From NCBI RefSeq assembly GCF_021531975.1, contig NZ_JAFBIY010000003.1, positions 124,001 to 188,000 on the forward strand: a stretch of 64,000 bases of DNA, written 5' to 3'. Each line of letters starts with the position of its first letter. The first letter of the stretch is position 1. The DNA comes from Faecalicatena contorta (lineage in GTDB: Bacteria > Bacillota > Clostridia > Lachnospirales > Lachnospiraceae). The notes below the pieces were generated by a model. That model was given only the letters and a program-made list of their open reading frames with translations, searched no databases and was not told the origin of the DNA. Shown here one piece after another: positions 1-64,000 of the stretch. A program made the translations under genes and the position numbers.

Positions 1-1
1 T

Positions 2-352
2 CTTGATATGGTCGATAACAAGAAAATTGCCATGCGTCCGGCGGTGGAGCTGTCTTATTTGCCAAAAGAAGAACAGGAGATATTGTACGATACCATGGAA
101 TCGGAAGATTGCACTCCAAGTCATGCACAGGCAATCAAAATACGCAAATTTTCCGCAGAAGGCAGATTGAATGAAGATGTGTTACTGTCGATTATGTCAG
201 AAGAAAAGCCAAATCAGGTAGAGCAATGGAAAATTCCGAAGAATCGACTGAAGAAATATTTTCCATCGGGAACTACACAGCAGAAAATGGAAGAAACTAT
301 TATCAAAGCACTGGAATTATACCGAAGACGGGAAAAAAGCAGGGAACGATAA
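2..352 (+). CDS. ParB/RepB/Spo0J-family partition protein, C-terminal part
   Basis: The gene enters from the left: the reading frame is open at base 2 and no ribosome-binding site precedes the first internal ATG at base 8. The visible 117 residues include MRPAVELSYLPKEEQ, a segment typical of the ParB proteins carried by Tn1549-type ICEs, followed by a charged helical tail ending in RRREKSRER. The CTP-binding and helix-turn-helix parts would lie upstream of the window. ParB-like proteins of ICEs are thought to help keep the excised circular form or to act as replication/segregation accessory factors. The family is inferred from the tail only. Confidence 0.75.
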   Translation, partial: LDMVDNKKIAMRPAVELSYLPKEEQEILYDTMESEDCTPSHAQAIKIRKFSAEGRLNEDVLLSIMSEEKPNQVEQWKIPKNRLKKYFPSGTTQQKMEETIIKALELYRRREKSRER

Positions 353-621
353 GCAATTTGACACCAAGGGAGCAGTCTATCCGTTGGCAGTCAATGAGAA
401 ATCAGCATTTTCCTGTTTTCCCCTCCCCACACCCTACCCCTTTGGTTTACCAGCAGATTACCAGCCGAAAAGACAATAAGGAGCCGGGAACATCTTTTCT
501 TTCGGCAGGTCAGAGATTCCCACACCTGCATGACAGCAAGAAGTAAACAGAATAAAGCAATAGCAGGCGTTTCAGACGGACGTCTTTTTTTATTGGATTG
601 AAAAGAAAGGAATTGTAGAAA

Positions 622-3600
622 ATGAAGAAGATATGGAAACGAGTGTGTACAGGGATTCTTGCCCTGACCACGATTTTAACTGCATTGCCGATTACATCGG
701 TTCAGGCAGCGGAAACACAGTATTGGACAGAGTCCGCAGAGAGAGTTGGACATGTGGAACATTTGATGAACGACGGAACAATAAAAAGTACTTTCAACGA
801 AGGACATATGAAAGTAGAGGGCGAAACCGCCTACTGTGTAAATATCAACATGAAATTTAAGAATGGCTATAAAACTAGACATGACGCAAGTGCCAGCATG
901 AGTGCAGATCAGATTGAAGATGTGGCATTGTCGCTTGAGTATATGAAACAGTATACAGGCAGTCACAGTAATCTGAGTGCAAATCAGGCATATCTTTTAG
1001 AGCAGTGCCTTGTGTGGCAGCGTTTAAGTGAGCATTTGGGTTGGCAGTGTGATAATGTCCGAGCTGTATATTCCGAGATTTCTCAGGATATTCAGAATGA
1101 AGTGTATGCTGGAGCGAAAGCATTTGTAAAGGCAAATAAGGGACGCTATAAATGCGGTGGATATATCTATACTGGAGAAGGACAGGACATCGGACAGTTT
1201 TGGGCAGAACTGAATGTTGGAAATGCAAAGGTAAAGAAAACAACCGCAAATGAGATTGTCACAAATGGAAATGCGATGTATTCCATTGCGGGAGCAACCT
1301 TTGGTATATTCTCAGACCAGAATTGTGGTAATCAGATTGGAACACTTACAACAAACGAAAATGGAGATACAAATGAGGTTGAAGTAACTGCCGGAACTGT
1401 TTATATCAAAGAGCTTTCTGCACCGAAGGGATATAAGCTGGATACGACAGTACGCAGTCTGAAAGTTGAAGCCGGAAAAACAGCCGTATTAAATGTTTCA
1501 GATGTTCCGAAAGTGACAGAAACATTGGTAGACCTGTTCAAGATTGATATGGAGACAGGAAAAGCAACTGCACAGGGAAATGCAGCACTGGCAGGAGCAG
1601 AGTTTACCTGGCATTATTATGACGGACTTTATACAAAAGACAACTTACCGGAGAAAGCAACACGTACCTGGGTTACAAAGACGGTAGCAGAAAAAGACAG
1701 TGACGGAACCATTCATTATGTGACAAAACTGGCAGATGCCTACAAAGTATCCGGAGATGCATTTTACACTCAGAATGAAAAAAGCGTATTACCACTTGGA
1801 ACATTGACTGTTGAAGAAACAAAAGCACCAAACGGATATTTACTGGACGGAGCTTATATGCAGGCAGGAGACAGTACAGAACAGATAAAAGGAATGTATC
1901 TGACACAGATCACAGAGGACGGAGAACTTGCAGTTCTTTCCGGAAGCAATCAGTATTCCGTATCTGATCAGGTAATCCGAGGTGGGGTGAAGATTCAGAA
2001 ACGTGATTTAGAGACAAAAGATACCAAAGCACAGGGAAGTGCCACATTAAAAGATACAGCATTTGCAATTATTTCTCTGAACGAGAATCCGGTTCTGGTA
2101 GAAGGAAAACTGTACAAGAAGAATGAGACAGTTAAGATGATTCAGACAGGAATTGACGGAATTGCAACAACGACGGCAGATTTACTTCCGTATGGTAAAT
2201 ACAAAATGGAAGAAACCAAAGCACCGGAAGGTTATCTGACTGACGGGGCAAAAGCGATTGAATTTTCGATTACAGAAAATGGAAAAATCGTGGATTTAAC
2301 AGACGAAAGTCATTCCATTTACAACCAGATTAAACGTGGAGATCTGGAAGGCGTAAAGATTGGAGCAGGTACACATAAGAGACTTGCGAATGTTCCTTTT
2401 AAGATTACGAGTAAAACAACCGGAGAGAGCCATATCGTAGTGACAGATAAAAATGGTCAGTTTTCAACCGCTTCCGATTGGGCGTCTCATAAGAAAAATA
2501 CAAATGCAGGAAAATCCAGTGAGGACGGTATCTGGTTCGGAACTTCTGAGCCGGACGATAGCAAAGGTGCATTGCTTTATGATACTTATGAGATTGAGGA
2601 ATTATCTTGTGAATCCAATAAAGGCATGAAGCTGATCCCTGCATTTGAAGTTGTTGTCAGCAGAAATAAAGTGAAAATCGACCTTGGAACACTGACCGAT
2701 GAGTATGAGAAAGAGATTAGCATTCATACAACCGCAACAGACAAGAAAACGGGCGAAAAGATAATTGTTGCAGGAAAGAAAGTAACGATTGTGGATACAG
2801 TTACTCTGGACGGTCTGGAAGAAGGAAGAAAGTACCAGTTAAAAGGCTGGCAGATGCTGAAAGAGGAAAATGCTGAACTGCTCATTGATGGAAAGCGTGT
2901 GGAAAGTGATTATACTTTTGTTGCTGACAGCGAGAAAATGAAAGTAGAGATTTCTTATACGTTCGATGCATCAGAACTTGGCGGACAGAATCTGGTTACA
3001 TTTGAAGAATTATATGACCTGAAGAATCCGGAAGAACCTGTAAAAGTTGCAGAGCATAAGGACATTGACGATGAAGGACAGACGGTCCTGATTACAGAGC
3101 GAAAGATTTCGATTCATACCACAGCAACTGATAAGAACGGTAAGAAAGAAATCGAAGCCGGAAAAGATCTGACGATTGTAGATACAGTTACTTTAGATGG
3201 ATTGGAAATCGGTACAAAGTATAAATTGTCTGGTTGGCAGATGGTTAAGGCAGAAAATGCAAAGCTGATTATTGATGGCAAAGAAGTTACCAATGATTAT
3301 GAATTTATTGCTGATAAGGAAAACATGGAAGTGCAGGTTGAGTTTACTTTCGACGGCAGCACTCTTGGAGGAAAGCAGCTTGTAACTTTTGAAGAACTGT
3401 ATGATATGACAAATCCGGAAGAACCGAAAAAGGTAACAGAGCATAAGGATATCAACGATGAAGGACAGACCGTAACCATCAAAGAAGTACCGGAAACACC
3501 AACCCCAGAGACACCGGGTACTACTACAAAGACAAGCAATCCTCCAAAAACAGGAGACACCGCAAAAGCAGGATTGTGGCTAGCCATTGCTGCATTGTCT

Positions 3601-3696
3601 GCAATGGGCGTTGGTGGGGTGGCTATCCATGCAAGAAAAAAGAAGAAAGCACCACTGGCGATTGAAGAAAAGAAAGAAGAAAGCGAGGACGAATAA
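622..3696 (+). CDS. Cell-wall-anchored adhesin with thioester domain and VaFE/Cna-B-type repeats
   Basis: A 1024-residue exported surface protein. Residues 1-29 form a Sec signal peptide ending VQAA. The next domain looks like an internal thioester adhesion domain: Cys72 in AYCVN and Gln128 in LEQCLVW. Several prealbumin/Cna-B-like beta domains follow (roughly residues 215-690), each ending in a VEETKAPNGY-type strand. Two tandem VaFE repeats lie at about 699-826 and 827-950, with VTFEELYD in each. The C-terminus has a sortase signal, PPKTGD near residue 974, a membrane helix and a KKKK tail; the sorting motif has Pro in place of the usual Leu. Located in the transfer region, it probably promotes cell contact during conjugation. 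The AAAGAAAGGAATTG leader supports the ATG at 622. Confidence 0.88.
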   Translation: MKKIWKRVCTGILALTTILTALPITSVQAAETQYWTESAERVGHVEHLMNDGTIKSTFNEGHMKVEGETAYCVNINMKFKNGYKTRHDASASMSADQIEDVALSLEYMKQYTGSHSNLSANQAYLLEQCLVWQRLSEHLGWQCDNVRAVYSEISQDIQNEVYAGAKAFVKANKGRYKCGGYIYTGEGQDIGQFWAELNVGNAKVKKTTANEIVTNGNAMYSIAGATFGIFSDQNCGNQIGTLTTNENGDTNEVEVTAGTVYIKELSAPKGYKLDTTVRSLKVEAGKTAVLNVSDVPKVTETLVDLFKIDMETGKATAQGNAALAGAEFTWHYYDGLYTKDNLPEKATRTWVTKTVAEKDSDGTIHYVTKLADAYKVSGDAFYTQNEKSVLPLGTLTVEETKAPNGYLLDGAYMQAGDSTEQIKGMYLTQITEDGELAVLSGSNQYSVSDQVIRGGVKIQKRDLETKDTKAQGSATLKDTAFAIISLNENPVLVEGKLYKKNETVKMIQTGIDGIATTTADLLPYGKYKMEETKAPEGYLTDGAKAIEFSITENGKIVDLTDESHSIYNQIKRGDLEGVKIGAGTHKRLANVPFKITSKTTGESHIVVTDKNGQFSTASDWASHKKNTNAGKSSEDGIWFGTSEPDDSKGALLYDTYEIEELSCESNKGMKLIPAFEVVVSRNKVKIDLGTLTDEYEKEISIHTTATDKKTGEKIIVAGKKVTIVDTVTLDGLEEGRKYQLKGWQMLKEENAELLIDGKRVESDYTFVADSEKMKVEISYTFDASELGGQNLVTFEELYDLKNPEEPVKVAEHKDIDDEGQTVLITERKISIHTTATDKNGKKEIEAGKDLTIVDTVTLDGLEIGTKYKLSGWQMVKAENAKLIIDGKEVTNDYEFIADKENMEVQVEFTFDGSTLGGKQLVTFEELYDMTNPEEPKKVTEHKDINDEGQTVTIKEVPETPTPETPGTTTKTSNPPKTGDTAKAGLWLAIAALSAMGVGGVAIHARKKKKAPLAIEEKKEESEDE

Positions 3697-3704
3697 GGAT
3701 TACA

Positions 3705-3723
3705 GGGTGGTGAAATACCACCC
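3705..3723 (+). terminator. Short intercistronic hairpin
   Basis: GGGTGGT pairs with ACCACCC over a 5-base loop just after the adhesin stop codon, followed by only a weak T-rich tail. It could be a weak terminator or an RNA-processing/stability hairpin separating adhesin expression from the downstream genes. Confidence 0.45.
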
Positions 3724-3758
3724 TCTTACATAGCGAAACAGGCAAGGAGGACAAAAGA

Positions 3759-3965
3759 ATGGTAGTGAACCAGAAAGCGGTAAAAGTTATCAATAAGATA
3801 TTTGAAGCAGGAATTACAGAGGAAAAAGATATTTCTGCAATGACCTTGGACGAGATTTTGGAAATTCAAGGGATTACGGTTGCAGAGATTGGAATGATCA
3901 ATGATTTGCAGAAAGCAATCAAAGCCAATAAAGTGATTACTTTTTTGGGAGGTGGAGCAGTATGA
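3759..3965 (+). CDS. Small ICE-backbone protein, function unknown
   Basis: A 68-residue acidic, helical protein with no membrane segment or Cys motif. It has a good ribosome-binding site (CAAGGAGG). Its stop codon overlaps the next start in an ATGA at 3962-3965, which implies translational coupling with the LPD28 protein and the giant helicase gene. I recognise it only as a small conserved backbone gene of this ICE type and assign no function. Confidence 0.7.
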   Translation: MVVNQKAVKVINKIFEAGITEEKDISAMTLDEILEIQGITVAEIGMINDLQKAIKANKVITFLGGGAV

Positions 3966-4303
3966 GATATGACGTTATGAATGAGTATTATACGGAAATC
4001 CGTTTGTTTGGAAAACCTGCATTATTTAACGATATGCGTTTGGATCAGGAGACAGTTCCGAAAGGGTTATATTTATATGAAGTCAGATATGATGATGAAA
4101 CGTGGGAACCAGTCCAGATTGCAAAAGGCATTTTAGCGAATCATTTGGGTTCGGTTCTTACACGCGAACGGTTAAAAATACCAGCGAATGGTTATCTTGA
4201 CCTGGAAGCGAAAACGGACTGGAAATATAAAGATAAGGGGTGCCGGACAGTGCAGGAGTTTTTAGAAAAATATCCAATCAGACAAAAAGAAAGAGAACGA
4301 TAG
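3962..4303 (+). CDS. LPD28-like domain protein
   Basis: A 113-residue protein beginning MRYDVMNEYYTEIRLFGKPA and containing GLYLYEVRYDDETWEPVQIA. This matches my memory of the 'large polyvalent protein-associated domain 28' family, found beside or inside giant polyvalent proteins of phages and ICEs. The family has no biochemical role known to me. It is coupled to the preceding gene through ATGA and lies 11 bases before the GTG of the giant methyltransferase-helicase, so it is probably co-translated with it. Confidence 0.7.
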   Translation: MRYDVMNEYYTEIRLFGKPALFNDMRLDQETVPKGLYLYEVRYDDETWEPVQIAKGILANHLGSVLTRERLKIPANGYLDLEAKTDWKYKDKGCRTVQEFLEKYPIRQKERER

Positions 4304-4314
4304 GAGGAAGGTAC

Positions 4315-7300
4315 GTGGTAAAGAAATTTGATGTCATTACAAAACTGTATGAGGAAGCAACGCAGGAAGTGACAGAGTCACCGGAAAAGTGGATAGCCTT
4401 TCTTCAGTCAGCCAGTAAAAATTACCGATTGCCATTTGATGAACAGCTTTTGATTCATGTGCAGCGTCCAGAAGCAACCGCAGTACTTCCTATGGAAAAA
4501 TGGAATGAAAAGTTTGGACGGTGGGTAAAACGGGATTCTAAAGGAATTGCTGTATTTGATAAGAGTTCCGATAGATTAAAGTTAAAATATTATTTTGATG
4601 TATCCGATACCAGAGAAGGAAAGTATAAGCGTCTGGTGCGTCCGGTCTCTTTGTGGAGTGTGGCAGAAGAACAACAGGAACCAGTAAAAGAAGCCTTGGT
4701 AAATACATTTGGCGTGACGGACGGAGACAGAAAAGAGTTTGCGATGGTGATTCTGGAAGCGTCTCTGAATATTGCAGAGGATAACATTGGAGATTATCTT
4801 CCGGATATCCTACTTGCGACAAAGGATAGTCCGTTAGAAGAAATTGATGAGTTTAATATCCGGTTGAAAATGAAACAACTGCTTGCAAACAGCATTTCTT
4901 ATATGCTTTTTTTGCGTTGTGGAATTGAACCGGACATTTATCTGGAGACAAGGGACTTTCAAAATATTCGGGACTTTCATACAAAGGAGTTAGTCAATCT
5001 CTTTGGCGTGGCTGCGAGTGATATGTCAGAAATGGCATTAGGAGAAGTTGCGGACACAATACGAAAGTTAAAGATACAGGAACGGAAGCAACGCACATTT
5101 GTTGAACAGAAAACAACAGATTATAATGTGGATAACAAACAGGAAATCGCAACAGAAAGGGGACAGGACAATGGCAGCAATCACATACAGCAGACAGGGA
5201 GATTATCTCCTGCCGAATCTTACAATTCCAGAGGGCGAGGAAGTTCACCTTGGGAAGTACGCATATCTCCGAAAACAATATCTGATGAAGAATCGGTACG
5301 GAATGTATCTGAATCTTCTGACAGCGGGAACATTGAACCAGCATCTGATTCAGACGGAGGAAGAAGCACAGAACAGAATGGAGACACTTATTCAGCAGAT
5401 GGCAGAGAACGAGGGCGTGACAGAAGAACTGAAAGCCAGAGATCAGATGGAGTGGATCGGGAGAATGAACAATATCCGGCAGAGAGCGCAGGAAATCGTG
5501 AGGAACGAAATCCTGGAGAATTAGAAGAAAATAATAGGAGTAGTGACATACTTCCAAGTGAGGAAGAACAACTTCAAATATTAGAAGAGAAGGCAGAGGA
5601 AAAATCCCCTGCTTTTTCTTTTTCACAGGAACTGATTGATGAGGTTCTTCAAGACGGTCCGCATTTTGCAGATGGAAAATACGATATCTATTCTTATCTT
5701 AAACAGGAACATAGCACATCAGAAAATGTGAAATTCTTGCAGGGTGCATATGGCATGGGTGGAAGAACATTAAATATAAATGGAATAAAACTTGATGAAA
5801 ACTATGACAGTAAAGGAATAAAACTACGGAAAGGATATGAAGTAGATTCACCAGAAATTTTACTGAAATGGAACGTAGTCGTAAAAAGAGTTGGAGAACT
5901 TATTGCTGTTGGAAGGTATCTTTCAGAGCAGGAACAGAAAGAATTTCCAGAGTATGAAAAAAGAAAAATTGCCAGAGGAAGACCTTTGCAGGAAGAATCT
6001 GAGCTACAATTAATATCAGACAGAGCTGTAACAGAATCGGAAAACGAATCGGCAGATTATGACATTTCTGAGGATACTGTTGTTACGATAGGAATGAAAG
6101 ATTATGAAGTTGAGTTCCTGTCAGCAGAGAGAGTGGTACTTCGGGATCAGCAATATCCGATTTTTAGCGAAGAACTATCCAGAGAAGAATTTGACCGTAA
6201 GATATGTGAGAATCCGGCAAATGACCATTTGAAAATCAAACGGCCATTGCCGGAATTACCAGCCGAAGAAGAAAAAGAGGCACAGCCGACAGATGTTCCA
6301 TCAGAAGAAACAGAGACAGAGCTGAGTATTCCGGAGCAGAATTATCAGTTTGTGATGAAGATGGCAGGCGAAGTTTTACGGGGAGAAGTGGATTTCAAAA
6401 CCTTTGAGGCAGGAGCAGGCTTCATGCCCCTTACGATTGAGCAGGTTGGTGACAACTTTATTGTAATCTCTCATTACTATGAGCAGAATGGAGATGCCAT
6501 GGCAGATCCGGATATGGAATTTGCTTATGATAATGACAGGAAAACGCTTCAGGCAAGAACTTATCAGCAGGACGCATTACAAAGATACGATGAAGTTTAT
6601 GGCGATGACGGATATAATGAGGAGCTGGAAGAAGAACTGAATCTATTTGCACATGAGTGGTTCCAGACAATCGAGAAACAAGGATATGTTCCGGTACAGG
6701 AAGCAGCGGAATTGGAAGCAGGCGAATTACCAGCCGAAGAAGAAAATACTTTGGAATTAGCCCCTTCCTGGGAACAGGGCGAACCTGCAAAGAAAGCGCA
6801 GAGCTACGATTTGTATCCGGAAGTTTCCGGGCAGAACAGACATCAGTATCAGATTATGGAGGAAGTGCCGGAGTATGGCTCAGCCAAAGAAAAGTTCAGG
6901 GCAAATATTGCAGCGATTCAACTTCTGAAGAAATGTGAAAACGAACATCGTTATGCAACACCGGAAGAACAGGAAATACTGGCAAAATATGTTGGTTGGG
7001 GCGGTCTTTCAGATGCATTTGATCCAAAGAAATCCGCATGGGCAGCCGAGTATCTGGAATTGCAGACTGTATTAAGTGAAGAAGAATACGAATCTGCAAG
7101 AGAATCAACGCTGACAGCGTTCTATACTCCGCCGATTGTAATCAAGAGTATGTATCAGGCACTGGAAAACATGGGACTAAAGAGTGGAAATATTCTGGAA
7201 CCAAGTTGTGGTGTCGGTAACTTTATCGGTATGAAACCAGAATCTCTTTCGGACTGTAAGATGTATGGTGTGGAATTGGATTCTGTTTCAGGAAGAATTG

Positions 7301-10300
7301 CTGCACAACTTTATCAGAAATCCAAGATAGCGGTTGAGGGTTATGAGAAAGTAAATCTTCCAGACAGTTTTTTCGATGTTGCAATCGGCAATGTACCGTT
7401 TGGGGAGTTTAAAGTATTTGACAGCAGATATGACAGGTACAATTTCTTCATTCACGATTATTTCTTTGCGAAAACATTGGACAAGGTAAGACCGGGCGGT
7501 GTGATTGCATTTATTACTTCATCAGGAACCATGGATAAGAAGAATCCATATGTCAGAAGATACCTGGCACAGAGAGCAGAGCTGATCGGTGCAATCCGTC
7601 TGCCGAATGATACCTTTACCAAAAACGCAGGAACGAAAGTAACATCGGATATTTTATTCCTTCAGAAGCGTGACCATATGACACTGGAGGAACCGGACTG
7701 GGTATATCTGGATTATGATGACAACGGCATTGAACAGAACCGCTATTATGTACAGCACCCGGAAATGATACTGGGAGAAATGGTTATGGAATCCGGTCCG
7801 TATGGCATGAGAAGTACTTGCAGACCGTATGAGGGCAGAGAACTGTCAGAACTTCTTTCAGTTGCAGTTGAAGCGTTAAAGGGTACGATTGAAGAAGTAG
7901 AAATGGAAGAACTGGTGGAGGAAGAAGACCATACGATTCCTGCAGATCCATCGGTGAGCAATTATTCTTACACATTGGTAGATGGAAAGATTTACTATCG
8001 GGAAAACAGTCGTATGAAGCCGGTAACACTTCCGGTGACTGGAGTAAATCGTGTGAAAGGTATGATTGCAATCCGGGATTGTGCAAGAGAACTGATCCGG
8101 TATCAGACAGAAGGATATTCTGATGCAGTAATCGAAGGACAACAGAAGGAATTAAACCGTCTGTATGATCTCTTCCGCAGTAAATACGGACTGTTAAATG
8201 ATCGTGCCAATATGCGTGTATTTGCAGACGATAATAGTTATCCATTGCTGAGTTCACTGGAGATTCTTGCAGAAGACGGAACACTGGAACGGAAAGCGGA
8301 TATGTTTTCTAAGCGGACAATCAAAGCACATAAGGTAGTGAACAGTGTGGATACTGCCAGTGAAGCATTGTCAATTTCTCTTGCAGAAAAAGCAAAAGTG
8401 GATATGCCTTTCATGGCGAAACTGACCGGGAAAACAGAAGAAGAACTGGAACAGGAGTTGTCCGGCGTTGTTTTTCGTTTACCGGAAAGTGATACAGAGA
8501 ATCCAAAGTATGTTTCCGAAGACGAATATTTGTCAGGGAATGTAAGAGAGAAGTTGAAAGTGGCAGAACTTGCGGCACAGGCAGATGTAAGGTATCAGGT
8601 CAATGTAACTGCTTTGCAAAAAGTACAGCCAAAGGATTTAAGTGCTTCAGAAATCAATATCCGACTGGGGACAACGTGGCTTCCGGAGAGTGATGTTGAA
8701 GATTTTATGTTCCAGTTATTGAATACGCCCAATTATATGCAGTGGAAAATAAAAGTACATTTTTCTAAATATACGGGAGAATGGCAGGTAGAGGGAAGAA
8801 GTCTGGATAAGGGGAATGTAAAGGCAAACAATACCTATGGAACAACAAGAGTCAGTGCGTATCGGATTATTGAAGATACCTTGAATCTAAGAGACGTTCG
8901 GATTTACGATTATGTGGAGGACGATGACAGAAAGAAAAAAGCTGTTCTAAATAAGAAAGAAACTGCCATAGCACAGGGAAAACAAGATCTGATCAAGCAG
9001 GCATTTCAGGATTGGATTTGGAAAGAACCGGAGCGCAGGCAGAGACTTACTGATTATTACAATGAAAATTTCAATGCAATCCGACCAAGGGAATATGATG
9101 GAAGTCATCTGAACTTTTATGGAATGAATCCGGAAATCCGGCTACGGGAACATCAGAAAAATGGTGTTGCAAGAATCCTGTACGGCGGGAACACGCTGCT
9201 TGCCTATGTAGTTGGAGCAGGAAAGACGTATACGATGGTTGCGGCTGCAATGGAGAGTAAACGACTGGGACTTTGTCACAAGTCCATGGTTGTTGTACCG
9301 AACCACATCATTGAACAGTTTGCAGCCGAGTGGTTACAGCTTTATCCGGCAGCAAATTTACTGGTGGCAACCAAGAAAGACTTTGAAACCAAAAACCGAA
9401 AAAGATTCTGTGCCAGAATTGCTACCAGTGATATAGATGCGGTAATTATCGGGCATAGTCAGTTTGAACGTATTCCATTGAGCATTGAACGTCAGCAAAG
9501 GACAATCCGCAGTCAGATTGAGGAACTTGTGCAGGGAATTACAGAGGAAAAAGCAAGGAATGGAAACAAATTTACAATCAAGCAGTTGGAAAAGACGAAG
9601 AAGTCATTGCTTGTGCGACTGGAAAAACTGAATGACCAGAGTAAAAAAGACCAGGTGATCAACTTTGAAGAATTGGGAATTGACCGCTTATTTGTTGATG
9701 AAGCGGATGGATACAAGAATTTGTATCTATATACGAAAATGAGAAATGTAGCAGGCATTGCCCAGACAGAAGCGTTGAAGTCCTCTGATATGTTTATGAA
9801 ATGCCAGTACCTTGACGAACTGACTGGAGGAAAAGGTGTGGTATTCGCTACAGGAACACCAGTCAGCAACAGTGTGGTGGAACTATATACCATGCAGAGA
9901 TACTTGCAGCATCATACATTGGTGGAGCATAACCTACAGCATTTTGACGCATGGGCATCAACTTTCGGAGAAACAGTGACAGCAATCGAGCTTGCCCCGG
10001 AAGGGACAGGCTACCGTCTAAAAACGAGATTCGCAAAGTTTTATAATCTTCCGGAGCTTATGCAGATGTTTCGGGAGGTGGCAGATATTCAGACTGCTGA
10101 CATGTTGAATCTTCCAGTACCGGAAGTAGAGTACCGGGTTGTATCTGTAAAACCAAGTGAAATGCAGCGTGACATGGTTGCAGAACTGGGAGAACGTGCG
10201 GAGCGTGTAAGGGATGGAATGGTCAATGCCACTGAAGATAACATGCTGCTGATTACCAATGACGGAAGAAAACTGGCTCTGGATCAGCGAATGATGAATG

Positions 10301-11610
10301 AATTGTTACCGGATTATCCAGAGAGTAAAGTCAATGCGTGTGTAGAGGAAGTCTATAACTTCTGGGAGCAGGGGCAGGAAAAGAGATTGACGCAGTTGGT
10401 ATTTTGTGATTTATCTACCCCGAAAACAGATGGAAGTTTCAGTGTTTATAACGATGTAAGGGATAAGTTGATTGCCAAAGGGATTCCGCCGGAGGAGATT
10501 GCATTTATTCATGATGCTAATACCGAAGTACGAAAAAAAGAATTATTTTCAAAAGTAAGAAGAGGTGCTGTCCGTATTTTAATGGGCAGCACTTTTAAAA
10601 TGGGAGCCGGTACGAATGTGCAGGATTTGATTATTGCAAGCCATGACCTGGACTGTCCATGGCGTCCGAGAGACTTGGAGCAGAGAGCAGGACGAACCGT
10701 CCGGCAGGGAAACAAAAATCCGAAAGTAGATATTGTCCGTTACGTTACAGAAGGAACTTTCGATGCTTATCTATATCAGATTATAGAGAATAAGCAGAAA
10801 TTCATCTCTCAAATCATGACCAGTAAAAGTCCGGCAAGGTCAGTGGAGGATATTGATGAAGTGGCACTGTCTTATGCAGAAATCAAAGCCTTAGCAGTTG
10901 GAAATCCGTATATAAAAGAGAAGATGGATTTGGATATTCAGGTATCAAAGCTTCAGTTATTGAAACAGAGTTTTCTCAGCCAGAAGTATGAAATGGAAGA
11001 TAAAGCAGTGCGATATTTCCCAAATGAAATCAAACAGTGCGAACAACGGATTGCGGATTACGAATCAGATATTGCATTGGCAAAGGAAAATACGCCGCCA
11101 GACCGGGAGACCTTTCCGGCGATGCAGATTCATGATGTTGTATATACAGAAAAGAAAGAGGCAGGACAGGCAATCATAGAAGCCTGTAAAGCAATGAAGT
11201 CAGCAGAAGCGGTGCTGCTTGGAAGGTATCGTGGCTTCCCAATGAAACTATCTTATGATTCTTTTCAAAAGGTATTTATCATTTCCATGTATGGAAAACA
11301 AGTATATCATGTACCGCTTGGTTCAGATATTCATGGTAATATTACCCGTCTGGATAATAAGATTCAGGAACTGCCTGACAAGATGTTACGGTGGCAGGAC
11401 GAGTTAGAAAACCTCAAGGTACAGTTGGAAAATGCCAAAGAGGAAGCACAGAAAGAGTTTCCACAGGAAGAAGAACTGGCAGAAAAGGTAGCAAGGCTTG
11501 GAGAATTAAACGTACTTCTGGATATGGATAAGAAAGACCAGGTGCTGTTGGACGATGGAGAAGGAGTGGAGATAGAACCGGAACAAAAGAAAAAAGAGCG
11601 TGAGCGGTAA
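4315..11610 (+). CDS. Giant polyvalent protein: N6-adenine methyltransferase-like plus SNF2/DEAD helicase
   Basis: About 2431 residues from GTG 4315, chosen because TAGGAGGAAGG sits 8 bases upstream; the frame is open further upstream but without a comparable site. The N-terminal ~280 residues are a conserved ICE domain. Residues ~285-405 are a low-complexity Ser/Arg/Glu stretch that coincides with a nested second gene. A methyltransferase core lies at ~959 (EPSCGVGNF, motif I) with NVPFGEF at ~1030 replacing the usual NPPF motif IV. A helicase core has Walker A VVGAGKT at ~1632, VDEADGYKN at ~1794 and motif VI QRAGRTVRQG at ~2123. The tail is a coiled coil. Such proteins are universal in Tn1549-type ICEs. 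Protection of transferring DNA from host restriction is the usual suggestion, but it is inferred. Confidence 0.88.
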   Translation: MVKKFDVITKLYEEATQEVTESPEKWIAFLQSASKNYRLPFDEQLLIHVQRPEATAVLPMEKWNEKFGRWVKRDSKGIAVFDKSSDRLKLKYYFDVSDTREGKYKRLVRPVSLWSVAEEQQEPVKEALVNTFGVTDGDRKEFAMVILEASLNIAEDNIGDYLPDILLATKDSPLEEIDEFNIRLKMKQLLANSISYMLFLRCGIEPDIYLETRDFQNIRDFHTKELVNLFGVAASDMSEMALGEVADTIRKLKIQERKQRTFVEQKTTDYNVDNKQEIATERGQDNGSNHIQQTGRLSPAESYNSRGRGSSPWEVRISPKTISDEESVRNVSESSDSGNIEPASDSDGGRSTEQNGDTYSADGRERGRDRRTESQRSDGVDRENEQYPAESAGNREERNPGELEENNRSSDILPSEEEQLQILEEKAEEKSPAFSFSQELIDEVLQDGPHFADGKYDIYSYLKQEHSTSENVKFLQGAYGMGGRTLNINGIKLDENYDSKGIKLRKGYEVDSPEILLKWNVVVKRVGELIAVGRYLSEQEQKEFPEYEKRKIARGRPLQEESELQLISDRAVTESENESADYDISEDTVVTIGMKDYEVEFLSAERVVLRDQQYPIFSEELSREEFDRKICENPANDHLKIKRPLPELPAEEEKEAQPTDVPSEETETELSIPEQNYQFVMKMAGEVLRGEVDFKTFEAGAGFMPLTIEQVGDNFIVISHYYEQNGDAMADPDMEFAYDNDRKTLQARTYQQDALQRYDEVYGDDGYNEELEEELNLFAHEWFQTIEKQGYVPVQEAAELEAGELPAEEENTLELAPSWEQGEPAKKAQSYDLYPEVSGQNRHQYQIMEEVPEYGSAKEKFRANIAAIQLLKKCENEHRYATPEEQEILAKYVGWGGLSDAFDPKKSAWAAEYLELQTVLSEEEYESARESTLTAFYTPPIVIKSMYQALENMGLKSGNILEPSCGVGNFIGMKPESLSDCKMYGVELDSVSGRIAAQLYQKSKIAVEGYEKVNLPDSFFDVAIGNVPFGEFKVFDSRYDRYNFFIHDYFFAKTLDKVRPGGVIAFITSSGTMDKKNPYVRRYLAQRAELIGAIRLPNDTFTKNAGTKVTSDILFLQKRDHMTLEEPDWVYLDYDDNGIEQNRYYVQHPEMILGEMVMESGPYGMRSTCRPYEGRELSELLSVAVEALKGTIEEVEMEELVEEEDHTIPADPSVSNYSYTLVDGKIYYRENSRMKPVTLPVTGVNRVKGMIAIRDCARELIRYQTEGYSDAVIEGQQKELNRLYDLFRSKYGLLNDRANMRVFADDNSYPLLSSLEILAEDGTLERKADMFSKRTIKAHKVVNSVDTASEALSISLAEKAKVDMPFMAKLTGKTEEELEQELSGVVFRLPESDTENPKYVSEDEYLSGNVREKLKVAELAAQADVRYQVNVTALQKVQPKDLSASEINIRLGTTWLPESDVEDFMFQLLNTPNYMQWKIKVHFSKYTGEWQVEGRSLDKGNVKANNTYGTTRVSAYRIIEDTLNLRDVRIYDYVEDDDRKKKAVLNKKETAIAQGKQDLIKQAFQDWIWKEPERRQRLTDYYNENFNAIRPREYDGSHLNFYGMNPEIRLREHQKNGVARILYGGNTLLAYVVGAGKTYTMVAAAMESKRLGLCHKSMVVVPNHIIEQFAAEWLQLYPAANLLVATKKDFETKNRKRFCARIATSDIDAVIIGHSQFERIPLSIERQQRTIRSQIEELVQGITEEKARNGNKFTIKQLEKTKKSLLVRLEKLNDQSKKDQVINFEELGIDRLFVDEADGYKNLYLYTKMRNVAGIAQTEALKSSDMFMKCQYLDELTGGKGVVFATGTPVSNSVVELYTMQRYLQHHTLVEHNLQHFDAWASTFGETVTAIELAPEGTGYRLKTRFAKFYNLPELMQMFREVADIQTADMLNLPVPEVEYRVVSVKPSEMQRDMVAELGERAERVRDGMVNATEDNMLLITNDGRKLALDQRMMNELLPDYPESKVNACVEEVYNFWEQGQEKRLTQLVFCDLSTPKTDGSFSVYNDVRDKLIAKGIPPEEIAFIHDANTEVRKKELFSKVRRGAVRILMGSTFKMGAGTNVQDLIIASHDLDCPWRPRDLEQRAGRTVRQGNKNPKVDIVRYVTEGTFDAYLYQIIENKQKFISQIMTSKSPARSVEDIDEVALSYAEIKALAVGNPYIKEKMDLDIQVSKLQLLKQSFLSQKYEMEDKAVRYFPNEIKQCEQRIADYESDIALAKENTPPDRETFPAMQIHDVVYTEKKEAGQAIIEACKAMKSAEAVLLGRYRGFPMKLSYDSFQKVFIISMYGKQVYHVPLGSDIHGNITRLDNKIQELPDKMLRWQDELENLKVQLENAKEEAQKEFPQEEELAEKVARLGELNVLLDMDKKDQVLLDDGEGVEIEPEQKKKERER
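5171..5524 (+). CDS. TnpV-like protein nested in the +1 frame of the helicase gene
   Basis: A 117-residue frame entirely inside the giant gene but shifted by +1. It begins with ATG 5171 preceded by GAAAGGGGACAGGACA, a usable ribosome-binding site. The product starts MAAITYSRQGDYLLPNL and contains EGVTEELKARDQMEWIGRMNN, which I recognise as the hallmark C-terminal segment of the TnpV family of transposon-encoded proteins. In the same bases the host frame encodes a disordered Ser/Arg/Glu-rich linker, as expected where one frame is constrained and the other is not. Function of TnpV is unknown. Either an old tnpV gene became fused into the helicase frame or both are expressed. Confidence 0.72.
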   Translation: MAAITYSRQGDYLLPNLTIPEGEEVHLGKYAYLRKQYLMKNRYGMYLNLLTAGTLNQHLIQTEEEAQNRMETLIQQMAENEGVTEELKARDQMEWIGRMNNIRQRAQEIVRNEILEN

Positions 11611-11615
11611 AAGGG

Positions 11616-11650
11616 ATTCAGTCTGCCAGAGAGTTTCTGGCAGATTGAAT
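11616..11650 (+). terminator. 15-bp intercistronic hairpin
   Basis: ATTCAGTCTGCCAGA pairs with TCTGGCAGATTGAAT over a 5-base loop (one G-T pair), right after the giant gene's stop codon. There is no T-tract, so transcript stabilisation or processing is as likely as termination. Confidence 0.5.
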
Positions 11651-11723
11651 GTGAAAATCGCACAGTCGTTTTCTCCTGAGAAACTTGTTATAGTTAGCAA
11701 AAAAGAACAGGAGGAAGTAGAGC

Positions 11724-12074
11724 ATGAAATCATTATTTTCAGAAAACGATATTGTTTTACCTGAGTGGTTGGGAATTCTATTGGAAAAAGTAGACAGAGA
11801 TACGGTTCAGGAATTACTTGCAGAACACGAGGAATATCAGACTTTCTGCGCAAAGAGAAAAGAATTGCTGAACCAGTATCCAGTTATAGAAAAATTATTA
11901 GATGATAACGGTGAAGTTAGAATATCAGAGCAGGAACATCAGGCAGTATTGGAGTATTTGCAAGTCAGAGATAAAATAGAGAACAAAGAACGCTTGTACC
12001 ATTATTTGTACGGACATATCCATTGTTATGAATATATGAAAAAGATTGGAGTGATAAAACATGAAAATCAGTGA
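11724..12074 (+). CDS. Small helical protein, paralogue 1 of a tandem pair
   Basis: A 116-residue acidic helical protein with a strong AGGAGG site. It contains NQYPVIEKLLDDNGEVRIS followed by a helix ending YLYGHIHCYEYMKKIGV. The next gene has the same layout (DEYPFLNMITDSNGV, then a helix and YLLGIAHAMEIIELL), so the two look like diverged tandem duplicates. Its last 14 bases overlap the next gene. No function is known to me; regulatory or defence-counter roles are pure guesses. Confidence 0.72.
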   Translation: MKSLFSENDIVLPEWLGILLEKVDRDTVQELLAEHEEYQTFCAKRKELLNQYPVIEKLLDDNGEVRISEQEHQAVLEYLQVRDKIENKERLYHYLYGHIHCYEYMKKIGVIKHENQ

Positions 12075-12399
12075 TTTTGATATTTATCACTTACCGCCTT
12101 TAATGGGAATGTTTGTAGATTATCTTGAAAATGAATGTGAAAGATTGCTGCAGGAATCGCCACAATTTATTGAGTTGCAGAGAGAAGACCATGCATTACT
12201 GGATGAATATCCATTCTTAAATATGATTACCGACAGCAATGGGGTCACGAAAGCATTGGATTTGAATTATGCAGAGACAGAAGCTTTGGCGAAATTTTGT
12301 TTAGTGGAAGACGATATAAACTGTTGGAAACGGTTGCAGATGTATTTATTAGGGATTGCACATGCGATGGAGATTATTGAGTTATTGAAGTTGGATTAG
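12061..12399 (+). CDS. Small helical protein, paralogue 2 of a tandem pair
   Basis: A 112-residue acidic helical protein that starts inside the end of paralogue 1 (14-base overlap). Shared features with paralogue 1 are a leucine-rich N-terminal helix, a Tyr-Pro turn followed by Asp-Xaa-Asn-Gly, and a C-terminal helix centred on YLLG/YLYG. The overlap suggests translational coupling and possibly a hetero-oligomer. Function unknown. Confidence 0.72.
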   Translation: MKISDFDIYHLPPLMGMFVDYLENECERLLQESPQFIELQREDHALLDEYPFLNMITDSNGVTKALDLNYAETEALAKFCLVEDDINCWKRLQMYLLGIAHAMEIIELLKLD

Positions 12400-12495
12400 T
12401 AAAAACATGGAGCTTGTATAGGAGAAGAAACTATGTTAATCTGTTATAAACAAACGGAAGAAAAGGAAGATACGGAAAAAGAAAGAGGTGATACT

Positions 12496-13296
12496 ATGGC
12501 AGAGAATACTACAAAAGAATTAGATTTTGACCGGAAGCATGAAGAAGATTTACAGCGTCTGAGGGGACTGAGATTGTTGGACGATGATTTCATGCAAAAA
12601 GTATTTGAGGATAAAGCGTGTACAGAATTTTTGCTTCAAATTATTTTAAACAGGACAGATTTGAAAGTATTGCGAGTGAACGGACAGCAGGATATTAAGA
12701 ATTTGCAGGGACGTTCGGTAAGACTGGACATCTTGGCTGTTGATGCGAATAACAGAGTGTACAATATCGAGATACAAAGAAGTGATAAGGGTGCCGGAGT
12801 GAAAAGAGCAAGATATAACAGCAGCCTTATCGACGCAAATGTGACAGAGCCTGGTGAAAAATATGAAAATTTGTGTGAATCCTATGTTATTTTTATTACA
12901 GAAAATGATATAATGAAAGCGGGATTACCAATCTATCATATTGACAGAACGGTAAAAGAAACAGGCGAATTATTTGGCGATGAATCACATATTATATATG
13001 TGAACTCACAAATTAAAGACGAATCCGCATTAGGAATGTTGATGCATGATTTTTCCTGTACCGATGCCAAGGATATGAAATATAAAATCTTGGCAGATCG
13101 AGTCCGATATTTCAAAGAAGATGAGAAAGGAGTTGCGACTATGTGCAAAGCGATGGAAGAAATGCGAAAAGAAGAATTGATAGAAGTAGCAGAGCGTTTG
13201 TTGAAATTAAAAAAATTGTCATATGAAGAAATTGCAGAAATAGCAAAACTGACAGTAGAAGAAGTCAAAGCTCTGGACGAGAAAGAAATTGCTTAG
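12496..13296 (+). CDS. Rpn-family PD-(D/E)XK nuclease / putative transposase-like protein
   Basis: A 266-residue protein of the Rpn (recombination-promoting nuclease) superfamily. It has the typical N-terminus RGLRLLDDDFMQKVFED and the core VRLDILAVDANNRVYNIEIQ, giving Asp and Glu of a PD-(D/E)XK site, followed by a C-terminal helix that folds like an HTH (SYEEIAEIAKLTVEEVKAL). I prefer ATG 12496 with AAAGAGGTG upstream; ATG 12433 also has an AGGAG site and would add 21 residues. Rpn proteins promote RecA-independent recombination and some act as phage-triggered effectors. It sits as an apparent single-gene insertion between backbone genes with its own terminator. Confidence 0.8.
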   Translation: MAENTTKELDFDRKHEEDLQRLRGLRLLDDDFMQKVFEDKACTEFLLQIILNRTDLKVLRVNGQQDIKNLQGRSVRLDILAVDANNRVYNIEIQRSDKGAGVKRARYNSSLIDANVTEPGEKYENLCESYVIFITENDIMKAGLPIYHIDRTVKETGELFGDESHIIYVNSQIKDESALGMLMHDFSCTDAKDMKYKILADRVRYFKEDEKGVATMCKAMEEMRKEELIEVAERLLKLKKLSYEEIAEIAKLTVEEVKALDEKEIA

Positions 13297-13310
13297 CATG
13301 AAAATGCTAC

Positions 13311-13356
13311 ATAACCGGGTGGTTTCCTAAAAGGGAAATTACCCGGTTATTTTTAT
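13311..13356 (+). terminator. Rho-independent terminator after the Rpn gene
   Basis: A 17-base arm starting ATAACCGGGTGGTTTCC pairs with GGGAAATTACCCGGTTAT and is followed by TTTTTAT. It is placed 14 bases after the nuclease stop codon, which supports this gene being an independent cassette. Confidence 0.85.
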
Positions 13357-13404
13357 GTCCGGATATGAAAAATATCAATTCAGGGCAGGAAAGGAGAGGA
13401 GCTT

Positions 13405-14385
13405 ATGCCATATATACCACCTCAGGTTGTGCAGGAAGTAAAGCGAATGGACTTGCTGACTTATCTGAAAAATTATGAACCATATGAGTTGGTTCATTTT
13501 TCCGGTAACACTTATACTACCAGAACGCATGACAGTCTGAAGATATCTAATGGTAAATGGATGTGGTGGAGCCAGAGAACTGGTGGCAGGTCAGCACTGG
13601 ATTATTTAATCAAAGTAAGAGGATACAGCTTTTTAGAGGCGGTTGAATTGCTTGCGGAGCGGGCGAATATTCAACCGCCTCTTTCTGTATCAGAACAGCT
13701 TCCAGTGGAAAAACATCTGCTGTTACCAAAAGAAAATCGGTATCACACAAATGTATTCAGTTATCTTACCGGACGGGGAATTGATAAAGAAATTATTCGA
13801 TTCTGCATAGAAACTGGAAGAATTTATGAGAGTGCGTATCATCATAATGCCGTTTTTGTTGGCATGGATCAGCAGGGAGAACCGAAATATGCAGCACTTC
13901 GTGGAATCAATACGGATTTTATCGGAGAAGCAAATGGAAGTGACAAGAACTATTCTTTTTCAATTCCGGCAGGGAAAATGAGTGATCAGGTTCATGTATT
14001 TGAATCTGCGATTGACCTGTTATCTTATGCAACGATGCAGAAACTGGACGGGAAAGAGTGGCAGACGGAGCATTTATTGTCGTTGGCGGGGGTATATCAG
14101 CCTGCAAAAGAGATTGAAAAAAGCAAAATTCCGGCAGCGTTGGCACAATTTCTAAAGGAACATACAGACGTGAAAGAAATTGTATTGCATCTGGATAATG
14201 ATCGCACCGGAAGACTTGCAACAAAAGCAATCCAGACGGTTGCACCCGAAAAATATCATGTAAAAGATCAACCACCAGCTAAAGGAAAAGACTGTAATGA
14301 TATGTTATGTCTGAGATTAAATCTTGGATTAACAAGGCGGGAAAAGTCAAAAAATCAGAAAAGCAGCCGCTTATGGGAACGGTGA
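13405..14385 (+). CDS. DUF3991/Toprim-domain primase-like protein
   Basis: A 326-residue protein with an N-terminal DUF3991-like module (WMWWSQRTGGRSALDYLIKVRG) that resembles the zinc-ribbon region of DnaG primases but lacks Cys ligands. The C-terminal Toprim fold has VFESAIDLLSYA (acidic residue) and IVLHLDNDRTGRLAT (the DxD-like pair). Such proteins are standard in Firmicutes ICEs and mobilizable plasmids and are thought to assist conjugative DNA processing or priming. Strong AGGAGAGGAG leader. The final ~20 residues (RREKSKNQKSSRLWER) are basic and low-complexity. Confidence 0.82.
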   Translation: MPYIPPQVVQEVKRMDLLTYLKNYEPYELVHFSGNTYTTRTHDSLKISNGKWMWWSQRTGGRSALDYLIKVRGYSFLEAVELLAERANIQPPLSVSEQLPVEKHLLLPKENRYHTNVFSYLTGRGIDKEIIRFCIETGRIYESAYHHNAVFVGMDQQGEPKYAALRGINTDFIGEANGSDKNYSFSIPAGKMSDQVHVFESAIDLLSYATMQKLDGKEWQTEHLLSLAGVYQPAKEIEKSKIPAALAQFLKEHTDVKEIVLHLDNDRTGRLATKAIQTVAPEKYHVKDQPPAKGKDCNDMLCLRLNLGLTRREKSKNQKSSRLWER

Positions 14386-14410
14386 GCAGGAAGAAAGGAG
14401 ACGGAATTAC

Positions 14411-14848
14411 ATGAAAATAGTGAAGTATGAGCTGTCACTGGTTCATAAAAAAGAGTTGATTTTAACGATGGAAGATGATGTGGACAGTGAAGATCTGTTG
14501 AAGATTTTTCTGGAAACACAGGTGAAAGAAGAAAAAGAACAGGACGGATTGCTTGGAATTATTGCTGAAAAGGTATCAGAAGAAAGCTGTACGGAGCAGT
14601 GTGAAAGCTGTCAAAAGTATTGTCCGGCGAGTGAAGAATGTATGGCAACTGATGAAAATGTACGCTGCACAGAGTGCGAATATTTGTGTAAAACCTGTGG
14701 GCGATGTGAACTGAAAGAGGAAAAAGACTTCGGACATGATTGTGGTCAGGAGTGTAAAGAGTGTGGATTTGCTTGTACAAAATGTGGTTGCTGTACAAAT
14801 CCAATGTTGGAATTGCAGCCAGGAAAGCATTTGTTTTTCGGACGGTAA
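14411..14848 (+). CDS. Cysteine-rich putative zinc-cluster protein
   Basis: A 145-residue protein. The first ~55 residues are ordinary acidic alpha/beta sequence; the rest carries about 20 cysteines in repeating CxxC spacings (CTEQCESCQKYCP, CTECEYLCKTCGRC, CKECGFACTKCGCC). This implies several structural zinc sites or Fe-S clusters. It lies between the Toprim gene and the mobilization genes with a good AAAGGAG site. I do not recognise the family. Its regular cysteine pattern argues against a spurious frame. Confidence 0.7.
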   Translation: MKIVKYELSLVHKKELILTMEDDVDSEDLLKIFLETQVKEEKEQDGLLGIIAEKVSEESCTEQCESCQKYCPASEECMATDENVRCTECEYLCKTCGRCELKEEKDFGHDCGQECKECGFACTKCGCCTNPMLELQPGKHLFFGR

Positions 14849-15019
14849 ATTCTCTGATACCCGGAACAGCGAGACGGGTGCAGAGGAATACACAATACTA
14901 GCAAGCAACGCCTTTGGATTGCCATACAGGTTTTCCCTGTCTGTCAGTCCTACAGCAGCTTGTCAGGGAGAATCCCTGAAACCCTTACACAATAGTTAAA
15001 ATATGGAGAAACAGGAGAC
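14849..15019. other. Gene-free spacer with inverted repeat
   Basis: No convincing gene. It contains a perfect inverted repeat TCAGGGA-GAA-TCCCTGA at 14963-14979, preceded by a related TTTTCCCTGTCTGTCAG half. Its position upstream of the mobC/relaxase genes makes it a weak candidate for an origin of transfer or a regulatory site. Confidence 0.3.
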
Positions 15020-15112
15020 ATGAAGAAAATGATTTTATTTGTTGCAGGAATATTTATCGGAAGTACAGTCGGTGTAATTGCAATGTGCATTTTACAGGTG
15101 AACAGAAAGTAA
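15020..15112 (+). CDS. 30-residue membrane peptide, DUF3789-like
   Basis: A tiny gene with ribosome-binding site AACAGGAGAC. The product begins MKKMILFVAGIFIGSTVGV and forms one transmembrane helix ending in a short basic tail. It matches my recollection of the DUF3789 micro-proteins that occur at this place in many ICEs. Probably an inner-membrane accessory of the transfer apparatus; role unknown. Confidence 0.72.
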   Translation: MKKMILFVAGIFIGSTVGVIAMCILQVNRK

Positions 15113-15128
15113 GTGGAGGAAACAGAAA

Positions 15129-15233
15129 ATGGAAACTGTTGATATTACAATCAGAAACAAGAAAAAAGAAGTAAAACGATACGAAACGTATTTAAAGAAG
15201 TTGGGCAAAAAGAAAGGGGAACAGAAGAAATGA
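15129..15233 (+). CDS. 34-residue Lys-rich small protein
   Basis: ATG 15129 follows a GGAGGA site and the gene ends in an ATGA overlap with the next gene at 15230. The product (METVDITIRNKKKEVKRYET, then a basic tail) is strongly positively charged. The coupling and the site make it a likely real gene. It may bind nucleic acid, but that is inference from charge only. Confidence 0.6.
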   Translation: METVDITIRNKKKEVKRYETYLKKLGKKKGEQKK

Positions 15234-16201
15234 TAGCGGAAAAAGTATTTGCGGAAGGCGTGGCAAAGGATATTCGCAATTATCTTCCACCAGAATATGA
15301 AAATGCGGATTTTCAGGTCGTGCAGAAAAATAAAAATAATGGAGTTCAGTTAATAGGGGTACAGGTAAATCTCCCAGGTAAAGATTTAAGTCCGATTATT
15401 TATGTGGAACAATTCTTTGATGAAATCCGACAAGGGGAACCTGTTGAGCGTGTAATGAACAGGATTGCAAGTTGTATAGAGAAATCGAGCAGGGCTCCAT
15501 TTATGAATAGCGGGATTGATCTGACAAACTATGATTCGTTAAAAGAGCATCTGGCAATTAAACTTGTGAACACACAGGCAAATCGAAAGATGCTGCAGGA
15601 AATGCCCCATGAAAATATTGAAGATTTATCTGCTATCTGCTATGTGGATTTTCCAGTAGATTCAGGAGAAGGAAAAGCAACCTTGGAGGTAAGAAATCAA
15701 CATCTCAGCATTTGGAATATTGATGCAAAAAAAATATTTCAACAGGCAAGATCAAATACACAGCCTGTAAATACTCCGATTCTCCAGTCAATGAATGAAA
15801 TAATGTTGAGTATTTTTAATGAAGAAGGACACTCAACAAACCTTTTAAATGAAAGTGTTGAATTTGGACTTCGTTCACATGATATGTTGTATGCACTTAC
15901 GAATGCAGAAAAGCAATATGGGGCATCTATGATCACGCAGCCAGAAGTTTTAAATAAATTGGAACAACTTTTTCCAGAAGGATTTTATGTTTTACCGTCA
16001 TCGGTGCATGAAGTTCTGATCGTTCCGGATAATGGAGAGATGGAACCGAAAATGCTTGGTGAAATGGTACGAGAAGTAAATAAAAATGAAGTGGAACGAC
16101 AGGAGGTTCTCTCAGACAGAGTTTACAGATACGATAAAGAAAAACATCAGATTCGCCAGGAACCAGATTCTATACAGAAAGCAAAGGAGATGGAGCGTTG
16201 A
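15230..16201 (+). CDS. DUF5688-family ICE protein
   Basis: A 323-residue soluble protein with the pattern I associate with DUF5688: an N-terminal QVNLPGKDLSPIIYVEQFFDEI segment, a middle AICYVDFPVDSG, and a C-terminal region with FPEGFYVLPSSVHEVLIVPD. The family is common beside mobilization genes of Clostridia elements and has no known activity. Start at ATG 15230 is coupled to the preceding small gene; its end overlaps the TTG of mobC by four bases. Confidence 0.75.
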   Translation: MIAEKVFAEGVAKDIRNYLPPEYENADFQVVQKNKNNGVQLIGVQVNLPGKDLSPIIYVEQFFDEIRQGEPVERVMNRIASCIEKSSRAPFMNSGIDLTNYDSLKEHLAIKLVNTQANRKMLQEMPHENIEDLSAICYVDFPVDSGEGKATLEVRNQHLSIWNIDAKKIFQQARSNTQPVNTPILQSMNEIMLSIFNEEGHSTNLLNESVEFGLRSHDMLYALTNAEKQYGASMITQPEVLNKLEQLFPEGFYVLPSSVHEVLIVPDNGEMEPKMLGEMVREVNKNEVERQEVLSDRVYRYDKEKHQIRQEPDSIQKAKEMER

Positions 16202-16536
16202 GAAAACGTAATGTAGCAATTCTTTTTCGGTTGAACAAAAAGGAAGCCGAGGCATTGGATAAGAAAGTAAAGAAAAGCGGACTGAACCGAGAAGCGTACC
16301 TGAGACAGTTAATCTCCGGTGTTGTTCCCAAAGATGCACCGCCGCCAGATTATTATTCTATGATGCGGGAACTTCACAAAATTGGAAATAACTTAAATCA
16401 GATTGCACAGAAAGCACATGTGTTAAATGTGGTAGATGTGCAGCGATACGATCAGGAAGTGCAGAAGTTCAATGAAGCAGTCCGTAAGATTACAGAAGCA
16501 GTAATACTTCCGGAGAAAAACGAATCATGGCAGTGA
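16198..16536 (+). CDS. mobC: MobC-like relaxosome accessory protein
   Basis: A 112-residue ribbon-helix-helix-type mobilization protein. The start is a TTG at 16198 within TTGA overlapping the previous stop, with AAAGGAGATGGAG upstream. The N-terminus RNVAILFRLNKKEAEALDKKV is a typical ribbon strand, and MRELHKIGNNLNQIAQKAH is the conserved MobC helix. MobC proteins bind the origin of transfer and help the relaxase open the DNA. It overlaps the relaxase gene by 10 bases, as expected for partner proteins. Confidence 0.88.
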   Translation: MRKRNVAILFRLNKKEAEALDKKVKKSGLNREAYLRQLISGVVPKDAPPPDYYSMMRELHKIGNNLNQIAQKAHVLNVVDVQRYDQEVQKFNEAVRKITEAVILPEKNESWQ

Positions 16537-17969
16537 CATCAATCTGGAGTATCAAAGGTTGGATAGGAAAAGTAATTAAGTATGCGGAGAACCCGGACAA
16601 GACGAAAGAGAACAATGAAGGGCAGATATCTGAGAATCAATCACAATCCACACAGGGATTAGAGGATGTAATTACCTATGCGGTGAATACTGAAAAGACC
16701 AGACGGGGACAATCTGAATCTATGGAAAGGGAACTTGTCGGAGAATCGGAAGAACTGATGGAACAGTATGTATCTGGAGTTAATTGTGCACCGACAACCG
16801 CCAGAGAAGAAATGATCGCAGTCAAAAAGCGTTTTGGAAAAGAGGACGGAATTGTTGCATTTCATGGATACCAGTCTTTTGCACCGGGAGAATGTAATCC
16901 GGCAATGGCACATGAGATCGGAAAGAAGCTGGCAGAAGAATTGTGGGGCAGTCAGTATCAGGTATTGATTGCAACCCATTTGGATAAGGCAAATCATCTG
17001 CACAATCATTTTGTGGTGAACTCAGTTTCATTCCTTGACGGAAAAAGATACCACAGGACAAATCAGGATTATCGTGATATGCGAATGGTGTCGGACCGTT
17101 TATGTAAAGAATATCAGCTATCGGTTGTGCAACAGCCAGAACAGGGAAAAGGAAAACATTATGTCGAGTGGCAGGCAGAACAGGAAGGAAAGCCGAGTTA
17201 TCACAGCATGGTAAAAGCAGATGTTGATGAAGCAATCCGAAAAGCGAGGACTGAAAAACAGTTCTTTTTTTATTTGCGGGAAAAAGGATATTCTTTTAAG
17301 TTTGGAAAAGACATTACCATTCGTCCAGAAGGGCGGGAGCGTGGTCTGAAGTTAAAGCGTAACTTTGGAGAGAATTATTCACTGGAAGCGATCCGGGTTC
17401 GGATTTTGGAAGAAAATGAATTACCTGCCGAGAAGAAACTTTCGGTTCGTAAGACTTACCGGATTCGGGTATCCGGCAACTTCAAGCAGACAAGAAAGAT
17501 CGGAGGACTTCGGGGATTGTATCTGCATTACTGTTATCTTTTAGGAATCCTACCGAAGAACCGCCCGTCAATGTCTGCCAAACAAATTCATGTATTGTTC
17601 CGAGAGGATTTATTAAAACTGAATACCATTTCCAAAGAGACAAAGCTGCTCTGCCACTATCACATTGATACTGCGGAGCAGCTTTTTTCGTTGAAAGACC
17701 GTTTGCAGAAACAAATGGAGCAGTGTGTGGAGGAGCGGAAACACTTGCGTTATAAGATTCGGGCAAACAGACCGGAAGAAGAAATACAGGAGCTGAAAGA
17801 ACAGATCAAAGGTCTGACAGAAGAAATTGGAACGCTCAGAAGGGAGGTGGTGGTTTGCGATGGGATTGCCGCACGTTCCAAGGTGATTGAAGAAAAATTT
17901 AAGATGGTGCGGGAAGAAAAAGAGAAGAAGGAGGAACAAAGCCATGAACACATCAGGCGAAGCCGCTGA
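16527..17969 (+). CDS. MobP-type relaxase / mobilization nuclease
   Basis: A 480-residue relaxase. The N-terminus (TSIWSIKGWIGKVIKYAENP) is usual for Tn1549-type relaxases. The catalytic centre includes FHGYQSF near residue 113 and the metal-binding HLDKANHLHNHF near residue 151, with three histidines. The C-terminal third is a coiled coil that probably contacts MobC or the coupling protein. The enzyme nicks one strand at the origin of transfer and stays attached to its 5' end. The following gene (pcfB) starts inside its 3' end. Confidence 0.92.
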   Translation: MAVTSIWSIKGWIGKVIKYAENPDKTKENNEGQISENQSQSTQGLEDVITYAVNTEKTRRGQSESMERELVGESEELMEQYVSGVNCAPTTAREEMIAVKKRFGKEDGIVAFHGYQSFAPGECNPAMAHEIGKKLAEELWGSQYQVLIATHLDKANHLHNHFVVNSVSFLDGKRYHRTNQDYRDMRMVSDRLCKEYQLSVVQQPEQGKGKHYVEWQAEQEGKPSYHSMVKADVDEAIRKARTEKQFFFYLREKGYSFKFGKDITIRPEGRERGLKLKRNFGENYSLEAIRVRILEENELPAEKKLSVRKTYRIRVSGNFKQTRKIGGLRGLYLHYCYLLGILPKNRPSMSAKQIHVLFREDLLKLNTISKETKLLCHYHIDTAEQLFSLKDRLQKQMEQCVEERKHLRYKIRANRPEEEIQELKEQIKGLTEEIGTLRREVVVCDGIAARSKVIEEKFKMVREEKEKKEEQSHEHIRRSR

Positions 17970-18825
17970 CCAGGTGGTACGAATGTCTCTGGAAGTCGGT
18001 GAAGCTGCATTGAAAATCAGCGGTACAGGTGCGAAGCATCTGGCAGTGATGTTGTATGCAGTCTTAAAAGAGAAGAAAAAGACAAAAGGCAGGGCAAGAC
18101 TTGAGACACTGGTCAAATCGGGTAGACCACTGACGGTGTTTTCAGTGAAAGAAAGTGACCTGAAGCAGTTTGTGCAGGAAGCAAAACGATATGGCGTGTT
18201 GTATTGTGCAGTCCGAAATCCTAAAGGAAGCAGTGACGGACTGGTAGATGTGATTGTAAAGGAAGAAGATGCACCAAGAATCAACCGTATCGTAGACAGA
18301 TTCCAGTTCGCATCTGTTACAGAAGCGGCGAAGATTAAGACGGAAATTGAACGGACACGTGCAGAAAAAGCGAAAGCCGGAAAATCGGAGAAGCAGGAAA
18401 AGAAACCGGAAAAGGTACAGATTCAGCAGGAAAAACAGGGACAGGCGGAGCCGGAGAAAGATTATCCACAGAAATCCAAGGAGGATCAGCTTATGGACGA
18501 GCTGTTTGGAGAGCCGGTGAAGAAAGAGGGGAAAGAGCAAAACCCCTCTTTGGCAAAGACAACCAAATCCCGTCTGTCCGAGCCTACCTCAAAGAAGCAA
18601 GAGAAAACCGCAGAGGGTACTTCTAAGTTATACGCTCCGGAAAAACCAGAGAAACCATCGGTCAGAAAGGAACTCCGGGAGATACAGAATGCAAGGAAGA
18701 AAGAAGCGGAGCGGCGTGAGCATAGAAATGATCCGGTGAGAAATCAGGGCAATAAAGACCGGAATCAGATTCGCCACCAACAGCCACAACAGAAACGAAA
18801 ACCAAGAAAAGGGAAAGAGAGGTAA
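17944..18825 (+). CDS. PcfB/DUF3801-family conjugation protein
   Basis: A 293-residue protein starting at ATG 17944 after AAGGAGGAAC, inside the end of the relaxase gene. Residues 1-~140 form the conserved PcfB domain (VRMSLEVGEAALKISGTGAKHLA, FSVKESDLKQFVQEAKRYGV). The remainder is a long Lys/Glu/Gln-rich disordered tail. PcfB of pCF10 is a relaxosome accessory that contacts the coupling protein; the tail may be the docking arm. Placed directly between relaxase and coupling-protein genes. Confidence 0.87.
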   Translation: MNTSGEAADQVVRMSLEVGEAALKISGTGAKHLAVMLYAVLKEKKKTKGRARLETLVKSGRPLTVFSVKESDLKQFVQEAKRYGVLYCAVRNPKGSSDGLVDVIVKEEDAPRINRIVDRFQFASVTEAAKIKTEIERTRAEKAKAGKSEKQEKKPEKVQIQQEKQGQAEPEKDYPQKSKEDQLMDELFGEPVKKEGKEQNPSLAKTTKSRLSEPTSKKQEKTAEGTSKLYAPEKPEKPSVRKELREIQNARKKEAERREHRNDPVRNQGNKDRNQIRHQQPQQKRKPRKGKER

Positions 18826-18830
18826 ATTTT

Positions 18831-19805
18831 ATGGATAACAGTTTTGATTCTTTATTAAATGTATCTGCCGTACCACAGGACGATAAGGTGCAGGCATTTA
18901 TCGCAGAGAGCAAGAATAATCGGAACCGTTGCTATGAGTTATCAGAACAGGTAACCGCACAGGTAGCGACAGATGGTCAAATGCTTCAGAAATATTTGGA
19001 TGTACAGAGTACCTTTGACCGCTATACAGCCAATAATGCACTTCTGATTCTGGCACAAAGACCAGATGCTCAGAAATTAGGTGATTATGGATACTGGAGA
19101 AGTCAGGGTACTTATGTGAAACGTGTGGAACGCCAGAGTCCGGTTTTGATTTTGGAGCCTGGAAAGAATTATGAGCGTGAAGACGGTTCGATGGGAACAT
19201 TTTATAATGCGAAAAAGTTGTATGATATTTCGCAAACAACATTGACAGATAAGCACATTGAAGAAGTTAAGCATGATGAGAGAAGCGTGATTCGTGCATT
19301 AGTAAGCAATCCTCCGGCAAATATTGTTGCAGCAGAGCCGGATCAGATGCCTGATGAAAAGGGGGCATACTTTGAACCGGAAGAAAATTGTATTTATGTG
19401 AGAAAAGGCATGGATGCACAGGAAATTTTTCAGAGTCTTGTGCCGGAACTGGTATTTGCAGGATATGCAGAAGGCAATCCGCACTATGACCGGAATGAAG
19501 ATGCATTCCATGCATATTGTGTGTCTTATATGTTGTCTAAAAAGTATGGAATGGATATCAGCCAGTTTGATTTTACCCATGCACCAGAGTTCTTTGAAAA
19601 TATGGAACCGCAGGAGGTAAGAGGGGAACTTTCCAAAGCGAGAGATGCAGCCAATGCAATTTCCGGAAGAATGGCGAGAGTGTTGGAACAGGATAAAAAT
19701 CTGAATTATCGCCAGCAGGGAAAGACAGAAGCTGAGCAGAAAGAACCTGAAGCAAAAACAGGAGAACAGAAAGCACAGGAGCATGACCGGGGAGAAGCAC
19801 GCTAG
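18831..19805 (+). CDS. ArdC-like ssDNA-binding / antirestriction-type protein
   Basis: A 324-residue protein. Residues ~30-120 contain the ArdC-N-like pattern (YLDVQSTFDRYTANNALLILAQRPDAQKLGDYGYWRSQG), which in conjugative plasmids binds single-stranded DNA and protects it on entry. The following part (FQSLVPELVFAG) occupies the place of the metallopeptidase in ArdC but no HExxH is visible, so protease activity is doubtful. The end is a Gln/Glu-rich tail. Coupled closely to pcfB (5-base gap). Confidence 0.68.
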   Translation: MDNSFDSLLNVSAVPQDDKVQAFIAESKNNRNRCYELSEQVTAQVATDGQMLQKYLDVQSTFDRYTANNALLILAQRPDAQKLGDYGYWRSQGTYVKRVERQSPVLILEPGKNYEREDGSMGTFYNAKKLYDISQTTLTDKHIEEVKHDERSVIRALVSNPPANIVAAEPDQMPDEKGAYFEPEENCIYVRKGMDAQEIFQSLVPELVFAGYAEGNPHYDRNEDAFHAYCVSYMLSKKYGMDISQFDFTHAPEFFENMEPQEVRGELSKARDAANAISGRMARVLEQDKNLNYRQQGKTEAEQKEPEAKTGEQKAQEHDRGEAR

Positions 19806-19830
19806 GAAAATCAGGGAAGGAGAAAACGAA

Positions 19831-20034
19831 ATGAGCAGTGATACGATTACGTTAGAACTGGATAAATATGAAAGCGGTGTGGTGTTCCATTCCCTGAAAG
19901 ACAAGCGGAATCAGATGCTGAAAGAGGGAAAGGATACGGAGCTTGTCGATGATGTTCTGATGAAAGTCATTGAGAAAATCGAAGTACCGCCGGATAAAGG
20001 AAAGAGAGGACGCAGAAGCCATGAAGAACGATGA
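19831..20034 (+). CDS. Small ICE-backbone protein upstream of virD4
   Basis: A 67-residue protein; ATG 19831 has a GGAAGGAG site. The sequence MSSDTITLELDKYESGVVFH leads into a helix and a basic end (KGKRGRRSHEER). It overlaps the virD4 start by 14 bases, so its translation is probably coupled to coupling-protein synthesis. Function unknown. Confidence 0.7.
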   Translation: MSSDTITLELDKYESGVVFHSLKDKRNQMLKEGKDTELVDDVLMKVIEKIEVPPDKGKRGRRSHEER

Positions 20035-21817
20035 TGAGCAGAGTGGTCTGATACTGGCGTTGCTTGGAATTATCCCGGTTATCTGGTTTGCGTTACTTGT
20101 CGCACCTTATCTTTCGTCTGGTCTTATGGGGATTCTGGAAGGGGTCCCGGAAGCAATGAATCATCCGTTTTCGATTCAGTTATGTGGGGACAGTGTAAAA
20201 ACTGTCCTTATTTTTTTTATGTCTTACGGCATGGGAATCGGGATTTATCTTTCTACTAGGAAACATTACCGACGAGGTGAAGAACATGGTTCTGCAAAAT
20301 GGGGAAATGTGAAGAAAATAAATCGCAGATACAAGGAGAAGCGGTTTACAAAAAATAAGTTGCTGACCATGCATGTGCAGATCAGTTATAACATGAGGAA
20401 ACATTTGCGAAATGTATTGACGGTTGTAATTGGCGGTTCTGGTTCCGGAAAGACCAGATTTTTTGCAAAGCCGAATCTGATGCAGGCGAATACTTCTTTT
20501 GTGGTTTTAGATCCAAAAGGAGAAAATCTAAGAGATACCGGGTATCTTCTGGAAGAAAAAGGTTATGAAGTAAGAGTGCTTGACCTGATAAATATGGAAA
20601 AGAGCCATTGCTATAACCCGTTTGTATATCTGAAGGACGATAACGATGTGCAGAGATTGGTAACGAACCTGTTCAAAGCGACTACACCAAAAGGCAGTCA
20701 GTCTAACGATCCATTTTGGGATACCGCAGCTTCTATGCTGTTGTTGGCACTGGTTTTCTTTCTGAAATATGAAGCACCGGAAGAAGAACAGAATTTCCCG
20801 ATGGTAATGGAAATGTTACGTGCCGGAGAAGTCAGAGAGGACGATGACCAGTACCAGTCACCGCTTGATGAATTGTTTGAACGGTTGGAAATGAAGAACC
20901 CGGAACATATTGCAGTAAAGTATTACAAAGATTATCACTCTGGTAGTGCAAAGACATTAAAGTCCATTCAGATTACACTTGCAGCAAGACTTGAGAAATT
21001 TAACTTATCCAGTCTGGCAGCACTGACTGCAACAGATGATTTAGATCTGCCATCACTGGGAGAGCGGAAAGTGGCTTTATTTGCGTTAATCCCGGACAAC
21101 GACACCAGTTATAACTTTCTGGTGTCAATATTGTATACCCAGTTATTTCAGCAGTTGTTCTATCTGGCAGACCATAAATATGGCGGGAGACTTCCGATTC
21201 ATGTGCATTTCCTCATGGACGAATTTGCAAATGTTTCACTGCCGGATGACTTCGATAAGATTCTGTCCGTTATGCGTTCCAGAGAAGTGTCAGTCAGTAT
21301 TATTTTGCAGAATCTAGCACAGTTAAAAGCACTGTTTGAAAAGCAATGGGAAAGCATTATGGGAAACTGTGACGAATTTTTATATTTAGGTGGCAACGAG
21401 CAGGGGACGCATAAATATGTCAGCGAACTTCTGGGAAAGGCAACGATTGACACGAACACCTATGGAAAGTCAACGGGACATTCCGGGAATTATTCCACCA
21501 ATTATCAGAATACAGGGAGGGAGCTGATGACACCCGATGAAGTTCGCATGTTGGATAACCGATATGCGATTCTTTTTATTCGTGGAGAAAGACCAATTTT
21601 AGACGAGAAGTTCGATATTTTAAAACACCCCAATGTGGGACTTACAACTGACGGGAATGGAAAGCCGTATCTGCATGGAGCAGTTGACCGGGCAGTGGCA
21701 AGTATCTTACTGGGAGACAGTCTGGAGGACGAGTTTGCTGATGATTCACTAGAAAGTGAAGGATACGAATTATTATCTGATGAAGATTTGGAAGAAATTA
21801 TCCAGAAATATGAGTAA
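20021..21817 (+). CDS. virD4: VirD4/TraG-type coupling protein
   Basis: A 598-residue type IV coupling ATPase. Two N-terminal transmembrane helices (residues ~10-35 and ~55-80) anchor it. Walker A is GGSGSGKT near residue 137, VLDPKGEN lies just downstream, and Walker B is HFLMDEFANV. It delivers the relaxase-DNA complex to the transfer channel. ATG 20021 follows AAAGAGAGGA inside the previous gene. A frameshifted fragment of a second copy lies at 45.7-46.0 kb. Confidence 0.93.
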   Translation: MKNDDEQSGLILALLGIIPVIWFALLVAPYLSSGLMGILEGVPEAMNHPFSIQLCGDSVKTVLIFFMSYGMGIGIYLSTRKHYRRGEEHGSAKWGNVKKINRRYKEKRFTKNKLLTMHVQISYNMRKHLRNVLTVVIGGSGSGKTRFFAKPNLMQANTSFVVLDPKGENLRDTGYLLEEKGYEVRVLDLINMEKSHCYNPFVYLKDDNDVQRLVTNLFKATTPKGSQSNDPFWDTAASMLLLALVFFLKYEAPEEEQNFPMVMEMLRAGEVREDDDQYQSPLDELFERLEMKNPEHIAVKYYKDYHSGSAKTLKSIQITLAARLEKFNLSSLAALTATDDLDLPSLGERKVALFALIPDNDTSYNFLVSILYTQLFQQLFYLADHKYGGRLPIHVHFLMDEFANVSLPDDFDKILSVMRSREVSVSIILQNLAQLKALFEKQWESIMGNCDEFLYLGGNEQGTHKYVSELLGKATIDTNTYGKSTGHSGNYSTNYQNTGRELMTPDEVRMLDNRYAILFIRGERPILDEKFDILKHPNVGLTTDGNGKPYLHGAVDRAVASILLGDSLEDEFADDSLESEGYELLSDEDLEEIIQKYE

Positions 21818-21850
21818 ATCCAAGAAAAATATATAGGAGGCTATCAAAAA

Positions 21851-22216
21851 ATGAAGTTAGATATGCGAAAAAAGCAGGAGAAGAAAGAAAGCACAAAAGT
21901 AACGAAGAAGCTGCCAATGACAGCAAAAATGAAACGTGCCATGGCAGTGTATATTGTCATGGTATTGATTATGACAGCAGGAGCAAGTACTGTATTTGCG
22001 GCAGACGATCCACTGACCGTAATCAATAATCTGTCCACATTTATCTTTGGACTGATTCGTGCTATCGGAATGATTTTACTGGGATTTGGAATTGTGCAGG
22101 TTGGTTTATCACTGAAATCTCACGATCCAAGTCAACGAGCCAATGGATTCTTAACATTAGCAGGTGGTGTCATTATTACATTTGCAAAAGAAATCTTGAA
22201 TTTGATTACGGGTTAA
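21851..22216 (+). CDS. Maff2-family membrane protein (VirB2-like position)
   Basis: A 121-residue protein with a basic cytoplasmic start, a signal-like helix ending ASTVFAADD (possible cleavage after Ala), and two later hydrophobic helices. This is the Maff2 family seen in Tn1549-type ICEs. Size and topology resemble a VirB2-type pilin or channel subunit, but that role is inference. ATAGGAGGC leader. Confidence 0.8.
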   Translation: MKLDMRKKQEKKESTKVTKKLPMTAKMKRAMAVYIVMVLIMTAGASTVFAADDPLTVINNLSTFIFGLIRAIGMILLGFGIVQVGLSLKSHDPSQRANGFLTLAGGVIITFAKEILNLITG

Positions 22217-22240
22217 GAAGAATAGAAAAATAAAAGAAAT

Positions 22241-22276
22241 GGGACGGTGCAGGCTCACATGGAGCCGCACCGTTCC
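22241..22276 (+). terminator. Very stable intercistronic hairpin
   Basis: GGGACGGTGC and GGCTC pair with GAGCC and GCACCGTTCC, leaving one bulged base and a 5-base loop. It stands between maff2 and the virB6-like gene without a U-run. A processing or attenuation role would set a high pilin-like to low channel expression ratio. Confidence 0.6.
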
Positions 22277-22301
22277 GACTAAGACAGGAGGTGTTTAGAA
22301 C

Positions 22302-23138
22302 GTGTCAGATAACTGGGTAGTACAGAACTTGCAAAATGCTTTGGACACCTGGAACAGTAAACTTGCGGAAATCTGGCAGATACTCACACAGTCGCCGGAG
22401 ACCTTTAAGGGTGGCGGTATCTGGCAGGTGATTGTGCAGATCCATGGAGCATTGCAGGCAATCGGCTATGCTTTGTTAGTGCTTTTCTTTGTAGTCGGAG
22501 TGGTCAAGACTTGTGGCAGTTTCACAGAGGTAAAAAGACCGGAACACGCATTGAAAATTTTTATACGCTTTGCGATTGCAAAAGGCGTAGTCACGTATGG
22601 ATTGGAATTGATGATGGCACTTTTTAATATTGTACAGGGAGTAACGAGTACGATTATGAAGACAGCAGGATTTGGAAGTACGGAAGATACAGTATTACCG
22701 GACGAGATTATAAAGGCAGTAGAAGATTGTGGATTTTTTGAAAGTATCCCACTATGGGCGGTGACACTGATCGGTGGACTGTTCATTACGGTATTGAGCT
22801 TCATTATGATTATGAGTGTATATGGAAGATTTTTTCGATTATATCTTTATACAGCCATTGCACCGATTCCGTTATCTTCCTTTGCAGGAGAACCAAGCCA
22901 GAATATCGGAAGAAGTTTTTTAAAGTCTTATGCAGCAGTGTGTCTGGAAGGAGCAATCGTGGTGCTTGCCTGCATTATTTTTTCACTATTTGCATCATCA
23001 CCGCCAGTAGTTGATCCAGATGCAGCAGCAGTGACCATGGTGTGGAGTTATATCGGGGAATTGATTTTTAATATGCTTGTACTGGTCGGGGCAGTGAAAA
23101 TGTCAGACCGAGTAGTACGGGAAATGATGGGATTATAA
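22302..23138 (+). CDS. VirB6/TrbL-like polytopic channel protein
   Basis: A 278-residue membrane protein starting with GTG 22302 after GGAGGTG. It has about five transmembrane helices (~50-75, ~95-120, ~150-175, ~180-200, ~210-235, and a terminal one) and the VYGRFFRLYLYTAIAPIPLSSFAGEPSQNIG segment characteristic of the TrbL/VirB6-like proteins of Gram-positive ICEs. It should form part of the inner-membrane channel. Confidence 0.83.
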   Translation: MSDNWVVQNLQNALDTWNSKLAEIWQILTQSPETFKGGGIWQVIVQIHGALQAIGYALLVLFFVVGVVKTCGSFTEVKRPEHALKIFIRFAIAKGVVTYGLELMMALFNIVQGVTSTIMKTAGFGSTEDTVLPDEIIKAVEDCGFFESIPLWAVTLIGGLFITVLSFIMIMSVYGRFFRLYLYTAIAPIPLSSFAGEPSQNIGRSFLKSYAAVCLEGAIVVLACIIFSLFASSPPVVDPDAAAVTMVWSYIGELIFNMLVLVGAVKMSDRVVREMMGL

Positions 23139-23159
23139 AAAACAGAGTATGTTATGAGC

Positions 23160-23540
23160 CTATTCTACAATGTCTTTGCTGTCATTATATCTCATATTTC
23201 CCTGAGAGTCGAAATGAACAGAATCTAAAGGAATCCCTTTCTGTCTGGCACGAGAAATCTGGAATGACATATCGTCTTTCATAGCTTTGTAATATTGATG
23301 TTCCTGCCACTTGCGTCGCAGAGCAGAAATCCAACTGAGAACAGAAAAGGCAGTCAGCAGATAGAGGATTGCAAATGCAAGTTTCTCATGGCTTGCTGCC
23401 CATGGATTCAGAATCGTGGAAACAGCAAGGAAGTATAACAGTGGTAAGGTCAGATTTAATCTGGCAGCAATCCGAAACAGCAGAGAAATCAGGAATAGAG
23501 CAACGGTAACAACAAGTGAAATCATAACAGTGATTGGCAT
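23160..23540 (-). CDS. Small membrane protein encoded opposite to the transfer operon
   Basis: A 126-residue protein on the minus strand between virB6-like and prgI. A strong AAAGGGGGA site precedes ATG at 23540. It has an N-terminal helix, two more hydrophobic segments and a soluble tail (ISRARQKGIPLDSVHFDSQGNMRY). Its ribosome-binding site and clean coding pattern make it real despite the odd orientation. Transcription toward the transfer operon would make antisense RNA to virB6-like. Function unknown. Confidence 0.72.
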   Translation of the reverse strand: MPITVMISLVVTVALFLISLLFRIAARLNLTLPLLYFLAVSTILNPWAASHEKLAFAILYLLTAFSVLSWISALRRKWQEHQYYKAMKDDMSFQISRARQKGIPLDSVHFDSQGNMRYNDSKDIVE

Positions 23541-23621
23541 AGGTCAGTCCCCCTTTCATTTACCCAAAGTGTAACAGAACAGGAAAAATATAACAAATGT
23601 GCGATTTGGAGGTGTATCGTT

Positions 23622-24014
23622 TTGGAAGTAAAAATTAACAAGGAAATCAGGGATTACACGGAAGCAATCTTTTTCGGATTGTCCCTAAGACAGTTTATCT
23701 TTTCAGGATTAGCCTGCGGGATTGCCGTTGGGCTTTATTTTTTGCTTCACCCATACATGAGTATGGAAACAGTGAGTTGGATTTGTGTACTGGGAGCTGC
23801 CCCATGTGTAGTGTTCGGGTTTGTAAAATATCATGGAATGACAGCGGAGCAGTTTATCTGGGCATGGATTAAATCGGAAATCCTGATGCCGAAAAAACTG
23901 GTGTTCCGGTCAGAAAATCTTTATTTTGATGCGGTAGAACCAGTCATTAAAAAATATGAGAAAGAAAGTCTGAAGAAGGAGGGACGCAAGAAAAATGATG
24001 AAAACGCTGAGTAA
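23622..24014 (+). CDS. prgI: PrgI/VirB3-like membrane protein
   Basis: A 130-residue protein with start TTG 23622 (GGAGGTG upstream) and an N-terminal MEVKINKEIRDYTEAIFFGLSLRQF typical of PrgI, followed by two transmembrane helices (~28-45 and ~55-72). PrgI/VirB3 proteins sit with VirB4 at the inner-membrane base of type IV secretion systems. It overlaps virB4 by 20 bases. Confidence 0.87.
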   Translation: MEVKINKEIRDYTEAIFFGLSLRQFIFSGLACGIAVGLYFLLHPYMSMETVSWICVLGAAPCVVFGFVKYHGMTAEQFIWAWIKSEILMPKKLVFRSENLYFDAVEPVIKKYEKESLKKEGRKKNDENAE

Positions 24015-26334
24015 TATCTTCAAGCAGGATAAAGAAAAATTTGTAATTCCAAGAAGCGTACAGCAGGTAATTCCCATCGAGACCATCTGGTCAGATGGGA
24101 TTTTTAAAATCGGGAGAAATAAATTTGCACGTACTTATAAATTTACCGATATTAACTATGCAGTGGCGAGCAAAGTTGATAAGGAAACAATGTTCCTGGA
24201 ATATATGGATTTATTAAATTCGTTCGATTGCGGTGGAACAACAAAAATAACGATCAATAATCGTCGCTTGAATAAAGTGGATTTTGAAAAAGCAATTCTG
24301 ATTCCGATGCAGGAGGACGGATTGGATTTATACCGGAAAGAGTATAACAACATGCTTTTAGATAAGGCAACCAGTTCCAACAGCATGGTGCAGGAAAAAT
24401 ATGTGACAGTATCCTGCTATAAGAAAACGATCGAAGAAGCGAGAACGTATTTTGCACGAGTGACAACAGAGCTGAACAGCCATTTTGCAAGACTGGGTTC
24501 CAAATGTGCAGAGGTAAATGGAGAAGATAAGTTACGGATTCTGCATGATTTTTACCGTACAGGAGAAGAATCTGGTTTCCATTTTGATATTCAGGAGAGT
24601 ATGAGAAAAGGGCACAGCTTCAAAGATTATATCTGCCCGGATACTTTTGAATTTGAAAAAGATTATTTCCGCATGGGAGAGCGTTACGGAAGGGTACTCT
24701 TTCTTCGGGAGTATGCTTCTTACATTAAAGACGATATGATAGCAGAACTGACCGACATGAATCGAAATCTGATGTTGAGCATTGATGTGATTCCGGTCCC
24801 GACTGATGAAGCAGTACAGGAAGTGGAAAAACGTCTGCTTGGTGTGGAGACAAATATCACGAACTGGCAGAGACGGCAGAATGCGAATAACAACTTTTCC
24901 GCAGTGATTCCTTATGATTTGGAACAGCAGAGAAAAGAAAGTAAAGAGTTCATGGATGATCTGACTACACGTGACCAGCGTATGATGTTCGGTGTACTGA
25001 CTATGGTGCATACTGCAGAATCGAAAAAGCAGCTTGACGCAGATACGGAAACACTTCTGACAATCGGACGGAAAAAGTTATGCCAGTTTTCGGTTCTGAA
25101 ATTTCAGCAGATGGACGGACTGAATACAGCACTTCCCATCGGACACCGAAAGATTCCGGCAGTCCGCACACTGACTTCGGAGAGTGTAGCAGTGTTGATG
25201 CCATTCCGGGTGCAGGAGATTATGGACGCAGGAGGAATCTATTGCGGTGAAAATGCAATCTCCCATAACTTAATCATGTGTAATAAAGAAAAACTGTTAA
25301 ATCCAAACTCATTCCTTTTAGGAGTACCGGGAAGTGGAAAATCCTTTAATGCAAAAATGCAGATTGTATTCCTGGCACTGGCAACGCAGGACGATATCCT
25401 GATTTGTGATCCAGAGCGAGAGTATGCATCATTAGTTGAAGCAATGGGCGGAGAAGTGGTTCGCATTGCTGCAGGAAGTCGGGACCATATCAATGCAATG
25501 GATATGGTAGACGGATATGGAGATGGCGGTGATCCAGTGATTGAGAAGTCACAGTTTATTTTATCTCTGTTTGAGCAATTGGATAAAAAAGGAATCAATG
25601 CAAAGGAACGTTCCATTATTGACCGATGTGTAGGAGAAGTTTATGAGGAATATCAGCATGGCGGAGCAGTGCCGACTTTGCGGGTGCTGCGTGAAAAATT
25701 TTTAGAACAGGAAGAACCGGAAGCACAGGATTTGGCACTGGTATCAGAATTATTTACCAATGGAAGTCTGGACGCATTTGCACATGAAAGTAATGTTGAT
25801 GTGAATAACCGTATCATGGTATACGACATTCTGGATTTAGGAAAACAGTTAAAGACTATGGGACTTCTGGTAATCACTGATGCAATGTTGAACCGGGTAA
25901 CGGAGAACTGGAAACAGGGAAAACGAACCCATATTTTCTTAGACGAGTTTCATGTAGTATTTGAAAATGAGTATTCCGGAGCATTTTTTAACTCTGCATG
26001 GCGAAGATTTCGTAAGCGTAATGCATTTCCGACAGCAATTACCCAGAACGTGGAATATCTGTTAGATTCTGTTCTTGCAAGTACGATGATTTCCAACAGT
26101 GAGTATATCGTGATGCTTAATCAGGCAGAGCCGGACAGAGCAAAGTTGGCAACACTTCTGAATATCTCCACTGAGCAAATGGGATATATCACAAATGCAG
26201 ATGCCGGTTGCGGTTTGGTGAAATACGGAAGTTCACTTGTACCGTTCGTCAATAGATTTCCGACCAATACAAGGTTGTATAAACTGATGACCACAAAGCC
26301 GGGAGAGGACAGTATCAACCGAGGAAGAATGTAA
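23995..26334 (+). CDS. virB4: VirB4/TraE-type conjugation ATPase
   Basis: A 779-residue ATPase. Walker A GVPGSGKSF near residue 443, Walker B THIFLDEFHVV near 648, and a long N-terminal domain typical of the family. It powers assembly of the transfer channel. The start is one of two adjacent ATGs after AAGGAGGGACG. The gene ends with a clear terminator at 26371, closing the core transfer block. Confidence 0.93.
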   Translation: MMKTLSNIFKQDKEKFVIPRSVQQVIPIETIWSDGIFKIGRNKFARTYKFTDINYAVASKVDKETMFLEYMDLLNSFDCGGTTKITINNRRLNKVDFEKAILIPMQEDGLDLYRKEYNNMLLDKATSSNSMVQEKYVTVSCYKKTIEEARTYFARVTTELNSHFARLGSKCAEVNGEDKLRILHDFYRTGEESGFHFDIQESMRKGHSFKDYICPDTFEFEKDYFRMGERYGRVLFLREYASYIKDDMIAELTDMNRNLMLSIDVIPVPTDEAVQEVEKRLLGVETNITNWQRRQNANNNFSAVIPYDLEQQRKESKEFMDDLTTRDQRMMFGVLTMVHTAESKKQLDADTETLLTIGRKKLCQFSVLKFQQMDGLNTALPIGHRKIPAVRTLTSESVAVLMPFRVQEIMDAGGIYCGENAISHNLIMCNKEKLLNPNSFLLGVPGSGKSFNAKMQIVFLALATQDDILICDPEREYASLVEAMGGEVVRIAAGSRDHINAMDMVDGYGDGGDPVIEKSQFILSLFEQLDKKGINAKERSIIDRCVGEVYEEYQHGGAVPTLRVLREKFLEQEEPEAQDLALVSELFTNGSLDAFAHESNVDVNNRIMVYDILDLGKQLKTMGLLVITDAMLNRVTENWKQGKRTHIFLDEFHVVFENEYSGAFFNSAWRRFRKRNAFPTAITQNVEYLLDSVLASTMISNSEYIVMLNQAEPDRAKLATLLNISTEQMGYITNADAGCGLVKYGSSLVPFVNRFPTNTRLYKLMTTKPGEDSINRGRM

Positions 26335-26370
26335 CTTCAATAATCAATTTAAGAGAATGGCACCGGAAAT

Positions 26371-26394
26371 CGTCACAATTTGTGGCGTTTTTTT
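26371..26394 (+). terminator. Rho-independent terminator after virB4
   Basis: CGTCAC pairs with GTGGCG over a 5-base loop, followed by seven Ts. It should reduce read-through from the transfer operon into the next genes. Confidence 0.75.
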
Positions 26395-26416
26395 AGTGCC
26401 AGAAAAGGAGAAAAAT

Positions 26417-26824
26417 ATGTCAGAAATCAGATTTTCATCAAAGGAACACGAAAGGTTTTTTTATCAGATGTTAGCAAAATGCGGAAAGCACGACAGTTAT
26501 TACAGTTCATTTTTCTATTGTGTGGGAATTTCTGAAGATACCAGAAATCATGTTGACCGCATGTTTGATTTTAAGGAGCGTTTGATTAAACCGGAAGCAC
26601 TGCATGAAGGGTGGCAGACAGGCGGTTCGGCACGATTGACGAGACTGGCATTTAACTTGTGGAATGGATATGTGGAGAAAGGAGAAGAAAGTCTGTCTAC
26701 CCCATACGAGATGTTTGATTGCGGTCATGCACCATATTTTTATGAAGCAATCCGCATAAAGTATCCAGAATACTGCCGGGAACTGCCACAGGTGAATAAA
26801 AAAGAAACTAATCATGAACGCTAG
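26417..26824 (+). CDS. DUF6075-like ICE protein
   Basis: A 135-residue protein; ATG 26417 follows AAAAGGAG, whereas an upstream in-frame ATG would lie inside the terminator and is rejected. The pattern SSFFYCVGISEDTRNHVDRMFDF, FNLWNGYVE and YEMFDCGHAPYFYEAI is what I recall as DUF6075. It contains only scattered Cys and no membrane segment. Function unknown; conserved at this place before the lytic enzyme. Confidence 0.68.
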   Translation: MSEIRFSSKEHERFFYQMLAKCGKHDSYYSSFFYCVGISEDTRNHVDRMFDFKERLIKPEALHEGWQTGGSARLTRLAFNLWNGYVEKGEESLSTPYEMFDCGHAPYFYEAIRIKYPEYCRELPQVNKKETNHER

Positions 26825-26849
26825 ATAAAGATTCAAATGGAGGAAAGCG

Positions 26850-28571
26850 ATGGATCGTAAGATAAAAACACGCCAAGTCCATAAGGATATTAAAATATTA
26901 GATAAGACAGCTACGGTGACAGACCATGTTAAGCAGTCTTATGTCAGAACAAAAGAAAATGTCATGCAATCGACGGAAAATTCCAGTGATAGAGAGAATA
27001 ATCCGGTAGGTTATGCAGAAGATGCGGCCAGCGAGTATGCTGACCGCATCTTTCACGATACAGGGTATCAGGTACGCAGACAGGCAGGGAAGATTATTGA
27101 ACGGAAGAAAGAGAAAGCTTCTGTTTCTTCGGCAGGCGAAGAAACAGTTTACCAGCCGAAAGAACAAATCCGACCAGTACCGCCTTCAGGCGGAGAAAAG
27201 GCACAGGATCAGGGAAAAGAACTTGCTGTCAAAAAAATCAAGACCATTGAGCGAGATAAAAGAACCATCAAGACCGGGAGAGCATCGGAACAGGTAGTAA
27301 AGAATACTGGAAAAGGTACCATCAAGACTTCTGGGAAAGTGGTCAAGACTGCAGAACAAACAGCAAGGACCAGTATCAAAACATCGGAGCAGACAGCAAA
27401 TGCTTCTGTCCGGGCAATGCATTATTCCATGAAAAAAGCAGAAAAAGCAGTGCAGGCAGCAAGACAGACAGCACGAGATACCACGATTGCAGTGAAAAAG
27501 ACAGCAAAAGCGGTAACACATGCGATAAAAGCGTTGATTGAAGCTACAAAAGCATTACTGAGTGCATTGACTGCAGGCGGTTGGATTGCGGTTATGATTT
27601 TGATTATCGTCATTTTATTTGGTGGATTTCTATGCATGACAGGTGGGGATAATTCCAGTACGGTTTCTTCGATTAGTGCAGAAGTAGAAGCATACGAACC
27701 ACTAATCCGTCAGTATGCAAAGCAATATGGCATTGGAGAGTATGTGGAACTAATCAAAGCCATTATGATGCAGGAATCAGGTGGGAGAGGACTTGACCCG
27801 ATGCAGTGTTCAGAAGGGAGCTTTAATACAAAATACCCCAAACAGCCGAATGGAATCACTGATCCAGAGTATTCGATTTCTTGCGGAGTGCAGGAGATAA
27901 AAAGCTGTCTGGAACGTGCAGGAGTAAAAAATCCTCTGGATATGGAAAATATTAAACTGGCATTGCAAAGTTACAACTACGGAAATGGATATTTGGAATG
28001 GGCGAAAGCCAGAGGTGGATATACCCTTGCAAATGCAGCAGAATTTTCCGATATGATGGCACAGAGAATGGGGTGGAGCAGTTATGGAGATAAGCAGTAT
28101 GTGCCGCATGTGCTTCAGTATTATGCATTTGGAAGAATCCCGACAGGCATCGGTAATCAGGCAATCGTTCAGGTAGCAGCATCTCAGGAAGGAAAAGGCG
28201 GAACAACCTACTGGAGTTGGTATGGTTTTGGAAGCCGGGTAGAGTGGTGCGCCTGCTTTGTGTCCTGGTGTGCAGACCAGAGCGGTTATATCCAAAGTGG
28301 AGTCATTCCGAAATTCTCTCTTTGTTCGGACGGTGTCAGGTGGTTTGAAAGTAAAGGCAGGTTCCGGGACGGAAGTTATACACCGGCGGCAGGAGATATA
28401 ATTTTCTTTGACTGGGGGAACAATGGAACGATTGATCACGTTGGAATTGTGGAGAGCGTCAGCGGTGGAACAGTGAATACCATTGAAGGCAACAGTGGGG
28501 ACAAGGTGGCGAGACGAAATTACAGTATCGGAAGCAGTAATATCTATGGATACGGTGTTCCGGCATATTAA
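26850..28571 (+). CDS. CwlT-like two-domain cell-wall hydrolase of the transfer apparatus
   Basis: A 573-residue protein. Residues 1-~230 are a cytoplasmic Lys/Thr-rich region with repeated TxxKTxxQTA heptads. A transmembrane helix lies at ~248-272. The first extracellular domain is a lysozyme-like muramidase/transglycosylase with Glu309 in MMQESGGR and NYGNGY further on. The last domain is a CHAP/NlpC-type peptidase with WCACFVSWC (catalytic Cys near 467) and DHVGIVE (His). Such enzymes open peptidoglycan for the conjugation channel, as CwlT does in ICEBs1. Its 3' end marks the left border of the cargo. Confidence 0.9.
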   Translation: MDRKIKTRQVHKDIKILDKTATVTDHVKQSYVRTKENVMQSTENSSDRENNPVGYAEDAASEYADRIFHDTGYQVRRQAGKIIERKKEKASVSSAGEETVYQPKEQIRPVPPSGGEKAQDQGKELAVKKIKTIERDKRTIKTGRASEQVVKNTGKGTIKTSGKVVKTAEQTARTSIKTSEQTANASVRAMHYSMKKAEKAVQAARQTARDTTIAVKKTAKAVTHAIKALIEATKALLSALTAGGWIAVMILIIVILFGGFLCMTGGDNSSTVSSISAEVEAYEPLIRQYAKQYGIGEYVELIKAIMMQESGGRGLDPMQCSEGSFNTKYPKQPNGITDPEYSISCGVQEIKSCLERAGVKNPLDMENIKLALQSYNYGNGYLEWAKARGGYTLANAAEFSDMMAQRMGWSSYGDKQYVPHVLQYYAFGRIPTGIGNQAIVQVAASQEGKGGTTYWSWYGFGSRVEWCACFVSWCADQSGYIQSGVIPKFSLCSDGVRWFESKGRFRDGSYTPAAGDIIFFDWGNNGTIDHVGIVESVSGGTVNTIEGNSGDKVARRNYSIGSSNIYGYGVPAY

Positions 28572-28722
28572 GAAAGGGGGGCTTGTCGGGATATTGGTAA
28601 GTCCCCTGAAATCTATAATAAGTCTTAAAGGGAAAAATAAAAAAGATACTTCCATATATTGAAAGGTTTGTTAAAATGAGAAGAAAGAATAAATTTAACA
28701 GCACAAATGGGAAGGAAAATAT

Positions 28723-30597
28723 ATGTTTATATCGAAATTATCAATTGATGGATATCGAAATTGTTGTGAAAAATCTCAAATATCATTTAATAAAGGATTG
28801 AATATTTTAGTGGGAGAAAATGCATCTGGAAAGTCTACAATTATTGATGCGTTAAGATTAATTTTAAAAGATCAAGAGCAGTCATATATAACAGAGGATG
28901 ACTTTTATAAATCCTTTACTCAGGATATAAAAAATAATAATATTCGAATTGATGTTACGTTGGAGAATTTGAATCAAGAAGAAAAAATCACGTTCTTGTC
29001 GTGGTGTAATGCTAATTTTGATGCAGAATTGCATTTAGAAGTGGAAAGCAATCCGAGTCCGAGAGGATATTTTAAAAAAAGTATTTGGGGAGGCAAATCC
29101 AAAGCAAGTGCGTTTGAAGAAGATACTTTTGATTTTATAAATATAATTTATTTACCTGCATTGAGAAATGCAGAGGAAAAACTAACAAATGGTAGAAAAT
29201 CAAGACTTGCACTTTTATTAAAGCATCAATATAAAACAGAAGAAAGAAAAAATGAGCTTGTGGAAGCTTTTGATACTTTTAATAAATCAGTAATAAAAAA
29301 TAAGGATAATAAATTTGATGAGATTACAAAAGCAAAGAAGGATATAAATACAGCCATGGAAAATGCTATGGGTAATGTTTTTGGACAAAGTATAAATCTA
29401 CAATTTACAGAAAATTCATTTTCATCTATTCTTCAAAATATAAAAATGGTCTTTTTCCCGGATATGGGAGAAATGAATGATGAGAAATTTAGAGATGTGG
29501 CGATTAATAGTTTGGGGTATAATAATTTATTATATATTGCAACGGTATTTGCTGAGTTAGAGGCAATAGATAGTAATTTGTTTACGATATTGTTAATTGA
29601 AGAACCTGAAGCGCATCTACACCCACAAATTCAAGCGAAGTTAATAAAATATCTGCAAAAATTATCAGATGAAAAAGATAATTTGCAAATAATATTAACG
29701 ACACATTCGGCGGTTGTTGCGTCATCGGTTAGTATTGACACTATCATATACGTTACAGGAAAAAATACAGGAATTGATGTAAGAAAATTATCTGATTTTG
29801 AACTAAGTGAAGATATAAAAAATTATTTAAATAGATGGATGGATATAACAAAATCTACATTGCTTTTTTCAAAGGGTGTAATTTTGGTAGAGGGAATTTG
29901 TGAAGCAATGTTAATACCAGTTTTTGCGCATAAAGTATTAGAAGAATATAACAAAAAACGGACAGTAAAAATACCAAATTCATTAGAAGAGGCTGGGGTA
30001 ACAGTTGTTAATATTAATGGAATAAATTTTAAATATTTCTATCCGTTATTTTGTGATACAGATTGGGAAGAGGATAGATTACCGATTAGATGTAGTGGTA
30101 TTACAGATAAGGATCCTGTAGCTGATATTGAAAAAGATGAAAAGGGAAGAATTATTAAAAAAGAAGAGAAGTATCCAATTGAAGGTGAGAATATAATTGG
30201 AGGAAATAAAGCAATTGAATTAGTTGAAAGCATTAATAGTACAAAGCAGGCAAGGTTATATGTTGCATCGTTAAAAACATTTGAATATGATTTAGCAATG
30301 AATGGAAATTGTTCTTTAATGGCTGAGATATTATATGAAAATTGGCCAAACGATGGAAAAAAAGAAAATAGTGTGAAAAATAAATGCAAAAAAATAAAAG
30401 AGAAAACCGCATATAAAGAGGATGATGAAATGCGTGAAGATGCGAAATATATATATACGCATATTGATTGCGATGAAATCGGAAAAGGAGCTTTTTCACA
30501 GGCTTTATTAGAAAAAATAGAATCGGGACAGACAATAATTGTGCCGCAATACATAAAAAAAGCAATTATTTGGGCATGTGGAGGAGATTGTGAATAA
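28723..30597 (+). CDS. GajA-like OLD-family ATPase-nuclease (Gabija defence)
   Basis: A 624-residue OLD nuclease. The ATPase half has Walker A GENASGKST near residue 35 and Walker B LIEEPEAHLHPQ near 291. The C-terminal Toprim nuclease has ILVEGICEA near 390 (metal-binding Glu) and ITDKDP near 462 (DxD). It is followed with an 8-base overlap by a UvrD-like helicase, the pairing that defines Gabija. GajA cuts DNA when nucleotide pools fall during phage infection. The gene is markedly A+T-rich with AAA/AAT/ATA codons unlike the ICE backbone, a sign of separate acquisition. GAAGGAAAATAT precedes ATG 28723. Confidence 0.86.
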   Translation: MFISKLSIDGYRNCCEKSQISFNKGLNILVGENASGKSTIIDALRLILKDQEQSYITEDDFYKSFTQDIKNNNIRIDVTLENLNQEEKITFLSWCNANFDAELHLEVESNPSPRGYFKKSIWGGKSKASAFEEDTFDFINIIYLPALRNAEEKLTNGRKSRLALLLKHQYKTEERKNELVEAFDTFNKSVIKNKDNKFDEITKAKKDINTAMENAMGNVFGQSINLQFTENSFSSILQNIKMVFFPDMGEMNDEKFRDVAINSLGYNNLLYIATVFAELEAIDSNLFTILLIEEPEAHLHPQIQAKLIKYLQKLSDEKDNLQIILTTHSAVVASSVSIDTIIYVTGKNTGIDVRKLSDFELSEDIKNYLNRWMDITKSTLLFSKGVILVEGICEAMLIPVFAHKVLEEYNKKRTVKIPNSLEEAGVTVVNINGINFKYFYPLFCDTDWEEDRLPIRCSGITDKDPVADIEKDEKGRIIKKEEKYPIEGENIIGGNKAIELVESINSTKQARLYVASLKTFEYDLAMNGNCSLMAEILYENWPNDGKKENSVKNKCKKIKEKTAYKEDDEMREDAKYIYTHIDCDEIGKGAFSQALLEKIESGQTIIVPQYIKKAIIWACGGDCE

Positions 30598-32587
30598 GGA
30601 AGAATATCAAGAGAAAATAGCGAACATAGTATGTGGAAAATCAGAAAAAATTACTTGCGAGGAATGCTATATATTAGCAGATGGGAATGTTTGCAAAAAT
30701 TTTAAAGAATGTAGAATATCAGAAAAAACAGAAGAACAACTTGAATATGTAATGACATCAATAAAAGAAAATGTTTTTTTGAAAGCATGTGCGGGAAGTG
30801 GAAAGACAGAGGTAATAGGATTAAAAGCCGCATATGAAATGAAAAAATGGAATTCGTATAATCAGGGAATAGCAGTATTGACGTTTACGAATGATGCTAC
30901 AGATGTAATTATAGATCGTGTAAAGCAATTTACGGGGAGGAATGCTGTTTATCCACATTATATAGGAACTTTAAGCAGTTTTATTCATAGTTATATTGTT
31001 CAACCGTTTGCATACACCCTTACGGGATTTGAGGGAAAAGATGAAGATTTTTCATTTAATATAATTGATCGTACCGTACCGGTATATTCAAATTCTTGGT
31101 TAAATACGTATAAGTGTAGGGTATCATATTTAGAAGCAAATAATAGATGGTCTTCGATTTTTGCGCATCAGATTGGATATGATATAGAAAAGAAAGATTT
31201 TTATTTTTATATAGGAAAAAATAAAATGGAATGGCTTTCGGAATATTATTTAAAGCCGGCTGTGCAAGCGTTTATTAAGGAAAAGAGAATTCATAATGCA
31301 AAATTTTGGGAAATGAAGTATTTAAGAAAATGTTTTAGGGAATGTAAAGAAGTTTTCTGGAAAGCTGGTTTTTCGACATTTGATGATTTGAACATTTTGG
31401 CTATAAGATTGTTGAAAAGAGATATTGGGCATAAGATTGCATTACGATTTCCGGTGATTTTTATTGATGAATGTCAGGATTTATCAGGAAATGAACTGAG
31501 GGTACTTAAAGCATTACAAGAACAAGGGTGTATAGTGCATTGTATTGGAGATTTAAATCAGAGTATTTATGAATTTAAGCGTGTAGATCCTGATGAGATA
31601 TTGAAACATGTGGGAGAATATAAACAAAAAGAATTACATATTAATTTTAGGAGTTGTAAAGAGATTGTTGCTTTATCAGAAAGATTAATAAATGTCAATG
31701 AAATTGAAAGTGCAAATTTAAATAATTTATTTGGAAGTAATTCATTGGTTTATTTTGAATATGATAAGCCTGATGATGCAATAAATAGCTATTACAAAAT
31801 ATTAAAAAAATTTGATTTTCTTGAAAAAGAAAATCGAATTTTAGTGCGTCAAAATTCGATGAAGTTGCAATTGGAAAAATCAACACGTGATGGGATGGAT
31901 GAAAAAGAACCGCTTATTGTAGCAACTCAACTTTGGAAAGATGGAACACCACAACAAATGAAGATAGCATTAGAATTGGCGGGAAAACAAATTTCAAAAT
32001 GGTTAGGTAACGGAAGAACAAAAGCTAATTATTATTGCCCTAAAGAAATTTCGTCAGTTTTTTATTGGAGAGTCTTTTTGATGAATGTATTAAACAAAAT
32101 TTTGAGTTCCAAAAAATTGTCCAATTTTAACGTAACTTGCGGGAAATGGCATGAATATGCTAAGAAAGAATTAGGGATTATTTTGGAAGAAAAATATCCA
32201 ATTATTGCTGATTATGATGAAATTAAGGATAGAGAATTTGAAAAAATGATTAATGGAAAAAGTTATAGAGTGAGCAATGGGAATAAAGACGTTGTTATAG
32301 GGGAAATAGATGAAAAAGTAAAAAATGCTATTCCAATTATGACTATTCATGGAAGTAAAGGGTGTACATTTGATACTACTTTGGTGATTTCTACTAAAAA
32401 TGCAAGAAGCATAGGGGGACATTGGAAGGAGCATTGGCTCAATGGAACTGGAGAGGCAAAGAGAATAGGGTATGTAGCGAGTACACGTGCTAAATATTTA
32501 CTAGTATGGGGAGTGCCCAAAATGAATTCAGAAGATAAAGAATTATTAAAATCGTATGGATTTGTTAATGGTGAAGATTTGATTTAA
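30590..32587 (+). CDS. GajB-like UvrD-family helicase with N-terminal Cys cluster
   Basis: A 665-residue superfamily-1 helicase. I choose GTG 30590 because GGAGGA ends five bases upstream; GTG 30578 lies within that site. Helicase motifs seen are CAGSGKTEVIG (I), FIDECQDLSGNE (II), IGDLNQSIYEFK (III), HINFRSCKEI (IV), TIHGSKGCTFDTTLV (V) and GYVASTRAKYLL (VI). Before motif I is a Cys array, C-x7-C-x2-C-x8-C-x5-C, absent from the canonical GajB as I know it, which is also shorter (about 500 residues). It may bind zinc or an Fe-S cluster. Forms an operon with the OLD nuclease gene. Confidence 0.84.
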   Translation: MNKEEYQEKIANIVCGKSEKITCEECYILADGNVCKNFKECRISEKTEEQLEYVMTSIKENVFLKACAGSGKTEVIGLKAAYEMKKWNSYNQGIAVLTFTNDATDVIIDRVKQFTGRNAVYPHYIGTLSSFIHSYIVQPFAYTLTGFEGKDEDFSFNIIDRTVPVYSNSWLNTYKCRVSYLEANNRWSSIFAHQIGYDIEKKDFYFYIGKNKMEWLSEYYLKPAVQAFIKEKRIHNAKFWEMKYLRKCFRECKEVFWKAGFSTFDDLNILAIRLLKRDIGHKIALRFPVIFIDECQDLSGNELRVLKALQEQGCIVHCIGDLNQSIYEFKRVDPDEILKHVGEYKQKELHINFRSCKEIVALSERLINVNEIESANLNNLFGSNSLVYFEYDKPDDAINSYYKILKKFDFLEKENRILVRQNSMKLQLEKSTRDGMDEKEPLIVATQLWKDGTPQQMKIALELAGKQISKWLGNGRTKANYYCPKEISSVFYWRVFLMNVLNKILSSKKLSNFNVTCGKWHEYAKKELGIILEEKYPIIADYDEIKDREFEKMINGKSYRVSNGNKDVVIGEIDEKVKNAIPIMTIHGSKGCTFDTTLVISTKNARSIGGHWKEHWLNGTGEAKRIGYVASTRAKYLLVWGVPKMNSEDKELLKSYGFVNGEDLI

Positions 32588-32643
32588 TATAAAAGTCAAA
32601 AAAATTATGTAAGTAAGTATTCTTTTAAAACATAATATTTTAC

Positions 32644-32675
32644 TTGACTTTTAAATATTACAGGTGTAAGATTTT
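32644..32675 (+). promoter_or_regulatory. Promoter and BlaI-type operator of the pbp operon
   Basis: A -35 TTGACT (32644-32649), 17-base spacer and -10 TAAGAT (32667-32672) drive the transpeptidase gene. The dyad ATTACAGGTGTAAG (32657-32670) covers the spacer and most of the -10, so a bound repressor would block polymerase. The dyad matches the operators at the blaI side. Confidence 0.85.
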
Positions 32676-32708
32676 GAAAAACAAAATAATTAGAAGAAAG
32701 GGGTATCT

Positions 32709-34820
32709 ATGAAAAGAAAACGGAAAAAGCAAAGCACCCAAAAATCTTACACTTGTAAGATTTTTGGGCTGATAGTGGCTATAACAGTAATTGCTGTTTC
32801 AGGAGGTATTTTATTAAAAAGGACTATAACGGAATCACCAGAAGATACACTTATGGAATATATGAACCATATTGAAAAAAAGGAATATGAAGTAATGTAT
32901 ACTATGATAGATTCAGATGAAAAAGTATATCTGACAAAAGAAGAATACATACAAAAAAATTCTAAGATATACGAAGGAATAGAGGTCAGTGACATTAAAA
33001 TCAGTCATATAGCTGTGAAAGAGAAAAAAGCAGATACAGTTACGCTTTCGTATGAAACATCATGTAATACAATTGCCGGAACAATACAATTTGACAATAT
33101 GGCGGAACTGAAGAAGACGAAACAGGGATATAAATTAGTATGGCAGGATAGCCTGATTTTTCCAGATTTAGAGAGTGATGATAAAATAAGTGTTACTACA
33201 TCAAAAGCGGAGAGAGGAAAAATATTAGACCGAGATGGTAAAATGCTTGCAGGAAAAGGAGTAGCAACATCAGTTGGTATTATACCGGGAAAGCTGGAAG
33301 ACAGGAATGTATCTATTGAAAAAATAGCGGAGTTATTAGAGATAGATGTGGAAACAATAAATAACAAACTCACAGCAAAGTGGGTAAAAGAAGATTCTTT
33401 TGTACCAATTGAAACTATTCCGAAAGTAGAAGAAATAGATTTAATGAAAATACAGCCAGAAGAAAAGACACTTGAGGAGCAGGATTGTCAGAATAAACTT
33501 TTGGAAATTCCAGGGGTTATGCTATCAGATGTGGAAGTTAGAACCTATGAGTTAGGGGAAGCAGCAGCTCATTTAATTGGTTATGTACAGTCTGTAACAG
33601 CAGAAGATTTGGAAAATCATCCAGGGGAAGGATATTCAGCTGAAAGTGTAATCGGAAGATTTGGGGTGGAAAAGTTATACGAAAAGCAATTAAAAGGAAA
33701 AGATGGTTGTGATATAAAGATTTTGGATCGTGATGGGGAAGTAAAAGAGGTTCTTGCAAGTATTTTTAAAGAAGATGGTATGGATATAAGATTAACGATA
33801 GATTCCGATTTGCAAAAATCATTATACGAGCAGTTTAAAGAAGATCCGGGGTGTTCTGTCGCAATGAATCCTTATACGGGAGAAGTATTGGCTTTGGTAA
33901 GTACCCCATCTTATGATAATAATGAATTTATACGGGGCTTATCATCAGAGAAATGGACATCATTAAACGAAGATGAAAAGAAGCCATTATATAATCGTTT
34001 TCGTCAAGTATGGTGTCCTGGCTCAACATTTAAACCAGTTGTGGCAGGAATTGGGTTGAAAACGGGAAGCATAGATCCAAAAGAAGATTTTGGAAATGAA
34101 GGTTTGGCATGGCAGAAAGACTCGTCTTGGGGATCTTATCAAGTGACAACACTTCATGAATATGAACCGGTTATTATGAAAAATGCAATTATCTATTCTG
34201 ATAATATTTATTTTGCAAAGGCAGCTCTTAAAATTGGTAGTGAGAATTTCATGAATACTTTAAATGAAATAGGATTTAATCAGAATATGCCGTTTGAGAT
34301 TGCGATGCAGGAATCAACATATTCCAATACAGATAAAATAGAAACAGAAATACAATTGGCAGATAGTGGTTATGGGCAAGGGCAGATTCTTGTAAATCCA
34401 TTACATCTGGCAAGTATTTATACTTTATTTTTAAATGAAGGGAATATGATAAAACCGTATTTGAAATACAAAGAAGAAGCATCTGGTGAAACATGGATAG
34501 AAAATGCGTTTAGCGAAGAAAATGTAGAAGAAATTATGCAAGGGGTGGAAGGTGTTGTAAATGATCCGGAAGGAACCGGATATGCTGCACATCGTGACGA
34601 TATTTTGCTTGCTGGAAAAACAGGGACAGCCGAGTTGAAGGCAACGAAAGAAGATACTTCTGGCAAAGAAATCGGGTGGTTTTCGGTGTTTACGGCAGAT
34701 AAAAGCGTGGACAAACCAATTCTTCTTATCAGTATGGTTGAGAATGTGAAAGGAATCGGTGGAAGTGGTTATGTTGTTAAAAAGGATGCAACCGTATTGG
34801 AGGAATATTTTGAAAAATAA
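32709..34820 (+). CDS. MecA/PBP2a-like class B penicillin-binding protein
   Basis: A 703-residue low-affinity-PBP candidate. After a basic start and one membrane anchor (~19-38) comes an NTF2-like MecA-N domain (~45-150), a PBP dimer/allosteric domain (~170-340) and a transpeptidase domain with Ser439 in PGSTFKP, SDN at 497-499 and KTGT starting at Lys637. This domain order is that of staphylococcal PBP2a. Association with blaR1, blaI and operators argues strongly that it is an inducible resistance transpeptidase rather than a housekeeping enzyme. A 32-bp palindromic operator is embedded in codons 10-20. GAAAGGGG precedes the ATG. Confidence 0.9.
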   Translation: MKRKRKKQSTQKSYTCKIFGLIVAITVIAVSGGILLKRTITESPEDTLMEYMNHIEKKEYEVMYTMIDSDEKVYLTKEEYIQKNSKIYEGIEVSDIKISHIAVKEKKADTVTLSYETSCNTIAGTIQFDNMAELKKTKQGYKLVWQDSLIFPDLESDDKISVTTSKAERGKILDRDGKMLAGKGVATSVGIIPGKLEDRNVSIEKIAELLEIDVETINNKLTAKWVKEDSFVPIETIPKVEEIDLMKIQPEEKTLEEQDCQNKLLEIPGVMLSDVEVRTYELGEAAAHLIGYVQSVTAEDLENHPGEGYSAESVIGRFGVEKLYEKQLKGKDGCDIKILDRDGEVKEVLASIFKEDGMDIRLTIDSDLQKSLYEQFKEDPGCSVAMNPYTGEVLALVSTPSYDNNEFIRGLSSEKWTSLNEDEKKPLYNRFRQVWCPGSTFKPVVAGIGLKTGSIDPKEDFGNEGLAWQKDSSWGSYQVTTLHEYEPVIMKNAIIYSDNIYFAKAALKIGSENFMNTLNEIGFNQNMPFEIAMQESTYSNTDKIETEIQLADSGYGQGQILVNPLHLASIYTLFLNEGNMIKPYLKYKEEASGETWIENAFSEENVEEIMQGVEGVVNDPEGTGYAAHRDDILLAGKTGTAELKATKEDTSGKEIGWFSVFTADKSVDKPILLISMVENVKGIGGSGYVVKKDATVLEEYFEK
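32737..32768. promoter_or_regulatory. 32-bp perfect palindrome with BlaI-type core inside the pbp coding region
   Basis: CCCAAAAATCTTACA (32737-32751) is exactly mirrored at 32754-32768 around a two-base centre. Its core CTTACACTTGTAAG is the same operator motif as at the promoter 80 bases upstream. It encodes residues around SYTCKIFG. It can act as a second operator (looping or roadblock) and, in RNA, as a hairpin near the start codon. Confidence 0.8.
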
Positions 34821-36009
34821 AAAAATTTTTACGGGGAATTATTACATATGTAAGAAATTTGCGATGATATTGATAGTTCTTATTGTTTTTACAGGGTGCG
34901 GCCAAAATCGAATTACGGAAAAAGAAGAAAAGAAAGAAACCGTAGAATCTGAAATGAATGCAGAAGTAAAAAAAACAGCGCAAACTTTTCGGTCTGTTTA
35001 TATGAAGGAGAAGTCGGAGTTAAATACATTAAAGGCGAAAAGAAAAATTATCAATTGTCTGGAAGAGAAAGGATATGCGGCAGTAGATCGTGATAATCAG
35101 ATTGATATGGTCAATCGTGAAAAAGTAGAAGAATTTTGCAAAGCAGCGGAGAAAGAAGAACAGGCAGCAGTTGATATTGTTGTTGTATTTGATGAAGGGG
35201 AAATTATACAATATCATTTAGATTCAATGAATGGAAAGATAAATGTTCGATTATGTCAGGTTAAATGGAAGGATAATAGTCCACAGGCTAATTATTATGA
35301 TGAATATGAAGCATATGAGTGGAAATATACAGAAAAAGGATACTTGTTTCTGGAGGAATATCACCCACCGGGATTTGATGGAGCACCGGGTGAAACTGGA
35401 TTCAGAGTGCAGCCATTAGATAAAACATGCCGGGAATTGAATCGAAAATATGTTATGCCGTTGGGGTATGCACTTAATAATCTGTTGATTACAAATTGGG
35501 ATAACCAGAATTATACGGAACTTGATTTTTATGATCTTTATGAAAAAATGTATTATATGAAATATGGAAAGCATGTTCCATATGAAGCAAATTATGGTGG
35601 AGTAGAATATGAAGTTCCAGAAGATGAGTTTGAAGAGGTTATAAAGACCTATTTACCATTTAGTAATACCGAGATTGAAAAGGGAACTTTTTATAACTCT
35701 AATAATAAAACTTTTAGATACAGACCGCGAGGGTTATATGATTGTGAATTCCCATATGAGCCATATCCGGAAGTTATCTCATATGAAAAATTACAAGATG
35801 GAACATTAAAACTTACGATAGAAGCAGTATGGGAAATCAGAATGTTAGATCAGGCAATCACCAGTGAATTGATGATAAAACCTATGGAAGACGGAAGTTT
35901 CCAGTATTTATCAAATAAGGTAATCAGTTCAGATCAAAATGCAAATGCAGGGTGGTATATGCCAAGGTTAACAGAAGAAGAGTGGGAAGAGAATTACAGT
36001 AATAATTAG
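34810..36009 (+). CDS. Lipoprotein 1 of the pbp operon, paralogue of the next gene
   Basis: A 399-residue lipoprotein. I choose TTG 34810 because TGGAGG lies seven bases upstream; it overlaps the pbp stop by 11 bases. A hydrophobic helix ends in IVFTGCGQ with lipobox Cys30. The mature part is acidic and contains CRELNRKYVMPLGYALNNLL and a C-terminal beta-rich domain (GTLKLTIEAVWEIR). The same order of segments recurs in the following gene, so the two are tandem paralogues. No enzymatic motif is visible. Being locked into the pbp operon, it may assist PBP folding, localisation or beta-lactam sensing at the membrane. Confidence 0.82.
   Translation: MKNKKIFTGNYYICKKFAMILIVLIVFTGCGQNRITEKEEKKETVESEMNAEVKKTAQTFRSVYMKEKSELNTLKAKRKIINCLEEKGYAAVDRDNQIDMVNREKVEEFCKAAEKEEQAAVDIVVVFDEGEIIQYHLDSMNGKINVRLCQVKWKDNSPQANYYDEYEAYEWKYTEKGYLFLEEYHPPGFDGAPGETGFRVQPLDKTCRELNRKYVMPLGYALNNLLITNWDNQNYTELDFYDLYEKMYYMKYGKHVPYEANYGGVEYEVPEDEFEEVIKTYLPFSNTEIEKGTFYNSNNKTFRYRPRGLYDCEFPYEPYPEVISYEKLQDGTLKLTIEAVWEIRMLDQAITSELMIKPMEDGSFQYLSNKVISSDQNANAGWYMPRLTEEEWEENYSNN
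34841..34854. promoter_or_regulatory. BlaI-type dyad inside the first lipoprotein gene
   Basis: ATTACATATGTAAG matches the operator pattern exactly and lies 31 bases after the TTG start. No good promoter is visible next to it, so a roadblock role or an internal weak promoter under BlaI control are the options. Confidence 0.6.
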
Positions 36010-36017
36010 GGGGCAAT

Positions 36018-37250
36018 ATGAAAAGAAAAAGTATTTTGTTAGTACTTTGTATAGGAATGATTCTGACTTCCTGTGAAAGTAAGATATCGTTAAACAGCAC
36101 AGATGTAAAAAATGAGAAGAATCAGAAAAACACTACCATGGAAAATCCGGATAAGGGATATAATCTACCAATCGATGAAGACAAGAAAAAGGAAGTTGTG
36201 AACGATTGTGAAGAAGTTATGGGCATTGTCCGAGACATTTATTCTGAATATAATGGAATACAAGAAGCAGATCAGAACACTGCTGAGCAAATGATGAATC
36301 GGATGAAAGAAATTATCAAACAAAATGGGAATCCGGTTATTGGTTCCGATCATTATTCTGTTATGGATAATTATCAGAAGATGGAACAATTTTTAAAATC
36401 TGCAGAACAAGAAGAAAAAGGAAGTGTAATTTTATATGAAGCAGATACAGATGGTGGAATTACCAGAAAAGAATATAGTTATGATGGAAAAGAAATGAGT
36501 GTGATGTCCGCAAAAATGATCTGGAGTGAGGATACAGAGCCTGTACTTACATACATATCGCTATCAAAAATAAAAGAATGGGCATATACTGAAAATGGGA
36601 ATTTCTGTTATGAATTATGCGTACCTGAACCACCGGAAGTGACAGAGATTGTAGATGGAAGTTGTATTATCCGGGTAAAGCCTTTGAGTGAGGAGTGTCG
36701 GGAATATTCAAAAAAATATGTGAGTACGTTCGGCTATCACGGAAACAATCTGTTATGTTCAAACTGGAATGCGGAGGATATGCAGGGGTTGGATTATAAT
36801 GGACTTTATGAATATTTTTATCAAATGAAATATGGAGAAAAATTTACTGCAGAAAAAGAGGTTGTGGGAATTCCAGCAGAAGAGTTCGAAAATGTAATTA
36901 TGACATATCTTCCTGTTACAAAAGAAGAATTGAAAGAATGGGCGGTCTACGATGAACAAAGTAATAGGTTTATCTGGGAACGATTGGGATATGGTAATTA
37001 TTCACCAACACATTTTGGCTTGTCTTTACCGGAAGTAACAGAAGTCAGGCACAATGAAGATGGAACCATTGTTTTGACAATTCATGCAGTATGTGATTCT
37101 GTTGTATGTAATGATGTTGTTATTACACACGAACTTACGATGAAAATTCAGGATGATGGAACGATTCAGTATGTTGGAAACAGGATTTTAGATAATGGTA
37201 TTGATAATATACCGAGGTATCAGTACCGGTTAGGTAATTTGCAGAATTGA
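36018..37250 (+). CDS. Lipoprotein 2 of the pbp operon
   Basis: A 410-residue lipoprotein with signal MKRKSILLVLCIGMILTSC and lipid-modified Cys19. After an acidic linker it shares with lipoprotein 1 the segments CREYSKKYVSTFGYHGNNLL, NWNAEDMQGLDYNGLYEYFY-type and a terminal GTIVLTIHAVCDSV beta region. It starts 8 bases after the previous gene with an AGGGGG site. Function unknown; duplicated lipoproteins in a PBP operon suggest a complex at the outer face of the membrane. Confidence 0.82.
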   Translation: MKRKSILLVLCIGMILTSCESKISLNSTDVKNEKNQKNTTMENPDKGYNLPIDEDKKKEVVNDCEEVMGIVRDIYSEYNGIQEADQNTAEQMMNRMKEIIKQNGNPVIGSDHYSVMDNYQKMEQFLKSAEQEEKGSVILYEADTDGGITRKEYSYDGKEMSVMSAKMIWSEDTEPVLTYISLSKIKEWAYTENGNFCYELCVPEPPEVTEIVDGSCIIRVKPLSEECREYSKKYVSTFGYHGNNLLCSNWNAEDMQGLDYNGLYEYFYQMKYGEKFTAEKEVVGIPAEEFENVIMTYLPVTKEELKEWAVYDEQSNRFIWERLGYGNYSPTHFGLSLPEVTEVRHNEDGTIVLTIHAVCDSVVCNDVVITHELTMKIQDDGTIQYVGNRILDNGIDNIPRYQYRLGNLQN

Positions 37251-37262
37251 TCAGTAGAGAAG

Positions 37263-37320
37263 AAATAAATAAAGAGAACTGATAACGGGAAATTATGCTA
37301 TCAGTTCTCTTTATTTATTT
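37263..37320. terminator. Bidirectional terminator with 22-bp perfect stem
   Basis: The 22-base arm 37263-37284 (core AAAGAGAACTGATA) is perfectly complementary to 37299-37320 over a 14-base loop. It has A-rich and T-rich flanks on each side, so it terminates both the pbp operon and the converging blaR1 transcript. The blaR1 stop codon lies inside the stem. Confidence 0.92.
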
Positions 37321-39114
37321 CCAAATACCAAGATTAGAAAGTACAGATTTTGTTATTTCGGTAGCCTGACTTCCAGTTGCACCAGAAGAGGATTGAATAT
37401 TTGTTGCGAAGTAGTAAGTATTATTCGATGTTTCAATGTATCCGATAAACCAGCCATTGACATCCTTACCATTGACACGCCCGGTTCCTGTTTTCCCGTA
37501 AAGAGAACCGGAAGAAGTAGTGGAAAGCAGCAGAGCTTTTTTTACTGCCTGGATATTTTTACTGTCAAAATGAAAATTATTTTGATAGAAATCCTGTAAC
37601 AATTCCACCTGTTCTATGGGGGATATCTTCAGAGAGAAATCTGTCCAATAGAGATTTAGATTTGTTCCAGTATTCTGATTCCCATAGTTTATTGTCTGTA
37701 AAAATGTTCTTACGGCTTCAAAACCTGCCTGTGAATCAATTGCCTGAAAATACCAGTTTACGGAATTATGTATAGCCGAGGTTAAATCTTGATCGGCTTC
37801 CCATGAATTAAAAGGATATGGTTCTCCATTCCATGTGAAAGTGGAATGTTCTGGTGTAATAATTCCAGATTCCAAGCCAAGTAATGCATCATATATTTTA
37901 TAAGTCGAATTCGGTGATACACGTGTGGAAGCATGCTCCATATTATAAATATTCCATTTATCAGCAGACTGATCATATAAAACAAAACTTCCAGTGTAGT
38001 CCCCAAAATTGGAAGAAAGATTTAGCTGAGTAATATTCTTTTCGGTTGTGTCAAAATGATACCCAGTCTGATCAGAAGCATAAGCAGAAAGTATGGGAAT
38101 GCATCCAATGATGATAGTAGAGACGAATATGCATATAAGATATCCACGAATTTTTTGTTTAAAAGTAGGTTGGTGGAATGATGCAATATTTAAAATGCGT
38201 CCTTTTAACTGTTTTATATTTCCACTAATTCCCATAGTAAGAGGGAATGGAGACAGAGCTATTGTTTCGGCAAAGTTAATCAGTGTATTTCCATATGACT
38301 TGTATTCTGTTTCTTTCAATAATTGTAATACAGCACTGTCGCAGGCAAGTTCCCGTTCCTGTCGTATTCTTTTTAGAAAATACCAGATTAGGGGATTGAA
38401 CCAGTAGAAAACATTTACTGTATTTATCAAATATCCAATTAGAATATCTTTATGCTTGTAGTGCTGCAGTTCATGAAGAAGCATATAGCGAATATCAGTT
38501 GCGCTTATAGTTCCAGCGTTAAAATCTGAAATCAAGTGAATTGGAAGATAAATGCGAGGATGCAGGAAACCAGCCAAAACAGGAGATTTCAAAAATGCTG
38601 TACTATAAATCGGAATGGTATGCTTGCTGTTCACTTCGTTTAAACATTCTATATAAAGAGCGTTTAGTTCTTCATTTTGAAGAGGTAAAGCAGAACTATG
38701 TAAGGCTTTTACTTGTTTTACTGAGCGGTAGAGAAGAAAAAACATTATGAATATACCGATACTCCAGAAAAATACAAGTAATGTGTGAATAAAAGTTGGT
38801 ATTTGGGTGCTGACAGAGACAGCAAAATCATTTATTTTATCCAAATTATAACCATTACCAGAAAGAAAAGTGGTTTGAATGTCACCATTGGTACTTGAAC
38901 TGGCTGTCAGCAAATGTCTCCACGATATAGAAGATGGGGCAGAGTTTATCGGTAAAAAGGGAACAATTAGAACGGCAAGAAATATAATCGAAAGATTATA
39001 TTGCATACATGCGGATAATTGCCTTTGCAATAAATTTTTTAATCCCAGTAAACTACCTAAAAAAATACAAATGATGGCATTACAGAGTAAAAATCGAAAA
39101 CTAAAATATATCAA
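37315..39114 (-). CDS. blaR1: BlaR1/MecR1 beta-lactam sensor-transducer
   Basis: A 599-residue membrane receptor. Four or so transmembrane helices surround a cytoplasmic metalloprotease domain with HELQHYKHKD (HExxH near residue 214) and ERELACDSAVL (third ligand Glu). After the last membrane helix (~325-345) is a class D beta-lactamase-like sensor with STYK (Ser403), a SVN triad and KTGTGR. Acylation of Ser403 by a beta-lactam should activate the protease and inactivate BlaI. The start is TTG 39114 with GGAGGAG seven bases upstream. It follows blaI by 18 bases. Confidence 0.93.
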   Translation of the reverse strand: MIYFSFRFLLCNAIICIFLGSLLGLKNLLQRQLSACMQYNLSIIFLAVLIVPFLPINSAPSSISWRHLLTASSSTNGDIQTTFLSGNGYNLDKINDFAVSVSTQIPTFIHTLLVFFWSIGIFIMFFLLYRSVKQVKALHSSALPLQNEELNALYIECLNEVNSKHTIPIYSTAFLKSPVLAGFLHPRIYLPIHLISDFNAGTISATDIRYMLLHELQHYKHKDILIGYLINTVNVFYWFNPLIWYFLKRIRQERELACDSAVLQLLKETEYKSYGNTLINFAETIALSPFPLTMGISGNIKQLKGRILNIASFHQPTFKQKIRGYLICIFVSTIIIGCIPILSAYASDQTGYHFDTTEKNITQLNLSSNFGDYTGSFVLYDQSADKWNIYNMEHASTRVSPNSTYKIYDALLGLESGIITPEHSTFTWNGEPYPFNSWEADQDLTSAIHNSVNWYFQAIDSQAGFEAVRTFLQTINYGNQNTGTNLNLYWTDFSLKISPIEQVELLQDFYQNNFHFDSKNIQAVKKALLLSTTSSGSLYGKTGTGRVNGKDVNGWFIGYIETSNNTYYFATNIQSSSGATGSQATEITKSVLSNLGIWK

Positions 39115-39132
39115 AATATGCTCCTCCCATGG

Positions 39133-39501
39133 TTAATGATTGGAAAGAAGATTCCGTAAGCTGGCAATGTCTTCTTCAGACAATTTATCATCCTCAATGT
39201 AAGAGGCAAGCATAGAAGTGATATTACCATTATAATATCGCTTTAAAAAAGAATTACTTTCCTGCCGAATATATTCGTCTTCCTTGACCAATGGAGTATA
39301 GACAAAAATCCGGCTTTGTTTTTCATAGGTTAGTGCTTTTTTAGAAACGAGACGTTTAATCAATGTCTGAATTGTTTTAGGACTCCAACTGGAAATTTGT
39401 GTTAATTTTTCAGTAATTTCATTGGTGCTGATTGGTGCGTATTTCCAAACGATTTTCATAACTTCAAATTCAGCTTCTGAAATTTGAGGCAGATTGCTCA
39501 T
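39133..39501 (-). CDS. blaI: BlaI/MecI-family repressor
   Basis: A 122-residue winged-helix repressor. I choose ATG 39501 (MSNLPQISEAEFEVMKIVWK); GGAGGA lies eight bases upstream, inside a longer TTG reading. The N-terminal winged helix has SWSPKTIQTLIKRLVSKKAL. The C-terminal part is the dimerisation domain with the stretch cleaved in BlaI relatives. The gene is under its own operator at 39519-39532, as is usual for autoregulated BlaI. Confidence 0.93.
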   Translation of the reverse strand: MSNLPQISEAEFEVMKIVWKYAPISTNEITEKLTQISSWSPKTIQTLIKRLVSKKALTYEKQSRIFVYTPLVKEDEYIRQESNSFLKRYYNGNITSMLASYIEDDKLSEEDIASLRNLLSNH

Positions 39502-39518
39502 GTGATATTCCTCCAAAT

Positions 39519-39568
39519 CTTACAAATGTAATAAAAATATTATATATCTTAAAAGGTTATTCTGTCAA
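39519..39568 (-). promoter_or_regulatory. blaI-blaR1 promoter with operator at the start site
   Basis: On the minus strand, TTGACA (39568-39563), an 18-base spacer and TATAAT (39544-39539) form a near-perfect promoter. The dyad CTTACAAATGTAAT (39519-39532) begins seven bases downstream of the -10, over the expected start of transcription. Confidence 0.85.
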
Positions 39569-39580
39569 CGAAATAAAAAC

Positions 39581-39631
39581 TTGACTTTAAATCTTACAGA
39601 TGTAATAATAGATAAAAATTACACTTGTAAG
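39581..39631 (+). promoter_or_regulatory. Divergent promoter with two BlaI-type operators
   Basis: TTGACT at 39581-39586 faces right with TAATAA at 39603-39608. CTTACAGATGTAAT (39593-39606) fills the spacer/-10 exactly as in the pbp promoter, and a second dyad ATTACACTTGTAAG lies at 39618-39631. It should place the winged-helix gene at 39660 under the same repressor. Confidence 0.8.
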
Positions 39632-39659
39632 ATTTGAAATGTGAAAGGTTTTTATAAAA

Positions 39660-40082
39660 ATGGGAAGGGTAGTTGTTGTAACATTTGATGAAAATGAGGA
39701 AGAAAAATTAAATGAATTATTACATTTTCTGTCTGCTAAAAAATACTCTGAGATGCCTGATAAACAAAATAGGGTACTTGATTACGGAGCATTAAAAATA
39801 AATGCGGAATATCGTTCTGTAGAAAGTAATGGTGAGCTGGTTCAATTGACGAATTATGAATTTGAAATATTATATTTGCTGGCAAAAAATCCAGGACGGA
39901 TATTTTCAAAGGAACAAATATATACACAGGTGTGGAAAGAACCATATTATGGGGCAGAAGATAATGTTATGGGCATAATTCGGAGAATCAGAAAAAAGAT
40001 TGAGCCAGATTCTGCAAAACCAAGATACATTTTAAATGTATGGGGAATGGGATATAAATTTAATGGTGAATTGATGAAATGA
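39660..40082 (+). CDS. Orphan OmpR/PhoB-type winged-helix protein
   Basis: A 140-residue protein. Its C-terminal ~95 residues are an OmpR-type DNA-binding domain (QLTNYEFEILYLLAKNPGRIFSKEQIYTQVW, then NVMGIIRRIRKKIEPD and the wing YILNVWGMGYKF). There is no receiver domain; the short N-terminus (GRVVVVTFDENEEEKLNELL) lacks a phospho-acceptor pattern. It lies divergently from blaI behind two BlaI-type operators, so it is probably induced by beta-lactams and could relay the response to other genes. Ribosome-binding site is weak. Confidence 0.82.
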   Translation: MGRVVVVTFDENEEEKLNELLHFLSAKKYSEMPDKQNRVLDYGALKINAEYRSVESNGELVQLTNYEFEILYLLAKNPGRIFSKEQIYTQVWKEPYYGAEDNVMGIIRRIRKKIEPDSAKPRYILNVWGMGYKFNGELMK

Positions 40083-40140
40083 TGGAATATAAAATTGGGC
40101 ATAATAAGTAAAGATACCAAAAATAGCAGGAGAAATTTTT

Positions 40141-40482
40141 ATGGAAAATGATATTTGGAATGAAATATCCTCTTTTTTGAACCAGTTGCGTTGTGAGAAT
40201 ATAAACAGAGAAAGTTATATCTATTTCCAAGAACTTGCAAATATTCAGTTGAAGAAGAAAATGGAAAAAGAAAAGGTGAATAAACTTCTCGATCATATAA
40301 GTAATGAGGACAGGGAGAAGTTGAAGCAATATGGAGAAATTTTGGAAGAAGAAGCGTTTGTGTCAGAACAAAGGGCATATTGTCAAGGATATGTAGATTG
40401 TATTCAGTTATTGGCTGGTTTAGGACTCTTGAAAAAATCGACGGATATGGAAAAAATAATTAGCGAGATGAAAAGCAATTAA
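40141..40482 (+). CDS. Small helical protein downstream of the winged-helix gene
   Basis: A 113-residue, Lys/Glu-rich helical protein with AGCAGGAG upstream. The end EQRAYCQGYVDCIQLLAGLGLL looks like a small helical packing domain I have seen in uncharacterised Lachnospiraceae proteins but cannot name. It is probably co-transcribed with the winged-helix gene (58-base gap) and ends before a clear terminator. Confidence 0.65.
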   Translation: MENDIWNEISSFLNQLRCENINRESYIYFQELANIQLKKKMEKEKVNKLLDHISNEDREKLKQYGEILEEEAFVSEQRAYCQGYVDCIQLLAGLGLLKKSTDMEKIISEMKSN

Positions 40483-40540
40483 GTGTGTTGTGGAGGAAAA
40501 TGTAGTATTTGATAGATAAAAGGATGTTCGTAAAGAAGAA

Positions 40541-40586
40541 ACAGTTATGTTATATCAAGTTGTAATGATATAGCATAACTGTTTTT
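40541..40586 (+). terminator. Terminator closing the winged-helix operon
   Basis: ACAGTTATG and TATATC pair with GATATA and CATAACTGT (small bulge) over an ~11-base loop, followed by TTTTT. It separates the cargo from the XRE gene. Confidence 0.8.
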
Positions 40587-40663
40587 AACATATGGTAATA
40601 GTATTTATTCCACTAATTTTAAATATCGGTAATTATCAGCTATTTATCGGTATTTTACAAGTT

Positions 40664-41026
40664 TTATTCTGTATCATTAGTAGTGTCTACGTTAGAAATA
40701 AAAGGATTAGAATCTAGCAAAGCTGTCGTAGTTGCAAGAATTACCTGTAACTGATAATCATTGCACTGATTTAAGAGCCGAAGAATCTGATCATATGTAG
40801 AATTATTTTTATTCTGATTTGGATAAACGTAGTCATCAGCAGAAATATTTAAAGTCTGCATGGTTTTACAAAATAATTCCAGACTGGGACCGCCTTTATG
40901 GCGTTCGAGGTCTCCAAGATAAGCCGCCGATATTCCGAGTTTTTCAGCAAGAGCTTCTTGTGTTAAATGCATTTCCATACGCCCTTGTTTTACTAAAGTG
41001 GCAAATAATGTTTTTGGAATATCCAT
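40664..41026 (-). CDS. XRE-family transcriptional regulator
   Basis: A 120-residue regulator with an N-terminal helix-turn-helix (MHLTQEALAEKLGISAAYLGDLERHKGGPSLELFCKTMQ, residues ~18-57) and a C-terminal helical part that may bind a ligand or partner. It is transcribed away from the sigma/int region. The spacer upstream carries repeated GGGTATTACCC-like sites, so autoregulation is likely. XRE proteins at this position usually control ICE excision or transfer. Confidence 0.86.
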   Translation of the reverse strand: MDIPKTLFATLVKQGRMEMHLTQEALAEKLGISAAYLGDLERHKGGPSLELFCKTMQTLNISADDYVYPNQNKNNSTYDQILRLLNQCNDYQLQVILATTTALLDSNPFISNVDTTNDTE

Positions 41027-41051
41027 GTTTATATACCTCCATAAACTTAGT

Positions 41052-41114
41052 GTATTACCCTAAATTTGAAAAGTGAAAAGGGTGTAACATTAGAAAAAAT
41101 ACAGGGTATTACCC
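41052..41114. promoter_or_regulatory. Putative XRE operator cluster
   Basis: GTATTACCC (41052-41060), GGGTGTAAC (41080-41088) and a perfect palindrome GGGTATTACCC (41104-41114) are spaced 24-28 bases apart, beginning just upstream of the XRE gene. Related half-sites AGGGTAA recur at about 41321 and 41347. Confidence 0.6.
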
Positions 41115-41125
41115 AATGAATGAGA

Positions 41126-41208
41126 AAGCATACAAATCTCTTTCGGTTAAAAAAAACAGATTCCGAAAGAGCAGTATTTGTATGCTTATTTTCTTTTCCG
41201 GAATCTAA
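41126..41208 (+). promoter_or_regulatory. Long hairpin with alternative pairing, attenuator-like
   Basis: AAGCATACAAAT-CTCTTTCGG pairs with CCGAAAGAG-(4)-ATTTGTATGCTT and is followed by TTATTTTCTTTT, a terminator-like form. The 3' side of the loop, AGATTCCG, can instead pair with CGGAATCT at about 41200-41207. The two forms exclude each other, as in transcription attenuators. It lies upstream of the sigma-factor gene. Confidence 0.55.
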
Positions 41209-41219
41209 CCGGAGAAAAT

Positions 41220-41300
41220 ATGGTTCTTAGCAAGAGTTCAGCTAAAAAATTCTGTTCAACAGAAGGTATTCAATTAAAAAAATCTCAACAATTTCATTAG
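41220..41300 (+). CDS. Candidate 26-residue leader peptide
   Basis: ATG 41220 follows ACCGGAG and encodes a short basic peptide (MVLSKSSAKKFCSTEGIQLK...). It begins just after the attenuator-like hairpin. A leader-peptide role is possible, but the evidence is only the site and position. Confidence 0.25.
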   Translation: MVLSKSSAKKFCSTEGIQLKKSQQFH

Positions 41301-41473
41301 TAAATGTTGGAATTGAAACTAGGGTAAGAGCCAATAATGAATCCAGGGTAATAAAATATCGAATTAAATGCGTCCATAGGAGTGAAATCTGTCAGGGCGT
41401 TTTTTGTTACCTAAATATTGAGAATGAACAATTCCTAACAAGGACGATTGTTCGTATTCGTGCCCCGCCTACT
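41301..41473. other. Leader region without a gene
   Basis: No gene is seen. It holds a hairpin GAACAAT...ATTGTTC at 41426-41453 and two AGGGTAA half-sites. Together with neighbouring hairpins it forms a roughly 400-base structured leader to the sigma-factor gene. Confidence 0.4.
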
Positions 41474-41504
41474 GATCTGAATTCAAAAAAATTCAGATCG
41501 GAGG
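41474..41504 (+). promoter_or_regulatory. Hairpin abutting the ribosome-binding site of the sigma-factor gene
   Basis: GATCTGAATT pairs perfectly with AATTCAGATC (10 bp, 6-base loop) and ends one base before GGAGG. It could limit ribosome access or protect the transcript 5' end. Confidence 0.55.
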
Positions 41505-41511
41505 AAAGGAC

Positions 41512-41982
41512 ATGGAAGGCAGACAGCCAAAAAGAAGAAAAGATAAATACAACCCATATGAAATCTATGAGAAGGACGGAAAATATTATGTTTCATTCCG
41601 CAATGGTGAAAAAGAGTACAAGGATTTGGAAATAGGAAAGAGTGTATATGAGGCTTTTAATACGTTTGAATTGCAGGATGTGTCGCATATGAATGTTGTG
41701 GACAGGCACATTGAGCAGTCAGAAGTATGGGATTCCAGTTTGTATGAACGGATATTTCAGAAAGAAGAAAGTGTAGAGGATACGGTTCTGAATAAACTGG
41801 AAACGGAACGGTTACATAGTGCAATCCAGCAGTTGTCGGAAATTCAGAGAAGACGATTGATGAAGTATTATTTTGAAGATAAGAATTATGAGCAGATTGC
41901 ACAGGAAGAAGGCTGCTCTTTTCAAATGGTAGCAAAGTCTGTAAAAGCAGCAATCAGAAATTTGAAAAAGATTTTGAGATAG
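41512..41982 (+). CDS. Sigma-70-family-like regulator of the ICE right end
   Basis: A 156-residue protein. The C-terminal half is a sigma region 4 helix-turn-helix (LSEIQRRRLMKYYFEDKNYEQIAQEEGCSFQMVAKSVKAAIRNLKKIL). The N-terminal half (NPYEIYEKDGKYYVSFRNGEKEYKDLEI) is the segment common to Tn916/Tn1549-type ORFs and lacks a region 2. It may act as a specialised sigma factor or a repressor-like relative for int/xis. Strong GGAGGAAAGGAC site next to a hairpin. Confidence 0.85.
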   Translation: MEGRQPKRRKDKYNPYEIYEKDGKYYVSFRNGEKEYKDLEIGKSVYEAFNTFELQDVSHMNVVDRHIEQSEVWDSSLYERIFQKEESVEDTVLNKLETERLHSAIQQLSEIQRRRLMKYYFEDKNYEQIAQEEGCSFQMVAKSVKAAIRNLKKILR

Positions 41983-42009
41983 TGGGTTGAAAAATAGCGT
42001 TTAAGTGAG

Positions 42010-42057
42010 GAAACAGGTGGAAAGAGAAATATTCTGATCCACCTGTTTCTTCTTTTG
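42010..42057 (+). terminator. Terminator after the sigma-factor gene
   Basis: GAAACAGGTGGA pairs with TCCACCTGTTTC over 16 bases, followed by TTCTTTTGTT. Confidence 0.82.
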
Positions 42058-42575
42058 TTATGAAAAGACTGGGGAGCGGGACGAACCTTGACAAATTCAT
42101 ATACATTCATCAGGCACATTCCTGTTGTTATCGTGATGAGCGTAAGCCACATTAACAGATACGCCATAACACGGATTGGGTAAAGACAGCGAAATCCCAC
42201 CCGTATACTTCCTTTTGGTTTTAGTTTGTATTGCCCAGACTGTTGAGCGAAAAATATCTGGTTATAACTGTCAGATTGCTTCTGGCAGGGCGATAACAGA
42301 CAACAGGCATAATGATACTCCTGTCCGGTCATAAAGTCGTGTATACAAAATATTTCTTTGATGCCGCAACAAGTGAGGGCAGCTTCAGGAGATCCCTGGA
42401 GAGGAAAAATCCCAATCCCACATATTTATTTTAAATAAAATCCTGTGGAGCTGATTAGCAGTCAGCCGTCTGATGATTTCCCAATTACAAGTCGGGACGT
42501 CGGGGACAAATAGGCTTGTATTTTACATATTTAGGAATAACAACAGTTAGAAAGTCGAGAGGAGATAAAGCAAGG
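42058..42575. other. 518-bp spacer without a convincing gene
   Basis: No gene with a ribosome-binding site is seen on either strand. A minus-strand frame ending near 41922 would encode a helix (MAYLLMWLTLITITTGMCL) but no start has a Shine-Dalgarno site. An imperfect palindrome GCTGATTAGCAGTCAGC lies near 42450. The spacer between the sigma gene and the pemK-xis-int block may hold the promoter for excision. Confidence 0.4.
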
Positions 42576-43097
42576 ATGGAAGATAGAAACGTCAGGCGTG
42601 GGGATATTTATCATGCCGACCTTGATCCTGTATTTGGAAGTGAACAGGGCGGTTATCGTCCGGTGCTGGTGATTCAGAATAATATAGGAAATAAATACAG
42701 TCCGACAGTGATTGTGGCAGCAATTACAAGTAAAGAAAAAATGAAACTGCCGACACACATTGCAATTCCAGAAATCGAAGGTCTGGAAAAGGATTCTGTA
42801 GTGCTGTTAGAGCAGCTTAGAACTTTAGATAAAAGACGGTTGGAAAATTATGTATGTACGTTGAACCGGGTAGAAATGGAGAAAATCAATAAAGCAATCC
42901 GGAGAAGTACCGGGATACCGAAAATCATTGAAAAACCGTTGGTCGTGAGCCTGTGCAGAGTATGCGCAGGCAATTTTTATGATGTGCCGGGACATTATAT
43001 CCGGAGGGTGAATCCAGAACAGCGATATAAGGATACTTGTATGTTTTGCAATATCAGAAAAGGATATGACTATTATATAGGAAAGAAGCGAGTGTGA
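42576..43097 (+). CDS. PemK/MazF-type toxin-like protein with C-terminal Cys motif
   Basis: A 173-residue protein; ATG 42576 has GAGAGGAGAT upstream. Residues ~1-115 match the PemK/MazF endoribonuclease fold (RRGDIYHADLDPVFGSEQGGYRPVLVIQNN, PTVIVAAITSK, VVLLEQLRTLDKRRL). The last ~50 residues add CRVC and CMFC pairs, a zinc-ribbon-like tail not part of ordinary MazF. No antitoxin gene is adjacent. It is placed directly upstream of xis and int and may act as a post-segregational or regulatory RNase of the ICE. Confidence 0.83.
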   Translation: MEDRNVRRGDIYHADLDPVFGSEQGGYRPVLVIQNNIGNKYSPTVIVAAITSKEKMKLPTHIAIPEIEGLEKDSVVLLEQLRTLDKRRLENYVCTLNRVEMEKINKAIRRSTGIPKIIEKPLVVSLCRVCAGNFYDVPGHYIRRVNPEQRYKDTCMFCNIRKGYDYYIGKKRV

Positions 43098-43106
43098 GGG
43101 TAGTAT

Positions 43107-43289
43107 ATGGAGCAAGAAAAGGTACTTTTAAATGTAGAAGAAACAGCAGCTTACTTGAATCTTGGGATGACGAAAACTAGAGAATTGATGAGAGAAAATG
43201 AAAAAATATTTGTTGTCAGAATTGGCAATCGTAATTATGCACATAAGCTCTTACTCGATAAATGGCTGTTAGCACAGGTCAGAAAGTAA
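43107..43289 (+). CDS. xis: Excisionase
   Basis: A 60-residue winged-helix excisionase of the Tn916 Xis type: LLNVEETAAYLNLGMTKTRELM, then RIGNRNYAHKLLLDKWL. It is found 9 bases after the PemK gene and 100 bases before the integrase. Xis bends the element ends and steers the integrase towards excision. Confidence 0.9.
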   Translation: MEQEKVLLNVEETAAYLNLGMTKTRELMRENEKIFVVRIGNRNYAHKLLLDKWLLAQVRK

Positions 43290-43389
43290 GTCAAGAATGC
43301 GAAACAAAAATTCGCATGTTTGTTTTGCACGTTTATGAATGGTAATTTGAAGGAGCAACAGATAAGAAGTTTTTCAGGAGGAAACAATT

Positions 43390-44637
43390 ATGGCAAAAGC
43401 ATTACCAAGAGGAGTTAGAGAGAAGAACGGTTCATATGAAGCAAGAGCGGTTGTAAACGGAATTAGAATCAATTTATATGGAACAGATCTAAACGAACTG
43501 ATGGAAGAATTTGAAAAGGCAAAAGAAAATGCCAGGGATACATTGGATTATAGAAAAACAAGAATCACATTGAATGAGTGGTTTGAAGAATGGTTTTCAG
43601 AGGTAAAGCAACACCGGGTGAAAGAAACAAGTATTGCACCGATGAAAAATAATTTCAAAAGAACATTTGGTTTTTATATCGGGTCAATGAAGCTGAAAGA
43701 TATTAAACCGTTGGATGTTCAGAGAGCATTAAATGCAATGGAACAGAATCATGTATCGCACAGTGCAATGCGAGAAGCATTGGGGCGTTTAAGAGAATGC
43801 TTAGATTTTGCATTAGGAAACCAATTGATTAAAGTAAATCCATGTTTGATTGTAGAAGTACCATGGACATTTAAACAATCAAAAGAAGAAATTGCATTAA
43901 CCCAGGAAGAACAGGACAATTTCCTGAGTGAGATGGAGGATAGCTGGTATAAAGAAATGTTCTATTTCATGTGTCTGACAGGTGTCCGAGTTGGAGAACT
44001 TGGTGGAATGAAATGGAGCGATATAGATTTTAAAAAGAAAGTAGTTCACGTCAGACGTTCCTTGAGTTGTAGTTATTATAATGGAGAAAAGAGAATGATG
44101 CTTGTAACTCCTAAAACGGTAAATTCAATCAGAGAGATTCCGTTTTTAGGAGAAATGGAAGAAATATTAAAAGCTCAGAGGAAAAAACAGAATAAGCTAA
44201 AAGAGGAACTGGGCAGTCGCTGGAGAAGTACGGATGATTTAAAAGATTTGGTATTTACAACAGGTATGGGAAGTCCCTGCGTCAGATATGTTGTAGAGAA
44301 AGAAATAAAAAAGGCTTTAAAGAGAATGAGAGAAAAAGAAGGAGTTCTGGCAGTACAAGAAAATAGAGAACCCAGAGAGATCAGGGACTTCCACCCACAT
44401 AGTTTACGACATACGTTTGCTACAAGATGCTTTGAAAAGAAAATGGAACCGAAGGTTGTCCAGAGGTTGATGGGACATTCGAGTATCAGCATCACATTAA
44501 ACATTTATACACATGTCTTGGATAATATAATGGAAGAAGAAATTAAGAAATTTGGAGTGGCGAAGACACAGACACCGGAAGAATATTATAATGAAGAAAT
44601 TCGAAGGGCTAGAATTTCGGCTATGAGTCACTGCTGA
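43390..44637 (+). CDS. int: Tyrosine integrase of the ICE
   Basis: A 415-residue tyrosine recombinase. The N-terminal ~50 residues (GVREKNGSYEARAVVNGIRINLYGTDL) form a Tn916-like arm-binding domain; a SAM-like core-binding domain spans ~65-160. Catalytic residues are Arg201 (TGVRVGELGG), His337 and Arg340 (HSLRHTF), His363 (MGHSS) and the nucleophile Tyr373 (LNIYTH). All are present, so the element should be able to integrate and excise. CAGGAGG leader. It is the last gene of the ICE. Confidence 0.95.
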   Translation: MAKALPRGVREKNGSYEARAVVNGIRINLYGTDLNELMEEFEKAKENARDTLDYRKTRITLNEWFEEWFSEVKQHRVKETSIAPMKNNFKRTFGFYIGSMKLKDIKPLDVQRALNAMEQNHVSHSAMREALGRLRECLDFALGNQLIKVNPCLIVEVPWTFKQSKEEIALTQEEQDNFLSEMEDSWYKEMFYFMCLTGVRVGELGGMKWSDIDFKKKVVHVRRSLSCSYYNGEKRMMLVTPKTVNSIREIPFLGEMEEILKAQRKKQNKLKEELGSRWRSTDDLKDLVFTTGMGSPCVRYVVEKEIKKALKRMREKEGVLAVQENREPREIRDFHPHSLRHTFATRCFEKKMEPKVVQRLMGHSSISITLNIYTHVLDNIMEEEIKKFGVAKTQTPEEYYNEEIRRARISAMSHC

Positions 44638-44640
44638 TTA

Positions 44641-44762
44641 TAAAGTTGGGGTACGAAAATACTCCCCAACTTTATAAAAAGGATTCCCCAAATAAGAAAA
44701 AATGAAATTGAAATCAAGCAACAAATGCTCAGAATCATTCCCCAACTTAAAAAATTGGGGAA
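44641..44762. repeat. TTGGGGA repeat cluster, candidate integrase arm sites
   Basis: The motif occurs in both orientations at 44645-44651 and 44664-44670 (an 11-bp hairpin, TAAAGTTGGGG/CCCCAACTTTA), then as TTCCCCAA at 44684-44691 and 44738-44745 and TTGGGGAA at 44755-44762 (an 8-bp hairpin). The first hairpin may also terminate int transcription. Five copies just outside int fit DR-type sites bound by the N-terminal domain of Tn916-like integrases. Confidence 0.6.
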
Positions 44763-44946
44763 CACAGGAAATCGTTAATTAGCCGGAAAGACCAATTTCT
44801 TGAAAATACTGATAAATACATAGCTGTATTATATATAAGTAGCAATACAGGCAGAATATAATTTCAAAGTTCACAAATCAGGCTGGAATGTAATCCAAAA
44901 GTCGCAAATCAGATGGGAAAGTAAATTCCTAAAGCAAAATGATTAT

Positions 44947-44990
44947 AAAACCCCTGAAGATCCCGGGAAATGGGCATTTTCAGGGGTTTT
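44947..44990. terminator. Bidirectional terminator near the ICE right end
   Basis: AAAACCCCTGAA pairs with TTCAGGGGTTTT over 20 bases with T/A tracts on both sides. The integration boundary should lie between int and about this point, since sequence from ~45030 belongs to another gene's remains. Confidence 0.75.
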
Positions 44991-45029
44991 TGCGTCCAAA
45001 ATGAAATATCGCGAGGCTGGTGCGATGGT

Positions 45030-45678
45030 TTGCTCTCTTCGCTTAAGGCGAATACGAAATATACTTACCGGCTCTATCTGAAGCTGACAGACAACGCAGC
45101 TGCAGAAGGATATGTTTTCGGTCCAAACACCAGATTAAAAGTGAACGGCAAATATGTTGGATATACCCACTCCGATGAAACCAGTGTTTCATTGCAGATT
45201 GGAACTGAGCTTACTATGACGCCTACTGTGGAAGTAACTTCGGATTACAAAATCATTGAGGGAGCAAACGGCTCCTGGACGCAGAACAGCGACGGAACGC
45301 TGACTTTCCGTGCAGATGGCGATTTCGGCAAATTCACCGGCGTTAAGGTTGACGATACGCTGATTGATGCGAAGAATTATACTGCAGTCTCCGGCTCGAC
45401 TGTTATCACGCTGAATACAAATCACCTCAAAACTCTTTCTGTCGGCACGCATGAACTCACAGTTGTCTATACCGACGGCGAGTGTAGCACGAATTTTGAG
45501 ATTAAGCAAGCAGCCTCAGATCAGACAAAGCCAACAGAAGGTAATAAAACTGATACTGAAACGCCGACGGGTGATAAGGACACGGCAAGCCCTCAGACCG
45601 ATGATGCCACTAATCTCGCTCTGTGGATTGCACTGATGCTTCTGAGCGGTGCGGGAATAACCGGCGTGACTTTATACA
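45030..45678 (+). pseudogene. Truncated cell-surface protein, C-terminal part
   Basis: The frame reads SLKANTKYTYRLYLKLTDN with no start or ribosome-binding site, so the 5' end is missing. A beta-sandwich X2-like domain (LIDAKNYTAVSGSTVITLNTNHL), a Thr/Asp-rich linker and the start of a membrane anchor (SPQTDDATNLALWIALMLL) remain. The anchor runs directly into a virD4 fragment, losing its basic tail. Base composition is visibly more G+C-rich than the flanks. It is the remains of a surface protein from another element. Confidence 0.75.
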
Positions 45679-46021
45679 CAGTTATTTCAACAGTTATTTT
45701 ATCTTGCCGATCATAAGTATTACGGCAGGCGGCCGGTCCATGTGCATTTTCTCATGGATGAATTTGCTAATGTTTCACTGCCAGATGATTTCGATAAAAT
45801 ATTGTCTGTTATGCGTTCAAGGGAAATAAGTGTGTCTATCATCCTGCAAAACTGGCACAGTTGAAAGTCTTGTTTGAAAAGCTATGGGAATCCATAGCAG
45901 GAAGTTGTGACGAATTTTTATATCTGGGTGGAAACGAGCAAAGTACCCATAAATATGTGAGCGAACTTCTGGGAAAGGCAACTATAGATATGAATACCTA
46001 TGGGAAATCTACCGGGCATGG
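45677..46021 (+). pseudogene. Frameshifted fragment of a second virD4
   Basis: The sequence matches codons of the intact virD4 from YTQLFQQLFYLAD to NTYGKSTGH (intact copy about 21.14-21.48 kb) with many silent changes. One base is lost near 45853 (CAAAACTGGCACAG against CAGAATCTAGCACAG), splitting the frame, and both ends are missing. Divergence shows it comes from a related but different ICE. Confidence 0.85.
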
Positions 46022-46074
46022 GTCAAATGAAAAACTAAATTTCGGATTTAAAAATTCACTTTACGGGGCTGTTA

Positions 46075-46103
46075 TTGACTATATAGTATAAAAATAGTAT
46101 AAT
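46075..46103 (+). promoter_or_regulatory. Promoter of the toxin-antitoxin pair
   Basis: TTGACT, a 17-base spacer and TATAAT (46098-46103) lie 42 bases before the antitoxin start. Close to consensus, as expected for a constitutively primed, autoregulated antitoxin operon. Confidence 0.82.
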
Positions 46104-46144
46104 ATGATTAAAATATTACTATCAAAAAACAGGGAGGTGCTGTT

Positions 46145-46411
46145 ATGAATATACGTCCATCGGCAGCAATCCGTCAGAATTATAATGAGATTGCTGATTT
46201 GTGCCGTAAAACTGCAGAGCCAATTTTCCTGACAAAAAATGGTGAAGGTGATTTGGTGGTTATGGATATTGAAACTTTTAACAGACGTGAGAAGATGTTG
46301 CGATTAAGAGAAGAGCTTTTATCCGTTGAGGAAGACCGACTTGCAGGAAGAACAGGATGTACGCTTGATGAACTGGATTCTTATCTGGATGATATGATTG
46401 ACGAGGTATAG
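46145..46411 (+). CDS. Phd/YefM-type antitoxin
   Basis: An 88-residue antitoxin. The N-terminal DNA-binding fold has MNIRPSAAIRQNYNEIADLCRKTAEPIFLTKNGEGDLVVMDIETF, typical of Phd/YefM; the acidic C-terminus (LDELDSYLDDMIDEV) should wrap the toxin. AGGGAGG site. It is followed after 3 bases by the toxin gene and preceded by a consensus promoter. Confidence 0.9.
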   Translation: MNIRPSAAIRQNYNEIADLCRKTAEPIFLTKNGEGDLVVMDIETFNRREKMLRLREELLSVEEDRLAGRTGCTLDELDSYLDDMIDEV

Positions 46412-46414
46412 TAT

Positions 46415-46732
46415 ATGGAAGAAAATATAAAGTACAAGGTCATTATTTCGGACAGAGCGAAAAGAATGTTAGGAAATCATTTACGTTTCATGGCACAGGT
46501 TAACAAAGATGCAGCAAAAGAGAAGAAGAAAGAAATTATGAAGGCATTGCGTTCGCTTGCCTGTATGCCGCATCGTTTCCCGTTTTTTGAGGAAATGTAT
46601 ATACCACCCAACAAATATCATAAAATGTTTGTGGGAAAATGGTATCTTGTTCTTTATCAGATAAAAGATGATACAGTATATGTGGATTACATTCTGGATT
46701 GTCGCAAAGATTATAATTGGATTATTCAATAA
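46415..46732 (+). CDS. RelE/ParE-type toxin
   Basis: A 105-residue basic toxin of the RelE/ParE fold: YKVIISDRAKRMLGNHLRFMAQVN, then HRFPFFEEMYIPPNKYHKMFVGKWYLVLYQIKDDTVYVDYILDCRKDY. The ending resembles RelE mRNA interferases more than gyrase-directed ParE. Complete and in operon with its antitoxin, so probably functional. Confidence 0.88.
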   Translation: MEENIKYKVIISDRAKRMLGNHLRFMAQVNKDAAKEKKKEIMKALRSLACMPHRFPFFEEMYIPPNKYHKMFVGKWYLVLYQIKDDTVYVDYILDCRKDYNWIIQ

Positions 46733-46812
46733 GATATTTTTTAAATCGTCACTCTTGGTAAGTGGCGATTTCGCATGACTTTGATTATGAAGTTTTTTGT
46801 TTTTTGGTGCAG

Positions 46813-46938
46813 TTATTTTTCCTGTTTGTGATGCTTGGCATAGATGCCATAGTAGCGTAGCATTTTAAAATGCTTTTCAGGGATATGTACAATTAACCTT
46901 TTGATGAAATCCAAGGCAGGAATACATTCGGTAAAGGT
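46813..46938 (-). pseudogene. C-terminal stub of an IS91-type transposase
   Basis: Reading the minus strand from about 46938 to the stop at 46813 gives TFTECIPALDFIKRLIVHIP followed by EKHFKMLRYYGIYAKHHKQE. This is the conserved end of IS91/ISCR-family transposases. Everything upstream is missing, so it is only a relic. Confidence 0.8.
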
Positions 46939-46969
46939 GCTTTGTACAGGCATTATAAAAACAAGCTAG

Positions 46970-47570
46970 GTTCTGGACAGAAGATGAGTTTGCATCCCAC
47001 TTTCGTAAAATGTTAACTTTGGAACAATATCGGAATAAAGAAATGGCAGAGCTTTACAGTCAGTGTATTGTCGAAGGACCGGTTGCCTATATGGAAGATC
47101 TGTTACGTGAACTGATTCTTTTGCCATCCGGAGGCATGGTGATTGATACACCGGGGATGCGTGAACTGGGGATGTGGGATGCCGGAGACGGAATCGATCA
47201 ACTTCGCTCTTATCAGAAACTGATGAATGAGAATCGGTATGTGGAAGATACACAAGGTTATCTGGCTGAGAAAAGGCAAAATGGTAGAGATATACCAATC
47301 ATGACGATGGGACCAATCTGCATTACCCCTGAACTGAAAAGAAAGGGGTATGGAAAGAGTGGTTTTACTTATGCAAGTAAGTTTGGCATTCGTTATCATG
47401 GTCTGCCGGAAGGCGAAGATGCATCCTTCTTTTTGTGCAAGGAATTGATTCCGGGATATTTTGATGGGATTACAGGTGAATATTCGACACCACAGGGATA
47501 TTTTGTGGATGAAGCAGAGGTGGAAATATACGATAAGGAGTTTCCGGTAAAAGAGAAATCGGCTTGCTGA
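46970..47570 (+). pseudogene. Open frame stitched from TetR, RsgA and GNAT gene pieces
   Basis: A continuous frame with three unrelated parts. The first ~47 residues after FWTEDEFASHFRKML resemble the C-terminal domain of a TetR regulator. Next comes the G3 region of ribosome GTPase RsgA (SGGMVIDTPGMRELGMWDA) joined to an RsgA C-terminus (YQKLMNENRYVEDTQGYLAEK) with the zinc region deleted. Last is a GNAT acetyltransferase tail (MGPICITPELKRKGYGKSGF, then GLPEGEDASFFLCKELIPG) with an internal deletion. All junctions stay in frame. Probably gene debris; expression is not evident. Confidence 0.72.
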
Positions 47571-47618
47571 AGAATTTCGGATGGTAGTACGGCGATAGTA
47601 AACAGGAGGAATAAATGT

Positions 47619-48566
47619 ATGAAGGTATCAATACGATCATGGGAAAAGTCAGATGCTGCATCGCTGGCAGCTACATTATCAAATAAAAGGATTCTGAATA
47701 ATTTGCGGGATGGACTGCCGTATCCTTACACGGAAAAGGATGCGCTTGATTATATCAATTCTATTTTGTTTTCAAATTCCGATAATACATTTGCTTACGC
47801 AATTGATGTAGACGGAACGGCAGTCGGAAGTATCGGTGCTTTTCGTCAGGAAAACATTCATTGCCGCACTGCGGAACTTGGGTATTATCTGTCAGAGGAA
47901 TACTGGGGGAAAGGAATTATGACAGAAGCAGTCAGACTGCTTTGTGAGAAAGTGTTTGCTGAGACGGATATCATCAGGATCTTTGCAGAGCCATTTGCTT
48001 ATAATATCGGATCACGGCGTGTTCTTGAAAAAGCAGGATTTCATTTGGAAGGTATTATGAAGTGTAATGCCGCGAAGAATGGACAGATACTGGATATGGC
48101 ACTTTATGGGCTTACAAGACAGACAGAAAAGTATCCTGTACGTCGCTTGAATGAGGACGAAATTCCCACAGCTTTGAATCTCAGCTGGGAGGTTTTCTGT
48201 AAGTTTGAAGCACCGGAGTACTCTGAAGAAGGCATTAGTGAGTTCAGAAAAAGTCTTGATGATGAAGAACGTACCAGAAAGCTTACATTTTATGGGGCTT
48301 TTGATGGTAATCAGCTTGTGGGAACACTCTGTATGAGAGAACCACAGCATATTGGTGGATTTTTCGTGAAAGCAGATTATCATAGAAAAGGGATCGGACG
48401 CAGTTTATTTGAAACAATGCGAAGAGATTATGACCGTCAGGAATTTACCGTGAATTCTTCGCCTTATGCAGTGGAAGTATACCGGCATCTTGGTTTCAAA
48501 GAAACGGATATGGAACAGACGGTAAATGGTATTCGTTTTACGCCGATGAGGTATTGGGAAAATTAG
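47619..48566 (+). CDS. Tandem GNAT acetyltransferase
   Basis: A 315-residue protein with two GNAT domains. Residues ~1-165 are RimJ/RimL-like (ELGYYLSEEYWGKGIMTEAVRLL as acetyl-CoA loop, NIGSRRVLEKAGF). Residues ~170-315 are a second, shorter GNAT (GGFFVKADYHRKGIGRSLFETM, VYRHLGF). The fusion suggests one domain acetylates a substrate and the other is regulatory or acts on a second target; substrates unknown. AACAGGAGG site. Confidence 0.88.
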   Translation: MKVSIRSWEKSDAASLAATLSNKRILNNLRDGLPYPYTEKDALDYINSILFSNSDNTFAYAIDVDGTAVGSIGAFRQENIHCRTAELGYYLSEEYWGKGIMTEAVRLLCEKVFAETDIIRIFAEPFAYNIGSRRVLEKAGFHLEGIMKCNAAKNGQILDMALYGLTRQTEKYPVRRLNEDEIPTALNLSWEVFCKFEAPEYSEEGISEFRKSLDDEERTRKLTFYGAFDGNQLVGTLCMREPQHIGGFFVKADYHRKGIGRSLFETMRRDYDRQEFTVNSSPYAVEVYRHLGFKETDMEQTVNGIRFTPMRYWEN

Positions 48567-48591
48567 TTGCATTCTAATGTTAAATGAGTTG

Positions 48592-48640
48592 AAAAGATGT
48601 TTTTGGGATGATAAACTCTTCTTAAAAGCATCTTTTTCTT
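48592..48640 (+). terminator. Terminator after the tandem GNAT gene
   Basis: AAAAGATG...AAAAG-type stem closes with CATCTTTTTCTTTT; the loop region is ~20 bases with partial pairing. Confidence 0.6.
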
Positions 48641-48791
48641 TTACGCTTTTATGCGTGTCTATACAATATCTTAATTATCTTAAAGGAATTCATGCTTTTC
48701 ATACCACATTAACAGCAGGAGTCCTTAAAGGTAATGATATGAACGACACAATCTTTCTTACAAGGACTCCAACACACGAAAGGAGTACCGA

Positions 48792-49739
48792 ATGGGAAAG
48801 AACAGAGAATACAAAAGTGATGTGTTTTCCATGTTGATGGAAGACAAAGCAAACGCATTGGATGTTTACAATGCGTTGCATGGCTCGGATTATATGAATC
48901 CAGAGGAGGTAGAAATCGTACAGTTGGAAAAAGGTGTGTCCCTTTCCATCAGAAATGATGCTTCATTTATGATTGATATGAATATCAGCTTCTATGAGCA
49001 TCAGTCTACACATAATCCCAATATGCCACTTCGATTTGCCATTTATTTTATGAATGCGATTGAAGATTGGATAAAACAACAAAAGAAGGATTTGTTCAGT
49101 CCAAATCAAATTAAGATTCCAACACCGTACTTTGTGGTGTTTTATAATGGAACAGAAAAACGACCAGAATATGAAGAAATGAGATTATCCGATGCATTCT
49201 ACCATAAGACAGATGAACTGCAAATGGAACTGATTTGTAAGGTATATAATATCAATCCTGATAATAATCAGGGATTGAAAAGAAAATCAATAGTGCTGGA
49301 TGGATATACATATTTTGTAGAGAAGGTAAGAGCTAACCAAAAGAAGAAAATGGATCTGGAAGAAGCACTGGATGATGCAATAGAAGATTGTATCAATAAT
49401 CACATATTGGAAGATTTTTTCAGAACTAGGAAAGATGAGGTGAAAAAAGTGACACATCTTGATTTTACGTGGGAAGCGAGAGAAGAGTTAATACGTAAAG
49501 AAGAGTTTGAAGGTGGGCTTTCACAGGGGCTTTCACAGGGGCTTTCACAGGGGATTTCGCAGGGCATTTTGCGAGGAAAAATTGAATCGATCATCGAATT
49601 ATTAAATGATTTAGGAGAAATTCCGGAAGAACTACAGACAAAAATTATGTCGGAAAAAGATTTGCAAATCTTAACAAAATGGCATAAGGCGGCAGCAAAA
49701 TCAGACTCCATAGAAGAATTTCAAGGGAAAATGCAATAA
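48792..49739 (+). CDS. Rpn-family/PD-(D/E)XK nuclease-like protein with GLSQ repeats
   Basis: A 315-residue protein of the same superfamily as the gene at 12.5 kb but from a distinct branch: REYKSDVFSMLMEDKANALDVYNAL, MIDMNISFYEHQSTHNPNMPLRFAIYF and FVVFYNGTEKRPE. The nuclease Asp/Glu/Lys set is less obvious here, so activity is uncertain. Residues ~242-257 are four GLSQ-type repeats from a 12-bp tandem repeat. These genes are often multicopy in gut Firmicutes and linked to mobile DNA. Confidence 0.8.
   Translation: MGKNREYKSDVFSMLMEDKANALDVYNALHGSDYMNPEEVEIVQLEKGVSLSIRNDASFMIDMNISFYEHQSTHNPNMPLRFAIYFMNAIEDWIKQQKKDLFSPNQIKIPTPYFVVFYNGTEKRPEYEEMRLSDAFYHKTDELQMELICKVYNINPDNNQGLKRKSIVLDGYTYFVEKVRANQKKKMDLEEALDDAIEDCINNHILEDFFRTRKDEVKKVTHLDFTWEAREELIRKEEFEGGLSQGLSQGLSQGISQGILRGKIESIIELLNDLGEIPEELQTKIMSEKDLQILTKWHKAAAKSDSIEEFQGKMQ
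49515..49562 (+). repeat. 12-bp tandem repeat, four units, in frame
   Basis: GGGCTTTCACAG occurs three times exactly and once as GGGATTTCGCAG, encoding Gly-Leu/Ile-Ser-Gln. In-frame slippage would change the length of the linker between the catalytic and helical C-terminal parts without disrupting the gene. Confidence 0.9.
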
Positions 49740-49782
49740 TTGTCAGATATGTGAATACATGAGTTGAATTTGGGGTGATGAA

Positions 49783-49827
49783 AGGCTCTGGTGACCAGTT
49801 GAAAAATTGGTTGTCAGGGTCTTTTTT
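49783..49827 (+). terminator. Terminator after the Rpn-like gene
   Basis: AGGCTCTGGTGACCA pairs along its full length (with several G-T pairs) with TGGTTGTCAGGGTCT over 10 bases, followed by TTTTTT. Confidence 0.75.
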
Positions 49828-50045
49828 GTCAGAATTCTGGTAAAAAATAAAATATTTGGCGTGGAATGTGGTATTATTAGAGATATTGAAAAACTGGAAT
49901 TGAAGCGATAATATCAACAATTATGATCTGGCACATGATATGGAAATCGCTGTGATAACAGAAAACAAGACTTTGCAAATATTTTTTCAAACTAAAGAAA
50001 GTAAGATTGAATTCTGTAATGCACTTGAAGAAAGGAGAGCATATA

Positions 50046-50636
50046 ATGTTTAAATCAAAAGAACAGAAAATTGCAGATGTACGTGCAGAAATAGAAAAAA
50101 CATTTCAGGAATTTATGGAAGGGGAAGGCAGGCTGCCGGAAGGTTTTTCAGAACGGTATAACAGAACTATACCTTCCGGATTAGTTTTGCACGAAACACC
50201 ATTTAAAGCATACCTGGATATGATATGGCATAGCGTTGATGCTCTTCATGATAAAACCGGAATATCAGACTGGCTTTATCTGGACGAATCATTGGAGATA
50301 AATGCTGCGGCACAGGCAATTTCTGATTGGGCAAAAAGACATAGAGAAATGAATGCCTTGCTAAGGGAAAAAAGTCATGTAGGTAATACAACTATAATGG
50401 TGCCTGTATCCAATTACTGCACAGGAAGAATCATGATTGTAATAGATGACAGATACAGATTTGAGGGTATTACTGAAGAATCTTTACAGAAATGCAAATC
50501 TGAAGAAATATCTTTCTGCACAGTTCTTTCGGATTGTAAGCTGTATGATCTTATTGAGCAGAAGGAAAAGGAAATCACATATGTGACTTATCCGAATTAC
50601 CATGATGAGACATATGCTGACTGGAGCTTTAAGTAG
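50046..50636 (+). CDS. Uncharacterised cytoplasmic protein
   Basis: A 196-residue soluble protein; ATG 50046 has GAAAGGAGAG upstream. It is acidic, with SDWLYLDESLEINAAAQAISDWAKRHREMNALLREK in the middle and a beta-rich end (ITYVTYPNYHDETYADWSFK). No catalytic motif, membrane segment or Cys pair stands out. Not recognised. It is followed 29 bases later by an isochorismatase-like gene and may be co-transcribed with it. Confidence 0.65.
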   Translation: MFKSKEQKIADVRAEIEKTFQEFMEGEGRLPEGFSERYNRTIPSGLVLHETPFKAYLDMIWHSVDALHDKTGISDWLYLDESLEINAAAQAISDWAKRHREMNALLREKSHVGNTTIMVPVSNYCTGRIMIVIDDRYRFEGITEESLQKCKSEEISFCTVLSDCKLYDLIEQKEKEITYVTYPNYHDETYADWSFK

Positions 50637-50665
50637 GGTAAATCAGGATTTGTAAGAAGGAAGAC

Positions 50666-51115
50666 ATGAAAGCATTATTGGTTATAGATATTCAAAAGTC
50701 ATATATCACAAAATATGAAACTGATATTGTACAGAGAATTAATGAGAGGATAATGGAATTTCAAAAGGCTCAGTATGATATTGTATATATTAAGAACACG
50801 AAGAAGCTTCGTAGTGGAATGGTAACAGATGAGTTTGCAGATGATCTCATTCTTGCATCAGATAATGTATTTTGCAAAAGACAGGCGGATGCATTCTCAT
50901 CTGAAGAACTGATTTCATATCTTAACTCAAAGGGCGTTTCGGAGATAGAGATGATAGGTGTAGATGGGAATTCGTGCATCAAGGCAAGTGCCAAAGGTGC
51001 AGTGAAATGCGGATTCATTGTTTCTATTTTTTTGAACTGCGTAGGTGTATCCAATTTGCCGAAATTTGAAAAGACCAAAGAGGAACTTGAAAAAATAGGG
51101 GTAATATTAAAGTAA
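50666..51115 (+). CDS. Isochorismatase-like cysteine hydrolase
   Basis: A 149-residue Rossmann-like hydrolase: ALLVIDIQKSYI carries the catalytic Asp, FCKRQADAFSS the catalytic-region Lys, and IGVDGNSCIKASAKGA the nucleophilic Cys in the usual place. Family members hydrolyse isochorismate, nicotinamide or related amides; substrate cannot be told. It is shorter than typical (about 180), lacking part of the lid. Confidence 0.83.
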   Translation: MKALLVIDIQKSYITKYETDIVQRINERIMEFQKAQYDIVYIKNTKKLRSGMVTDEFADDLILASDNVFCKRQADAFSSEELISYLNSKGVSEIEMIGVDGNSCIKASAKGAVKCGFIVSIFLNCVGVSNLPKFEKTKEELEKIGVILK

Positions 51116-51251
51116 ACAATTAGATTAATCGGAATTTGGCAGGCTGTACCTGCACCTGATTCACGTCGTTATTTTGTTAGGGCAGTGTAAATCATTCCAC
51201 GCAATAGGCAGGCGAAGATGCCCAAAAAATTGATTTTTGGAGGTAAACAAT

Positions 51252-51659
51252 ATGCGTATAGAACATATTGCAATGTATGTAAATGATCTGGAAAAAGAGA
51301 AAGCATTTTTTGAAACCTATTTTGATGCAAAAGCAGGAGATAAATATGTGCATGAGGAAATTGGATTCAGTTCATATTTCCTGGAATTTCAGGATGGAGC
51401 AAGGCTGGAATTAATGCATAACACTGAAATGGATGATATAGAAAAATATAGAAAGCGAACAGGATTTATACATATTGCATTTACAGTTGGTGGAAAAGAG
51501 GATGTGGATAGAATTACAGAGAAAATAAAGAATGATGGTTATGAAGTAATCAGTGGTCCACGTACAACAGGTGATGGCTATTACGAAAGTTGTATACTTG
51601 ATCCGGAAGGAAATCAGATAGAGGTTACGACGGAGGTAGAAAATAATGTTTGCGGATAA
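51252..51659 (+). CDS. VOC/glyoxalase-family protein
   Basis: A 135-residue single-VOC protein: RIEHIAMYVNDLEKEKAFFETYF, FLEFQDGARLELMHN, FIHIAFTVGG and CILDPEGNQIEVTTE. The metal-binding His/Glu positions of lactoylglutathione lyase are present (His4, Glu, His, Glu). ATG 51252 after GGAGGTAAACA; a TTG 15 bases upstream overlaps the ribosome-binding site and is rejected. It overlaps the next gene by 14 bases. Confidence 0.85.
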   Translation: MRIEHIAMYVNDLEKEKAFFETYFDAKAGDKYVHEEIGFSSYFLEFQDGARLELMHNTEMDDIEKYRKRTGFIHIAFTVGGKEDVDRITEKIKNDGYEVISGPRTTGDGYYESCILDPEGNQIEVTTEVENNVCG

Positions 51660-52065
51660 TTTGATGGAATTGAGAAAATATCACGCGATGTCCCAGGAGG
51701 AACTGGCAGAGAAGATTGGTGTTTCCAGACAGACCCTCTCCAAGTATGAGACGGGTGAATCCCTGCCGGATATTGAAAAATGCAAGGCGTTGGCTGATGT
51801 ATTTGGCATTACTGTGGATGATCTTATCTGCTATGAAAAATCCACAGGAATGGGACTTGGGATACCGCCCAGGGGCAAACACATCTTTGGAATGGTCAAG
51901 GTGGGCGACAAAGGGCAGGTCGTGATTCCTGCCAAGGCAAGAAAGATCTTCCATATTAACCCGGGAGACAGCCTTATCATATTAGGGGATGAATCCCAGG
52001 GTATCGCTTTGATAAAAGAGGAAAACCTGCTGGAATTGCTCCATATTGCCGGGAGTGAAAAATAA
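51646..52065 (+). CDS. XRE-AbrB fusion regulator
   Basis: A 139-residue protein with an N-terminal Cro/CI helix-turn-helix (residues ~1-60, MSQEELAEKIGVSRQTLSKYETGES) fused to a C-terminal SpoVT/AbrB swapped-hairpin domain (~80-130, KVGDKGQVVIPAKARKIFHINPGDSL). Both bind DNA in other proteins, so this is a bivalent regulator. Overlap with the VOC gene indicates a common transcript. Targets unknown; the XRE regulator gene to the right has a similar helix-turn-helix. Confidence 0.88.
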   Translation: MFADNLMELRKYHAMSQEELAEKIGVSRQTLSKYETGESLPDIEKCKALADVFGITVDDLICYEKSTGMGLGIPPRGKHIFGMVKVGDKGQVVIPAKARKIFHINPGDSLIILGDESQGIALIKEENLLELLHIAGSEK

Positions 52066-52124
52066 AAGTTTCCTGTTGGTTGATTTTTAATCGTGGAATA
52101 TCGTTTTAATCCATTGAGTTACAG

Positions 52125-52163
52125 CCTCCTTTTGGTTATGATAAAACCAAGAGGAGGTTTTTT
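52125..52163 (+). promoter_or_regulatory. Hairpin burying the ribosome-binding site of the next gene
   Basis: CCTCCTTTTGGTT (52125-52137) pairs with AACCAAGAGGAGG (52145-52157), 13 bp with one G-T pair and a 7-base loop. GAGGAGG is the Shine-Dalgarno site of the gene starting at 52164, and TTTTTT follows, so the same hairpin can also terminate transcription. Confidence 0.8.
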
Positions 52164-53294
52164 ATGTATACGTTGAATTTATCAGAAAATATTATACGTT
52201 TACGCCATGATAAGAAGATTACGCAGGAGCAATTAGCGGATTTTGTTGGTGTAACAAAGGCATCCGTTTCTAAATGGGAGACAAAGCAGAGTATGCCGGA
52301 TATTTTATTACTTCCACAGCTGGCAGCATTTTTTGATGTGACCATTGATGAGCTGTTGGGATATGCGCCACAGCTTAGTAAGGAACAGATGCAAAAGATT
52401 TATTTGGAGCTGACAGGCGACTTTGCGAGAAGTCCTTTTGAAGAAGTGATAGAAAGAGTAAAGAAACTGGAAAAGGAGTACTACAGCTGCTATCCATTTT
52501 TGTATCAGTTAGTTTTATTATATCTGAATCATTTTATGCTGGCAGGTGATCAGAGAAGGCAGCAGGAGGTATTGGAACATGGTCTGCGTCTGTGTGACCG
52601 CATATTAGCAGCCTGCAAAGATATTACCATATGTAATGAAACTGTAGTGCTTCGCGCCATGATTTTATTACAGCTTGGGAAAACGCAGGAAGTAGTGGAG
52701 TCACTGGAAGAAATTGCGAATCCGGTTAGTGCAGCAAACCAGAGCGGGAGTGTGTTGGTTCAGGCATATCAACTTGCCGGAAATCTGGAAAAAGCAGATT
52801 ATTTTACGCAGATTAATATATATAATGAGGTGCTGGCTTTAGTCGGATGGTCAACGGAATACATTGCTATACATAGCGATAATCTGGCAATTTGTGAGGA
52901 AACAATCCGACGTGTAGATATGGTCGCAAACGCATACGATTTAATACATTTGAATGGAAATTGTATCGCAGTGTTCTGGTATCAGGCAGCCATCATGTAC
53001 TGTACACAGGGAAAAAAGGAGAAAGCTCTGGCGTATATGGAAAGCTATGTAAAAGCAATAGAGAATCTCCTGGCTGAAGATGTACTTATATTTCATGGAG
53101 ATTCCTACTTTACTAAGCTGGATCAATGGATTCAGGAACAAGAGTTTGGTGGAAGCCCGCCGCGTGACAGGAAGGTGATCTGGGATAGTGCCATTCAGGC
53201 ATTTGATCATCCGGCATTTGCCATCTTAGCAGAAGAAAAAGCATTTATTGAAATGAAAAAAGAACTTATCCGTAAAAGTAAAAGATGTAATTGA
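52164..53294 (+). CDS. XRE regulator with helical-repeat sensor domain
   Basis: A 376-residue regulator. Residues ~5-65 form a helix-turn-helix (KITQEQLADFVGVTKASVSKWETKQSMPDILLLPQLA). The rest is helical and TPR-like (YQLVLLYLNHF, KEKALAYMESYVKAIENLL), a layout used for peptide or partner sensing. It heads an operon with PLDc_N and ABC exporter genes. Its ribosome-binding site is sequestered in a hairpin, so expression may need an upstream signal. Confidence 0.87.
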   Translation: MYTLNLSENIIRLRHDKKITQEQLADFVGVTKASVSKWETKQSMPDILLLPQLAAFFDVTIDELLGYAPQLSKEQMQKIYLELTGDFARSPFEEVIERVKKLEKEYYSCYPFLYQLVLLYLNHFMLAGDQRRQQEVLEHGLRLCDRILAACKDITICNETVVLRAMILLQLGKTQEVVESLEEIANPVSAANQSGSVLVQAYQLAGNLEKADYFTQINIYNEVLALVGWSTEYIAIHSDNLAICEETIRRVDMVANAYDLIHLNGNCIAVFWYQAAIMYCTQGKKEKALAYMESYVKAIENLLAEDVLIFHGDSYFTKLDQWIQEQEFGGSPPRDRKVIWDSAIQAFDHPAFAILAEEKAFIEMKKELIRKSKRCN

Positions 53295-53312
53295 AAAAAG
53301 AGGAGAATGATT

Positions 53313-53528
53313 ATGCAGGTAGAATTAGGTCAGTTAACGGAGTTTTTACCATTTTTAATACCACTTATTATTTTGGAGTTTGGATTGCTTGCGTATACCT
53401 TGTGGCATATTCTGACCCACAAAACATATAAAAGGGGTAACCGTGTACTTTGGTTAATTGTAACTATTGTAGGGATGAATTATGTTGGGCCAATACTTTA
53501 CTTTATTTTAGGAAAAGAGGATGCGTAA
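53313..53528 (+). CDS. PLDc_N-domain small membrane protein
   Basis: A 71-residue protein with two transmembrane helices (FLIPLIILEFGLLAYTLWHIL and VLWLIVTIVGMNYVGPILYFIL) separated by a basic turn, the PLDc_N or 'negative regulator of sigma Y'-like family. ATG 53313 is seven bases from GAGGAG; ATG 53307 is too close. Such proteins accompany bacteriocin- or antibiotic-exporting ABC systems and may be immunity or assembly factors. Confidence 0.83.
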   Translation: MQVELGQLTEFLPFLIPLIILEFGLLAYTLWHILTHKTYKRGNRVLWLIVTIVGMNYVGPILYFILGKEDA

Positions 53529-54430
53529 TGGATATGCTGACATTATCCCATGTATCCAAGTCTTTTGGACAGAAAACGATTGTGGAGGACATCAGTTTTT
53601 CAGTGCCGGAGGGTACGGTGTTTGGGTTTATCGGACAAAATGGTGCCGGTAAAACCACAACCATGAAGATGATACTTGGGCTATTACAAATGGATGGCGG
53701 TGAAATTACTGTCAACGAAAAGAAGGTCCGGTATGGGCAGAATGAGACGAATCGTTTCATTGGATATCTGCCGGATGTGCCGGAATTTTATGGATTTATG
53801 ACACCAAAGGAATATCTGATGTTATGTGGAAGTATTACAGGATTGTCAAAGGCAGACAGTGCCAAAAGAGCAGAAGAGCTTTTAGAAATGGTAGGCCTTT
53901 CGGAAGCAAATAAACGGATTCACGGTTTTTCCAGAGGTATGAAACAGCGTTTAGGAATCGCCCAGGCATTACTGAACAGCCCGAAGCTGTTAATCTGTGA
54001 TGAGCCTACTTCTGCATTAGATCCGGTGGGAAGAAAGGAGATATTAGAGATTTTATCGGCGGTAAAAAAAGAGACCACTGTTATATTTTCTACCCACATT
54101 TTATCAGATGTGGAGCGTATCTGTGATCAGATAGCTTTTCTTCACAATGGACAAATTGCTTTACAGGGAACATTAGAAGAGGTAAAAGGTGTCCGGGGCG
54201 GAACCTCACTGGAAATTGAATTCTGTAAGCCGGAGGATGCCGGGCATTTTCAGTCTCTGTACGCAGACGGGAGCCGGGAGAGTGCCTTAAAGCTTCGTTA
54301 TGAGAAGAAAACAGAGCAGGATATGATGGAAATGATGCGGATCCTGGTAGAAAATCATATTGCTGTACAGCGAATGGAGATGTTGGAACCCAATCTGGAG
54401 GACTTGTTTATGGAGGTGGTGGGCAGATGA
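53528..54430 (+). CDS. ABC transporter ATP-binding protein
   Basis: A 301-residue ABC ATPase of the BcrA/NatA type: Walker A GQNGAGKTT, signature FSRGMKQRLGIAQALL, Walker B LLICDEPTSALD, and a switch His in IFSTHILSD. ATG 53528 overlaps the previous stop by one base. With the next gene it forms an ABC-2 exporter, probably for a peptide antibiotic or lipid; specificity unknown. Confidence 0.92.
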   Translation: MDMLTLSHVSKSFGQKTIVEDISFSVPEGTVFGFIGQNGAGKTTTMKMILGLLQMDGGEITVNEKKVRYGQNETNRFIGYLPDVPEFYGFMTPKEYLMLCGSITGLSKADSAKRAEELLEMVGLSEANKRIHGFSRGMKQRLGIAQALLNSPKLLICDEPTSALDPVGRKEILEILSAVKKETTVIFSTHILSDVERICDQIAFLHNGQIALQGTLEEVKGVRGGTSLEIEFCKPEDAGHFQSLYADGSRESALKLRYEKKTEQDMMEMMRILVENHIAVQRMEMLEPNLEDLFMEVVGR

Positions 54431-55197
54431 TACAGCTTATGGCATTTGTAAAAAAAGAATGGACAGAAGTACTGCGCACTGGTAAATTTGTGATGATTGC
54501 GGTATTATTTATTTTGTTTGGTGTTATGAATCCGGCCATCGCAAAATTGACTCCCTGGATGATGGAAGCATTTTCGGAAAGTCTTAAAGGGTCCGGCCTT
54601 ACTGTAACAGAGGCGAAGGTTGATGCCCTTACTTCATGGATGCAGTTTTATAAAAATGTTCCTGTGGCGCTCATTGTATTTTTGCTGATGTTCAGTGGCA
54701 TTCTGGCAGTTGAATATCAAAAGGGAACATTAATCAATATGATTACAAAAGGTCTTTCCCGGTGGAAGATTGTCCTGTCGAAGAGTGTTGTCCTGCTCTT
54801 TTTATGGAGTTTGGGCTACTGGATGTGTTATGGGATTACCTACGTGTATAATGCATATTTTTGGGATAACAGCATTGCGAAAGATGTGGGATTTGCAGCA
54901 TTTTGCGTGTATATGCTGGGTGTGTGGCTGATCGCTCTTATGATGTTGATGTCTACACTTTTTTCAGCAGGTTCAGCGGTGGCTGTGGGAACCGGCGGAG
55001 TGTTCTTTGTGCTTTATCTGTTCAGTATGCTGCCGGATCTAAAGGAATATCTTCCTTCTTATCTGATGAGCGCATCCGGTCTGCTGTCAGGTGCCGGAGA
55101 AGCCGGTGATTATACGACTGCTCTCTTGGTGGCAGCAGTACTTGCCGTGATTCAGCTCGTGGTGGCGATACTGGTGTTTAACCGGAAGGATGTGTAA
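54427..55197 (+). CDS. ABC-2 type permease
   Basis: A 256-residue polytopic protein with about six transmembrane helices (FVMIAVLFILFGVMNPAI; VPVALIVFLLMFSGILAVEY; ALMMLMSTLFSAGS and others). ATGA overlap with the ATPase gene. The large extracellular loop after helix 1 is typical of antibiotic-resistance-type ABC-2 exporters. Confidence 0.9.
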   Translation: MIQLMAFVKKEWTEVLRTGKFVMIAVLFILFGVMNPAIAKLTPWMMEAFSESLKGSGLTVTEAKVDALTSWMQFYKNVPVALIVFLLMFSGILAVEYQKGTLINMITKGLSRWKIVLSKSVVLLFLWSLGYWMCYGITYVYNAYFWDNSIAKDVGFAAFCVYMLGVWLIALMMLMSTLFSAGSAVAVGTGGVFFVLYLFSMLPDLKEYLPSYLMSASGLLSGAGEAGDYTTALLVAAVLAVIQLVVAILVFNRKDV

Positions 55198-55209
55198 AAG
55201 AAAGGAATC

Positions 55210-55272
55210 TTGACCAAATCTTGACGAATATTTTGACTAAATCTTGACTCATTTCTTGACTGATTTTTTGAA
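55210..55272 (+). repeat. Iterated TTGAC sites with an 11-12-bp period
   Basis: TTGAC begins at 55210, 55221, 55233, 55244 and 55256, and TTGAA at 55268. The period of one DNA turn puts all sites on the same face. Such arrays are typical operators of PhoB/OmpR-type regulators. They lie between the permease stop and a Spo0A-C-domain gene. Confidence 0.82.
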
Positions 55273-55410
55273 TTTATAGATTAATATTATATCAAGAAGT
55301 AAATTCTGTTCCAGACTTCGCAAATTATTTTGTTTTCAGAGTCATTGATCTAAAGAGCAATTCTTATTGGGACACAAAATCATGGGCAAGAAAGGAGAAA
55401 CATAAGAGAG

Positions 55411-55794
55411 ATGAAAACGATAAATGGGATAATTAGAAAACTTGGGGTTACTTCGAAATATAAAGGATACTATTATGTGACGGATGCTATTCGTCTGGCA
55501 ATGAATTTTCACGATGAACCTATAAAGATTACGAAAGACATTTATCCATATCTGGCAAGAAAATACAAAACAACTCCAATGAATGTCGAACATAATATTC
55601 GTACGGTTATTAATGTCTGCTGGGCGATGAACAGGACAGGGCTGGATGAGATTGCGGGTTATCCTCTGACTTACAAGCCGACAAACAGTGAATTTATAGA
55701 TATGGTTGCTTATTATATTTCGGAAGAAGAACAGATAAATACTCATAAGCCGACAGCAGTAAAATACACAGATGTAGTTTGTTTCACGTCATAA
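55411..55794 (+). CDS. Orphan Spo0A effector-domain protein
   Basis: A 127-residue protein that is nothing but a Spo0A C-terminal DNA-binding domain: IIRKLGVTSKYKGYYYVTDAIRLAM, ITKDIYPYLARKYKTTPMNVEHNIRTVINVCW and KPTNSEFIDMVAYYI. There is no receiver. In Spo0A this domain binds TGTCGAA boxes. A free-standing copy may compete with or mimic Spo0A. AAGAAAGGAG upstream; the gene is preceded by the TTGAC array. Confidence 0.87.
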   Translation: MKTINGIIRKLGVTSKYKGYYYVTDAIRLAMNFHDEPIKITKDIYPYLARKYKTTPMNVEHNIRTVINVCWAMNRTGLDEIAGYPLTYKPTNSEFIDMVAYYISEEEQINTHKPTAVKYTDVVCFTS

Positions 55795-55806
55795 TTTGTT
55801 GAAAAC

Positions 55807-55862
55807 CGTCGAACGAAAGTTCGATTCCCTCATTGACTTCATTTCAATCGACATTGTATAAT
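55807..55862 (+). promoter_or_regulatory. Promoter with near-0A-box sequences
   Basis: TTGACT (55833-55838), an 18-base spacer and TATAAT (55857-55862) precede the next gene by 48 bases. CGTCGAA at 55809 and ATCGACA in the spacer differ by one base from the Spo0A box and its complement; regulation by the adjacent Spo0A-C protein is inference. Confidence 0.6.
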
Positions 55863-55910
55863 GTTTTATATCAGATAGTGCTGAATTGCAGAAAAGAAAG
55901 GAATTAAAAA

Positions 55911-56228
55911 ATGTACTTATCAACAATATTTTTATCTGACATTGACAATGGGGTTGAACATGCTATCACAAAATGTAATGAAGAATTTTTGAAACGTTTT
56001 GGATCAATTCAAGATTACATATCCGCTTCGATTACAAGAGATTTTTCTGGTAAAGTACTCCAAATGAATTGTCAATGTGATGAGATCATGGCTCTGTGGG
56101 ATGTCTTTAAAGATTTTAAAGATGAAATATTTCTTAGTCTTCCGGTTATTGAAGCAATGAAAAGAACTCGTGATGTAAGGAATGAAATGGGTGGAGCGTT
56201 CGGATTACAAAGGATGATGTTTCAGTAA
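55911..56228 (+). CDS. Small uncharacterised protein
   Basis: A 105-residue soluble protein with AGAAAGGAA upstream. FLKRFGSIQDYISASITRDFSGKVLQMNCQCDEIMALWDVF is its most structured part. No known motif. It has its own good promoter and a terminator, so it is a single-gene unit, possibly under control of the Spo0A-domain protein next door. Confidence 0.65.
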   Translation: MYLSTIFLSDIDNGVEHAITKCNEEFLKRFGSIQDYISASITRDFSGKVLQMNCQCDEIMALWDVFKDFKDEIFLSLPVIEAMKRTRDVRNEMGGAFGLQRMMFQ

Positions 56229-56263
56229 AATTGGACATGGTAATCTACATAATATATGGAAAT

Positions 56264-56302
56264 AAGGCTTATTAAGTAGAGATGCTTGGTAAGCCTTTTT
56301 TA
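56264..56302 (+). terminator. Terminator between the small gene and the response regulator
   Basis: AAGGCTTA pairs with TAAGCCTT over 18 bases, followed by TTTT. Confidence 0.78.
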
Positions 56303-56325
56303 ATTTCTTATTATTGGGGTGTGTT

Positions 56326-57006
56326 ATGGAAAAAATAGCTGTAATAGAAGATAATGTACTAACTGGAGATATGATTAATGAGATTTTAGTAGAGGAAGGA
56401 TTTGACGTTATCCGGGCGTATTCCGGGACGGAAGCGTTATATTTACTTAAACACAACAAGCCTGACCTGATATTGCTTGATCTGGTTCTTCCGGGTCTTG
56501 ACGGTGAAGCGGTTCTGGAGCATATTAAGGATATTCCGGTTATCATACTGAGTTCAAAAGCAGGAGTGGAGGACAAGGTAAATCTTTTGTATGAGGGTGC
56601 CTGCGATTATATAACAAAACCGTTTAATGCAAAAGAACTGATTGCCCGTATTTATGTCCAGTTACGGAAAGAAAAAAGTTTTGGCAATCCTGTAGAGAAA
56701 ACAACATTATCGGTTGGGAATATGACACTGGATTGTCTGTCTTTGAACTTGTATGTTCAGTCACAGGTCGTAAAACTGACAAAAACAGAATCAGTGATAC
56801 TCAAACTGTTGATGTCTCGTTCCAGATATACTATTTCCAGGGATCTGCTTCTGGACAGTATCAGTTATGAGACACCAGATTGTACGGAGAAATCTCTGAA
56901 GCAGCATATTTACAATTTGCGAAAGAAAATGTGCAGTATTAACAGTAATATTCAGATTGAGACGGTTCGGGGTGTTGGCTTCAGATTATCTGAAAAAGAA
57001 GCATGA
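56326..57006 (+). CDS. OmpR-family response regulator, orphan
   Basis: A 226-residue regulator. The receiver has acidic pocket Glu8-Asp9, phospho-acceptor Asp52 (LILLDLVLPGLDG) and Lys in YITKPF; the effector is an OmpR winged helix (KLTKTESVILKLLMSRSRYTISRDLLLDSI, VRGVGFRLSEK). No histidine kinase gene is next to it. It could be the ligand of the TTGAC iterons 1 kb upstream, which have the right spacing for this family. ATG 56326 after GGGGTGTG. Confidence 0.92.
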   Translation: MEKIAVIEDNVLTGDMINEILVEEGFDVIRAYSGTEALYLLKHNKPDLILLDLVLPGLDGEAVLEHIKDIPVIILSSKAGVEDKVNLLYEGACDYITKPFNAKELIARIYVQLRKEKSFGNPVEKTTLSVGNMTLDCLSLNLYVQSQVVKLTKTESVILKLLMSRSRYTISRDLLLDSISYETPDCTEKSLKQHIYNLRKKMCSINSNIQIETVRGVGFRLSEKEA

Positions 57007-57027
57007 TTTTCGAATGGAAAGTAAAAC

Positions 57028-57070
57028 GTAAAAGCCTTTCACGATTTTTATCGGAAGGGCTTTTACTTGT
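57028..57070 (+). terminator. Terminator after the response regulator
   Basis: GTAAAAGCCTTTC pairs with GGAAGGGCTTTTAC (one bulge) over ~12 bases; a T-rich stretch follows. Confidence 0.72.
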
Positions 57071-57222
57071 TTAATCGATATACATCTATAAAATTGACAC
57101 AATCATCTGTATTATCACTATTTCTCTGGATGAAAATGTCTGTTACAATAATATATGTATCAGTTCGAGGATAAAGAAGCAGGTAAGCAATTAACTTTGT
57201 TTGAATTATAGAAAGGGATAAG

Positions 57223-57924
57223 ATGAAAATTACAATTATACACGGACAAAATCATAAAGGAAACAGTTACCATATTGGTCGCATGCTTGCGGAAAAACTG
57301 GCAGATGAACAGGAAATCACAGAATTCTTCCTGCCAGCTTCACTCAATCATTTTTGTCTGGGATGTTACTCCTGCATTGAAGACGAAGTGAAGTGCCCCT
57401 ATTACAGTGAGAAAAAAGTCATAGCGGATGCAATGGAACAGGCAGAGCTTCTAATTTTTACAACACCTACTTACTGTCTGGAGTGTTCTGCACCGATGAA
57501 AGCATTTCTGGATCTGTTTTTTAACTACTGGATTCCTCACAGACCGAGAAAATATATGTTCAGGAAAAAGGCAGTCATTATTTCTACTGCAGCAGGTACC
57601 GGTACCGGAAAAGCGATTGCACCTGTTAAAAGAGCTCTGGCGTATTGGGGCGTTCCATACAGAAAAGGTTATGGAATAGCGGTAAGTGCGATGAACTGGG
57701 GACAGGTCCCAGAAAAAAAGAAACAGCGGATCGAAAAGGATATGACAGCCCTTGCAGGAAAGATTAAGAAAGCGAAGGTTGGGAAACCGAGCCTTTTCAT
57801 AAGATTTATGTTCTGTCTCATGGCATCCATGAAAAAATCAGCACCAGATGGCGGATACGACGCAGGAGAAGTACGCTATTGGAGAGAAAACGGCTGGCTG
57901 GACGGCAAAAGACCATGGCGTTAG
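57223..57924 (+). CDS. Flavodoxin-fold NAD(P)H-dependent oxidoreductase
   Basis: A 233-residue flavoprotein of the NADPH-dependent FMN reductase type: ITIIHGQNHKGNSYHIGRML (FMN phosphate loop), FCLGCYSCIEDE, LIFTTPTYCLECSAPMKAFLDLFFNYW. A Cys pair CYSC and CPYY near the flavin recalls iron-sulfur flavoproteins. It is followed by a nitroreductase-like gene, so both may belong to one redox or detoxification operon. AGAAAGGG site. Confidence 0.87.
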   Translation: MKITIIHGQNHKGNSYHIGRMLAEKLADEQEITEFFLPASLNHFCLGCYSCIEDEVKCPYYSEKKVIADAMEQAELLIFTTPTYCLECSAPMKAFLDLFFNYWIPHRPRKYMFRKKAVIISTAAGTGTGKAIAPVKRALAYWGVPYRKGYGIAVSAMNWGQVPEKKKQRIEKDMTALAGKIKKAKVGKPSLFIRFMFCLMASMKKSAPDGGYDAGEVRYWRENGWLDGKRPWR

Positions 57925-57977
57925 GCAGAAAGTTGTGGGAGAGATAATGATAATGAGTATAGAGGAAGAATTAAGAA

Positions 57978-58736
57978 ATGATAGATCAAAGTCTGTATCC
58001 GGCAATATATAAAAGGAAATCCTTTCACCGGTTTAATGATATTGGAAATGAGACGATTTCAACAGAAGAACAGATGGAAATAAAAGATGAATACAGACAT
58101 TTTTCTGCGTTGCGCCCGGATATAAAGACAGCGATCCGGATTGTTCCGGCAGAAAAGACGACATGCAGACGTGGTGAAGAGTACTGTATTTTACTGTATA
58201 GTGAAAAAAAAGAACATTACTTACAAAATATCGGTTATATCGGGGAACAGCTGGATTTATATCTGACTCTGAAAAACATTGGCACATTGTGGTTTGGAAT
58301 TGGAAAAACAGAAGAATCCCAATATGAAAATCTTGATTTTGTCATCATGCTTGCTGTCAAAAAGATTACTGACGAAACCAAATTCCGCAAAGATATGTTC
58401 AAAAGTAAACGAAAGCCAGTCGATGAAATATGGTTCGGAGAATGTATGAAAGGGATTACGGATATCGTTCGATTCGCTCCCAGCGCCTGCAATACGCAAC
58501 CGTGGATGGTAGAACATACCGGAAGTATACTGAAAGTCTACCGCTACAAAAAACCAGGTAAAAGAGGCATTATGCCTGCCGATAAAGTGTCTTTTTATAA
58601 TCAGATTGATATGGGGATTTTCCTGTGTTTTCTTGAACTATGTTTGATTCATGAAGGAATTTCATACGAAGCAGAGTTGAAACATGATGCAGGGTCTGAT
58701 GATGAAAAAACACTTTTCGCTGTGTATAAATTGTAA
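57978..58736 (+). CDS. Nitroreductase-family protein (TM1586-like)
   Basis: A 252-residue protein with the duplicated half-nitroreductase layout: IYKRKSFHRF at the start and RFAPSACNTQPWMVEHTG (flavin-binding) near residue 170. FMN-dependent reduction of nitro compounds or quinones is the family activity; substrate unknown. Located 53 bases after the flavodoxin-fold gene, with a weak site. Confidence 0.83.
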   Translation: MIDQSLYPAIYKRKSFHRFNDIGNETISTEEQMEIKDEYRHFSALRPDIKTAIRIVPAEKTTCRRGEEYCILLYSEKKEHYLQNIGYIGEQLDLYLTLKNIGTLWFGIGKTEESQYENLDFVIMLAVKKITDETKFRKDMFKSKRKPVDEIWFGECMKGITDIVRFAPSACNTQPWMVEHTGSILKVYRYKKPGKRGIMPADKVSFYNQIDMGIFLCFLELCLIHEGISYEAELKHDAGSDDEKTLFAVYKL

Positions 58737-58769
58737 GATACTTGTCGATGTGCAAAAAGGAGGCATTAT

Positions 58770-59033
58770 ATGGGAGAATTATCGAAACTTCCTAACATAG
58801 GAAAAACAGTTGAAGGACAGCTCCTTCAAATAGGAATTCGCACTGTAGATGAATTGAAAGAAGCCGGGGCAAAAGAAGCATGGCTCAAAATACAGGAGAT
58901 CGATGAGTCTGCATGCCTGCATCGGTTGATGGCGCTTGAAGGTGCGATTCAGGGTGTAAAGAAGACGATGTTATCAGATGAAGTTAAAGCTGATTTAAAA
59001 GAATTTTATCAGCAGCATAAGAATGTGATATGA
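58770..59033 (+). CDS. TfoX/Sxy C-terminal-domain protein
   Basis: An 87-residue protein equal to the TfoX C-terminal domain alone (LSKLPNIGKTVEGQLLQIGIRTVDELKEAG, a helix-hairpin-helix-like fold). Full TfoX regulates competence in Gram-negatives; stand-alone C-domains in Firmicutes have no known role. AAAGGAGG site. Overlaps the next gene by ATGA. Confidence 0.86.
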   Translation: MGELSKLPNIGKTVEGQLLQIGIRTVDELKEAGAKEAWLKIQEIDESACLHRLMALEGAIQGVKKTMLSDEVKADLKEFYQQHKNVI

Positions 59034-59563
59034 AAAGATATATTGTTTTATTAAGAGGTATCAATATAAGCGGCAAAAATAAGATAGCCATGTCTGAATT
59101 GAAAAAGGACTTTGCAGAGCTTGGGTTTGCAGAGGTTATTACATATCTCAACAGTGGGAACGTTAGCTTTTTCAGTGATAAAGATGACAAAGAAGCCCTT
59201 GCAGACATGATAAAAGCAATGATAAAAAACAAGTTTGATCTGGATATACCAGTTTTTATCATTCTTCAGAAAGAGTTGGCAGACATATTAGATCATGCTC
59301 CTGACTGGTGGGGAGATGATAATAAAGAAATATATGATAATCTTATCTTTATCATGCCTCCGTTATCCTATGAAGAGGTTTATGATGAGCTCGGCGATCC
59401 AAAAGCTGAATATGAGCAAGTACATAACTATAAAAATGCTATTTTCTGGTCTTTCAGCCGAAAGGACTACCAGAAGACAAATTGGTGGTCCAGGACTGCC
59501 AGCTCCAATATAAGCGAAAAGATTACCATTCGAACCGCAAATACAGTAAGAAAATTGCTTTAA
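59030..59563 (+). CDS. DUF1697-family protein
   Basis: A 177-residue protein with the family start RYIVLLRGINISGKNKIAMSELK, then YLNSGNVSFFS and the end WWSRTASSNISEKITIRTANTV. Function of DUF1697 is unknown. Coupled to the TfoX-C gene. A palindromic element begins only two bases after its stop codon. Confidence 0.9.
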   Translation: MKRYIVLLRGINISGKNKIAMSELKKDFAELGFAEVITYLNSGNVSFFSDKDDKEALADMIKAMIKNKFDLDIPVFIILQKELADILDHAPDWWGDDNKEIYDNLIFIMPPLSYEEVYDELGDPKAEYEQVHNYKNAIFWSFSRKDYQKTNWWSRTASSNISEKITIRTANTVRKLL

Positions 59564-59564
59564 T

Positions 59565-59788
59565 GGAAATTTAGTAGATTAACGAATACGAAACGGTGCC
59601 CCTTATGTCATGTTACGACGATGCGCTTCTCCTCATCTCTTGCACTGGTATGTAAGTTCAGGAAAGAGTCGCTGAAAGCAGCTTCTCTCTCCCGAACCAA
59701 CATAGCAGGCAAGGATATTCGGAACGCTCCTCTTACCTCACATGGCATAAGGGGCACCGTTTCTATTCCTTAACAACCGTAAATTTCT
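59565..59788. repeat. MITE-like palindromic element 1 (~224 bp)
   Basis: Ends GGAAATTTAGTAG (left) and GAAATTTACGG read inward (right). GAAACGGTGCCCCTTATG at 59590 pairs with CATAAGGGGCACCGTTTC near 59747 with one mismatch in a slightly longer arm. No coding frame. Very similar size and ends to a second element 300 bp downstream. Confidence 0.75.
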
Positions 59789-60082
59789 GGGTAAAAGGTG
59801 TATGCCATAGTTTGTTGGCAAAACAAGTACCTGATTTGTAGGTTTTCATTACATATTTGCAAAAGCAAAGAATTGTAATGACTTTTTTAATTGTTATAAT
59901 CATCTCCCTGGATAGATATTGAGGAATTCGAATGAATTTTGAAGAGGAAAACTCATTCTAGTATAGAAAAATTCAGGATTTGAATGAAATAAGAAGAGAA
60001 AAAGTCATTCCCTGACAAAAAAAGTCATCAATTTGAATGAAATGTTTCTAAAACTGAAGTCTGTCGCCTGCATATTTTACCT
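59789..60082. other. Spacer with iterated ATTTGAATGAAAT motif
   Basis: No gene. ATTTGAATGAAAT is present at 59978-59990 and 60031-60043 and as ATTCGAATGAATT at 59926, with AAGTCATTC/AACTCATTC (opposite orientation) between. These may be binding sites or decayed repeat material between the two palindromic elements. Confidence 0.5.
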
Positions 60083-60309
60083 TGAAATTTACGGTGTAGT
60101 AAATGGTAGCAGATATCGGCAGGAGAAAGTGAAGAGGTAAGCAGGAGCCCCGAAAAATCCGCCCCGAAGCTGTTAGAGCGCGAAAAACAGGCGTTGATTT
60201 ATCGTCTGCTTTTCGCGCTCTTATAGATTCGTGGGCTAGTTGCAGGGGCGAATGCGTCGAGGCACTTTCTCCTGCCGATACTGCGTATCACTTACTACAC
60301 TAAATTTCC
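60083..60309. repeat. MITE-like palindromic element 2 (~227 bp)
   Basis: Ends TGAAATTTACGGTGTAGTAA (left) and GGAAATTTAGTGTAGTAAG read inward (right). GATATCGGCAGGAGAAAGTG pairs with CACTTTCTCCTGCCGATA. The centre has its own hairpin GAGCGCGAAAAACAG/CTGCTTTTCGCGCTC. Could be a mobile palindrome or a structured RNA. Confidence 0.78.
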
Positions 60310-60415
60310 ATTCCTATAAAACTGACACATTCACCTGAAGAATATATCTATCGGGTAATCAGGATATTATATATAATATCGACATAGACATAAAAATATG
60401 TCTGGGAAGGAGCGA

Positions 60416-60631
60416 ATGAAAATGAGAAACGAAAGACTATATAAATCAAATGAAGACCAGCTTATAGATGGCGTATGTGCAGGAATAGCAGAATATTTTG
60501 GTATTGATCCTACACTGATTCGGCTTGGCTGGGTGTTATTCTGTGCGATGGGTGGAAGTGGTTTTCTTGCCTATATTATTGCAGCTATCATTATCCCGCG
60601 CCGCCCAAAGGAGAAGATTTATGAAGCATAA
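60416..60631 (+). CDS. PspC-domain membrane protein
   Basis: A 71-residue protein consisting of the PspC domain (RLYKSNEDQLIDGVCAGIAEYFGIDPTLIRLGW) with one transmembrane helix and a basic end. GGAAGGAG supports ATG 60416 (or 60422). In Gram-positives such proteins belong to cell-envelope stress responses. Its own promoter region lies just after element 2. Confidence 0.88.
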   Translation: MKMRNERLYKSNEDQLIDGVCAGIAEYFGIDPTLIRLGWVLFCAMGGSGFLAYIIAAIIIPRRPKEKIYEA

Positions 60632-60636
60632 TGAAA

Positions 60637-60662
60637 CCCCGATCTCAGGATGAGACCGGGGG
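60637..60662 (+). terminator. GC-rich hairpin after pspC
   Basis: CCCCGATCTCA pairs with TGAGACCGGGG (one mismatch), tight 3-base loop, no T-tract. A possible terminator between convergent genes. Confidence 0.5.
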
Positions 60663-60716
60663 GAGTGCCCTGATATGCAGAGTGGACTGCAGGTAAAAAA
60701 TGTCTGTATATCGTGT

Positions 60717-61328
60717 TTATTCTGCACTGCCGGTATTGGTATGGCGTTCCCGGAATTGTTTCCAGGAGGGCGTCAATACTCCTTCATTTATCCGGACTGG
60801 CTCGGGATAATGATTGCCCTTTAAGTCCAGCTCTACACGATCGATGATTTCTGGTTCTATCGGAGTGTTTACTACAAGGCCGGGAATCGGGAAGTCCTCT
60901 ACCGGACGAATTCTGATATGTTCCAGACGGTGGATTTCTTCTATTCCGGATATGACTTTTCCAAAGACCGGATAATGTCCTTTGTGTTCCGGACATGGAC
61001 GCAGAGGGAAGAAAAATTCACAGCCTGCTTCCCCGAGATCATCATATCCGCCCATGCAGACGCATCCGATATCAGAGTCTAACGGTGCGATCTCCGGATG
61101 CAGTTCGTATTCAAAAGGAATCAGATACTGTCCTTCCTTTTTCCGGAATCCCGTATAACTGATGTCGATCCAGTGGCCGGGAACGATTCGTTCAATTGGA
61201 TGTCCATCAAAGATGCCACGTTCTGCGGCGTAGATAAAACTGGCTACCGTATTCGGTGCGAAGTCCGGCAGGAGTTCAATGACGATACGGGATTTGTTAG
61301 CCATGTAGATTGTTGCGGTTGGGTTCAT
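60717..61328 (-). CDS. Cyclophilin-type peptidyl-prolyl cis-trans isomerase
   Basis: A 203-residue cytoplasmic cyclophilin-like protein: SRIVIELLPDFAPNTVASFIYAAERGIFDGHPIERIVPGHWI and HKGHYPVFGKVISGIEEI. The catalytic Arg (ERIVPG) is kept; the usual GGD loop is changed to a FEYELHPEIAPL-type insert, typical of the clostridial branch. AAAAGGAG before ATG 61328. Folding helper of broad specificity. Confidence 0.88.
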   Translation of the reverse strand: MNPTATIYMANKSRIVIELLPDFAPNTVASFIYAAERGIFDGHPIERIVPGHWIDISYTGFRKKEGQYLIPFEYELHPEIAPLDSDIGCVCMGGYDDLGEAGCEFFFPLRPCPEHKGHYPVFGKVISGIEEIHRLEHIRIRPVEDFPIPGLVVNTPIEPEIIDRVELDLKGNHYPEPVRINEGVLTPSWKQFRERHTNTGSAE

Positions 61329-61423
61329 ATGTATAGCTCCTTTTCATAAGTGATTTCTGGAAATATTATAGAATAGCCTGCCAGATAATGCAAATGTGGA
61401 TATGGTTTAGTCCTTGTTGTCCA

Positions 61424-61451
61424 TTGACATAATCATTGAAAGTAATACAAT
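61424..61451 (+). promoter_or_regulatory. Promoter of the GNAT/ABC unit
   Basis: TTGACA (61424-61429), a 16-base spacer and TACAAT (61446-61451), 64 bases upstream of the acetyltransferase start. Confidence 0.65.
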
Positions 61452-61514
61452 GACTTTAGGATAACGAGTGAATTGAAACACCCAATGATAGCTGGGAGAA
61501 AGGGAAAATCAATA

Positions 61515-61964
61515 ATGGAAGTAATTAATTATTTTTCAAGTGATCGACAGGAATATTGGCTTGCTCAGATTGGAAAGAGTGATTGGAGTGCCGGTCAGTT
61601 TTTATACAGGTTGTTAGAGAACGGAGAACTACAAGATTATGTAGGCGAAAATGTGAAAGTATTGCTGCTTGTGGATGGTGATGAACTCGTGTCCTTTTGT
61701 ACTTATGCAGAGAAAGATGATATTCAGCCAACAGATTTGACACCTTGGATCGGATGGGTTTATACTTTTCCGCAGAGAAGAGGACATCATTACGTGGGGA
61801 AACTATTTGAAGAGATTGCAAGAATTGCAAAGTCTGAGAATGTTAGTGAAGTTCTTATTTCAACGAATCACGAGGGATTGTATGAAAAATATGGATGTGA
61901 ATTCTATCAAATGATGCATGATATGAATGGTGAACCATCCCGCGTATATCGGAAACGATTTTGA
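61515..61964 (+). CDS. GNAT acetyltransferase
   Basis: A 149-residue GNAT protein: VKVLLLVDGDELVSFCTYAEKDDI, WIGWVYTFPQRRGHHYVGKLFEEIARIAK (acetyl-CoA loop, with R-R-G-H-H in place of the common Q/RxxGxG/A) and VLISTNHEGLYEKYGCEFY. ATG 61515 chosen over the longer 61473 start because homologues begin close to this point; the ribosome-binding site is weak in both. Substrate unknown. Confidence 0.83.
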   Translation: MEVINYFSSDRQEYWLAQIGKSDWSAGQFLYRLLENGELQDYVGENVKVLLLVDGDELVSFCTYAEKDDIQPTDLTPWIGWVYTFPQRRGHHYVGKLFEEIARIAKSENVSEVLISTNHEGLYEKYGCEFYQMMHDMNGEPSRVYRKRF

Positions 61965-62013
61965 GCGAGTGTGGCATTCAGGAGGATTTAAAAGTAAAAA
62001 GAAGGTGTGAACT

Positions 62014-62934
62014 ATGAATCAATCAAATACAATTATAGAAATTGAACATTTAAGCAAATCATTTGGAGATGTGAAAGCTGTAAAGAATCTGAGCTTTCAG
62101 GTAAGAAAGGGAGAGCTTTTCGCCTTTCTGGGGGTAAATGGTGCGGGGAAAAGCACAACGATTTCAATTATATGCGGTCAGCTTAAGAAGGACAGCGGAA
62201 CTGTACTTGTAAAGGGTATGGATGCGGAACATTCGTTAGATGAAGCAAAGAGAACGATCGGAGTTGTGTTTCAGGACAGTATCTTAGATAAGCCATTGAC
62301 TGCGAAAGAAAACTTAAAGAGTAGAGCAGCACTTTACGGAATTACTGGGAAAGCTTTTGAAGACAGATTAAAGGAATTGGCAGAAATTCTTGATTTTAAA
62401 GAGTTTATGAACCGGCCGGTAGGCAAGCTTTCCGGAGGTCAGAGAAGAAGAATTGATATTGCAAGGGCACTGATCCACAGACCGGAGATATTAATCTTAG
62501 ATGAGCCCACAACAGGGCTTGATCCACAGACCAGAAAGCTGATCTGGAATGTAATTGAACATCTCAGAACAGAGGAGGAAATGACGGTATTCCTTACAAC
62601 GCATTATATGGAGGAGGCCGCTTCGGCAAGTTATGTTGTTATTCTTGACAGTGGAAGCATTGTTGCTGAGGGTACTCCGCTTGAACTAAAGAATACATAC
62701 GTACGGGATTATGTGTCATTGTATGGTGTTTCGGAAGAAGAGATGAAAACGCTGCATATGGACTATAAGGCAATTCGTGACGGATATCAGGTTTCTGTGC
62801 CTTCGACAGCGGCAGCAACACAGCTGATCGTGTCTCATCAGGAATTGTTCAGAGATTACGAGGTGGTCAAGGGAGGCATGGATGATGTTTTTCTTGCCGT
62901 TACCGGAAAGACACTTGGAGAGGAGAACAAATAG
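62014..62934 (+). CDS. ABC transporter ATP-binding protein (DrrA-like)
   Basis: A 306-residue ATPase: Walker A GVNGAGKST, signature LSGGQRRRIDIARALI, Walker B LILDEPTTGLD, His switch in LTTHYMEE. The C-terminal ~70 residues are the DrrA-type regulatory tail. AGAAGGTG site. With the following permease it should export a drug, lipid or peptide. Confidence 0.93.
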   Translation: MNQSNTIIEIEHLSKSFGDVKAVKNLSFQVRKGELFAFLGVNGAGKSTTISIICGQLKKDSGTVLVKGMDAEHSLDEAKRTIGVVFQDSILDKPLTAKENLKSRAALYGITGKAFEDRLKELAEILDFKEFMNRPVGKLSGGQRRRIDIARALIHRPEILILDEPTTGLDPQTRKLIWNVIEHLRTEEEMTVFLTTHYMEEAASASYVVILDSGSIVAEGTPLELKNTYVRDYVSLYGVSEEEMKTLHMDYKAIRDGYQVSVPSTAAATQLIVSHQELFRDYEVVKGGMDDVFLAVTGKTLGEENK

Positions 62935-62937
62935 ATT

Positions 62938-63831
62938 ATGAAAACTTTATTTGCATTGATCAGCAGGAACAGAAAACTGTTTTTCAGAGATAAAGGAATG
63001 CTTTTTTCATCCCTTATTACACCGATCATATTGATTGTATTATATGGCACATTTCTGGCAAATGTGTATAAGCAGTCATTTGAGTCTTCGCTGCCGGAGT
63101 TTATGGATGTTTCTGAGAAGCTTATAAACGGAACCGTGGCTTCACAGCTTGCGGCTGCCCTTCTTGCAGTAAGCTGTGTTACGGTAACATTCTGTGTAAA
63201 TCTGACGATGATTCAGGACAGAGCCAACGGCTCACGAAAAGACTTTAATGTGGCACCTGTAAAAAAGCCTGTCATTTATCTCGGATATTTCTTCTCTACG
63301 GTACTTAATTCGCTGATGGTAAATGTTCTTGCTCTTATCATCTGCCTTTTATATGTAAAAACGATGGGATGGTATATGAGTGCAGGCGATATCGTTTTGT
63401 TATTGATTGATATTGTTGTGCTTGTGCTTTTTGGCACAGTCCTTTCAAGTATTGTCTGTTATCCTCTGAAAACACAGGGGCAGATGTCCGCGGTGGGTAC
63501 AATTGTAAGTGCCGGTTATGGATTTATCTGTGGTGCATATATGCCGATCTCAAATTTCTCAGAAAGCCTGCAGAAAGGGATGTCATTTTTGCCAAGTACT
63601 TATGGAACTTCGATGCTCAAAAATCACATGCTGCGGGGCGTGTTTGAGGAGATGAAAGCAAAGGGATTCCCAGATGAAGTAGTTACGGGTATTGCGGATT
63701 CGCTGGACTGTAATCCGGTTTTTCGAAGTCACGTGGTAAATACCAGAGAAATGTTTATGATTATGCTTGGAGCAGTAATTATATTAGGAATCATCTATCT
63801 TGTGATTTCTTCCATGCCGGAAAAGAATTAA
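62938..63831 (+). CDS. ABC-2 type permease
   Basis: A 297-residue polytopic permease with about six transmembrane helices and a large loop after the first; KDFNVAPVKKPVIYLGYFFST and GAYMPISNFSESLQKGMSFLPSTYG are characteristic of ABC-2 exporters. Three bases separate it from the ATPase gene. Complete in the window, with a terminator after it. Confidence 0.92.
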   Translation: MKTLFALISRNRKLFFRDKGMLFSSLITPIILIVLYGTFLANVYKQSFESSLPEFMDVSEKLINGTVASQLAAALLAVSCVTVTFCVNLTMIQDRANGSRKDFNVAPVKKPVIYLGYFFSTVLNSLMVNVLALIICLLYVKTMGWYMSAGDIVLLLIDIVVLVLFGTVLSSIVCYPLKTQGQMSAVGTIVSAGYGFICGAYMPISNFSESLQKGMSFLPSTYGTSMLKNHMLRGVFEEMKAKGFPDEVVTGIADSLDCNPVFRSHVVNTREMFMIMLGAVIILGIIYLVISSMPEKN

Positions 63832-63841
63832 AAATAGATTT

Positions 63842-63882
63842 AAACAGCAGGAATGAAATTTGTTTTGTTCCTGCTGTTTTTT
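63842..63882 (+). terminator. Terminator after the ABC exporter operon
   Basis: AAACAGCAGGAA pairs with TTCCTGCTGTTT over 14 bases, followed by TTT. The last ~115 bases of the window hold no recognisable gene; they are A+T-rich and may contain the promoter of the next gene. Confidence 0.88.
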
Positions 63883-64000
63883 ATCATGTGTCGAAATAAT
63901 TGGAAAAACCTTGTTTTATGGAGATGTTGTATGGTATGATTTATTTTGTATAAATATACAATTGTGTGAAATGTGATGTCGCATATAGGAAGAAGTACTA

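What the first reader, a model, noticed from the sequence alone, without database searches (positions are those of the whole stretch)
28723..32587. Gabija-type defence pair with an extended, Cys-bearing helicase
OLD-Toprim nuclease followed by a UvrD helicase with an 8-base overlap defines Gabija. The helicase is about 665 residues rather than about 500 and has a C-x7-C-x2-C-x8-C-x5-C array ahead of Walker A, so it may be a distinct subtype with a metal or Fe-S centre. It is ICE cargo with foreign base composition.
Basis: partly seen in the sequence, partly recalled or inferred. Interest (0 to 1): 0.68.

Follow-up and report, generated by a model that had tools for sequence, protein, structure and literature searches.

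The report
Gabija defence operon with cysteine-module helicase
This is a genuine Gabija anti-phage operon carried by a mobile element; its helicase partner belongs to a broad branch of Gabija that carries a small conserved four-cysteine module, probably a metal site, which the solved Gabija structures lack.

Summary
GajA (28723-30597) and GajB (30590-32587, GTG start) overlap by 8 bases and match PADLOC GajA and GajB at E 7.5e-217 and 2.1e-171. The Cys array C15-x7-C23-x2-C26-x8-C35-x5-C41 is exact. The pair is a cassette of about 4.07 kb in an ICE: three relatives have the same flanks without it. Length is not distinctive: 21 of 24 GajB models listed are 540 positions or longer. The Cys module is the real difference. 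In a tree of 82 GajB built without the module, 34 carry it and the label needs 3 changes, which fits one gain and two losses, each of the whole site. The last core position lies 8 residues before the Q-motif Gln in 31 of 31 modules. B. cereus GajB aligns only from model residue 48-49 and is reported to lack the Q motif (PMC10822852). The module has no significant match in Pfam or PDB. I file it as Gabija, new variant. A metal site ([4Fe-4S] slightly over Zn) that steadies or gates GajB's ATP pocket is my best guess; neither was tested.

The parts
28572..32641 (.). Gabija cassette, 4070 bases, replaced by 63 bp of other sequence in the three relatives examined
   Evidence: blastn of the window against L123, L124, L125: left match ends at 28571 and right match starts at 32642 in all three
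28723..30597 (+). gajA: OLD-family ATPase plus Toprim nuclease, 624 aa
   Evidence: PADLOC GajA PDLC00091 E 7.5e-217; Pfam AAA_15 and OLD-like_TOPRIM; E390, E394, G433, D462, D464, E521, D523, K588 identical in 39 of 39
30580..30586 (+). Shine-Dalgarno-like GGAGGAG for gajB inside the 3' end of gajA
   Evidence: read from the sequence
30590..32587 (+). gajB: UvrD-like SF1A helicase/ATPase, 665 aa from GTG
   Evidence: PADLOC GajB PDLC00129 E 2.1e-171; Pfam UvrD-helicase and UvrD_C; AlphaFold2 model mean pLDDT 90.1
30632..30712 (+). codons C15 to C41 of GajB: the Cys array; core C15, C26, C35, C41
   Evidence: alignment of 31 modules; predicted helical, no strand
30728..30748 (+). GajB Q-motif residues 47-53, Gln50 invariant
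   Evidence: 59 of 59 GajB; 8 residues after the last core position in 31 of 31
30785..30808 (+). GajB Walker A (residues 66-73)
   Evidence: G69, G71, K72, T73 in 59 of 59
31466..31480 (+). GajB DECQD Walker B (residues 293-297)
   Evidence: D293, E294, Q296, D297 in 59 of 59
16527..17969 (+). ICE relaxase
   Evidence: Pfam Relaxase E 1.3e-37
19970..21817 (+). ICE coupling protein (VirD4/TraG type)
   Evidence: Pfam T4SS-DNA_transf E 2.3e-67
23995..26334 (+). ICE conjugation ATPase (VirB4/TraG-like)
   Evidence: Pfam P-loop_TraG E 3.6e-9
26850..28571 (+). ICE cell-wall hydrolase (lysozyme-like plus CHAP); left flank of the cassette
   Evidence: Pfam Lysozyme_like and CHAP
43390..44637 (+). 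tyrosine integrase, probably near the right end of the ICE
   Evidence: Pfam Phage_integrase E 3.1e-30; ends not mapped

Best explanation
It is a complete Gabija operon, an optional cassette of an integrative conjugative element. As in B. cereus Gabija, a GajA tetramer with ATPase and Toprim nuclease domains should bind GajB, whose nucleotide hydrolysis helps control when and on what DNA GajA cuts (published for BcGabija, inferred here). In this GajB branch an N-terminal helical module of about 46 residues holds four core cysteines (C15, C26, C35, C41) and runs at fixed spacing into the Q motif that reads the adenine of ATP. Most likely the cysteines bind a metal centre ([4Fe-4S] slightly favoured over Zn) that caps and steadies the adenine pocket, so that GajB activity depends on the centre being intact. 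Shown: Gabija membership by sequence, conservation, distribution on one branch, all-or-none loss, position beside the Q motif. Inferred: metal, cap, gating.
For: Gabija: profiles; profile hits on solved GajB (E about 7e-22) and GajA (E 5.2e-15); nuclease residues corresponding to those named for BcGajA in PMC10822852 and PMC10781630; a GajA-like ORF, or a piece of one, directly upstream of gajB in 86 of 89 loci looked at. Module: 34 of 82 GajB carry at least 4 Cys before the Q motif, 48 carry 0-2, none 3; 3 changes on a tree that leaves the module out, against a mean of 26 in shuffles. The five rows inside the branch without it (L017, L018, L019, L022, L053) keep 0, 0, 0, 1 and 0 Cys. x5 between the last two core positions and 8 residues to Gln50 in 31 of 31. 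BcGajB lacks the Q motif (passages of PMC10822852) and the N-terminal adenine-binding elements (discussion of PMC10681800). No strand predicted in the module, and no C-x2-C pair among the core Cys; knuckle-type zinc sites usually have such pairs (recalled).
Against: No metal was observed. Only 22 of 31 modules have all four core Cys (the other 9 reach 4 or more Cys with others), so the ligand set is inferred. pLDDT averages only 68-69 in residues 31-40. Relatives inside the branch do without the Cys, so the centre is not needed by every such GajB. Some carriers are Paenibacillus or Cohnella, not strict anaerobes, which speaks against a simply oxygen-labile site. In 6 of 9 pairs the module changes faster in amino acids than the rest of GajB, in 3 slightly slower. 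The branch that holds all 34 rows has support 85 in a quick tree, below the starred level.
Confidence: 0.6

Rival explanations
1. The four cysteines bind a structural Zn(II): a passive brace that holds the N-terminal helix against the helicase core, with no sensing role.
For: Small Cys4 modules are most often zinc sites (recalled). Weak Pfam matches of single members include zinc-binding families (ANCHR B-box 0.025 in two members, C2H2_13 0.011 in one). Found in Paenibacillaceae as well as anaerobes.
Against: The core lacks the C-x2-4-C pairs usual in zinc knuckles (recalled); no beta-hairpin predicted. The Pfam matches are no better than those of unrelated families in the same list.
Confidence: 0.35
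2. An oxygen- or redox-sensitive [4Fe-4S] cluster gates GajB nucleotide hydrolysis, making this Gabija responsive to cluster damage or redox change during infection.
For: Many named carriers belong to groups that I know as anaerobic (Clostridia, Methanothrix, Methanoregula, Syntrophomonas; names, lifestyle recalled). One of the two losses lies among Paenibacillus and Cohnella relatives. Position directly at the Q motif.
Against: Cohnella fermenti, C. herbarum and Paenibacillus mellifer keep the Cys. Methanosarcina and Thermoanaerobacterium carry GajB without the module, on another branch. Only two losses, so no statistical test is possible.
Confidence: 0.25
3. The cysteines are free thiols or a disulfide redox switch without metal.
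For: Cys only; no conserved His or Asp partner seen by eye in the alignment.
Against: Four or more Cys kept together in 34 rows and lost together; a cytoplasmic disulfide would need only two.
Confidence: 0.1
4. The Cys array is a chance cluster without function.
For: 505 of 20000 shuffles of this one protein reach it.
Against: C26 kept in 31 of 31 modules from Bacillota, archaea, Planctomycetota and others; Cys kept through TGT/TGC changes.
Confidence: 0.02
5. The pair is an OLD nuclease plus UvrD helicase system outside Gabija.
For: Single-sequence phmmer lists no Bc GajA or GajB in the PDB at E 1. In profile searches PcrA, UvrD and Rep rank above GajB, and OLD 6P74, PtuA and others rank above GajA. 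Foldseek ranks PcrA and UvrD above GajB.
Against: PADLOC GajA 720 bits and GajB 570 bits, while the best model with another name for GajB among the 25 shown gives 111 bits; a class 2 OLD protein with a helicase partner is how Gabija is defined (passages of PMC10568477).
Confidence: 0.03

Closest known systems
Gabija of Bacillus cereus VD045 (BcGajA 578 aa, BcGajB 494 aa; PDB 8SM3, 8J4T, 8JQB)
   Same: GajA with OLD ATPase plus Toprim and corresponding catalytic residues; SF1A UvrD-like GajB with Walker A and DEXQD; the two encoded together
   Different: BcGajB lacks the N-terminal module and, as published, the Q motif; here a Cys4 module precedes a conserved Q motif, and GajB is 171 residues longer
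PADLOC GajB PDLC00129 and GajA PDLC00091 branch of Gabija
   Same: Match over the whole helicase and the whole nuclease
   Different: The GajB match begins at residue 37 of this protein, just before the last core Cys; in seven further proteins of the Cys branch (six with the module, one that lost it) it begins at residues 29-45, so the profile does not reach the first three core positions
Gabija of Pseudomonas aeruginosa PA14 on PAPI-1 (PMC12407980, passages seen)
   Same: Gabija as cargo of a conjugative element
   Different: Its GajB was not compared here; the Pseudomonas GajB in my tree lack the module
UvrD/PcrA/Rep helicases
   Same: Fold; best Z 27.2, rmsd 3.6 over 415 residues
   Different: Housekeeping helicases without a GajA partner; a Cys module of this kind is not known to me from them (recalled)
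Fe-S helicases and nucleases (XPD/DinG, AddB, Dna2, Cas4)
   Same: Cysteine cluster attached to a nucleic-acid motor or nuclease (recalled)
   Different: No sequence or fold match of the module was returned; spacing C-x6-11-C-x7-10-C-x5-C differs from theirs as recalled

Membership tests
Gabija | GajA-type OLD protein: ABC ATPase plus Toprim | tested here: met
   PADLOC GajA E 7.5e-217; AAA_15, AAA_21, OLD-like_TOPRIM above Pfam cut-offs
Gabija | Complete Toprim nuclease site (BcGajA E379, E383, D432, D434, D511, D513, K541) | tested here: met
   Window E390, E394, D462, D464, E521, D523, K588, each identical in 39 of 39 GajA; D511 would correspond to E521; correspondence drawn by motif and order, not by a structural alignment; Bc residues from PMC10822852
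Gabija | GajB-type UvrD-like helicase encoded next to gajA | tested here: met
   PADLOC GajB E 2.1e-171; 8-base overlap with gajA
Gabija | Helicase Walker A and DEXQD box | tested here: met
   GSGKT at residues 69-73 and DECQD at 293-297
Gabija | GajB fold like solved GajB | tested here: met
   8sm3_B Z 18.7 over 355 residues (rmsd 7.9), 8tk1_F Z 18.5 over 210 (rmsd 2.2); UvrD and PcrA score higher, so the fold alone does not single out GajB
Gabija | 4:4 GajA-GajB complex | not testable with these tools
   only single chains can be predicted
Gabija | Protection from phages | not testable with these tools
   needs bench work
Canonical (B. cereus-like) GajB | Starts at the first RecA domain without N-terminal module | tested here: not met
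   47-48 extra residues with a Cys4 motif; Bc chains align from model residue 48-49
Fe-S helicase | Bound [4Fe-4S] cluster | not testable with these tools
   needs spectroscopy and iron analysis
Fe-S helicase | Known Fe-S domain sequence or fold | tested here: inconclusive
   no significant Pfam or PDB sequence match and no fold match for the module alone; small model of mean pLDDT 81.9
Zinc-finger protein | Known zinc-binding domain | tested here: inconclusive
   zinc-type Pfam matches only in single members at E 0.011-0.42 and one in two members at 0.025, mixed with unrelated families
Integrative conjugative element cargo | Relaxase, coupling protein, conjugation ATPase and integrase around the cassette | tested here: met
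   empty site in the three relatives examined; attachment sites were not mapped

The most novel reading that the evidence does not exclude
A wide, largely anaerobe-borne branch of Gabija carries an Fe-S centre built into the ATP site of GajB, so that nucleotide sensing by this antiviral nuclease is gated by cluster integrity (redox state, oxygen or iron supply).
Probability: 0.22. Interest if true: 0.7.

Novelty: new variant of a known kind. Interest (0 to 1): 0.42.

Why it matters
GajB's role in Gabija is disputed: the B. cereus protein is reported to lack the Q motif and to show no helicase activity. A wide branch that keeps the Q motif and adds a cysteine site beside it offers a natural comparison. 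If metal is bound, it would be the first Cys-held metal centre reported for Gabija as far as my searches reach (open-licence papers only), and the PADLOC GajB profile now omits most of the module.

Tried and rejected
Length as a subtype mark: rejected, since 21 of the 24 GajB models among the 25 rows shown (43 matched) are 540 positions or longer.

Start codon at 30578 (ORF list): rejected in favour of 30590.

Known family for the module: none found. PDB hmmsearch 0 hits at E 10; Pfam 0 for the window member and 16 scattered families among 31 members, best E 0.011; Foldseek best E 2.8; VIA-align none at Z 2 among 8 chains.

Module in other proteins: of 398 phylum genomes 36 matched at E 0.1. 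The 4 strong matches (E 1.1e-16 or better) are the four GajB genomes; the next is 6.1e-4. I translated 16 weak loci (L130-L145) in one frame only and recognised the ORF in three (L136-L138): proteins of about 260 aa with a Cys-rich stretch, DUF116-like by recall. I treat this as shared Cys content, not homology.

A class-wide search with PADLOC PDLC00129 at E 1e-60 matched 2 of 291 genomes: the window's own and one (L147) whose GajB has no module.

Direct search with the single protein found no relative in genome contigs. With alignment A1, one search found 338 relatives and kept the best 80, chosen through two peptide patterns; so 34 of 82 is not a frequency among GajB at large.

Oxygen lifestyle test: not run, because two losses give no power. 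AU test of the Cys branch: not run.

Papers: listings with starts of abstracts; passages of PMC10781630, PMC10681800, PMC10822852, PMC10568477, PMC12839542, PMC12407980; the discussion section of PMC10681800. None of the passages that I saw describes Cys, Zn or Fe-S in GajB.
Full report
What is there. GajA runs 28723-30597 (624 aa) and GajB 30590-32587 (665 aa from a GTG). The GTG at 30590 has GGAGGAG just upstream, written inside the last codons of gajA, and is level with the start codons of close homologues. The overlap is 8 bases. The Cys array C15-x7-C23-x2-C26-x8-C35-x5-C41 is exact.

Is it Gabija? Yes by sequence. PADLOC GajA and GajB score 720 and 570 bits; the best model with another name for GajB among the 25 shown scores 111. 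Pfam agrees on domains. The solved B. cereus proteins are too far for phmmer (none listed at E 1), but profiles of relatives reach them: GajB 8SM3, 8J4T, 8JQB and 8IUD at E 7e-22 to 9e-22, GajA 8J4T at 5.2e-15. In both searches other families rank higher: PcrA, UvrD and Rep above GajB (best 7e-27), OLD 6P74 (2.3e-21), PtuA and others above GajA. The BcGajA nuclease set in PMC10822852 (E379, E383, D432, D434, D511, D513, K541; passages) has likely counterparts E390, E394, D462, D464, E521, D523, K588, each identical in 39 of 39 GajA aligned here. The GajB model (mean pLDDT 90.1) matches UvrD best (Z up to 27.2) and BcGajB 8SM3 at Z 18.7 over 355 residues. By fold alone it is UvrD-like; membership rests on the profiles and the GajA partner.

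Where it sits. The window holds an integrative conjugative element: relaxase, coupling protein, conjugation ATPase, cell-wall hydrolase and, at 43390-44637, an integrase. The hydrolase gene was sought in 200 genomes of the family: 35 matched, the own genome included. I looked at the three closest others (92-95% DNA identity: G555, G586, G499). In each, 63 bp stand in place of window 28572-32641. The left match is 3.7 kb in G555 but only 954 and 830 bases in G586 and G499; the right match covers the MecA_N-type penicillin-binding protein, two DUF6070 proteins and BlaR1-like and BlaI-like genes in G586 and G499 (98.7%), and the first 2.2 kb, to the end of the fetched stretch, in G555 (97.9%). 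So Gabija is a separate cassette. Its GC is 29-31% against 41.6% for window 12000-28571. This kind of GajB is rare in the host's family: at E 1e-30, 1 of 299 genomes, the window's own, and 4 of 398 in the phylum, own included.

The cysteine module. I took 89 GajB candidates: the window, 3 loci, 2 plasmid records, 1 phage record, the 80 loci and 2 of the 20 loci. I dropped 7: one duplicate (L014) and six fragments or wrong frames (L027, L032, L035, L044, L078, L090), leaving 82. Of the dropped, L032 and L035 show the Cys array and L078, with a readable N-terminus, does not. A GajA-like ORF or piece ends directly upstream of gajB in 86 of the 89; none was found in L027, L044 and L090, and it is in two pieces in L024, L040 and L070. 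In the 82, 34 have 4 or more Cys in the 35 residues before the Q motif and 48 have 0-2; none has 3 (for short GajB this stretch can include codons ahead of the start). A maximum-likelihood tree (quick search, SH-aLRT only) built from the Q motif onward, so without the module, needs 3 changes of the label, which fits one gain and two losses; shuffled labels need 26 on average. The branch that holds all 34 has support 85, not starred, so a single origin is likely, not certain. Losses are whole: L017, L018, L019, L022 and L053 keep 0, 0, 0, 1 and 0 Cys.

Anatomy of the module. I aligned 31 of the 34 (left out: L008, identical to L016 in the tree; L015, its near copy; and L010). C26 is Cys in 31, C15 in 29, C35 in 28, C41 in 26, C23 in 6; 22 of 31 have all four core Cys and the other 9 still have 4 or more Cys in all. 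Core spacing is C-x6-11-C-x7-10-C-x5-C, and the last core position is always 8 residues before the Q-motif Gln, which is invariant in 59 of 59 GajB of alignment A3. Over 9 pairs of relatives 18 of 37 shared Cys codons differ as TGT against TGC while Cys stays; the module as a whole changes faster than the rest of GajB in 6 pairs and slightly slower in 3. The prediction shows helices 3-15, 23-29 and 33-36 and no strand; alone, helices 3-14 and 23-30. Confidence dips to 68-69 at residues 31-40. Neither sequence nor fold search names it.

Why it may matter for mechanism. Two papers state that BcGajB lacks the Q motif or N-terminal adenine-binding elements (PMC10822852 passage; PMC10681800 discussion), and the latter relates a form with five more N-terminal residues that has robust ATPase. 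The present branch has the Q motif, and places a cysteine site in fixed register with it. BcGajB contacts GajA through its 1A and 1B domains (PMC10822852). I therefore infer that the module caps the adenine pocket, perhaps close to the GajA side. Whether GajB then senses nucleotide depletion (model from the BcGabija work) or helps recognise DNA ends free of RecBCD (PMC12407980, passages) cannot be told here.

Metal or not. Whole-site loss, at least four Cys, and no other conserved ligand by eye favour a metal centre. No C-x2-C pair in the core and a helical setting lean to [4Fe-4S]; the generic frequency of Cys4 zinc sites leans the other way (both recalled). Many named carriers belong to groups that I know as anaerobic (Clostridia, Syntrophomonas, Methanothrix, Methanoregula; names), but Cohnella and Paenibacillus carriers exist, Methanosarcina and Thermoanaerobacterium GajB lack the module, and two losses give no test. 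I keep Fe-S and Zn nearly even.

Novelty. Gabija is known, and Gabija on conjugative elements is known (PA14, PMC12407980). The conserved Cys4 module appears undescribed in the open-licence papers that I could search, and the PADLOC GajB profile starts only just before its last core position. Hence a new variant of a known kind, of moderate interest until the metal is measured.

Noticed in passing
window 32709-39516: Neighbouring ICE cargo: a penicillin-binding protein with MecA_N domain, two DUF6070 proteins and a divergent BlaR1/BlaI-like regulator pair; about 98.7% identical in two other genomes of the family and 97.9% over its start in a third. The BlaR1-like protein has both the M56 peptidase and the transpeptidase-type sensor domain.
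   Followed up: partly
window 30570-30597: The GajA C-terminus WACGG(D), the majority sequence among GajA, is also the DNA that holds the Shine-Dalgarno of gajB (GGA GGA); its conservation may partly serve translation of gajB.
   Followed up: no
window 14411-14848: ORF of 145 aa with 17 Cys, 7 of them within 27 residues, no Pfam match at E 0.001.
   Followed up: no
L011:85-3075 and L011:10027-11523: Nearest relative of this Gabija (Ca. Fimimorpha faecalis) sits between a type I restriction HsdR-like gene and a MobA/MobL-like relaxase (both named by eye), so perhaps another mobile defence site.
   Followed up: partly
L008 and L009: Plasmid relatives also lie near defence-type genes: a Wadjet JetD-domain protein upstream in Cohnella herbarum, a DEAD/DEAH helicase upstream in Acinetobacter nosocomialis.
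   Followed up: no
L037, L039, L040, L043, L073: A sub-branch of the Cys module (Dorea, Clostridium, Eubacterium) has Ser at the last core position and extra Cys near residue 22 or just after the Ser, suggesting that the ligand set shifts.
   Followed up: partly
L136, L137, L138: Weak matches of the module profile fall on proteins of about 260 aa with a Cys-rich stretch (DUF116-like by recall).
   Followed up: partly
window 622-3696: Large surface protein with T-Q ester bond, SpaA and weak thioester domains at the start of the window.
   Followed up: no
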